Source: an uncultured Clostridia bacterium (GTDB taxonomy: Bacteria; Bacillota; Clostridia; Oscillospirales; CAG-272). Taken from it: DNA of 34,180 nt. The translations under genes were made by a program, and so were the position numbers. The first letter of the stretch is position 1; every line of letters starts with the position of its first letter. The notes beneath the pieces were generated by a model, which saw nothing but the letters and a program-made list of their open reading frames with translations, made no database searches and had not been told where the DNA came from. This document shows, piece after piece, positions 1 through 34,180 of the stretch. The stretch lies in assembly GCA_944391815.1 (NCBI GenBank), contig CALXUV010000037.1, positions 1-34,180 of the forward strand. The letters are read 5' to 3'.

Positions 1-2
1 AA

Positions 3-437
3 AACAGAAAGAATTACTTTTGGAATGGATCGATTGACCCACAGGTGTTCGATTGGCACTCCGTAGGGGCGAACTGTGTTCGCCCGCAAAACCTGCCATT
101 ATCCAAGATAGGCAAAATCGTGTTAGATGAACTGGAGCAGTGGAATCAAACGTATCCTGCGGTAACATTGTATTCTTACGTGATTATGCCGAATCACCTA
201 CACATAATGGTTATCATTTCTGCCGATGAATACGGGCGACCACAGGTCGCCCCTACGGTGGAACGAATGGTGAAGCAGTTCAAAGGAGCGATCACAAAAA
301 AGGTTGGTAACCCTATTTGGCAAAAATCTTTTATTGAACACGTGATACGAAATATAAAGGATTACGAAACTCGATTGAATTACATTTACGAAAACCCTAT
401 CAGTTGGTATTACGACGAATTATACACAGAGGAATAA
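3..437 (+). CDS. REP-associated tyrosine transposase (RAYT, IS200-like Y1 family), 5' end outside the window
   Basis: The frame is open from base 3 without a start codon, so the gene begins upstream. The first visible residues (NRKNYFWNGSIDPQ) continue smoothly into the rest, and a GTG at 45 is probably not the true start. The HUH metal-binding motif is MPNHLH (His codons at 195 and 201). The C-terminal block IRNIKDYETRLNYIYENP matches the helix of RAYT proteins that carries the catalytic Tyr and the usual YI-x-NP ending. Family knowledge: RAYTs are single-copy, domesticated Y1 transposases that nick and join DNA at REP hairpins. Two REP-like hairpins sit inside this frame (67-85 and 234-252) and encode the GANCVRPQN and GRPQVAPT segments. 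The first can also be read as part of a family-typical insert. About 145 residues are visible. The stop is TAA at 435. I am confident of the family; whether it is active cannot be judged. Confidence 0.85.
   Translation, partial: NRKNYFWNGSIDPQVFDWHSVGANCVRPQNLPLSKIGKIVLDELEQWNQTYPAVTLYSYVIMPNHLHIMVIISADEYGRPQVAPTVERMVKQFKGAITKKVGNPIWQKSFIEHVIRNIKDYETRLNYIYENPISWYYDELYTEE
63..87 (+). repeat. REP-like hairpin inside the transposase gene, copy 1
   Basis: A perfect 8-bp stem GGGCGAAC / GTTCGCCC (67-74 with 78-85) closes a TGT loop and is preceded by the conserved head CCGTAG. The hairpin lies wholly in the transposase coding frame. Confidence 0.8.
231..258 (-). repeat. REP-like hairpin inside the transposase gene, copy 2 (opposite orientation)
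   Basis: A perfect 8-bp stem GGGCGACC / GGTCGCCC (234-241 with 245-252) has an ACA loop and ends in CCCTACGG, which is the complement of the head of copy 1. It differs from copy 1 by compensating changes in the stem, so pairing is kept. Confidence 0.8.
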
Positions 438-531
438 GGGGTATGGGTATTGCCCGACGCATTTGTAATACAAAGGCGAAACTGGCGCGATAAAATGCAA
501 AGATAAAACAAATACTTCAAGGAGTAATGAT

Positions 532-1119
532 ATGAATCTATCTATTCGAAAACTGACAGTTGAATTATTAGATGATTGGTTATCCTATTTTGACAAAGAT
601 GCTTTTTCAGATAATGATGAATGGTGTGGGTGCTATTGTATGTGCTATCATTGGAATAACGCATTACAAAAGAAACGGGCGTGGAATTGCGACAAGGATT
701 GTGCCGAGTATAATAGAGAGCAAGCAATAGATTTTATCAAGAGTGGATGTATGCAGGGATATTTAGCGTATGTTGATAATGAGGTTGTTGGATGGTGTAA
801 TGCAAATGATAAAAAAGCATATGACAATGTAAATTTTAATTTTGCAAAGCAAGTTCCCGACAACGGAGAAAAAATTAAATCCATCGTTTGTTTTTCCGTG
901 GCTCCCGGATATAGAGGCAGTGGTGTTGCCACAGCATTGCTTGATTACATATGCCAAGATGCAAAAGCGGATGGATATGTGATAGTAGAGGCATATCCGT
1001 TTCAACATAACAAATATCACGCTTATCACGGACCGTTGTCAATGTATAAAAAGAATGGATTTGAGGTTTGTGGTCAAATAGAAGAATGTACAATATGTAG
1101 GAAAATCTTTAACCAATAA
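532..1119 (+). CDS. GNAT-family N-acetyltransferase
   Basis: This 195-residue protein fits the usual length of a single GNAT domain. The acetyl-CoA pyrophosphate-binding motif A is visible as VAPGYRGSGVATALLDY (about residues 123-139), followed by a helix. The C-terminal MYKKNGFEVCG is the usual beta-strand 6/7 region. The N-terminal part is cysteine-rich (EWCGCYCMCYHW), a feature of one uncharacterised GNAT subgroup. The substrate cannot be predicted. The start is ATG with AAGGAG at 519-524, a 7-base spacer. It stands alone between the transposase and a hairpin terminator, with REP copies on both sides. The gene looks more AT-rich than the CAZyme genes that follow, which with the RAYT suggests an accessory region. 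The family call is firm and the function is open. Confidence 0.85.
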   Translation: MNLSIRKLTVELLDDWLSYFDKDAFSDNDEWCGCYCMCYHWNNALQKKRAWNCDKDCAEYNREQAIDFIKSGCMQGYLAYVDNEVVGWCNANDKKAYDNVNFNFAKQVPDNGEKIKSIVCFSVAPGYRGSGVATALLDYICQDAKADGYVIVEAYPFQHNKYHAYHGPLSMYKKNGFEVCGQIEECTICRKIFNQ

Positions 1120-1159
1120 TTGATATTTGGGATTAGGCTTGATTTTTTGCACAAAAATA

Positions 1160-1189
1160 ACCCCGACAGATTAAAAAGTCTGTCGGGGT
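1160..1189. terminator. Hairpin terminator between convergent genes
   Basis: An 11-bp perfect stem ACCCCGACAGA / TCTGTCGGGGT has an 8-base loop (1171-1178). On the plus strand the T-run after it is weak. On the minus strand it is followed by TTATTTTTG. It can serve the acetyltransferase gene and, from the other side, the GH31 gene. Confidence 0.7.
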
Positions 1190-1224
1190 ATCTATTTGTT
1201 TTCTGCGTATCAAATTTTGCTTAC

Positions 1225-1275
1225 CCGTAGGGGCGTTCTGTGAACGCCCGCGGGCGAACACAGTTCGCCCCTACC
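1225..1275. repeat. Inverted pair of REP-like hairpins (BIME-like)
   Basis: Two hairpins stand back to back: GGGCGTTC-TGT-GAACGCCC (1231-1249) and GGGCGAAC-ACA-GTTCGCCC (1252-1270). The outer ends are CCGTAG and CTACCG, so the pair is itself a large palindrome. The second hairpin has the same arms as copy 1 in the transposase gene. Confidence 0.8.
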
Positions 1276-1445
1276 GTGTGTCAGGTCAATGTTTTGTGAT
1301 TTCTCCGATAATTTTGCACGCCGTTTGGCCTTGTTTTTGATTTTGAAGAAAACTTTGTCAGAGAGCAAGTTTGAAACACTGTTTTCGGGTTTTAAAAAAC
1401 GTTTCTTTTATACTTATTTTAATAACACACATCCGAAATTTAAAT

Positions 1446-3005
1446 TCAGCTGTCTATGCGTCTGAGCCAGAATAACTTTTCAAGCGGAGTTTTTACAGTG
1501 ACCTTTTTACCGCCTTCGAAAATTCTTCCGTCTTCATCCTGCCATTTTCCGCATGGGATAACCACTTCCTTTTCAAAGGTGCCGGGTGTCACAACCGGAC
1601 AGACAAGAATATCCTCTCCCAGCATAAACTCATCCTTTAAATATTTATATCCCTGCCCAGGATAGTTGTATTCAAGACATCTTACTATCGGCTCTCCGCT
1701 TTCCTCGGAGCGTTTCACAAGGTTTACAATTTCATCTGACATTTTATAGTGCAGATCTGCCGCCGCCTTCACCGCCGCAAGATTTTTTTCAGAAAGTACT
1801 CTCCAAGGCGCCATGGAAAACTGCATCATCGGGAACAGTGCGCTTACCTGTGCCATTCTTACAAAAAGCTCCTCGGAAAATCTGCATCCGCCTACCCTTG
1901 AGAAAACACTCCACTCTCCTCCGCCTATCATGTCAGGACATATAAACGGATGTCCGATAAGTCCCTGGACTATCGCCGCCGGTATTATTGTATTTATGCC
2001 GTTGTCCGTCCAGCTGTGATTTCTGTCCCAAAGTCTTTGTATGCAGTTTTTTCCGCCGCCTTTATATGTGTCCTTGTATTCGTGAAATTCGTATTTTCTT
2101 CCGAATTCGTTCCACGCCTTATTCATTGCGTGGGGATCGTGATCGTCGCGCAGCTTGCCACCGATTATATTGTCAGGGCTGTACATATCTATATTTCCGC
2201 CGTCGAATTTAAAACCGTCTATCCCGTAATCGGTCATAAGTCTTTTCAGCTGTCTGTCAAGGAAGTTTCTGTCGCACTCTTTACGCATATCGAGAATTGC
2301 CGAATAACCGTTCCACCAGTGAACAAGTGCTACCTTTCCTTCTGCGTTACGGAGGAAAATTTCGTTTGCAGTTCCTTCAGGATTGAGCAAAGGACTGGTA
2401 TTTACCACAAAATCGTATCCGTCGGCGCAGACCGTCGGCACAACCCAGAGCATGACTTTGAACCCCAATTGGTGAAGTTTGTCTACCATTGCCTTTGGAT
2501 CCGGAAATTTCGCACGGTCAAAGTCCCAGTTTCCGTATCTGCCGTGATAACCCTCATCTATCATGAAAATTCCCGGATAAAAACCGTTTTTCACAACATT
2601 TTCCGCATATTCAAGAACTCCCTGCTGTGTCGGATTATAGGTGAATTCTATCCAGCCGTTGTACTGAGCCGCCTTGAAAAATTCCTCCGGAAGCTGCTTG
2701 CCGTCAAAAGGAAAATGCTTTTTCATAGCATAAATATAAGCTTCACGGAGATTATTTCCGGCTTTTTCAAATACAATATCTTTTCCTTCGATGGAAATTT
2801 TACCTTTGTTAAATTGAATTTTGAACGGATATTCGCTCCAGACATATCTGCCTTTGTCAGAAACAAAGAAAGGCATGGTCTGGTTTACACACTCTTTTCT
2901 GAAATCATACTCTGCGCATGAGCTTTCATCAAAAGGATTATCGCACCCGTAATTGGTCGAACCTCCCCAAAAACATTCATCTTTAAGAAAATCAAATACC
3001 GGCAA
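1446..3005 (-). CDS. Glycoside hydrolase family 31 enzyme (alpha-glycosidase), short form
   Basis: A retaining alpha-glycosidase of the GH31 clan is expected to release alpha-linked sugars from oligosaccharides. The barrel core is clear: GIFMIDEGYHG (about 145-155), LGFKVMLWVVP (180-190), DYGIDGFKFDGG with the likely nucleophile Asp268, and RNHSWTDNG with the likely acid/base Asp334, then GHPFICPDMIGGGEW. At 519 residues it lacks the long N-terminal beta domain of large GH31 enzymes but keeps a short one and a C-terminal beta region. There is no signal peptide, so it should act in the cytoplasm. The start is TTG, with GGAGG 9 bases upstream; the next in-frame Met is residue 44, too far inside. 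It is a single-gene unit with its own consensus promoter. Substrate (glucoside, xyloside or galactoside) cannot be decided from sequence alone. Confidence 0.85.
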   Translation of the reverse strand: MPVFDFLKDECFWGGSTNYGCDNPFDESSCAEYDFRKECVNQTMPFFVSDKGRYVWSEYPFKIQFNKGKISIEGKDIVFEKAGNNLREAYIYAMKKHFPFDGKQLPEEFFKAAQYNGWIEFTYNPTQQGVLEYAENVVKNGFYPGIFMIDEGYHGRYGNWDFDRAKFPDPKAMVDKLHQLGFKVMLWVVPTVCADGYDFVVNTSPLLNPEGTANEIFLRNAEGKVALVHWWNGYSAILDMRKECDRNFLDRQLKRLMTDYGIDGFKFDGGNIDMYSPDNIIGGKLRDDHDPHAMNKAWNEFGRKYEFHEYKDTYKGGGKNCIQRLWDRNHSWTDNGINTIIPAAIVQGLIGHPFICPDMIGGGEWSVFSRVGGCRFSEELFVRMAQVSALFPMMQFSMAPWRVLSEKNLAAVKAAADLHYKMSDEIVNLVKRSEESGEPIVRCLEYNYPGQGYKYLKDEFMLGEDILVCPVVTPGTFEKEVVIPCGKWQDEDGRIFEGGKKVTVKTPLEKLFWLRRIDS

Positions 3006-3030
3006 CCTGTTTTACCTCCGTTTTCTTCTG

Positions 3031-3059
3031 ATTATATCATTTTAAAAAAACAATGTCAA
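3031..3059 (-). promoter_or_regulatory. Consensus sigma-A promoter of the GH31 gene
   Basis: Read on the minus strand: TTGACA (3059-3054), 17 bases, TATAAT (3036-3031). Both boxes are perfect. Transcription should start near 3024, leaving a short leader with GGAGG. Confidence 0.85.
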
Positions 3060-3064
3060 CCCGC

Positions 3065-3112
3065 TTTTCGGTTTTCGTAAAAGTTTTGTTTTCGGTTTTC
3101 GTAAAAGTTTTG
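3065..3112. repeat. Perfect 24-base tandem duplication upstream of the GH31 promoter
   Basis: Units 3065-3088 and 3089-3112 are identical. Each contains TTTTCGGTTTTCG followed by TAAAAGTTTTG. The array begins 6 bases upstream of the -35 box, the usual place for an activator site. Confidence 0.85.
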
Positions 3113-3200
3113 TTCTTTATAATCGGACTTCGCTTTGTTTTCCCTTGTAATAAAAACGAAGACGGCCGGATAATATTGATTTTCTTGCTACCGACTGAAC

Positions 3201-3241
3201 AAAAAAAGCCAAGATCAATCATAAGATTAAACTTGGCTTTT
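3201..3241 (-). terminator. Terminator of the ctsR-clpC operon
   Basis: The minus-strand hairpin AAAAGCCAAG / CTTGGCTTTT (3241-3232 with 3213-3204) has an 18-base loop and runs into a 7-T tract. It lies about 110 bases after the clpC stop. Confidence 0.75.
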
Positions 3242-3349
3242 GTTGAGTAAGGACACTTTATCCGGTATCTGTTAACGCTTAATAAAACCGGAAAAGTCTG
3301 TTTACTTGATTTCCTTAGCACGCCCCGGATAATTCCCGCTTAAAATGTT

Positions 3350-5938
3350 TCAGTCTTTTTTGTCATTTTGGGTTTCATCAACGCCTTCCGGGTTGCTTTC
3401 TTTTACCTTGCTGTCAGGTTCCGTGCCGGTTGACTGCGGTTTCAGATCGGTAACCTTTTCCCACACAAGGCCTTTTTCGTTTGCCGTTACCCTGACCTTA
3501 TCGCCTTTTGCGAAAGTACCGTCAAGCATTGCCGTTGCAAAGCTGTCCTCGACTTTATGCGTGATCGTTCTGCGCAGAGGTCTTGCTCCGTAAACAGGAT
3601 CTGTTCCCTCTTTTGCAAGATAATCAACCGCACTGTCCTCAAATGTCACATCAACTCCGAGACCTTTTATCCTTGCGGAAACGGTTGCAATCATATTGTC
3701 GGCTATCTTTCTTATATCTGATTCGGTAAGCCTGTCAAATACGATTATATCGTCGACACGGTTGATAAACTCAGGACGGAATGCCGCTTTCAGATGAGAA
3801 ATGACCTTTTCTTTAATTTCCTCTTTGCTTTCCTCTGTCTGCTTTTCAGCCGCAAATCCAAGTTCTCCGCCTTTCTTTGTAAGCTCGGACGAACCGAGGT
3901 TTGACGTCATGATTATGACAGCATTTTTGAAGTCCACACGTCTGCCCTGCGAATCGGTAAGAATACCGTCATCCAGTATCTGCAAAAGCAGGTTGAAAAC
4001 ATCAGGATGAGCTTTCTCTATTTCGTCGAACAGTACCACTGAGTAAGGTTTACGTCTTATTTTTTCAGTCAGCTGACCGCCTTCGTCATATCCTATATAT
4101 CCGGGAGGCGAACCGATCATTTTGGACACGCTTGCCTTTTCCATGTATTCGGACATATCGATCCTTATCATAGCGTTTTCGTCACCGAAAAGTATTTCGG
4201 CAAGTGCTTTTGAAAGTTCGGTTTTTCCGACTCCGGTAGGTCCGAGGAATATAAACGATCCGACGGGTCTGTTCGGGTCTTTAAGTCCGATACGTGAACG
4301 CCTTATGGCTTTCGCCACGGCTTCCACAGCTTCGTCCTGACCTATAACCCTCTTATGAAGCAGTTCACTCAGATGAAGAAGTCTTTCTCCTTCCTCCTCG
4401 GCGAGCTTTGCCACCGGGATTCCCGTCCACTGCGTAACTATCTCGGCAATATCTGCTGCCGTTACCGTCTCGCTTTCCGGTTTTTTCGTCTTTTCCCATT
4501 CGCTCTTCTTCTGCTCATATTCGGATGTCAGTTTGTTCTCCTCGTCACGGAGCTGCGCCGCTTTTTCAAAATCCTGCGCCACAACAGCATCTCTTTTTTC
4601 CGAGGCTTTCTTTTTTATCTCATCGTCGAGTTTTCTTATGTCTTCCGGCATTCCCTTTACGCCGATTTTCTTTCTTGAAGCCGCCTCGTCGATAAGGTCA
4701 ATCGCTTTATCCGGCAGATACCTGTCGCCGATATATCTTCTCGAAAGTTTTACCGCCGCGTCAAGCGCTTCATCGGATATTTTAAGACCATGGTGTTCTT
4801 CGTACTTCGGACGCAGTCCCTGCAATATTTTCAGGCTGTCCTCAGGGGAAGGTTCGCCGACCATGACCGACTGGAAACGTCTTTCAAGAGCAGCATCCTT
4901 CTCAATGTTCTTACGGTATTCGGATATCGTTGTTGCGCCGATGACCTGCATTTCTCCTCTTGACAGTGCGGGTTTTATGATGTTTGCCGCATCCATTGAG
5001 CTTTCGCCTGTCGATCCGGCTCCCACTATCGTATGAATCTCATCAATGAACAGTATTATATTTTTGTTGTTATTGACTTCGTTCATAACGTTTTTCATTC
5101 GCTCTTCGAACTCGCCACGGTACTTTGTTCCCGCGAGCATTCCGGAAACGTCAAGAGAAACTATCATTTTGTCTTTAAGCATTTCCGGTACGTTTCCGGA
5201 CGCTATCCTCTCGGCAAGTCCCTCAACCACTGCGGTTTTACCGACACCCGGCTCACCTATAAGGCAGGGGTTGTTTTTGGTTCTCCTTGAAAGTATCTGA
5301 ATAAGTCTTTCCGTTTCGCTGTCCCTTCCTATTACCGGATCAAGCTTACCCTGTTTTGCAAGTTCGGTAAGATCTCTTCCGTATTTTGACAGCTCTGTTC
5401 CGGCAAGCGATTTAGAAACACCGGCCGTACCTGCCGCTTCATTTGCGGTTCCTTCGCCCTCAGAACCGTTTTCACTGTTCATAATTTTAAGGAGAGCATT
5501 ACCGGCAGCCGATATATCTGCTCCGCTTGCAGTAAGAAGTTTGACCGCTATGCTGTCACGCATCAGCAGTATAGCGAATAGCAGGTGCTCCGTTCCGACG
5601 GCAAAACCGCCTCTTTTACTGCATTCATACGCCGCAGACTGAATTATAGCTTTGGTTCTGGGCGTCATGTCGGCAGCTGAAAGCTCAGTTTTTATTCCGC
5701 TTCCGAGATTTTCTTTGATTATTTCCTTCATCGCATCATAAGTTATGCCCTGGGATGCGAGGACCTTTGCGGCAGCACACTCCTCACGGCTTAAAAGTCC
5801 GAGGAGAAGATGTTCCGAACCAACGCAGGTATGACCGAGCTCGCCTGCGTCCTCCATTGCTTTCTTTAATGCTTCGGTGGCAAATTCAGTAAATTTTCTT
5901 TCCATAACTCTCTTCATCCTTTCCTTATCTGAACTCAT
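3350..5938 (-). CDS. clpC: ATP-dependent Clp protease ATP-binding subunit ClpC
   Basis: This is an AAA+ unfoldase that feeds damaged and arginine-phosphorylated proteins to ClpP. Order of parts: N-terminal double Clp repeat (about 12-150), D1 with Walker A GEPGVGKT (228-235), pore KYRGE (272-276) and Walker B ILFIDE (295-300), a middle domain with UVR motif [14 protein letters not shown] (457-470), and D2 with Walker A GPTGVGKT (566-573), pore loop GYIGYDEG (613-620) and VVLFDE (634-639). A low-complexity acidic tail of about 33 residues (830-862) makes it longer than Bacillus ClpC. The ATG at 5938 has no clear SD. Met8 (5917) is preceded by AAGGAAAGG, and Met12 (5905) aligns with the Bacillus start, so the true start may be one of these. 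It is the last gene of the CtsR operon, directly behind mcsB. Confidence 0.97.
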
Positions 5939-5958
5939 TGAAATCAGCGGAGATTATA

Positions 5959-6978
5959 TCAGTACCCCACGACTTTCACGTCTTTCATCATATTTCTCAA
6001 AAATCCGGCTCTCGCCTTGTCTCTTGCTTTTCCGTCGTCCATACCCTGCGCCGTCATATAAAGTGTAGCCGGCTGTACGGCTATAAGCATTTCGCTCAGT
6101 TTGACGTCGCTCAGTCCTTCGGTTATTCCGAGAGAAATTCCGAGCTTGAGATCTGAAAAAACTTCTCCGAATTCGTCTGAGCTTATAAGGTTTGCGTATT
6201 TTAACAAACCCACACTCCTTGCTACCTTGTCGGTAAGCTTTGCTCTGTCGCTTTCGTAAACCGATTTTCTTGCGTTTCTCTCAGCCTGAACCAATTTATT
6301 TACCGCATCGCTTATTAACTTGATGATTTCACTTTCTCCCATTCCGAGCGACGCCTTGTTTGATATCTGGTAGATGCAGCCGCTTGCACGGCTTCCCTCG
6401 CCGTACATTCCTCTGATGGTAATTCCCATCTTCGCCACGGCATTTGCGTAGGACTCGATTACACCCTGCATGGTCAGCGCCGGCAGACAAAGCATTGCCG
6501 AAACCCTCATCGCCGCTCCGAGATTTGTCGGACACTGGGTAAGGTAACCGTATTTTTCGCTGAACGCTATGTCAAGCGCAGAACTCAGAATATCATCCGC
6601 CTTACTTGCATACTCAAACGCTTCCTTCGGATTAAAGCCCGGAAGTATGCACTGGATTCTCAGATGATCCTCCTCACACACCATTATTTTGACTTTATCC
6701 CCTTCTCCGCTGAGCAACGCTCTGTGATTTTCAGCCGACACAAATTCAGGGCTTACATAGTGCATTTCCATCTGTGAACGGCATTTATATCCGTTTCCCT
6801 CAAAATATTTTTCACATCCGTAATCGGGAAGTGCAGAACAAACCTTGTTTATAATTTCATCAGCCTGTTTATCCGTGAGACGTGACACGAACGGGTAATC
6901 CCGCAGGTTTCTTGCAAGCCTTACCCTTGTTGAAAGCACCACATCCTGCATATCGCCTTTTTCGTTATACCATGACAT
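5959..6978 (-). CDS. mcsB: Protein-arginine kinase McsB
   Basis: This phosphagen-kinase-like enzyme phosphorylates arginines on proteins, marking them for ClpCP and inactivating CtsR. Visible features of the 339-residue protein are STRVRLARN (16-24, nucleotide-binding arginines), CPTNLGAAMRVSAML (149-163), YGEGSRASGCIYQISN (192-207), and RDKARA (319-324), which fits the RDxxRA phospho-arginine allosteric motif. The frame stays open upstream to 7065, but the start at 6978 (MSWYNEKG) is the family start. It has GGAGG 11 bases upstream and lies one base after the mcsA stop (TGA T ATG), so translation is coupled. It is slightly shorter than Bacillus McsB (about 363). Confidence 0.96.
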   Translation of the reverse strand: MSWYNEKGDMQDVVLSTRVRLARNLRDYPFVSRLTDKQADEIINKVCSALPDYGCEKYFEGNGYKCRSQMEMHYVSPEFVSAENHRALLSGEGDKVKIMVCEEDHLRIQCILPGFNPKEAFEYASKADDILSSALDIAFSEKYGYLTQCPTNLGAAMRVSAMLCLPALTMQGVIESYANAVAKMGITIRGMYGEGSRASGCIYQISNKASLGMGESEIIKLISDAVNKLVQAERNARKSVYESDRAKLTDKVARSVGLLKYANLISSDEFGEVFSDLKLGISLGITEGLSDVKLSEMLIAVQPATLYMTAQGMDDGKARDKARAGFLRNMMKDVKVVGY

Positions 6979-6979
6979 A

Positions 6980-7477
6980 TCAGTTTTCGCCTCCTTTTTC
7001 AAGCTCTCTGATCCTGTCTCTGAGCTCTGCCGCCTTCTCGTAATTCTGCATTTTGACGGCCTCACGCTGTTCTTTTCTTAAATTTTCTATTTCTTTTCTC
7101 TTCTCTATCTGCTCGACATGCTTTCCCGGCTTTGCTCCGACATGGCGGGCGTTTCCGTGTATTCCGGAAATTATCCTCGACATTTCGTCGGCAAATACAT
7201 CATAGCATTTTGCACAGCCTGCTCTGCCGGTTCTGGCAAGTTCATTGAGAGTCATATTGCATGACGGACATTTTTTCTGTTCTCCGAGGTAAGTTCCCCC
7301 GAAAATACTGTCGCTGAAAAAGTCTGAAAACATGTTCTCCGGATCAAAAGTAAAATAAGATGTCAGATTTTCTTTTTCAGCACATTCAGGACAAAGTTTC
7401 ATTTCAGTCACATGTCCGTTTATTACCTGTTTGAAATGTACAGTAGCTTCCCTTTTACCGCATTTTTGACAAAGCAT
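6980..7477 (-). CDS. mcsA: McsA, zinc-binding activator of McsB
   Basis: McsA binds and activates the McsB kinase. The 165-residue chain has four CxxC pairs (C3/C6, C29/C32, C70/C73, C88/C91) that can bind two zinc ions, then a C-terminal UVR motif (about 136-160, QNYEKAAELRDRIREL) like the one in ClpC. I chose the ATG at 7477, not the in-frame GTG at 7486, because AAAGGAG (7492-7486) sits 8 bases before the ATG and overlaps the GTG. That SD also overlaps the ctsR stop codon (TGAAAGGAG), so the two genes are translationally linked. Confidence 0.95.
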   Translation of the reverse strand: MLCQKCGKREATVHFKQVINGHVTEMKLCPECAEKENLTSYFTFDPENMFSDFFSDSIFGGTYLGEQKKCPSCNMTLNELARTGRAGCAKCYDVFADEMSRIISGIHGNARHVGAKPGKHVEQIEKRKEIENLRKEQREAVKMQNYEKAAELRDRIRELEKGGEN

Positions 7478-7491
7478 ATATATCACTCCTT

Positions 7492-7917
7492 TCAGTCAGC
7501 AAACGCAAGCAGTACTTTTTTCAGCGCGTTTGCTCTTGTTTTGTCATCTTCAATCTGAGACATGACTGCTTTCACAGCCGCCTCTTCGCGTTTCGTTATT
7601 ATCTTTCTTTCGGTAAGATCCTGCAGATAAAGCAGTGACGTCTTTCCGTCGATTTCGTCTCCGACCGAACAGAACATGTGCATCAGATATTCATTCTTAT
7701 GCATCATCTTTCTCGTTATCATTATATAACCGCCACCGCCGCGTCGGCTTTCTATAACATATCCCTTCTCCGGCGTAAAGCGTGAAGTGATTACGTAATT
7801 TATCTGACTCGGTACGCAGCCTACTTTATCCGCAAACTCATTTCTTTTTATTATAAGCCTGCCACCTTCTTCGCTCAGCATTCTCATCAGTATCTTTTCT
7901 ATTTCATCACTTATCAT
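7492..7917 (-). CDS. ctsR: Transcriptional repressor CtsR
   Basis: This is the class III heat-shock repressor, which binds direct heptad repeats. The 141-residue protein has an N-terminal winged helix-turn-helix (about 1-70) with the hallmark wing SRRGGGGYI (58-65), the glycine-rich thermosensing loop whose arginine is targeted by McsB in Bacillus. The C-terminal helical domain is about 72-141. The start is ATG with AAGGAG 6 bases upstream. It is the first gene of ctsR-mcsA-mcsB-clpC and is expected to repress its own promoter through the operators at 7969-8001. Confidence 0.96.
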   Translation of the reverse strand: MISDEIEKILMRMLSEEGGRLIIKRNEFADKVGCVPSQINYVITSRFTPEKGYVIESRRGGGGYIMITRKMMHKNEYLMHMFCSVGDEIDGKTSLLYLQDLTERKIITKREEAAVKAVMSQIEDDKTRANALKKVLLAFAD

Positions 7918-7955
7918 TACCTTCTCCTTTATCCGCTTTCTTAACTTACGGTGCT

Positions 7956-7984
7956 ATTATAGCACAATGGTCAAAGAAAGTCAA
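7956..7984 (-). promoter_or_regulatory. Promoter of the ctsR operon
   Basis: Minus strand TTGACT (7984-7979), a 17-base spacer, TATAAT (7961-7956). The -35 box is the complement of a CtsR heptad, so the repressor would cover it. The -10 lies in a perfect inverted repeat GTGCTA-TTA-TAGCAC (7951-7965). Confidence 0.85.
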
Positions 7985-8001
7985 AGTCAAAGAAAGTCAA
8001 A
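7969..8001 (+). promoter_or_regulatory. Two CtsR operators in tandem, sharing one base
   Basis: The known CtsR consensus is RGTCAAA-NAN-RGTCAAA. GGTCAAAGAAAGTCAAA (7969-7985) and AGTCAAAGAAAGTCAAA (7985-8001) both match it at every position. The A at 7985 is the last base of one and the first of the next. The first operator covers the -35 and spacer of the ctsR promoter. Confidence 0.92.
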
Positions 8002-8073
8002 TTCGGATGGATATTTCCGGATTTCACATCAGAATCCATTATTATCTCTTTTTTTCTCACTTAATCAAACTTT

Positions 8074-8090
8074 TTTGATTATTTTTGACT
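8074..8090 (-). promoter_or_regulatory. Possible third CtsR operator, one mismatch
   Basis: On the minus strand AGTCAAA-AAT-AATCAAA fits the consensus except for one base in the second heptad. It lies between the ctsR promoter and the divergent promoter at 8142-8170. Confidence 0.45.
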
Positions 8091-8141
8091 TTCCTCAGGA
8101 TACAAATCATGAGCAAAGTGCAGCCAAGTAAAATAATTCCC

Positions 8142-8170
8142 TTGACTTTTTTTTGCTTTTCGGATATAAT
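8142..8170 (+). promoter_or_regulatory. Sigma-A promoter of the exonuclease/GH78 operon
   Basis: TTGACT (8142-8147), 17 bases, TATAAT (8165-8170). The predicted start is near 8177, giving a leader of about 45 bases with AAAGGA before the ATG at 8223. Confidence 0.85.
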
Positions 8171-8222
8171 GTTTGCATAAGCTACGCACAGGCATTTAAG
8201 TTATACTGAAAGGAAAATAAAA

Positions 8223-10730
8223 ATGCGGCTACCTTCCGATTACATAGTTTTTGACCTTGAAACAACCGGACTTTCACCTGCGTACTCCGAAATAATAGAG
8301 ATCGGAGCGGTAAAAATCATTGACGGTAAAATCGAGGATATTTTTCAGACTTATGTCAAAAACACCTCCCCTATTCCGGAAAAGATAACTGCGCTTACCG
8401 GTATAACCGAAAACGACACGAAAAACGCCCCGAAGATAAACGTTGCGCTGAAAAAGTTTTCCGAATTTGTCTCGGATTTCCCGCTTATCGCACATAACGC
8501 GCGCTTTGACTGCTCTTTTATCGGCGCAGCCTCGTTTTTGTGTCAGATAAACTTTGAAAATCCTGTAATAGACAGCCTCGAAGTTTCCCGCAAGTGCCTT
8601 AAAAACCTTAAAAGCCACAAGCTTGAAGTGCTGAAAAATTATCTTGGTATCGAATTACCTTCACATAACGCCGTCGATGACTGCAAAGTTACCTACCGCG
8701 TAATAGAACACTGCCGTCAACTGATTAAATCCGTCCGTCAGGAGGTCATAATCATGAGTAAAGCAAAATGGATCTGGTATTTCGGAGAATACGAAATATT
8801 TCATTCCCTGCAGTTACATTCAAGGAGAACGGAATTCGGAGCCGATTACCCTACACCTTGGTATCTTCCGAACGTTTTCCCGATAATCGATTTTACAAAA
8901 AATATAGAAATCACCGAGGATACCGAATTTTCCGTACACCTTAACGGAATCGGTTACGTACTTGTTGACTCAGTCCGTCACCCCTCCGGAAAGGTAATAA
9001 AATGCGTTCCCGGCAAACATCTGATAACGGTAAAGGTAATGAATTACAGAGGACTGCCCGCTGCATTTGTAAAAGGTGATATTATTTACTCCGACGAAAG
9101 CTGGACGGCATCAGTTGCCCCGGGCACCGAAAAAAACGCATGCTGCACACCGGCTTACTTTTCGGAAAATGACAATGTTGAGATTTTTCCGTTCAGCTAC
9201 GAAAAATTATATCCGGTCAGTGTAAGCAAAACCGGAAAAGGCTATCTTTACGACTTCGGGCGTGAAACATTCGGTTTTCTGAACATAAGTGACGCAGTGG
9301 CAGAGGACGTCGTTTACTACGGAGAAAGCAAGGAAGAAGCTATGGCAACCGACAGTCCTGATTTCCGTGAAAACGCTCTCGTTTTCCGCTCTATCGGAAG
9401 CTCAGGAAATGTCCGTCTTGCACAGACTGCTTTCCGGTTTGTACATGTGGTGACAAAGAGAAGCGTTCCTTATGATATTTCCTCTGATTTTGAATTTCTG
9501 CCGCTTAAAGACAGGGCAGATTTTTCATGTGAAAAAGATATAATAGGTGATGTATTTAAACTGTCCGCATATACCTTCCGCCTTAATTCAAGAGAATTTT
9601 ACCTTGACGGCATAAAACGTGACAGATGGGTGTGGTCGGGTGACGCTTATCAGTCTTTCATGATAAACAGATATCTGCACGCCGACGATGAGATCGTTAA
9701 ACGCACTATACTTGCTCTGCTCGGAAAGCCTCCGTATTTCCAACATATAAACACAATTACAGACTACTCTTTTTTCCTTATTATTTCGGTGTATGATTAC
9801 TGGATTTACAGCGGCGACCTTGAATTTGTAAAAAACATTTTTGACAGACTTTCCGCTCTTTATTCTTTCTGCCTTGAAAGAACAGACGAAAACGGCTTCA
9901 TCATTGCAAAAAACGGCGACTGGATCTTTATTGACTGGGCAGATCTTGACAAAGAAGGTCCTATCTGTGCCGAACAGATTCTGTTCTGGAAAGCTTCAAA
10001 GTGTATGGAGATATTCTCGGAAAAACTGGGACTTCCGCTTGAAAAGAGAGTGGACACCGATGAACTGAAAAATAAAATCAACCGTTTTTATTACAATGAA
10101 GAAAAAGGCGGATACATTGACGGTTTTGTTTCAGGAAAAAACAAAATCAGCCGCCATCAGAATATTTTTGCACTGATGTACGGTTTTGCTGAATGTGAAA
10201 AGCGCCGTTCAATTATTGAAAAAGTTATTTTGTCCACCGATGTGCCGGAAATAACCACCCCGTACTTTCAGTTCTATCAGCTGATTGTAATGTGTGAAAA
10301 CGGACTTGTAAAACAGGCGTGCGATCTGCTTGAAAGTTACTGGGGCGGAATGCTGAAACTCGGTGCAACTTCGGTCTGGGAACAGTTTGACGAAAACGAT
10401 GTCGGAACTGATAATTACAAAATGTACGGTCATGCTTTCGGCAAGTCCCTCTGCCACGCATGGGGAAGCGGACCGATACTTATTCTGGGAAAATATGTTG
10501 CCGGAGTCAGATACGACGGTAACGCATCCGGCACTTTCACAGTCAAACCGGAGCTTGGCATCTACGAAACCTTTAACGCCACAGTGCCGCTCCCATCAGG
10601 AAATGTAACTATAATAAAAGACAAAAACAAGGTTACCGTCATAACAGATGTAAGCGGCGGAACACTTATTGTAAATGATAAAAAAATAACCGTTATCCCG
10701 GGTAAAGAAAACAAAGTTGAGCTAAATTAA
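8223..10730 (+). CDS. In-frame fusion: DEDDh 3'-5' exonuclease (DnaQ-like) + GH78 alpha-L-rhamnosidase-like enzyme
   Basis: Residues 1 to about 172 are a complete DnaQ/PolC-type exonuclease: FDLETTG (Asp11, Glu13), HNARFD (Asp96) and HNAVDD (His148, Asp153). Residues 178-835 form a family 78-like (alpha/alpha)6 glycosidase with an N-terminal beta region, DGIKRDRWVWSGD (462-474, acidic cluster typical of GH78) and TSVWEQFDE with Glu720 as a likely second catalytic acid. Nothing links these functions biochemically. At the joint, residue 178 is a Met codon (8754) with AGGAGGT 7 bases upstream, exactly what a separate second gene would have. The likely origin is an exonuclease gene that lost its stop codon or suffered an indel in front of a rhamnosidase gene; the enzyme may still be made alone from 8754. 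No signal peptide, so cytoplasmic. The AAAGGA before 8223 shows the first half is also translated. A sequencing error in the joint cannot be excluded. Confidence 0.85.
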   Translation: MRLPSDYIVFDLETTGLSPAYSEIIEIGAVKIIDGKIEDIFQTYVKNTSPIPEKITALTGITENDTKNAPKINVALKKFSEFVSDFPLIAHNARFDCSFIGAASFLCQINFENPVIDSLEVSRKCLKNLKSHKLEVLKNYLGIELPSHNAVDDCKVTYRVIEHCRQLIKSVRQEVIIMSKAKWIWYFGEYEIFHSLQLHSRRTEFGADYPTPWYLPNVFPIIDFTKNIEITEDTEFSVHLNGIGYVLVDSVRHPSGKVIKCVPGKHLITVKVMNYRGLPAAFVKGDIIYSDESWTASVAPGTEKNACCTPAYFSENDNVEIFPFSYEKLYPVSVSKTGKGYLYDFGRETFGFLNISDAVAEDVVYYGESKEEAMATDSPDFRENALVFRSIGSSGNVRLAQTAFRFVHVVTKRSVPYDISSDFEFLPLKDRADFSCEKDIIGDVFKLSAYTFRLNSREFYLDGIKRDRWVWSGDAYQSFMINRYLHADDEIVKRTILALLGKPPYFQHINTITDYSFFLIISVYDYWIYSGDLEFVKNIFDRLSALYSFCLERTDENGFIIAKNGDWIFIDWADLDKEGPICAEQILFWKASKCMEIFSEKLGLPLEKRVDTDELKNKINRFYYNEEKGGYIDGFVSGKNKISRHQNIFALMYGFAECEKRRSIIEKVILSTDVPEITTPYFQFYQLIVMCENGLVKQACDLLESYWGGMLKLGATSVWEQFDENDVGTDNYKMYGHAFGKSLCHAWGSGPILILGKYVAGVRYDGNASGTFTVKPELGIYETFNATVPLPSGNVTIIKDKNKVTVITDVSGGTLIVNDKKITVIPGKENKVELN
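8740..8756 (+). promoter_or_regulatory. Internal ribosome binding site and start codon of the GH78 half
   Basis: AGGAGGT (8740-8746), a 7-base spacer, ATG (8754-8756), in frame with the exonuclease. It is one of the strongest SDs in the window although it lies inside an open frame. The next protein segment, MSKAKWIWYFGEYEIF, looks like a natural N-terminus. Confidence 0.75.
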
Positions 10731-10850
10731 ATTCAGGTAACACAGACTCCAAACATATAAAGAATATTTTAGCTGTTTTAGTCAAATCCGGACTATGTTT
10801 ATTTACGGCGTTTAAGCCTGATTTCAGAACACTCACAGAAAGGATATACC

Positions 10851-13151
10851 ATGAAAAAGTCAAAAGCAATCCTATCAGCATATCAGAATCATCCGTTTTA
10901 CAGAAACAGAACGGAAAGCGACTCGTTTTTTGCTCTCACTCCCGGCAGTATTTCACTTAAAGGAAACCTTGACTATGCCGTCAGATTCATAGAAGATTAT
11001 CAGCTTATGAACCCTTCGCTGTGGGCGGAGTTTGTACAGCAGTTCAGAAACACTCCGGTTAAAGCGGATGACGCCGATGACGGTTGGCGCGGCGAATACT
11101 GGGGAAAAATGATGCGCGGTGCCTGCTTTACATATCAGTACACCCGGAATCAGAAATTATACGAAATTCTTTGCGAAACAGTGCGTGACATGATAAGCAC
11201 TGCTGACGAAAACGGACGTATATCCAGTTACTCGGTAACGCACCAGTACCGCGGGTGGGATATATGGTCAAGAAAGTACGTGCTTCTCGGCATGCAGTAT
11301 TTTATAGAAATATGTAGGGATAAAGACTTTATAAAACAGATAACCGACTGCATGTGTGCACAGGTAGATTATCTTATTTCAACAATCGGACTTGAAAGCG
11401 AAGGAAAAATCCTTATCACAAAAACTTCCAGCCACTGGCACGGAATGAACAGCAGTTCACTGCTTGAGCCGATAGTCCGCCTTTATAACCTCACAGGTGA
11501 AATAAAGTATCTGCATTTCGCCACTTACATAGTTGACTGCGGCGTTATATATGACGAGGGAGTAAGCATATTTGAACTTGCTTATGAAAATAAAATCGAC
11601 CCCTATCAGTACCCGGTAGTCAAAGCCTATGAGATGATGAGCTGCTTTGAAGGGCTTCTTGAATACTACCGCGTCACAAACATTGAAAAATGGAAGCAGG
11701 CAGTTATCAATTTTGCAAACAGAGTACGACTCAGCGACATAAGTATTATCGGCTCGGCAGGCTGTACGCACGAGCTGTTCGATCACACTCTTGTAAGACA
11801 GACAAATACGCTGTATAACGGAGTTCTTCAGGAAACCTGCGTTACCGTTACCTGGATAAAGTTCTGCTATCAGCTTCTCTGCCTTACCGGGAATTCCGTG
11901 TACGCCGACGAAATCGAAAAATCGGTTTACAATGCGCTTCTCGGAGCGGTTAATTTCAACAAAAACGAAAAGAACGGCGGTCTTCCTTTCGACAGTTACA
12001 GTCCTTTGCTTTTCAACACGAGAATGAGAGGGATAGGCGGACAGAAGTATATGGCAAGCGGCGCTTTCTACGGGTGCTGTGCCTGCATCGGCTCAGCGGG
12101 AACCGGTATGATACCGATGCAAAGCGTTATGCTTTCGGAAGACGGTGTGGTTTTCAATACATTTGCACCGGGAAGCGTAAAAACTATAGCTCCGGACGGT
12201 ACACCTCTCACATTTGAAACTGAAACCGCTTACCCGGTTGACGGTACGGTTGACATTACCGTAAAATGTCCGGATAAAACCAGATTTTCGGTTTTCGTCC
12301 GCATACCTGAATGGTCAAAAAACACGCTGATGTCGGTAAACGGAATACAAAAGGAAGTAACACCCGGCAGCTATGCAGTCATCGACCGTGTCTGGCAGAA
12401 TGATGACTATATAACAGTTAAATTCGATATGCGTTGCCGGCTTATCAGCGCAGTACCCGATCCGAAAGATCCGTGTTCCGGCTACCATGTCGCACTGAAA
12501 AAAGGACCGTTGGTTCTTGCAAGGGACAGAAGACTCGGTGAGGATATCGAACACATAGTAAACTTCACGCCCGACGCTGACGGCTGCGTTGCATGTACCA
12601 AGACTGAAGCAAAATACGTAAAATCACTCTGCGCTTTCCTTATGACTGACAGCACCGGATACGAGTTTACAGTGATCGACTATGCGTCAGCCGGAAGCAC
12701 ATGGGAAGAAGACTCAATGACAACTGCCTGGCTTCCTACGAAAAATTACTGGAAAACTGACTTTGACAGACCCGTTTACATCATCTCTCCGAATTCATGG
12801 GACAGCTCGGATTCAAAATTTTCCCTTTACATTGATAAAGAAGGGATCCTCAGCGTAACAAAGGAAAAAGGGGACGAGTTTATGCTCGAATCCCAGCCGG
12901 ACGGAAATTATAAGATAAAGGTGGTTTCTTCCGGACTTTATCTCGATCTTACCGATGACGAAAACTTCATTGTTTCTTCGGAGGAAGGAAAAACGTGGAA
13001 AATTGCCAAGTATGCTCAGAACAGATACAGAATCTATGACAAAAACGGTCGCAGTCTGGTAGGTTCAAACGATACTTTGAAATCTCCGCACATAAAATTT
13101 GAAAAGCCTTCATTCAAAACTCTTCAGATTTTCAGAATCGAGCAGGCATAA
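10851..13151 (+). CDS. GH127 (DUF1680) beta-L-arabinofuranosidase-like enzyme with C-terminal beta-trefoil-like tail
   Basis: Family members remove beta-L-arabinofuranose from plant cell-wall glycoproteins and arabinans, using a cysteine nucleophile held by a zinc ion. The signature is complete: LQETCVTVTW (Glu328, Cys330) and YGCCACIGSAG (Cys409, Cys410) match the Glu/Cys/Cys/Cys zinc and catalytic set of Bifidobacterium HypBA1. An (alpha/alpha)6 barrel is expected over about residues 20-430, then beta domains to about 650. The last 100 or so residues (from FSLYIDKEGILSV) have the spacing of a ricin-type or similar sugar-binding trefoil, which is only a tentative reading. No signal peptide is present. 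The start is ATG after AGAAAGG. It follows the GH78 gene by 120 bases on the same strand with no terminator, so the two probably act on the same rhamnose- and arabinose-containing material. Confidence 0.88.
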   Translation: MKKSKAILSAYQNHPFYRNRTESDSFFALTPGSISLKGNLDYAVRFIEDYQLMNPSLWAEFVQQFRNTPVKADDADDGWRGEYWGKMMRGACFTYQYTRNQKLYEILCETVRDMISTADENGRISSYSVTHQYRGWDIWSRKYVLLGMQYFIEICRDKDFIKQITDCMCAQVDYLISTIGLESEGKILITKTSSHWHGMNSSSLLEPIVRLYNLTGEIKYLHFATYIVDCGVIYDEGVSIFELAYENKIDPYQYPVVKAYEMMSCFEGLLEYYRVTNIEKWKQAVINFANRVRLSDISIIGSAGCTHELFDHTLVRQTNTLYNGVLQETCVTVTWIKFCYQLLCLTGNSVYADEIEKSVYNALLGAVNFNKNEKNGGLPFDSYSPLLFNTRMRGIGGQKYMASGAFYGCCACIGSAGTGMIPMQSVMLSEDGVVFNTFAPGSVKTIAPDGTPLTFETETAYPVDGTVDITVKCPDKTRFSVFVRIPEWSKNTLMSVNGIQKEVTPGSYAVIDRVWQNDDYITVKFDMRCRLISAVPDPKDPCSGYHVALKKGPLVLARDRRLGEDIEHIVNFTPDADGCVACTKTEAKYVKSLCAFLMTDSTGYEFTVIDYASAGSTWEEDSMTTAWLPTKNYWKTDFDRPVYIISPNSWDSSDSKFSLYIDKEGILSVTKEKGDEFMLESQPDGNYKIKVVSSGLYLDLTDDENFIVSSEEGKTWKIAKYAQNRYRIYDKNGRSLVGSNDTLKSPHIKFEKPSFKTLQIFRIEQA

Positions 13152-13474
13152 CGTATTGAATGTAAAAAGTCTGAACGAAAAACTCTTTTCAGTTTGATTT
13201 TGCGTCAATGCTTTAGCATTTCTGACACTCCGATAAAAGCCGGAAAGCAGAAATATATCACGCAAATTTGCGCTTTAATGTGACAAGTAAATATAATATT
13301 ACGACGAAACACAATAAATTACATCGTATTTATTAAATTTACACAGCATTTAATTTAATCAAACTTGATCTTCCTAACTAAAAAAGGAGCCTGACTCACC
13401 GAAACCGGTGCAATGAAAGCTCCTTTTTTATTATTTCCTGATGTGGTTCAGCAAATTAATATCCATTCTGAATC
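13152..13474. other. Gap between convergent GH127 and ugd genes
   Basis: It holds a small palindrome, AATGCT-TT-AGCATT style (13207-13220), and the shared terminator at 13380-13429. The rest is AT-rich with nothing I can identify. Confidence 0.6.
13380..13429. terminator. Bidirectional terminator between the GH operon and the glycan cluster
   Basis: The stem AAAAAAGGAGC / GCTCCTTTTTT (13380-13390 with 13419-13429) carries a T-run on either strand. A second hairpin CACCG-AAAC-CGGTG (13397-13410) sits inside the loop. Confidence 0.85.
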
Positions 13475-14659
13475 TCAGTCACGGAAATACAGATCCCTTG
13501 TATAAACTTTTTCCTTTACATCATACAGTTCTGAATCAAATCTGTTGGCTACAATTATATCCGACTGCCTTTTGAACTCGCTTATATTTTTTAAAACTCT
13601 TATTCCCTCAAAAAATTCATCCTCGACCAACGGCTCGAAAATTATCATATTCACATTGTGTTCTGCAAGAAGTTTTGTGATTCCGATTACAGACGAATCC
13701 CGGTAATTATCAGAATCTTTTTTCATTGCCAGTCTGTAAATCCCGACGGTTCCGGGTTTTTTCGCCATTATACAGTCGGCAGTGAATTTTTTTCGGGTTG
13801 CGTTCGAATCGACTATTGCGGATATTACGTTCTGCGGTATATTATTAAAATTTGCAAGCAGTTGTCTGGTATCTTTGGGCAGGCAGTAACCGCCGTAACC
13901 GAACGAGGGATTGTTGTAATAATTGCCTATCCTCGGATCCATACACACACCTTCTATTACGGATGCACTGTCAAGTCCCATTGCCTGCGCATAAGTATCA
14001 AGCTCATTGAAAAAGCTTACTCTGAGCGCGAGATAAGTGTTTGCGAAAAGTTTGACCGACTCAGCCTCGGTCGAGTTCATTATCAGCACCTTAACGTCTT
14101 TTTTCAGCGCTCCGTTTTTCATTAAACCGGCAAACTTTTCCGCCTCTGTACGCAGTTCCTTTGTTTCTTGCGGAACTCCGACAATTATTCTCGACGGATG
14201 AAGATTATCGGTTAATGCGCTGCCTTCGCGCAAAAATTCCGGACTGAATATGATTTTCGGCAGTCCCGTTTCCTTAAACACTTTTTCAGTATAACCGACC
14301 GGAACAGTGGATTTTATTACGATAAGAGCTTTCGGACTGATTTCAGAGACATGCTTTATTACGCTGTCAACACTGCTTGTATCAAAACCGTTCCTTCCGG
14401 TTTCATAATTTGTCGGGGTACAGACGACGACTATATCAGCATTTTTATAAGCATACTTGTAATCTGTTGTTGCTCGTAAATTAAGTTGTCTGTGTGACAG
14501 ATACTCCTGTATCTCAAAATCTTTTATCGGAGAAATCCCGGAATTTACAAGATATGCCCTTCTCTCATCCGTATCGACGGCTACGACTTCGTTTTGTTGC
14601 GACAAAACTATCGCATTTGAAAGTCCGACATAGCCTATCCCTGCTACCGCAATTTTCAT
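13475..14659 (-). CDS. ugd: UDP-glucose 6-dehydrogenase
   Basis: It oxidises UDP-glucose to UDP-glucuronate with two NAD+. Of 394 residues, the N-terminal Rossmann motif is AGIGYVGLSNA (6-16), followed by CTPTNY (80-85), IKSTVPVG (115-122), SPEFLREG (139-146) and the catalytic thiol in SFGYGGYCLPKDT (Cys259). The C-terminal MAKKPGTVGIYRL and KVYTRDLYFRD close the UDP-binding domain. It resembles the roughly 388-residue Ugd of enterobacteria from end to end. The frame is open to 14704, but the ATG at 14659 begins the Rossmann strand directly and has AAAGGA 7 bases upstream, so I use that. It is the last gene of the minus-strand glycan cluster. Its product is the substrate of the epimerase encoded next to it. 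Confidence 0.95.
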   Translation of the reverse strand: MKIAVAGIGYVGLSNAIVLSQQNEVVAVDTDERRAYLVNSGISPIKDFEIQEYLSHRQLNLRATTDYKYAYKNADIVVVCTPTNYETGRNGFDTSSVDSVIKHVSEISPKALIVIKSTVPVGYTEKVFKETGLPKIIFSPEFLREGSALTDNLHPSRIIVGVPQETKELRTEAEKFAGLMKNGALKKDVKVLIMNSTEAESVKLFANTYLALRVSFFNELDTYAQAMGLDSASVIEGVCMDPRIGNYYNNPSFGYGGYCLPKDTRQLLANFNNIPQNVISAIVDSNATRKKFTADCIMAKKPGTVGIYRLAMKKDSDNYRDSSVIGITKLLAEHNVNMIIFEPLVEDEFFEGIRVLKNISEFKRQSDIIVANRFDSELYDVKEKVYTRDLYFRD

Positions 14660-15046
14660 TTTATCATCCTTTGTATTCGTAAAATTTTGCTTAATTAAAG
14701 CCAAGATAAGTTTTATATTGCTTTATTATCTTGAAATTTCTGCATTACACTTCAAGCTTCTTTACTTTATTTTTTGATTTTTGTATTTCTATAATTCAAG
14801 AATTTTAACGTACCCATATATTTTATTATCAGTATTTTATGTTTGTATTTGTTATTAATCAGTGTTTGTTATAATTAAATCACTGCTGATTTTGTATTTC
14901 AACTTTTCCCGATTGACATTTTTCCGTTTGTATCTGAAAATAAACTCTTACGCATGAAGTCACAATAATCCCGGGTTTTGGTACTTAAACACATTCAAGC
15001 GCTGAAAACAATTACTTTTTTAACACGCCGACTGAAACAGTAAGTT
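14660..15046. other. AT-rich gap upstream of ugd
   Basis: No reading frame, hairpin terminator or clear promoter is supported. Short A/T runs dominate. It is unusually long for neighbours on the same strand in one pathway. Confidence 0.5.
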
Positions 15047-16087
15047 TTACCGGTAATATTCTTTGTACCATTTTGCAAATTTCCCGAGCCCTGTCGCAAG
15101 ATCGGTTTTTGGCAGTATGCCGAACTTTTTACCGAATTTGTCCATATCGGCAAATGTGATTTTAACGTCGCCCGGTTGCATTCCTACAAGTTCTATATGA
15201 CTTTCAACATCAAACTCCGGCGGTAAAACTTTTTCCTTTTTTAATTTATCGGTCAGAATTTGCACAAAATCAAGAAGATTTTCGGGATTATTGTTACCTA
15301 TATTATATATTTCAAATGGATTTTTGTTTTTCTCCAGTTCCGGAGGATTTTCAGCAACCTTTATTACACCTTTTACTATGTCGTCAATGTATGTGAAATC
15401 GCGTTTACAGTCACCGTAATTGAAAATTCTTATCTTCTCACCTCTTACCAGTTTTTCGGTAAAACCGAAATATGCCATATCAGGTCTGCCGGCAGGCCCG
15501 TATACTGTAAAAAAGCGTAGACCGGTTGTAGGAATTTTATAAAGCCCCGAATAGGCATAAGCCAAAGCTTCGTCAGCTTTTTTGGTTGCGGCATATATGG
15601 AAACCGGACTGTCGGTTCTGTCACTTTCAGAATAGGGAATTTTTGCTCCGTCACCGTAAACAGATGAGGATGAAGCAAAAACAAGATGTTTTACCTTAGA
15701 TACCGAACACGCTTTCAGAATATTGTAAAAGCCTATAATATTGGAATCGATGTATGCGTCCGGATTTTCAAGAGAATACCGCACTCCCGCCTGCGCCGCA
15801 AGATTGATTACAACTTCCGGATTGTATTTCTCAAAAATCTCATTTACAGTTTTGAAGTCGGAAATACTGCCCTTTATAAATATCCATTCGCTTCCTTTCG
15901 TTTTGCCGGCTGACCTTACAACGCATTCAAGGCGATATTCCTTAAGCTTAACATCATAATAATCACACATATTGTCAATACCGACGATCGTAAGCGGTCC
16001 GTACTTTTCAAGCAGCTCTTTCGCAAGATTTGCACCGATAAATCCGGCTGCTCCGGTTATTAGTATTGTTTTATTTTCAAGATTCAT
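15047..16087 (-). CDS. UDP-glucuronate 4-epimerase (NAD-dependent epimerase, extended SDR)
   Basis: It interconverts UDP-glucuronate and UDP-galacturonate. The 346-residue chain has the NAD-binding ITGAAGFIGANL (10-21), NLAAQAGVRYS (95-105), SSSSVYG (139-145) and the catalytic YAATK (Tyr165, Lys169). The stretch IDNMCDYYDVKLKEYRL (38-53) and the AAQAGVRYSLENPDAY block are typical of the glucuronate epimerase branch of extended SDRs, not of GalE or RmlB. The start ATG has AAGGAG 5 bases upstream. The neighbouring ugd gene supplies the substrate, so the cluster can make galacturonic acid as a building unit. The SDR family is certain; the substrate rests on motif match and context. Confidence 0.9.
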   Translation of the reverse strand: MNLENKTILITGAAGFIGANLAKELLEKYGPLTIVGIDNMCDYYDVKLKEYRLECVVRSAGKTKGSEWIFIKGSISDFKTVNEIFEKYNPEVVINLAAQAGVRYSLENPDAYIDSNIIGFYNILKACSVSKVKHLVFASSSSVYGDGAKIPYSESDRTDSPVSIYAATKKADEALAYAYSGLYKIPTTGLRFFTVYGPAGRPDMAYFGFTEKLVRGEKIRIFNYGDCKRDFTYIDDIVKGVIKVAENPPELEKNKNPFEIYNIGNNNPENLLDFVQILTDKLKKEKVLPPEFDVESHIELVGMQPGDVKITFADMDKFGKKFGILPKTDLATGLGKFAKWYKEYYR

Positions 16088-16560
16088 ATTAACTCCTTCA
16101 AACAGCCTGACATATTCAACAAGTTATCATTAAAACGGCAGTCAGCTTAAAAAACTTTCCACAGTTTAATCTGCCTGTCCTTCGCAAATGAAAAAAGTTA
16201 AAAAAATAATGACTGTCTTTTACTGCCTAAGTCTGTTTTTACATTATACATCCGGTCCGCAATGGTTTACTTAACCGGAATTGATTATTTGGTTATTTGG
16301 GTTATTTTGATTATTTAACACCATCCTGATTGAGCGGAATTTTAAAACACAAAGTAATTACATAATGATTTTTTTAATTTACTTTTGTACTTTTATTCAA
16401 ACATTTTTTATTTTAGCAGTCAGTTATTCAGATCATTTCTCTTATTAAATAACTTTTTTCTTAAACCGCTCCTTTTATTTAAACGGGTTGTTTTATTAAA
16501 TGGTTGTTTTTCAGCTCATTCTTTTTTATTTGAGCCGTTCTCTTTATTTAAACCGTTCGT
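16088..16560. other. Gap with low-complexity and periodic repeats
   Basis: The first half is plain AT-rich sequence, including a short tandem of GGTTATTT-like units (16282-16317). The second half is the 17-base-period array described separately, which runs into the end of the glycosyltransferase gene. No gene is seen. Confidence 0.6.
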
Positions 16561-16577
16561 TTACTTAAACAGTTCGT
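16392..16577. repeat. Degenerate tandem repeat, period about 17 bases
   Basis: Units resembling TTATTTAAACCGTTCGTT begin at about 16392, 16408, 16424, 16441, 16458, 16475, 16493, 16527, 16543 and 16561, with one decayed unit near 16510. The last unit contains the stop codon and final codons (NELFK) of the glycosyltransferase gene. Confidence 0.65.
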
Positions 16578-17691
16578 TTAATTTACCGAAAATGATTTCA
16601 TTGTGCCTTTCCCAGGTATATTTCAAACTTATTTCCCGGGCTTTTCGGGAAAGCTTTTCTCTTAAAGTTATGTCGTCAGACAAACGTTTCACTACATCGG
16701 CAATATCTTTCGGGTCATCTGCACTGAAAAGCAGTCCGCCATCCCCGAGAATTTCAGGAAGGCAGGAACTTCGGTTGCACGCAATAACCGCTCCGCGTTC
16801 CATACCTTCCATAAGTCCCAGCCCTGATGTTTCAATTTCACTTGCGTAGATAAAAACATCTGCTTTGTCGATTAATTCCGGTATTTTTTCATGCGGAACC
16901 TGATTTTCAAAAACCACATTGGCGGAAATTCCGAGTAAGTCAGCTTCTTTTCTGACTGCGTCAACAAAATGCTTCGGTCCGCTTCCAACCAAACGCAGCG
17001 TAAAATCTCTTCCGTTTGCTTTCAGAAGAGCAAGACCTCGTAGAAGCTTAGCGTGATTTTTGTACGGGTAAAAAGCCGAAATATAGATATATTCTTTTTT
17101 CTCTTGCAGTTTGGTTCCCGGTTTTTTATCAGAAAAAGGAAGATGTCTGACTCCGAAATACGCAACAGTACTGACTTTCGGTTTTATTCCCGAGGAAATA
17201 CATTCGCGTCTTGAAGTTTCGCTGTCAAAAACCACAAGGTCGGCTTTTTTTATACTTTTAAGAGCCGTTCTTCTCTGAACAAGTAATGAAAATGTGGCTT
17301 TACCGAACCCTTGGCGCAGTAACTGCCGCGGCTGAAAATACAGCTGGTTATGCACTTCCAGAACACTTTTGTACCTTTCAAGCCCCGGTCGCAAAAAACT
17401 GTTCGGAAAATAAACAACATCCGGTTTTTCTTTTTCTACCAAGCTGATAACCTCGGGAGCATGCGGTCGGTTAAAAAGACAGTCTTTAATCTTAGTTGCA
17501 GATTTTTCACTGACGATGATTTTAACCCCGGGCATTTCAGTATCGCAAAGCTCACTTGCAAGTTCAGGCGTACATATCACCGAAAGTTTAAAGCTTTTAG
17601 GAGCAGTTTTTTCAAAGTGCGAAAGAAAACCTTTCAGATATTCTTTAAGCCCTCCGCTGCCGCCGGCACCTGCTATCATAACAATTTTCAT
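16561..17691 (-). CDS. Glycosyltransferase family 4 (GT-B fold)
   Basis: It should transfer a sugar from a nucleotide donor to a growing lipid-linked glycan at the inner membrane face. The N-terminal GxGGSGGLKEYL loop (about 7-18) is the GT-B acceptor-domain glycine loop. The middle YIYISAFYPYKNHAKLLRGL is the usual linker before the donor domain. The C-terminal IYASEIETSGLGLMEGMERGAVIA holds the E-x7-E motif (ETSGLGLME) of retaining GT4 enzymes. Length is 376 residues from the ATG at 17691, which has AGGAG about 9 bases upstream; the longer frame to 17874 adds 61 residues without a family counterpart and is rejected. Donor and linkage are unknown. Its 3' end lies in a tandem repeat. Confidence 0.85.
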   Translation of the reverse strand: MKIVMIAGAGGSGGLKEYLKGFLSHFEKTAPKSFKLSVICTPELASELCDTEMPGVKIIVSEKSATKIKDCLFNRPHAPEVISLVEKEKPDVVYFPNSFLRPGLERYKSVLEVHNQLYFQPRQLLRQGFGKATFSLLVQRRTALKSIKKADLVVFDSETSRRECISSGIKPKVSTVAYFGVRHLPFSDKKPGTKLQEKKEYIYISAFYPYKNHAKLLRGLALLKANGRDFTLRLVGSGPKHFVDAVRKEADLLGISANVVFENQVPHEKIPELIDKADVFIYASEIETSGLGLMEGMERGAVIACNRSSCLPEILGDGGLLFSADDPKDIADVVKRLSDDITLREKLSRKAREISLKYTWERHNEIIFGKLNELFK

Positions 17692-18328
17692 ATTTATAAG
17701 CTCCTGTTCCTGCAACTCCGTAAATTCGGAGAGCTTTTCGATTTTTCCGTCTGCCTGAAAAAACAATGTTCTTAACAAAGTTTTTGTCGCCCCTTTGCTT
17801 GATATGTTTTTTATACAATATACAATTGTTAATTGTTTAAAATAAACGTCAAAGCAACAAAACAATCTATACAAATTAATTTAAAAAAGTCATATCCATA
17901 GTATACATTAATTTTAGCGCTGAAAATTTCAACAATATTGTCTTGTATTTAATAATATTCAGCAATATTTATCTTGTTTTTGATCAAACTCACTGTCTGC
18001 TATATTTGATTATTAAGATTTTTCTGAAAGTTCAGCGGGGAATTTCCGTATAAATACTTTTTCTGTTCTTAACAATGTAAACTATATTCACTGCAATAAG
18101 GTCAACATTATTACAACAAACAACTTTTGTTTTAAAGAACTCAGAAATTTTACAGCAATATATGTTTGGAAAAAAATTCATTGTCGGATTATCCTAACGC
18201 CAAGGCTAAAAACTAATAAATTCAAACTGCATACTAAATTTAAACAACCTTTAACTCACATTAAATATGAGTATTTTTTTACCAAGCGACCGCTCAATAG
18301 AAATAACTCACAAAGGATTAAAAGTTTT
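17692..18328. other. 637-base AT-rich gap between two glycosyltransferase genes
   Basis: No frame with a ribosome site, no terminator with a T-run and no convincing promoter are visible on either strand. AATATT-type clusters recur. It may be the remains of a lost gene, but no protein similarity can be read. Confidence 0.5.
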
Positions 18329-19291
18329 TTATCTTCTGATTTTAAACACCGCTTTATAATACAAGCTTTTCAGAGCTCCTCTTACCGCGCCGTAGCGGAT
18401 GGCGGCTTTTATTTTGAAAACCTGCGCATTACTGAGAATAGAGTTTTCCACGCCGAACCTTATACATTCAATAGCGGCACTTTTGCACTTGTGCTTAGCA
18501 AATCTCAGCGCAAGCAGATAAACCGGACTGAAATCAGAAGTGCTGATCTTCAGGAAAACAGGAAGAATCTTTTTTGAAAGCGAAAGAGAATCTTTTTCCA
18601 GCAGATAATGCTTTTTTACCGAAGTCTGACCGCTGTGAAGACGGTAAGTTACATTTCTTTCTCCGTCATATACGAGCCGGTATCCTGAAGAAAAAATCCG
18701 GTACCAGAGAAGAGCGTCCTGATTATATCTGAGTTGTTCGTCAAAAAGTCCGCACTCCTCAAAAACATTTTTATGAATCAGCATACAACAGCCGTTCAGG
18801 GTTCCTTTTTTCAGCATTATCTCAAGTACTTTTTTACCGCCATACACTTTTCCCGGCTCAAATCTATCGGGAAAATCACGCACTTTTTCCGATCCCGGGT
18901 TTGTGTAATACCCGCCGGTAAGCGCTATTAGTCTTTTGTTTTCACCGAATTTACTGATAAGTTTGACAGATGATTCTAATTTTCCCGGAGCATAACTGTC
19001 ATCGTGAGAAAGCCATGAAAAATAGTCTCCCGTCATTTTCTCTATCCCGAAATTCAGTGCGGAAGATACACCTCCGTTTTCTTTTTTGTAATACCTGATC
19101 TTATCTCCGAATGACAAAGCGATTTCTTCTGTTTTTCCACCGTCATCCGAACCGTCGTTTACTACTATCACTTCAAAATTTCCGTAAGTCTGGGAAAGTG
19201 CGCTGCTGACCGACTCAAAAAGATAGTCTGCTCCGTTATAAACCGGTATTATTATCGAAACCTTTGGAAAAAAAGATTCTGAGCTCGGCAT
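18329..19291 (-). CDS. Glycosyltransferase family 2 (GT-A fold)
   Basis: An inverting transferase for surface-glycan assembly. Order: PKVSIIIPVYNGADYL (9-24), SALSQTYGNFEVIVVNDGSDDG (nucleotide-binding aspartates at 45-50), KENGGVSSALNFGI (70-83), and SHDD at 95-98 as the metal-binding DxD equivalent. Later come LNGCCMLIHKNVFEECGLFDEQL and QDALLWYRI, the acceptor-side and catalytic-base region of the GT2 family. About 90 C-terminal residues are basic and may touch the membrane. I chose the ATG at 19291 (320 residues) because GGAGG lies 9 bases upstream; the TTG at 19324 gives a poorer start. Acceptor and donor are not predictable. Confidence 0.88.
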   Translation of the reverse strand: MPSSESFFPKVSIIIPVYNGADYLFESVSSALSQTYGNFEVIVVNDGSDDGGKTEEIALSFGDKIRYYKKENGGVSSALNFGIEKMTGDYFSWLSHDDSYAPGKLESSVKLISKFGENKRLIALTGGYYTNPGSEKVRDFPDRFEPGKVYGGKKVLEIMLKKGTLNGCCMLIHKNVFEECGLFDEQLRYNQDALLWYRIFSSGYRLVYDGERNVTYRLHSGQTSVKKHYLLEKDSLSLSKKILPVFLKISTSDFSPVYLLALRFAKHKCKSAAIECIRFGVENSILSNAQVFKIKAAIRYGAVRGALKSLYYKAVFKIRR

Positions 19292-19917
19292 TTTCGGCTT
19301 CCTCCGTCTGATTTCTGGTATCAATGTATTTTGACTTAAATTATTAACCGCAAGCGGTCATTTTATACTTTCTCTGAAAATTCACCGACTGTTATAACTT
19401 GCTGTTTTTTTGACTTAAAATCGCTCATTATTTCACCGACTGAATCTTTTGCATAAACATAAATTCACTCACAATTACGGCTATCGGATTTTATGCTATT
19501 ACTGTAAATTTAATTAAATTACTGCTAAGAGGTTTGGTGGTTTAACTGAAAATCAACTCTTCATTACAGTTATTATGTTGTATGTTTTCAATTAAAAATG
19601 AATTGTATTACAGCGACCGCATTTAACGCAATCAGTTAATAAATCACTCATTTTAAAAGCTCAAAGTATTGTGCCGTAACTGACAATTCGTACCGCATTG
19701 AATTGTTTTGTCAGCAAGTATATTCTGAGTATATTTTTTTATGCAGCAATATATTGTGCGAAATAAAAACATCTGATTTTTTTAAAGCAGCATTTTAAAG
19801 CGCAGCATTAAACTTTTACGTTAAGGGAAAGAACTTTCGGTTTCTTAGAAAGGAAAATCAATAAATCTTTTCAATCGGACTTCTTGCGGTAACTGTTATC
19901 ATATAGTGATTTTCCCT
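19292..19917. other. 626-base AT-rich gap
   Basis: It holds an inverted repeat ACCGC-AA-GCGGT (19347-19358) and a loosely repeated pair, TTTGACTTAAA ... TTCACCGACTG (first around 19330-19391, again around 19409-19442). There is no gene-like frame. The pair may be a decayed duplication. Confidence 0.5.
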
Positions 19918-20478
19918 CTACTTAATACTTTCATCAATTTTTCTGATGGAAGCTTCTTTTTTCTGTATAAAAACACTGCCGGCCGGCACCTCGCCTTTTA
20001 CAACGCTATGTGCGCCTATGACGCAGTTATCTCCGATTTTACTGCCTCTGAGAATTACGGTATATGCACCAATCCAGCAATTTCTGCCTATTTCAATAGG
20101 ACTTTTAACAAAATCATGTTTATTTACACCATTGGTTCCGAATTTGTGATCGTGATCGTAAACTATAACGCCCGGCGCCAGTATTGTATTGTCACCAATA
20201 ACTATTTTTTCGTGGCTGACTATTTTACAGTCACTTGATATTCCGCAGCCGTTTCCTATTTCAATGTAAGCGCCGTTTAATGCAGAAATCAAACTTCTGT
20301 TTTTCACCGAAACACGGTCACCGATTTTTATTTTTCCGTTTTTTCTCAGCCGGATCTCAGCATCTTTATAAATTCTAAGCATCCTGCCTTTTTTCAGGCG
20401 TCCGGCACTGAAAACCGAGGTCAGATTTTTTGCATACCCTTTTATAAGAGCTGCGGCATGGCTCAGCTTTATCCCCAT
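19918..20478 (-). CDS. Left-handed beta-helix acyltransferase (hexapeptide repeat, colanic-acid/maltose O-acetyltransferase type)
   Basis: It most likely acetylates a sugar hydroxyl of the glycan made here. The 186-residue protein shows hexapeptide turns such as KIKIGDRVSV, AYIEIGNGCGI, EKIVIGDNTIL and SKIGDNCVIGAHSVVKGEVPAGSV. DHDH (108-111) sits where the catalytic His is found in this family, and GRNCWIGAYTVILRG (131-145) is its usual C-terminal coil. The start at 20478 follows AAAGG and lies 4 bases after the stop of the upstream gene, whose terminal codons supply the SD, so the pair is coupled. The frame extends to 20550, but that part overlaps the upstream gene and lacks the family pattern. 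Acetyl as the acyl group is assumed from the family. Confidence 0.88.
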   Translation of the reverse strand: MGIKLSHAAALIKGYAKNLTSVFSAGRLKKGRMLRIYKDAEIRLRKNGKIKIGDRVSVKNRSLISALNGAYIEIGNGCGISSDCKIVSHEKIVIGDNTILAPGVIVYDHDHKFGTNGVNKHDFVKSPIEIGRNCWIGAYTVILRGSKIGDNCVIGAHSVVKGEVPAGSVFIQKKEASIRKIDESIK

Positions 20479-20482
20479 TTTT

Positions 20483-21427
20483 TCACCTTTCAGGAAGTAT
20501 AAATTCACTTCCGAGTTTGTAATCAAAATTATCCGGACGGAAATTAACATATCCGCTGAACGGATAAAACGTCATTTCTCCGAAATATATTTTTCCGGCA
20601 ACAAAATAAAGGTCGACACGTACCGCCGGAAATCCGGAGCTGAGTTTTTCAGCTTTTTCTATCATTGAATCAAGTTGGTCAGGCTTTTTTATGCCGTTTA
20701 TTTTGCGGGGATACTGACACTCCACTCCTGAGTCTTTCCAATCTCTGTCCAAAATATTCCTTTTGTGTCCGGCATATCTGTCTGTATCGACGATAATATA
20801 CTTTACACTTCCGTTAAAACAGAAAAACTTATAATCAGTTATTCCGGCATCGGAATTTATATCACCCGTAAGAAGCTCTTCCGCTATCACCCTCGGCTTT
20901 ATCCCGTAATACGCCCACTCTCTTCCGGCATATGCCTTTGACTGTCTGAAGTAAGATTTCATTTTTGCTTTGGCACTGTTTTCGTCAAATTTGCTTTTGT
21001 CTGTGCATACAATATTCGTTCCGCTGCCGTTTGTGGTTTTCAGTATGAATTTTTCCGGCAGATCTTCAAACCTTATCTCTTCAGGACTTTCCCACACGCC
21101 GTAGAGTTTTACCGCCAGGCTGCTTTCGTCTTTGCTGCTTAAATACTCTCTTACCCTGTATTTGTCTGCTAAGACCGTCATAAGCTCATTTCTGTAATAA
21201 AGCTTATACCACTGTATCTTTTCGCTGTACCTGACGGGACTGTCAAGTGAAAGTTTTCTTCCGGTTTTCAGCCGGTACTGAATTTTCAGCATTGTCCTGT
21301 CCGGTATGAATTTCAGCATCCGGAGTATTCCGAATCTGAGTCCCTTCGGGATTATTTTCTTGTATCTTTCCATATTTAAGTTACCCGACTTTTTATTGCT
21401 GAATTCCCATCTGTCTGTATTCAGCAT
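20483..21427 (-). CDS. TupA-like ATP-grasp protein
   Basis: Matches the TupA-like ATP-grasp family, named after a Bacillus protein of teichuronopeptide synthesis and common in polysaccharide loci, where it is often mislabelled glycosyltransferase. Landmarks in 314 residues: YSEKIQWYKLYYRNELMTVLADKYRVREYL (about 68-97), EKFILKTTNGSGTNIVC (ATP-grasp lysine and glycine loop), YGIKPRVIAEELL (ATP-grasp lid), DYKFFCFNG and VRVDLYF...KIYFGEMTFYPFSG (metal-binding Asp/Glu). Such enzymes join a carboxylate to an amine, so amide or peptide decoration of a uronic-acid glycan is a sensible guess, and ugd with the epimerase supplies the acid. Start is uncertain: ATG at 21427 or ATG at 21373 (MERYKK), neither with a strong SD. 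Confidence 0.82.
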   Translation of the reverse strand: MLNTDRWEFSNKKSGNLNMERYKKIIPKGLRFGILRMLKFIPDRTMLKIQYRLKTGRKLSLDSPVRYSEKIQWYKLYYRNELMTVLADKYRVREYLSSKDESSLAVKLYGVWESPEEIRFEDLPEKFILKTTNGSGTNIVCTDKSKFDENSAKAKMKSYFRQSKAYAGREWAYYGIKPRVIAEELLTGDINSDAGITDYKFFCFNGSVKYIIVDTDRYAGHKRNILDRDWKDSGVECQYPRKINGIKKPDQLDSMIEKAEKLSSGFPAVRVDLYFVAGKIYFGEMTFYPFSGYVNFRPDNFDYKLGSEFILPER

Positions 21428-21516
21428 TTTCTGTGTTCAGAGTTTTTTATTCAGGTTTGCGTATATAATGTTAACCGCTTTATATTTTACACGTCTTTTA
21501 AGTATTGGCTATTTAC

Positions 21517-22623
21517 TCAGTATCCGATAATTTTCCTCATTGCCTGATTTATTTTATCGGTACTGTACTCTTCAAGACATCTTCTGTATGAGTTTTCTCC
21601 CATTTGTACGCTCAGTTTTTTATTTTCGGCAAGAAGCGTCATTTTTTGTGCAAGCTGAGTAACGTTTTGGGGTTCTACAAGAAATCCGTTTTCCCCGTCC
21701 TTTACGGCTTCCCTGCACCCTCTCCAATCTGTGGTTATTACTGCTCTTCCTGTTGCCATTGCTTCAAGGATTGTACGGGGAAGCCCCTCATAATAATAAG
21801 TCGGAAGAACGAACACGCTGCACTCCCTGTAATATCCGACCGGATCCTTAACCTCTCCCGGATATTCTATGGTTTTATTCCGTATAAACGGTTCGATATC
21901 CTCAGCTTTCAGAGCTCCGATTGAAGAGTCAAAGCCTCCGAGAAGTATAAATTTCGCTTCCGGGTGCGATCTTTTGACAATTTCAGCTGCTTTGCAGTAT
22001 TCCATAACGCCTTTTTCCGCTATTATTCTTCCTACCATAAGAAAAACCGTTTCATTTGGGACCGGGCACTTCACAAATCTTTTCATGTCAACGCCCGAGC
22101 CTCCTACTTTTATAGCTTTTTCAGGTCTGACTATTTTTCCGTCCACAAACATTTTCAAATCATCTTCATTCTGGAAAATCACTTTGTCAGCCTTGCCAAG
22201 CGCCGTTTTATAGAGTCTGTCCGTAAGCGTACGAAGCAATTTTCTTTTTAACCCGGAACCGGTATAAACTCTTCCGAGTCCGGTAATCATCGGATAAATT
22301 TTACTTACTCCTGATGACCTTGCAGCAACTGAACCGTATATAACAGGTTTTATAGTATATGAAAAAACTATGTCAGGTCTGAGTTTTTTGAGTATCTTTT
22401 TAAGTCCCAGAAAGTATCTGATATCACCTATAACCGAGGTGTTGTCTTTTACAAACGGCAAAGTTATAATTTCCGTAACGCCAAGTGACTTTATCTCTTC
22501 CGAGTAAATGTCATCAGGAGCAACGACCGTCACTTCGCTGCCCTTATTAACCATATCCCGAATAAGTTCTCCTCTGAAATTATACACCGTCTTACTTTTT
22601 GGCGACAATACAACTATTTTCAT
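21517..22623 (-). CDS. Glycosyltransferase family 4 (PglA/EpsD-like)
   Basis: A retaining GT-B enzyme of 368 residues. The N-terminal MKIVVLSPKSKTVYNFRGELIRDM and the block FSYTIKPVIYGSVAARSSGV with YPMITGLGRVYTG are characteristic of the bacillosaminyl-diphospho-undecaprenol GalNAc-transferase/EpsD-like branch, which usually adds the second sugar to a lipid-linked carrier. The donor domain shows FLMVGRIIAEKGVMEY (about 194-209) and EGLPRTILEAMATG with Glu279 and Glu287 (E-x7-E). The start is ATG with AGGGG 5 bases upstream. It is the first transcribed gene of the cluster visible here. No initiating phosphoglycosyl transferase, flippase or polymerase is in the window, so those must lie elsewhere. 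Confidence 0.88.
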   Translation of the reverse strand: MKIVVLSPKSKTVYNFRGELIRDMVNKGSEVTVVAPDDIYSEEIKSLGVTEIITLPFVKDNTSVIGDIRYFLGLKKILKKLRPDIVFSYTIKPVIYGSVAARSSGVSKIYPMITGLGRVYTGSGLKRKLLRTLTDRLYKTALGKADKVIFQNEDDLKMFVDGKIVRPEKAIKVGGSGVDMKRFVKCPVPNETVFLMVGRIIAEKGVMEYCKAAEIVKRSHPEAKFILLGGFDSSIGALKAEDIEPFIRNKTIEYPGEVKDPVGYYRECSVFVLPTYYYEGLPRTILEAMATGRAVITTDWRGCREAVKDGENGFLVEPQNVTQLAQKMTLLAENKKLSVQMGENSYRRCLEEYSTDKINQAMRKIIGY

Positions 22624-23349
22624 TTTTACCCCTGAAACAAGTAAATCACTGTTTAAACATCTACCCTTTTTATTATTCCGGATTTTATGTAAATTAATTC
22701 TTCCTATTTAAACAAATTTAAAACGGAAGATAATACGGTGGTTTTGGCAAATGAAAAAGTGATTTACGAATGAAAAAAATTTTTAATACCCTAAATTACG
22801 AAAGCAATTCAGTCATCCAAAACAATCTTTACCTCCGGTTTATACCGATTAATTATGTTATCATCGGATGGTTAAGTCAATCTTATGATTTCGATAACAT
22901 TCTACACTTTTTTGCAAAATTTGTCAATAATTCAGTCCGCTCCGACTATTTGCAAAACTAAAAAAATTAAAGCCTCTTTGTAAATCAACAGCAGAGAAAC
23001 ATTAAAAGTCATACCAATGTTATGTGTTTAGGTTTACAAAAAAAATCTGGAATTCTTAAACATTCCCGATAACCTGATTTTTCTCTAAAACAGTTTCTGA
23101 ATCGAAAAGGGACAGTATAAAAAGTCTGAAAACTCTTAAAAACATTTACAATAATAACAAAAAAATTAAGGGATTCCAAAGCCGGATCCCTTAATTTATT
23201 GTGCATTGTGCAAATTTTGCTAAAAAACCTATTATTAAACTGAATTCATCTGAGTGAATCTTTCCTTTTCGACGGGTATTACATAAAAAACAGCAAGCAC
23301 AGTTACTGTTGAATTTTCCGGGTTTCCGGATAGTTTAACCCACAATCTA
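22624..23349. other. 726-base gap between the glycan cluster and the two-component system
   Basis: It holds the terminator at 23163-23197 and presumably the promoter of the glycan cluster, which I could not pin down. A 63-codon plus-strand frame at 22770-22961 has no ribosome site and no family resemblance and was not accepted. TTGTGCATTGTGCAA at about 23199-23213 is a short direct repeat. Confidence 0.5.
23163..23197 (-). terminator. Terminator of the two-component operon
   Basis: A 12-bp perfect stem AAATTAAGGGAT / ATCCCTTAATTT with an 11-base loop. On the minus strand it runs into a T-tract (AATTTTTTTTG), about 150 bases after the kinase stop. Confidence 0.75.
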
Positions 23350-24627
23350 TTATTTCAGCGGTATCATCACCTTTAACCTGAATATTCCGTCTTGCGCAGA
23401 AAAAATCGCCTGCCCGCCGTGCAGTTCAGCGATCGCCGAAATTCCCCTGGTTCCGTATCCGTGCTCTTTTCGTTCAGACTGTGGAATTCCGTCTACTATA
23501 ACGATATTACCCACATACGGATTTTCAACTGAAAAAAGAAGTTTCTCCTTATAAACCGTCATTCTTATCTGAACAGTCTTTTTTACATCATTGCTTACGA
23601 CAGCAGTCGCGGTAACAGCGTTTTCAACGGCGTTAGAAAACAATGAACATATCTCTGTGTCTGTAAGTGAAATGTTTTCCGGAACACTTGCCTCAACGGA
23701 TAGCGAGACTCCCTCCTGTCTGGCAAATGTCTCAAAATATGAAATAAGCATATTTACAGTTTCATTTTCACAGTAATGAACAGGAGTTATACTGTCAAGG
23801 TCTGATTCGGCAAGTTGCAGATAACTGATTATTCCACTTACGTCTCCCTTACTTGCAAGCGTCCTGAGGAGCGAAAAATGATGTCTCATGTCGTGTCTGT
23901 ACTGACGTGTCTGTTCCTGCATACGACCAAGAGCGTATATTTCCGTTTTTGCTTCTTTTAACTGAGTTTTCATCAGGTCGTTTTCTCTCTGTGTCTGACT
24001 TCTTCTTTCTGTTTCAAGGTGGTAAATGAAGGCAAACAGAAAATAAAAAACGGAAACAACAGTCGGAATAAACTGAACGACAGCTTCGTATCCGCTTGCA
24101 AGCCAATCGGTATAAACGGTACTTACATAACTGAAAAGATAATTCAGAAACGGGACAAAGCCGAATGTTATACAAGACCTGCGCGATTCAGTTATAATGT
24201 TGCTGACGGGAATGACAACATACCTCTTAAGCAGAAAATAACAAGCACCCATTGACAAAACAAATATTATAAACGGAAAAATATCTGATTTTAACAGCGT
24301 CTGTCCGAGAATGGAAAACCACTTCGGTACCTGAAAACAAAGAAATGCAGCAAAAACCGAAACCGAAGACACCAGCAGTGATTTTCTTAAAAACGCACTT
24401 AAATAAATTATGAGTGGAAAATGTACAATAAGCGGATAAATTCTACGTGTCTGCTCCAAACCGAAAACCATGACAACCACGGTCTGAAGCACCAATAATA
24501 TTACAAAAAAGATAACAGTCACCGTGACGTTCTTTCCGTTCCTTTTAAATCCGGAAAAATCGACAGCCAGAGCAAAACCGAACGCCAGCGTCAACACAAA
24601 ACACGCTGTCGTATAAAAGTAAATCAT
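23350..24627 (-). CDS. Sensor histidine kinase, GHKL type (AgrC/NatK-like)
   Basis: It is expected to sense a signal at the membrane and phosphorylate the partner LytTR regulator. Of 425 residues, the first 205 hold about six membrane segments (near 3-22, 33-55, 65-80, 84-100, 117-133 and 186-203). A linker coiled coil (205-240) leads to the phospho-acceptor His245 in RQYRHDMRHHFSLL. The N box is LFSNAVENAV (329-338), and the G box is HGYGTRGISAIAELHGG (389-405). The protein lacks an extracellular sensor domain, so the signal is probably a peptide or a membrane state. Its ATG overlaps the stop of the regulator gene by four bases (ATGA), so the two are coupled. The inducing signal is unknown. 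Confidence 0.9.
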   Translation of the reverse strand: MIYFYTTACFVLTLAFGFALAVDFSGFKRNGKNVTVTVIFFVILLVLQTVVVMVFGLEQTRRIYPLIVHFPLIIYLSAFLRKSLLVSSVSVFAAFLCFQVPKWFSILGQTLLKSDIFPFIIFVLSMGACYFLLKRYVVIPVSNIITESRRSCITFGFVPFLNYLFSYVSTVYTDWLASGYEAVVQFIPTVVSVFYFLFAFIYHLETERRSQTQRENDLMKTQLKEAKTEIYALGRMQEQTRQYRHDMRHHFSLLRTLASKGDVSGIISYLQLAESDLDSITPVHYCENETVNMLISYFETFARQEGVSLSVEASVPENISLTDTEICSLFSNAVENAVTATAVVSNDVKKTVQIRMTVYKEKLLFSVENPYVGNIVIVDGIPQSERKEHGYGTRGISAIAELHGGQAIFSAQDGIFRLKVMIPLK

Positions 24628-25370
24628 CGGTTTCTTCCTCCGTTACAGACCATCGATTCGGCAACATGAAACATATATTCCGTATAGGCTGTACGCACCT
24701 TCTGATAAACCGAACGCGCAATGGGTAATCTTTTACCCAGGACTGTCAGAAGTTCTCCTTGCCTTACTTCGCTCACAGAAGCGAAATTAACCAGATAGGA
24801 TCTGTGAATTTTACAGAATTCGGGACGGCTGAGCAGTGCCGGCTCGTAATCGGAAAGGTGTCCCCGCACATTTTTACAGCTACCGTCACTGAGATAAAAA
24901 TATATTTTCTTTGACATCACCTCGACATACTCAATTTTGCAGTAAGGAAGACGTGAAACACTGCCCTGTGTTTGTAATACCAGAGCATCCTCCTGCCTTT
25001 TCAGAAGTTTTTCAACATGCTCGACTGCTGAAAACAATTTTTCCTCGGATACTGGTTTGAGCAAATAGTTTGTGGCTTGTACGCTGTAACTTTCCACTGC
25101 ATATTCCGGTGATGAAGTAAGAAAAACAAGTTTTACATAATCGTTCTTCAGTCGGATTTCCCGCGCTGCCTTAATCCCGTCGATCCCGGGCATTTGTACA
25201 TCCAGCAAAAGAAGATCATACGTTACCTGTTCCATTGACTGTAGCAAATCCATCGCATTTTCAAATCCGCTCACAAAAATTTCCGATCCGGTCTGTTTGC
25301 GGTATAAATCCAATAGATTTGTCACTGTCTCAAGAACTTGCTTTTCGTCATCGCAAACAGCAATTCTCAC
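24624..25370 (-). CDS. LytTR-family response regulator
   Basis: A DNA-binding response regulator of the AgrA/LytR type. The receiver domain is 1 to about 120: acidic pair Asp7/Asp8, phospho-acceptor Asp57 in LLLLDVQMPGIDG, switch TSS (85-87) and the LLKP lysine (about 105-108). The LytTR domain (about 140-235) is recognised by LPYCKIEYVEVMSKKIYFYL, EFCKIHRSYLVNF and LPIARSVYQKVRTAY. The start is GTG with AAAGG 10 bases upstream. It leads the operon with the kinase. It is transcribed away from the giant surface-protein gene and shares its control region, so that gene is the obvious candidate target. LytTR proteins bind pairs of short direct repeats, and candidates are listed for this region. 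Confidence 0.93.
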   Translation of the reverse strand: MRIAVCDDEKQVLETVTNLLDLYRKQTGSEIFVSGFENAMDLLQSMEQVTYDLLLLDVQMPGIDGIKAAREIRLKNDYVKLVFLTSSPEYAVESYSVQATNYLLKPVSEEKLFSAVEHVEKLLKRQEDALVLQTQGSVSRLPYCKIEYVEVMSKKIYFYLSDGSCKNVRGHLSDYEPALLSRPEFCKIHRSYLVNFASVSEVRQGELLTVLGKRLPIARSVYQKVRTAYTEYMFHVAESMVCNGGRNR

Positions 25371-25468
25371 CTATCAACTACCTTTCTGATTTTATTCATT
25401 AAATACTTTAGTTGATTAACGATTATCTATTCACTTCTGTATTACGATAATCTTTGAATGTTATATAT

Positions 25469-25497
25469 ATAATACCACATTTTTCCTTGATTTTCAA
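25469..25497 (-). promoter_or_regulatory. Promoter of the two-component operon
   Basis: Minus strand TTGAAA (25497-25492), 17 bases, TATTAT (25474-25469), with TGG just before the -10 (extended type). Confidence 0.6.
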
Positions 25498-25547
25498 TCA
25501 AAGACCGATACCGTTCAGGCACTTAAAACTGCAATTCAGGTATTTTT

Positions 25548-25576
25548 TTGTATTTTTTTCAAATTTTTGCTATTAT
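25548..25576 (+). promoter_or_regulatory. Candidate promoter of the giant surface-protein operon
   Basis: TTGTAT (25548-25553), 17 bases, TATTAT (25571-25576) with TGC in front (extended -10). A second, weaker option is TTAACG (25657-25662), 17 bases, GACAAT (25680-25685). Which is used is not clear from sequence. Confidence 0.45.
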
Positions 25577-25610
25577 ATATGCTGAATGAACCTCATGTTT
25601 GGTTTGAATT

Positions 25611-25661
25611 TCAGTTGTTAATATGCTCCCTATTTCAGTTTTTGCCGACCGAGCAGTTAAC
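25611..25661 (+). promoter_or_regulatory. Candidate LytTR-regulator binding repeats
   Basis: TCAGTTGTT (25611-25619), TCAGTTTTT (25635-25643) and GCAGTTAAC (25653-25661) each come close to the family pattern [TA][AC][CA]GTTN[AG][TG]. Starts are 24 and 18 bases apart, not the ideal 21-22. The third overlaps the -35 of the second promoter option. Confidence 0.4.
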
Positions 25662-25733
25662 GATATTTATTAATTTAAAGACAATAACTTTTCATGAAAG
25701 GACGTATAACACAGTCTGAAAAAGGAGTAAATA

Positions 25734-28700
25734 ATGGTTCGTAAAAGAATTACTGCCTTTACACTATGTCTGCTGCTGATATTACAGATAGTTATCCCGA
25801 TTGCCGCATCGGCAAAAAGCGGAACAGAGTCTTACTCTGCGCAAGCCTCTCACAGCGGTTTTGTCACTTTGGGTGGCAGAACGCTCCGAAAAATTGAAAC
25901 TATCAGTGAAAACGGCGACGGATCTTTTACACTTTCGCTTTCTCTTTCATCAAATATTGAAAAAAGCGATCAGAACGACAATTCTCAGGTTGCAAGAAAC
26001 AACTGTTTCACGGTAACCCAAAGCGGAGAATATCTGATCGAGCTGTGGGGAGGCTCCGGCGGCGACGGAGAAGACACCACTTACAGTAAAGGCGGACAGG
26101 GTGGCAGCGGCGGTCACGTATACGGGGTCATCCACCTTAACGCCGGACAAACCCTTTACTATACTCTCGGAGGCAACGGAGTTCAGACACTGAATTTTGA
26201 CTCGGGAGGAGGAGCAAACGGAAACGGAGGAAATCACGGAGATATCGGCAGTTACATGGTCGGCGGAGGCGGTGGTTACTCGGCTGTATACCTGTTTGAA
26301 TCTGCGGATTTTGAAGAGAAGTACACTGACAGTCTCGGTAACATTTCTTCGGATATACAGGAAACTGACCGTATACAGAAATATATCATGATTGCAGGCG
26401 GTGGTGGAGGCGGCGGAGCAGGTAACGGATTTTCCCTCACCGGCAGCGCAACCGGACTTCCTGACGGCGGCGCAGGAGGAAGTATCGGGGGAAATTACGG
26501 CTTGCTTTCCGGTGACGGATATGATGTAGCCGGAACATTTTTTGTCGGAAGCGACGGAAAATCAAGCGGCACTTCCGTTTCTTATGTAGGGCACGGCGGT
26601 ACAAATCTGCCGGGAACTCCTTCCGACACCCTTGCTTCAATGTTTGAAGTCGAATCCCCAAATGACTGGAAATGCACATATAACGCATCCACCAACGGCG
26701 GAGCCGGAGGCGCGGGAAATATGCGCGGCGGTGGAGGCGGTGCAGGATTTTGCGGCGGAAGCGGCGGAATTATGACTTCGATTATCTCTCCGACAAACGT
26801 AGGCGGCGGTGGCGGGGGTTCATCCTTCGTTGCCGAGACTGTTTCCTACTCAGGACTTTCCGAGTCAGCTGAAAGCAACCTGATCCACAATAATCCGAGC
26901 TCTACCGGAGGAGCAATCAACATCACGTATCTCGGGACCGAAACAGCACCGGTTGAAGAAACAATCGATATCTCCGGCACAGTCAGTCAGTATTTCGATA
27001 TTGCCGAAGTTTCCGCATCAAGCGGTAATGTTTCATCGGAAAACGGAGTTTTTACCGTATCTGATTCTTCTCTTATGTTATCCTCCGACGGCGAAAGCAG
27101 TTCGGTTGAGATATCAGTTGTTTTGCGTCCGAAATCCGGATTTGCAGGCGGAAACAATGTTCCGCTGCTTCAGGACGATACCGTTTTCCTGACTTCAGGC
27201 GATGACTCAGCCAAAATCGTTTTACATCAGGATTGCAGTGCGGTAAACGTTGCGCTGAATTTCAGCGTTGTTACCCACAGTCATGTTACAAATATAGATG
27301 GGTATATTTACCCCGTTTCGGAACTTTTCACGGACAATTATGCCGAAATCCGCGACAGCCTTACGGATGATATCATGTTTGACTTTATTCAGTCAATCGG
27401 AAGCTATACCGTTACCGATTCAAACGGAACAGTACTTCAACCGGGCGATGTTATTACCGTTAGGGAAACTGCCGTATATAAAGTTTTTTTCAATGTAATA
27501 CCCAAAACGATCGAACCCGCAACCGTTGGAAAGCCGGTTTCTGAGCAAACTTTTTCTTCAACGGCAACAATTACCTTTTTCTCGGCAAACAGCGGAGAAA
27601 TGAACGGTAACGGGTTACGGTACACAAAAAGTCTGAGCTATTTCAGTGAAACCGGCATATACGAGCTTTCCCTTGAAATTTCTTCCGGTACCGACAGCAG
27701 TTACGCCAAATTAGATCCGCTGAAAATTGCGTACAGCTCATCAACGACGAGCCTGACGGCGAAAGTACCTGCGTCCGGTTATTACATGTTCCAGCTCTGG
27801 GGAGGAAACGGAGCAAAAGGAGGCGGATACAGAGGCGGTGATGGAGGCGGTGCGGGAGGCGAAGGCGGTTACGTCTGCGGAATTGTTCACTTAAAAAAAG
27901 GCGATAAGATAACAGCTAAGCTCGGTGCGGACGGTGTTACTCCGGAAGCCGACAGAGCAGGCGGTCCCGGAGGGGGATACACTTCGTTACAATCCGGATC
28001 CGACCTGATTCTCGTTGCCGGCGGCGGAGGCGGGGGCGGCGGATGCGGTGGACTTCTCGGTTTGTTTAACGGAGAAGACGGAGGGAGCGTTGATAATAAC
28101 AAGCCATCTTCCGATCCAGACGCCGTTTATGCCGGAAACCCCGGCACGGCAGGAGAAAACACTATTTTTGGAAACGGAGGCGACGGAGGAAGTGCAGGCG
28201 TTAACTATGTCGGTTCCAACGTCTCTGAGGATGCAAGTTCTCTTTCCGACGACGCTCAGACGATTTTCAACTCTGCTTCAAAGTCAAATTATCAGGACGA
28301 ATATCAGCAACGCAGCGGGGGAGCAATTTTTATCACTCCTTTACAGCTTGATTCGACCGAAGGAAGCGCAAATGAAGATGTTTTAAGCGCTCTCTCGGGA
28401 TATAACCTTGATGTTGATCTATCTCAGTATTTCACTGTCAAGGATGTAACCGTGGAAAACAAGGACGGCAGCGCAGTAGATGCAGTAACGGAAGTAAACG
28501 GTCAGCAGATAAAGGTTTCTTCTATTAATCCGTTGGTTAATGTAACCGAAACTGTTGAAAATGAGACGACAACCCTGCACGGTAGTGTTGACTTTATCGT
28601 AAAAATCCGGCTTTACGTCAGAGATGGTTTTCTCGGAGGCAATGACGTTCCGGTGCTCAGTTACGAAAATTCTTCAAACAGTACCGGAATGCTGCTCTCT

Positions 28701-31208
28701 CAGGGGAGCGATTCGCTTGAAATCAACAGACAAGGCAGTGTAAATCCAAACGATTCAAACAAATCCGACTTTGCAAATGTTGCAATTAATTACACCCCGA
28801 ACCCCGATTTACTGACGGTTAACACTGTAACCTATGTGCGCGGCGACGCTGCTATTCCTCACAGTCTTCTTTTCAATTACCCGGGTGACGGTAAAATTTA
28901 CACTTGGGAAGACGATTTTGTGAGCTTTGTCGATCCCAATACTTCAGATCTTGTTCACGCTCCGGAATCCACAACACTTGTTCCGGTTGAAATAGGTCTG
29001 CGCCCTTTGATTGCCGAGCCGTCGAAAGCGTCGGTAGGTGAAACAGCCACCGAAAGCATTTCAACCAAATATGCAGTAATCGAAGTAAAATACCGGGTTA
29101 TTTACAATCTCGGAAATATTCAGACCAGCCATACTCCCGATGAAAACGGCAGATACATAATCAACCCGGAACAGGAGTATTCGGCTGTACTGACAGCCGA
29201 TAAAGGTTCGCTGCTTCCCGACCGCATCACAGTAGAGACAGGCGGTAAAATACTGGCAGACACCCGGTATAACTATAATCCTGCTAACGGTTCGCTGCTT
29301 ATCCCTGCCTCTGAGGTAACTGATAACATAACTATTACCGCACACTCGGAAATGCCCGAAGTCTATAAAATTCATTACGTATATGAAACCTTACCCGGAG
29401 GAGAGCCGGTATTTTATGAAGATGAATATCCCGCCGGCTCTGTTATTTTCACAAAATTTTCTGACACTTATGAAGCGCCGGTTTTCAAAGGTTATGAGTT
29501 CGTCTGGGATTGGGGTGCCGACGAAGGCATTACAAATATGCCTGAAAAAGATATCTGGGTAACCGGTACTTATGTCGCTGTCAAGTATAACCTTACGATC
29601 TACTATAAGGACAAAGATGGTATCGATCTTTTTCCGGCATATACCGAAGCAGTCGAGTACGGTAAACCTTACAGTATAAAATCTCCGGTTAAATCCGGAT
29701 ATATGGCTGACATACTGGTTGCAGAAGGAACGGTCAGCGGCGAAACCGTGATAACAGTCACCTACTCACCTACTTCCAACAGTCTTAACATCGTTTATAT
29801 ACTAAGCGACAGCAACACTGTATGTGGTACGGTAAACAAGTACTACGCTACCGATCAGAGCTTTGCCGTTACCTCTCCGGAAATTGTCGGTTATACTCCG
29901 GACCTCCATGTTGTTGAAGGCATTATGACAGCCGATGGTATAACTGTATATGTTACTTACAGTCCCGATAGCTATACCGTAACATTTGATCCTTCGGGAG
30001 GAAACTGTCAGGAAACGGTAAAAACTGTTATATACAATAACATATACGGATTTGACGGTAGTTCTTATGCCGGACTGCCGGTACCGGTTCGTCCCGGATA
30101 TAAATTCCTCGGTTGGTATTCCGGAGAAACAAAAATAACGGAAGAGACCAGGGTCACAACCGCTTCATCCCACACGCTTACTGCAAAATGGGAGGTAAAC
30201 AAATACACTCTGGTCGTACGTTATCTCTACGAAAACAATCTGTCCGCAGGCGAGGACAAAGTTTTAAGTATTCCTTACGGCGGAAATTTCAGCGTAGAAT
30301 CACCGACAATACCCGGTTATACGGCGGACAAGACGATTGTTTCCGGAATAATGCCGGCTCAGAACACAGTGATAACAGTTGTCTATCTGAAAAACTCATA
30401 CAACCTTACCGTAAAATACATTTATGAGGACGGCAGTCAGGCTTATCCGGACGAAACGTTTGAAATTGCGAGAAACACTCCGTACACACTGATAAGTCCG
30501 GAAGTTACCGGTCACACGCCCGATATCAAAGAAATTTCCGGAACTTCCCTCTCAGAAGATGAGACCGTGACTGTAACGTATTATAAAAACAGCTACACTC
30601 TGACGATACATTACACACTCGAAGACGGCAGCAGCGTCTTTGACGACTTTACTATGGAAGTGCGTTACGGCGAAAACTATTCCGTCAATACTCCCGAATA
30701 CGGGAATTATATTCCGTCAATTCCGGTTGTTTCCGGAGTTATGGGTGCCGTCAGTCAGGAAATAACCGTTATTTACTACCCCGGAGAACTGCCGGAGATA
30801 ATCAGTGTTGATATTGAATGGGGAGACCTTACATTTAAAGCGGGATACGACGAATGGAACCCGCAGACGCACAAATACGATTCGGTTTCGGTCGCTCCCT
30901 TGACAACCGGCTCAAATTATCTGCGGATGATAAACCGTTCTAACGTTTCAGTTAACGCCGACTTTTCTTTTTCAGTAAACGCAGGGTACGAAGAAATCTT
31001 CGAAGGTTACTTCACGGCATCCGGAACGGAACCCGAAACTCCTGTTTTGTCGGACTCTATATTACTCGGAACAGGGATCTCCGACAACTCCGGAGCAATC
31101 TGGCTGTGGTTAAGAGAAAAAACAGCCGGTGCAGTTCCGGAATCGGGAGCCAACGGAACTTTTACCGTCGGTTCGTGTACCGTAACTATAACAAAGGCAG
31201 GTGAATAA
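25734..31208 (+). CDS. Giant secreted surface protein: two glycine-rich domains, MucBP-like and Flg_new repeats, C-terminal W-G/W-N-P domain
   Basis: A 1824-residue exported protein, probably a surface stalk or adhesin. The signal peptide is 1-27 (hydrophobic core, ASA cut site). Glycine-rich domain 1 is about 92-400 with framework YLIELWGGSGG, MIAGGGGGGGAG and VGGGGGGSSF. A beta region follows (about 405-610) with SQYF and GFAGGNNVPLL. Glycine-rich domain 2 (about 645-870) and a second such beta region (about 885-1110: SQYF, GFLGGNDVPVL) repeat the plan, so 500 or so residues are an old duplication. Residues 1210-1682 are stalk repeats: about six MucBP-like units (YNLTIYYKDKDG, YTLVVRYLYENN and so on) with one Listeria-Bacteroides (Flg_new) unit (1413-1487, GYKFLGWYSG). 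Residues 1690-1820 form a domain shared with the small protein at 32080. No LPxTG or C-terminal membrane segment exists, so attachment must differ. SD AAAGGAG, 6-base spacer. Confidence 0.9.
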   Translation: MVRKRITAFTLCLLLILQIVIPIAASAKSGTESYSAQASHSGFVTLGGRTLRKIETISENGDGSFTLSLSLSSNIEKSDQNDNSQVARNNCFTVTQSGEYLIELWGGSGGDGEDTTYSKGGQGGSGGHVYGVIHLNAGQTLYYTLGGNGVQTLNFDSGGGANGNGGNHGDIGSYMVGGGGGYSAVYLFESADFEEKYTDSLGNISSDIQETDRIQKYIMIAGGGGGGGAGNGFSLTGSATGLPDGGAGGSIGGNYGLLSGDGYDVAGTFFVGSDGKSSGTSVSYVGHGGTNLPGTPSDTLASMFEVESPNDWKCTYNASTNGGAGGAGNMRGGGGGAGFCGGSGGIMTSIISPTNVGGGGGGSSFVAETVSYSGLSESAESNLIHNNPSSTGGAINITYLGTETAPVEETIDISGTVSQYFDIAEVSASSGNVSSENGVFTVSDSSLMLSSDGESSSVEISVVLRPKSGFAGGNNVPLLQDDTVFLTSGDDSAKIVLHQDCSAVNVALNFSVVTHSHVTNIDGYIYPVSELFTDNYAEIRDSLTDDIMFDFIQSIGSYTVTDSNGTVLQPGDVITVRETAVYKVFFNVIPKTIEPATVGKPVSEQTFSSTATITFFSANSGEMNGNGLRYTKSLSYFSETGIYELSLEISSGTDSSYAKLDPLKIAYSSSTTSLTAKVPASGYYMFQLWGGNGAKGGGYRGGDGGGAGGEGGYVCGIVHLKKGDKITAKLGADGVTPEADRAGGPGGGYTSLQSGSDLILVAGGGGGGGGCGGLLGLFNGEDGGSVDNNKPSSDPDAVYAGNPGTAGENTIFGNGGDGGSAGVNYVGSNVSEDASSLSDDAQTIFNSASKSNYQDEYQQRSGGAIFITPLQLDSTEGSANEDVLSALSGYNLDVDLSQYFTVKDVTVENKDGSAVDAVTEVNGQQIKVSSINPLVNVTETVENETTTLHGSVDFIVKIRLYVRDGFLGGNDVPVLSYENSSNSTGMLLSQGSDSLEINRQGSVNPNDSNKSDFANVAINYTPNPDLLTVNTVTYVRGDAAIPHSLLFNYPGDGKIYTWEDDFVSFVDPNTSDLVHAPESTTLVPVEIGLRPLIAEPSKASVGETATESISTKYAVIEVKYRVIYNLGNIQTSHTPDENGRYIINPEQEYSAVLTADKGSLLPDRITVETGGKILADTRYNYNPANGSLLIPASEVTDNITITAHSEMPEVYKIHYVYETLPGGEPVFYEDEYPAGSVIFTKFSDTYEAPVFKGYEFVWDWGADEGITNMPEKDIWVTGTYVAVKYNLTIYYKDKDGIDLFPAYTEAVEYGKPYSIKSPVKSGYMADILVAEGTVSGETVITVTYSPTSNSLNIVYILSDSNTVCGTVNKYYATDQSFAVTSPEIVGYTPDLHVVEGIMTADGITVYVTYSPDSYTVTFDPSGGNCQETVKTVIYNNIYGFDGSSYAGLPVPVRPGYKFLGWYSGETKITEETRVTTASSHTLTAKWEVNKYTLVVRYLYENNLSAGEDKVLSIPYGGNFSVESPTIPGYTADKTIVSGIMPAQNTVITVVYLKNSYNLTVKYIYEDGSQAYPDETFEIARNTPYTLISPEVTGHTPDIKEISGTSLSEDETVTVTYYKNSYTLTIHYTLEDGSSVFDDFTMEVRYGENYSVNTPEYGNYIPSIPVVSGVMGAVSQEITVIYYPGELPEIISVDIEWGDLTFKAGYDEWNPQTHKYDSVSVAPLTTGSNYLRMINRSNVSVNADFSFSVNAGYEEIFEGYFTASGTEPETPVLSDSILLGTGISDNSGAIWLWLREKTAGAVPESGANGTFTVGSCTVTITKAGE

Positions 31209-31210
31209 TT

Positions 31211-32005
31211 TTGGAAAGACAGTCGGTAATGCGTGAGGATTACGACAAAAAAATCCGACTCCGGAAAAAATCCATTTTCTGCTACTCGGTAAAAAATTTC
31301 AAAAAAATCAGCGAGGAGTTGCAGCCGGAAATCATAGGTGAAATCATTGAAAACAGCGAGTCTCAGTCTGACGAAAAAATACTTATAGGTTCCGGTTTTT
31401 ATTCAATTCATGAAACCGGCAGCAAAAGCAGACTTATTTACTCGGTTGCAGGTTATATTCAGCTGGATGACGGCAGTTTTGTAACCGTACTTAAATCAAG
31501 AATACCTTTGTTTATAACGGGAGTATTTTCAGTTGCAGTATTGGCGGCTGTTTTAACTATTGTTTTTTTACGGATTAATACTCCGCCGGCAGTTAAGCCC
31601 CTTCCGCCTGATCCCGGAATCGGAGTGATCGAAGGTGATGATTCTGAAAAAAACGAATCTGAAAATGGCGGCGGTGCGGTCAGACTGACATACAGTCTTG
31701 ACGCAAAGCTTTCGCTCTCAACCGGCAGTATTAAAATTTATTTTCTTAACCCGAATGCTTCCAACCGCGACATATCTATCACTTTATATCTGCTTGACGG
31801 TGAAAACAAAATCAAAATAGCAGAGTCAGGACTCATTCCGTCGGGCTATGGTCTTACAAATATGACTTTTATAAAAAACTCGGCTGAATTGTCGCATGGA
31901 AACTACAACGCTTTGTTTATTGTTTCTTTTTACGATCCGGATACAGGAGAAAAAGCTCTTGTCGAGGCTTCTGTTACGGACGTGAAGCTTCAGGTTTTAC
32001 CGTAG
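31211..32005 (+). CDS. Single-pass membrane protein, unknown family
   Basis: I do not recognise the family. The 264-residue protein has a basic, probably cytoplasmic N-terminal part (1-97, rich in Lys and Arg near residues 13-32). One membrane segment follows at about 99-120 (PLFITGVFSVAVLAAVLTIVFL), then a Pro-rich spacer (PPAVKPLPPDPG), an acidic linker, and an outside beta-rich domain (about 155-262, with SIKIYFLNPNASNRDISITLYLL). There is no signal peptide, so type II topology (N-in) is likely. The start is TTG two bases after the giant gene's stop, with AGGTGA overlapping that gene's end; an ATG at 31229 is an alternative. The tight link suggests a partner in anchoring, export or assembly of the two secreted neighbours. 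This role is inferred from position only. Confidence 0.8.
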   Translation: MERQSVMREDYDKKIRLRKKSIFCYSVKNFKKISEELQPEIIGEIIENSESQSDEKILIGSGFYSIHETGSKSRLIYSVAGYIQLDDGSFVTVLKSRIPLFITGVFSVAVLAAVLTIVFLRINTPPAVKPLPPDPGIGVIEGDDSEKNESENGGGAVRLTYSLDAKLSLSTGSIKIYFLNPNASNRDISITLYLLDGENKIKIAESGLIPSGYGLTNMTFIKNSAELSHGNYNALFIVSFYDPDTGEKALVEASVTDVKLQVLP

Positions 32006-32044
32006 ATTATATTCAACGTTTTTCCGACAAAGGCGGAAGCGTAA

Positions 32045-32050
32045 TATAAT
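32045..32050 (+). promoter_or_regulatory. Possible internal -10 box for the small secreted protein
   Basis: A perfect TATAAT lies 30 bases before the ATG at 32080. No good -35 stands 16-18 bases upstream (TTCCGA at best). It could give the small protein more transcript than the giant one. Confidence 0.35.
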
Positions 32051-32079
32051 ACATAAATTATTTTAAAAGGAGCACTATT

Positions 32080-32598
32080 ATGAAAAAACTTATAACTCTT
32101 GCTATGACATTCATAATGATAATTGTTATGGCGACTTCATCATTTGCGGAGACAGTAGGAGACGGCGGAAGCGCAACAGGAAAGGTCGAGGTCAAAATCA
32201 ACAAAGATGATGTTCAGACAGTTTACTCTGTCGACATTGACTGGGGATCCCTTGATTTTACTTACAATTTCGGAGAGGGTACATGGAATCCGGCGGATCA
32301 TACCGTTACGGGAGGCACACCAGGCTGGAAAAACTCCGAAGCAAAAATAACCGTAACCAACCATTCCAACGCAGAAGTAGCTATCAAAGCAGTATTTGCA
32401 GATAATCAGACTACTGCCGAACTAAACGGCGTTACCGCAAATCTCACGAATAATGCGTTCCAACTTGCTGCCGGAAAGCTGAATAAACCCGCCGAAGCTG
32501 ATAATGCTCAGACAACAGTTACTGTAAGCGGCACACCGAGCACCTTGGATGATTTTACCGTCGGAACGATAACCGTCACCGTTTCAGCGGCGTCCTGA
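32080..32598 (+). CDS. Small secreted protein with the same W-G/W-N-P domain as the giant protein's C-terminus
   Basis: A 172-residue exported protein. The signal peptide is 1-23 (MKKLITLAMTFIMIIVMATSSFA) with cleavage expected before ETVG. A short linker leads to a beta domain from about 48 to the end: YSVDIDWGSLDFTY, GTWNPADHTV, KITVTNHSNAEV and a final VGTITVTV. The giant protein ends with the parallel set SVDIEWGDLTF, EWNPQTHKY, RMINRSNVSV and VGSCTVTI, so the two share a homologous domain. There is no sortase signal, membrane tail or cysteine. SD AAAAGGAG with a strong match and about 8-base spacing. It could be a subunit that packs with, caps or polymerises on the giant protein; the function is unknown and the domain is not one I can name with certainty. 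Confidence 0.85.
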   Translation: MKKLITLAMTFIMIIVMATSSFAETVGDGGSATGKVEVKINKDDVQTVYSVDIDWGSLDFTYNFGEGTWNPADHTVTGGTPGWKNSEAKITVTNHSNAEVAIKAVFADNQTTAELNGVTANLTNNAFQLAAGKLNKPAEADNAQTTVTVSGTPSTLDDFTVGTITVTVSAAS

Positions 32599-32607
32599 AA
32601 ATAATAA

Positions 32608-32703
32608 CCGGCGGATACAGGGCAGTTCCGTTGGCCTTAGCCGTCCTTTGAACGGGACTGACAAAACAAAAGGGTTCTCAGGTGCTGCCCTGTGAACCCG
32701 CCG
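32608..32703 (+). ncRNA. Structured RNA element with two mutually exclusive folds
   Basis: Fold A: CGGCGG (32609-32614) with CCGCCG (32698-32703), then ACAGGGCAG (32617-32625) with CTGCCCTGT (32685-32693), enclosing small hairpins such as GGC-CTTA-GCC and CCGT...ACGG (about 32634-32654). Fold B: GGGTTC (32672-32677) with GAACCC (32694-32699) and CAGG with CCTG inside it. Folds A and B compete for bases 32685-32699. It starts 10 bases after the small-protein stop and is followed at once by a terminator. I could not assign it to SRP, tmRNA, 6S, RNase P or a riboswitch class. It may be a separate small RNA, a 3'-UTR element or an attenuator. Confidence 0.55.
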
Positions 32704-32779
32704 AAAAAACCACCGCATTTATTTGCTCTACCGCTGTTAAGCGGAGACAGGCAGATGTTTGCGGCGGTTTTTTATTTTT
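32704..32779 (+). terminator. Long terminator hairpin closing the surface-protein operon/RNA
   Basis: AAAAAACCACCGCA (32704-32717) pairs with TGCGGCGGTTTTTT (32760-32773) with one A-C mismatch, followed by ATTTTTG. Its loop holds a second hairpin CCGCT-GTTA-AGCGG (32731-32744). Confidence 0.8.
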
Positions 32780-33013
32780 GTTGACGCACTTGGTTTATTC
32801 CCGGCGACGGATTCTGTATTTATTGCTTATTACCTTATGGTTCAACGTGATATACGATTTTTTCCTGCATCTGAGAATGAATGGTCTTCCGTTTTCGCTG
32901 CATGTATAAACAACAGAAAATTTACCGGTGCCATGTGCAAGCTTTTTGGCAAGGATTTTCTCTGATCCGATTGGTTTTGTCAAAGTTGGTGAGAAAAGGT
33001 TTTTCAACTGTAT

Positions 33014-34180
33014 TTATTCCGGCGGAAGTTTTCGCTTTCTTTTTTTGCTTACTATTTTGCAGGTTATAAGGGCTGCGACCGAGGTAATAACTACCCCGCC
33101 TGCCAGTCCTACGGCACCGCAAACTACCTTGTTATCAAATATATTTGTACCGTTGTTTTCCGGCGGTTTGTCGACTATTATTGTGTTCAGTCTTTCGCCG
33201 CATATTTGCCATAACGTAAGGTAGTAGCCGTATGTCCAATCTATTTTAAAATCTGTGAGCTTGCTTCTGATGTCTGATAAATTATAGTTTCGGCTACTTA
33301 AAAATTCGTATGAGGTTTGCAGCGCATCTTCGCTTATTTCGAATGCAAAAGGCGAAAAGTAAGCGCCTTCCGTATACTGTCTCGGAAGATCATACGGCGT
33401 CCCATACTTATATACCGTTATGTTATCCATAATGTAATCATCATAAAGGACTATATTGTATTTGTGTCCGATCTTCATCATCGCGGGTCTGCCGTATTGG
33501 TAATACGGGTTGAAATGCATTTCTTCGCGATTATCAATACTATAAATTAAATATTCAAGTTCTCCCTCATATATCAATTCTGAGACATCGGATTCCCAGC
33601 GGTTGTCACAAAAACTGTACAGAACGCCTTCGGGAGAATATCCGAACGCTTCGATCACATCGACAGTATCGCCTGCTTTAATATTTTCAAAATTTTCTCC
33701 GCTGCCTGACATAACACAGTCCACTCGCAGTGTCGTCCTCGTAAATGTTATTACATTGTCCGGGTTGTAGCTCATATAATCTAAACTTCCATGCTCGGAT
33801 AAAATTATATCCGAGTCTGATTTTTCGTGCATATAATAATACGTCTTTGATGAGATTTTTGTTACGTCAAGTACCATTCCGTCATGTCTGCAGTTATAAC
33901 CTTCATGCGTTTTAGGAAAAGAGTTTATAGTCTGGTAGTACGGATATTCTACTGTATAATTATTTCTTCTGAAAATATTCACCGGATAAAGAGTTTCCTC
34001 GTATGTCAGCTCAGCGTTTTCAAGAATATACGGATCTTCTTCGGTATACTCTTCGTCTTGTACTTTTTTTAATTCAACATCTGTCCCGCTTGCCGCTCTT
34101 TCCTCTTTCCCCATGGAGCAAGAACTTATTAAAACTGCGGCAAGCATTATAATTACCGTTAAACATATATTTTTTGTTTT
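33014..34180 (-). CDS. Lipoprotein with additional C-terminal membrane anchor, 5' end outside the window
   Basis: The frame is open to the window edge: codons before the first internal Met (34147) read KTKNICLTVII and continue MLAAVLISSC, a lipoprotein signal with lipobox ISSC. The start codon therefore lies just beyond 34180. The mature part begins with an acidic linker (EEDPYILENAELTYEE), then about 270 residues rich in Tyr and Asp with likely beta structure (DVTKISSKTYYYMHEKSD, YYQYGRPAMMKIGHKYNIVLYDD). Near the C-terminus a hydrophobic segment (VVCGAVGLAGGVVITSVAALITC) is followed by KIVSKKRKRK, a membrane stop with basic tail. I recognise no family. It faces the giant-protein operon tail to tail and may belong to the same surface system, but that is only position-based. 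Confidence 0.75.
   Translation of the reverse strand, partial: KTKNICLTVIIMLAAVLISSCSMGKEERAASGTDVELKKVQDEEYTEEDPYILENAELTYEETLYPVNIFRRNNYTVEYPYYQTINSFPKTHEGYNCRHDGMVLDVTKISSKTYYYMHEKSDSDIILSEHGSLDYMSYNPDNVITFTRTTLRVDCVMSGSGENFENIKAGDTVDVIEAFGYSPEGVLYSFCDNRWESDVSELIYEGELEYLIYSIDNREEMHFNPYYQYGRPAMMKIGHKYNIVLYDDYIMDNITVYKYGTPYDLPRQYTEGAYFSPFAFEISEDALQTSYEFLSSRNYNLSDIRSKLTDFKIDWTYGYYLTLWQICGERLNTIIVDKPPENNGTNIFDNKVVCGAVGLAGGVVITSVAALITCKIVSKKRKRKLPPE

Follow-up and report, generated by a model that had tools for sequence, protein, structure and literature searches.

Gene clusters of the WxL system, found in gut commensals, encode small and large copies of the WxL domain that differ from one another in structure (passages of PMC10599100 and PMC9772566). 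In the parts of PMC9772566 concerned, a split between the small and the large domain is drawn, and 99% of WxL within the Firmicutes is assigned to the Bacilli. An excerpt of PMC10599100 gives an AlphaFold2 prediction in which a strand of the partner protein WxLIP fills a gap in the WxL domain. TasA and TapA of Bacillus form a fibre by donor strand, as stated in a section of PMC9674648, and the archaeal threads treated in part of PMC9715654 are another fibre-forming comparison. Many gut Clostridia are uncultured, and three protein families noted at the locus described here and at related loci (A, B and D) would offer a testable answer to the question of how these bacteria keep large adhesins on the cell without sortase.

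The locus and its shared domain

The window, i.e., the whole stretch of DNA analysed, is a complete contig of 34,180 bases from a 2.35-Mb genome in 81 contigs. Three open reading frames singled out by a sequence-only reading of this DNA were found where it had placed them, all on the plus strand. The first (25734-31208), supported by its BLAST relatives, encodes a giant secreted protein of 1824 aa that ends in a domain designated D (residues 1680-1824; 30771-31205, plus strand), which was recognized by a held-out profile. The second (31211-32005) begins with a TTG codon 2 bases past the stop codon of the giant gene, as had been reported, and encodes protein A of 264 aa, consisting of an N-terminal part of about 100 residues, one transmembrane segment (residues ~100-118; 31508-31564, plus strand; hydropathy) and a predicted extracellular beta-sandwich (Ig-like) domain, the conserved portion of which spans residues 129-262 (31595-31996, plus strand) according to an alignment, a model, a held-out profile and homology to B. 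The third (32080-32598) encodes a free small D protein of 172 aa (held-out profile and model) with a signal peptide followed by one D, which together with its N-terminal extension occupies 32152-32595 on the plus strand (profile searches and model). Hydropathy agrees with the earlier description of the membrane protein as single-pass, its one segment lying at about residue 100, and of both secreted proteins as free of membrane anchors, there being none at the C-terminus of the giant or of the small protein. On the minus strand, divergent from these genes, are a LytTR response regulator (24624-25370), a possible regulator of the locus that is conserved only occasionally, and an adjoining GHKL histidine kinase (23350-24627), both identified by family matches and by BLAST of related loci. 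Polysaccharide genes are also present upstream within the window.

The giant protein contains a glycine-rich region of the ALK/LTK type (best stretch 96-394) and, ahead of D, mucin-binding and Listeria-Bacteroides repeats that match Muc_B2 (best 1368-1412), Flg_new (1414-1485) and MucBP (1493-1551). Its BLAST relatives cover residues 4-1636 in locus L062 and 45-1636 in L154, with partial relatives in L047, L050, L051, L078 and L152.

The ordered motifs reported to be shared by the giant tail and the small protein are all present: SVDIEWGDLTF in the giant and SVDIDWGSLDF in the small protein, followed by WNPQTH and WNPADH, NRSNVSV and NHSNAEV, and VGSCTVTI and VGTITVTV, respectively, so that the description needs correction only in that the small protein closes in V, not I. 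Direct BLASTP of the two proteins aligned a piece of 25 residues only (E 5e-6). With the window left out, 94 D copies from other genomes gave a profile that matched the small protein at E 1.5e-35 and residues 1684-1822 of the giant at E 8.6e-24; among 1,000 shuffled controls (500 per domain) the highest score was 10 bits. The profile comparison on which the sequence-only reading had staked the shared domain is therefore highly significant.

Profile searches found just two D copies in the window's own genome, namely the giant tail and the small protein. With the small protein as sole query, the earliest search of named genomes gave no match, and a search of 98 genomes gave matches in five, its own included; two of these, G053 (with an in-frame stop) and G067, were weak and were later dropped as unrelated on inspection. 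When 395 genomes from the window's family were searched with an alignment of 12 D copies, D was detected in 28, belonging to 14 of 71 genera, and repeated profile searches of fetched stretches gave 97 D matches at E ≤ 0.01, some of which are fragments. An improved D profile gave a further, weak match in another genome of the genus (G006, E 6e-4); apart from the window's own, the other 27 genomes searched gave none. No Pfam or NCBIfam family covers D, the scattered matches involving one or two members apiece; PHROGs gave no match and Rfam none at gathering scores. By these searches D appears to be an undescribed family, and no published account of these genes was found in the open-licence full-text literature, which is no proof of absence.

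Anchored proteins A and B and the order of the genes

Two kinds of anchored protein, A and B, adjoin D genes. Proteins of type A start with an N-terminal anchor, either a transmembrane helix or, on visual inspection, a cysteine in a lipobox-like setting, which a linker joins to a single conserved domain; those of type B have an anchor, typically a linker resembling FxPPPFD, and a conserved domain. A lipobox-like cysteine, judged by eye, in some A and B proteins indicates that the conserved domain lies outside the cell. The two types are homologous (hhalign probability 97.7, E 2e-12), whereas comparison of the D and A profiles detected no relation. The A protein of the window is matched by a held-out A profile at E 2.7e-43, has no Pfam family, and carries its extra N-terminal part of ~100 residues ahead of the transmembrane segment. 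Its seven best BLAST matches are located at the same seven loci as the long relatives of the giant (L047, L050, L051, L062, L078, L152, L154), and among the 12 matches listed only those seven align from the N-terminus. A profile search for B gave no match in the window's genome, the assembly of which is 94.5% complete.

The D, A and B searches of the 395 family genomes were treated as one genome draw. Strong A matches (E < 1e-15) occur in 27 of the 28 genomes with D, G369 being the lone D genome without an A match, and in none of the 367 without D (Fisher p 6e-41); strong B matches (E < 1e-25) occur in 24 of 28 and 4 of 367, respectively; these strict cut-offs were picked after a gap in the E-values was visible, and members of a single family are not independent samples, which leaves the p-values descriptive only. 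At the search cut-off of 1e-4, A was found in 44 and B in 38 of the 395 genomes, many of the weak A matches falling together with B or distant A-like proteins. Many carrier genomes are fragmentary, and both a large (at least 400 aa) and a small D were seen in 15 of the 28, counted in fetched stretches. A sample across the class yielded A in 9 of 291 genomes at E ≤ 1e-5, two of them strongly: the window's own genome and G639, in which the arrangement is D-A-D-B.

Gene order was examined at 35 loci found through B (six closer B rows, named species genomes) on gene maps made with a simple ORF caller. B is present at these loci by construction, and at least ten of them may repeat loci fetched earlier (e.g., L122/L076 and L134/L053; in L076 and L122 the D matches are equal in size and place). 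The titles of 27 name a ruminant gut site, and 34 bear Clostridial names (Clostridia, Oscillospiraceae, a Subdoligranulum, others, and Lachnospiraceae that include Candidatus Mediterraneibacter tabaqchaliae and Candidatus Blautia faecipullorum), the exception being a 'Bacillota bacterium'. Of the 35 loci, 31 contain D and 25 contain A, and in 23 of the 25 with A a D gene is the next member of the set. The complete row D-A-D(s)-B was found in 15 loci, in 14 of which the opening D protein is at least 300 aa long. All members found are on one strand in 34 of the 35 (the remaining locus gave no match), B stands last in 33, and 87 of 97 gaps between neighbouring members are 150 bases or shorter. 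Many B loci without the full row are close to contig ends; in L132, B lies in a stretch of 20 kb without D or A. A second layout, in which A is followed by a giant, three to five small D proteins and B, was found in seven clusters (L012, L014, L048, L054, L055, L069, L070), with A cut by a contig end in one of them. In L013 and L049, pairs of D genes adjoin neither A nor B.

The three genes do stand together in relatives, and on this point the sequence-only reading survives the neighbourhood comparison that it had proposed; its picture of a self-contained, three-gene system is too narrow, for relatives also encode another anchor, B, and as many as five small subunits. Its further suggestion that the LytTR system and a facing lipoprotein complete the module fared unevenly in BLAST searches of 73 loci (E ≤ 1e-5), many of which are short upstream or downstream. 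Relatives of the LytTR regulator are present in five of the 73 (L050, at 2e-51, L142, L153, L055 and L054), divergent from a large D gene in two of these (L050 and L153), and relatives of the kinase in four, while the lipoprotein has relatives in none.

Elsewhere in the class, distant A-like proteins adjoin another small secreted protein, D', at eight loci (L167-L173, L175), the two genes overlapping in L171, L172, L173 and L175; in L166 a distant A-like gene has no D' gene beside it. Profile comparison of D with D' gave no match. When six D' proteins were scanned, one was just over the cut-off of the Pfam family SCPU (E 1.4e-4), the family of Csu-type pilins, and another was below it (1.4e-3); a search with the SCPU family itself gave no match anywhere, its controls likewise being without match. 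Among solved structures the D' profile matched the biofilm-associated surface protein 7dm0 (E 2.8e-4). The D' neighbours support a general pairing of A-type anchors with small secreted beta proteins.

Predicted folds and candidate modes of assembly

AlphaFold2 models of the small D (pLDDT 91) and of the A ectodomain (pLDDT 89) both consist of strands, with no helix of four or more residues; the alignment for D was trimmed at the N-terminus, so that the extension is not really covered by the model. Foldseek comparison of D with the PDB gave no match at E ≤ 0.001; the best three matches are chaperone-usher pilin complexes (E 0.004-0.008, TM-score by query 0.32-0.39), and among the 50 matches listed, in which the TM-score by query length does not exceed 0.46, the pilins include the PapG pilin domain (3me0/2wmp), the CsuA/B complex 6fqa and FimA (3sqb; E 0.004-0.023 overall), and MSP/ASH-type domains also occur. 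A gave three Foldseek matches at E ≤ 0.001, the pilin CfaB (E 4.7e-4) and then Kir channels, with nanobodies and fimbrial chaperones among lower matches, and its ectodomain is predicted to be a generic Ig-like sandwich. Searches of solved-structure sequences returned five weak matches for the D profile, the best of them named like designed Ig domains (E 0.006). With the A profile, 14 of 15 matches were to short stretches of SAKe proteins, which are designed repeat proteins, and were dismissed.

By hydropathy, a C-terminal transmembrane segment is absent from all 148 D proteins that are complete at both ends, a total in which overlapping loci cause some to appear twice, whereas 139 have a hydrophobic N-terminal segment. 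Loose LPXTG-like matches occur in seven of the 148, none of which can precede a transmembrane segment, given that no C-terminal one was found. A sortase match is present in 6 of the 28 D genomes and in none of the other 22, the match in the window's own genome being a 70-residue frame. With C-terminal segments lacking and sortase mostly undetected, D proteins would for the most part have to be held by other means, or released.

The observations comprise the families and how they occur together, the recurring order of the genes and the D proteins without a C-terminal anchor. They are, in our judgement, probably best explained by a sortase-independent surface-display module of gut Clostridia in which A, and B where present, docks D. 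D would be a secreted beta-sandwich domain, one copy of which closes a giant adhesin-like protein; each cluster would supply a further one to five as small, free-standing subunits, in some cases joined to additional segments. An N-terminal helix or lipid would anchor A, and B as well in most relatives, in the membrane with the beta-sandwich exposed, and this ectodomain may bind D domains, as co-occurrence and gene order suggest. The C-terminus of the giant and the small subunits would then form a membrane-proximal complex. Fixed by its tail, the giant would extend its glycine-rich and repeat regions away from the cell, and the small D proteins would complete the base or a short stalk. Contact between A and D might be made by beta-strand complementation, a guess by analogy with the AlphaFold2 prediction for WxL with WxLIP. 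The role of docking base that had been proposed for the membrane protein is supported by the near-perfect co-occurrence and the repeated order of the genes, the physical contact, like its geometry and stoichiometry, being putative. Several observations count against docking: the D and A profiles are unrelated, so that the pairing is invisible in sequence, and neighbouring genes can share a task without touching. There are also the exceptions, i.e., the lack of a B match in the window's own genome, of A in G369 and of D in four genomes with strong B, the 10 of 35 B loci in which A was unseen, and the D pairs without A or B in L013 and L049.

The copies of D that close giants differ from those that are free. 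When 142 D copies (large, 27; small, 82; other, 33) were placed in a tree on the basis of 142 columns, the large D label changes 8 times, compared with 24.9 times in shuffles, none of 500 of which was as low, although the tree is poorly resolved (60 of 139 inner branches open) and the clustering of labels is inflated by near-copies. The nearest rows to the window's giant tail are tails of other giants, and those to its small protein are other small proteins. In the clusters of the second layout, the small D proteins at each of the last three places group together in a single clade, with 6, 6 and 7 of the seven clusters represented. From this modest tree support, the D of giant tails and that of free small proteins would seem to be separate classes that have been kept for a long time. 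The clustering of labels and the place-specific clades speak against a single exchangeable module and favour set positions within a complex.

Such separate classes would also be expected if the locus encoded a pilus-like fibre assembled by donor-strand exchange without an usher, with small D proteins as pilin-like subunits bearing an N-terminal donor strand, the giant as tip adhesin with its C-terminal D as pilin domain, and A and B starting, capping or anchoring the fibre. In its Gram-positive form, with giants reaching the tip through their D domain and A and B lending a strand to start and end assembly, this seems rather improbable to us, and as a general account of the locus we consider it unlikely. 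The pilins that head the Foldseek matches of D point weakly in its direction, as to the polymerisation or strand exchange suggested by the sequence-only reading; none of them reaches E ≤ 0.001, the TM-scores are low, and the trimmed alignment leaves the putative donor strand not really modelled. A strand-like pattern ahead of D occurs in 14 of 61 small proteins compared with 4.6 expected (0 of 1,000 shuffles as high), which would suit donor strands, but it also occurs in 6 of 17 large proteins compared with 1.8 expected (3 of 1,000 shuffles as high) and is therefore not special to small D. Lone sub-threshold matches among 63 D copies to Fimbrial_CS1 (E 0.0011) and to an outer-membrane-usher model (E 3e-4) involve one copy each and stand beside equally good unrelated ones such as the P22 coat protein (E 2.4e-4). 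The single D' protein just above the SCPU cut-off would likewise favour a fibre, but the D and D' profiles do not match, and the neighbourhood gene listings show no evident usher or PapD-type chaperone gene.

A further possibility, which we regard as doubtful, is that D binds the wall or a glycan, holding the giant to peptidoglycan or another polymer, with A and B sensing or checking the quality of secretion. It draws on the nearest analogue in layout, WxL domains being described as peptidoglycan-binding in an excerpt of PMC10599100, yet near-perfect co-occurrence of A with D would be needless for a self-sufficient binder, and no wall-binding family is among the Pfam matches listed (all of those for 16 proteins or segments, and 25 of 26 families for the D copies). 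That the two window proteins, both beta-rich, resemble each other by mere chance is scarcely credible, for although direct BLASTP spans so few residues, the held-out profile rules it out and the co-occurrence recurs.

If the docking module is the right reading, the three co-inherited families, which lack Pfam models, could serve as a marker for Clostridial adhesins; if the contact is made by strand exchange, monoderms would gain a further example of an assembled fibre or platform.

Comparison with known systems

Large adhesins are displayed in Gram-positives by sortase-assembled pili and LPXTG proteins, which the present locus resembles in that respect; it differs from them in that D proteins have no C-terminal transmembrane segment and most carrier genomes have no sortase match. 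Chaperone-usher pili (type 1, P and Csu) are similar in having a large tip adhesin with a C-terminal pilin domain, small pilins and an Ig-like helper, but the helpers here are membrane-anchored, and the similarity of fold is not significant. TasA and TapA share with the locus the combination of secreted beta-sandwich subunits and an accessory partner in a Gram-positive; unlike the locus, the tapA-sipW-tasA operon has no giant that carries the subunit domain, and camelysin/TasA is not among the Pfam matches listed.

Membership of the WxL family is ruled out by Pfam and by profile comparison. The WxL model PF13731 matched none of 16 proteins or segments at E ≤ 5 and is absent among 25 of the 26 families listed for 63 D copies. 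The profiles of D and WxL compare by hhalign at a probability of 0.35 (E 0.17), the WxL set being 4 rows from one genome, whereas two halves of that set match each other at 99.6. No Pfam match to DUF916 or DUF3324 was found in A; WxL was found in none of 19 relatives, and among 199 genomes from across the phylum two gave a match at E ≤ 0.001, one of them over the cut-off.

In layout, the WxL/WxLIP (DUF916-DUF3324) clusters are similar to the locus in combining a small single-domain protein, a large protein that ends in that domain and an Ig-like partner anchored in the membrane, the Ig-like nature of A being a matter of the model and of generic fold matches. They differ in their carriers, which are Clostridia here and mostly Bacilli for WxL; in the anchor, which is N-terminal to the conserved domain here and C-terminal in the WxL partner; in the conserved ectodomains, one in A and two in the WxL partner; and in the additional anchor, B, and as many as five small subunits found here. 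Judged by sequence, the module would consist of new families in a familiar plan, WxL-like in layout and presumed function, and would be an apparently independent counterpart of the WxL system.

Folded stretch downstream of the small D gene

Directly 3' of the small gene for D, the domain common to the giant protein's C-terminal tail and to free small secreted proteins, lies a strongly folding stretch (window 32598-32790, + strand; z of -6.8 versus shuffles), the 3' end of which is a hairpin followed by T's. It matched no Rfam family, has only one copy in the window's genome, and occupies the position held in relatives by the gene for B, the second anchored protein, homologous to A.

A, B and their neighbours in relatives

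A, the membrane-anchored beta-sandwich protein encoded beside D genes, has a long N-terminal part preceding the transmembrane segment where the gene order is A, giant, small Ds and B (L014, 8699-10213; L012, 10722-12317). Pfam matched GLUG repeats in the L014 protein, an odd location for such repeats. In L176 (7162-8058, - strand) and L076 (4333-5091, + strand), B is adjoined by another secreted protein, which is hydrophobic at its C-terminal end; an SPQTG-like sorting motif was noted by eye in the L176 protein.

D gene pairs also occur (L013, 681-2145; L049, 6680-8186) with no A or B matches on the same contig stretch; both genomes have A and B matches on other contigs.

Elsewhere, A-like anchored proteins adjoin D', a different small secreted protein with a YTVTIPA-like motif (L171, 7870-8963; L172, 4521-5548; L173, 3546-4606; also L167-L170 and L175), and the two genes overlap in L171, L172, L173 and L175. 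L172 also contains a gene resembling, by eye, a phage tape-measure gene.

Other genes of the window

One frame (window 8223-10730, + strand) combines an exonuclease (RNase_T) domain with an alpha-L-rhamnosidase-like domain, an odd fusion. A polysaccharide gene run (window 13475-22623, - strand) encodes glycosyltransferases and GDP-mannose dehydratase-like, UDP-glucose dehydrogenase-like and TupA-like ATP-grasp proteins.
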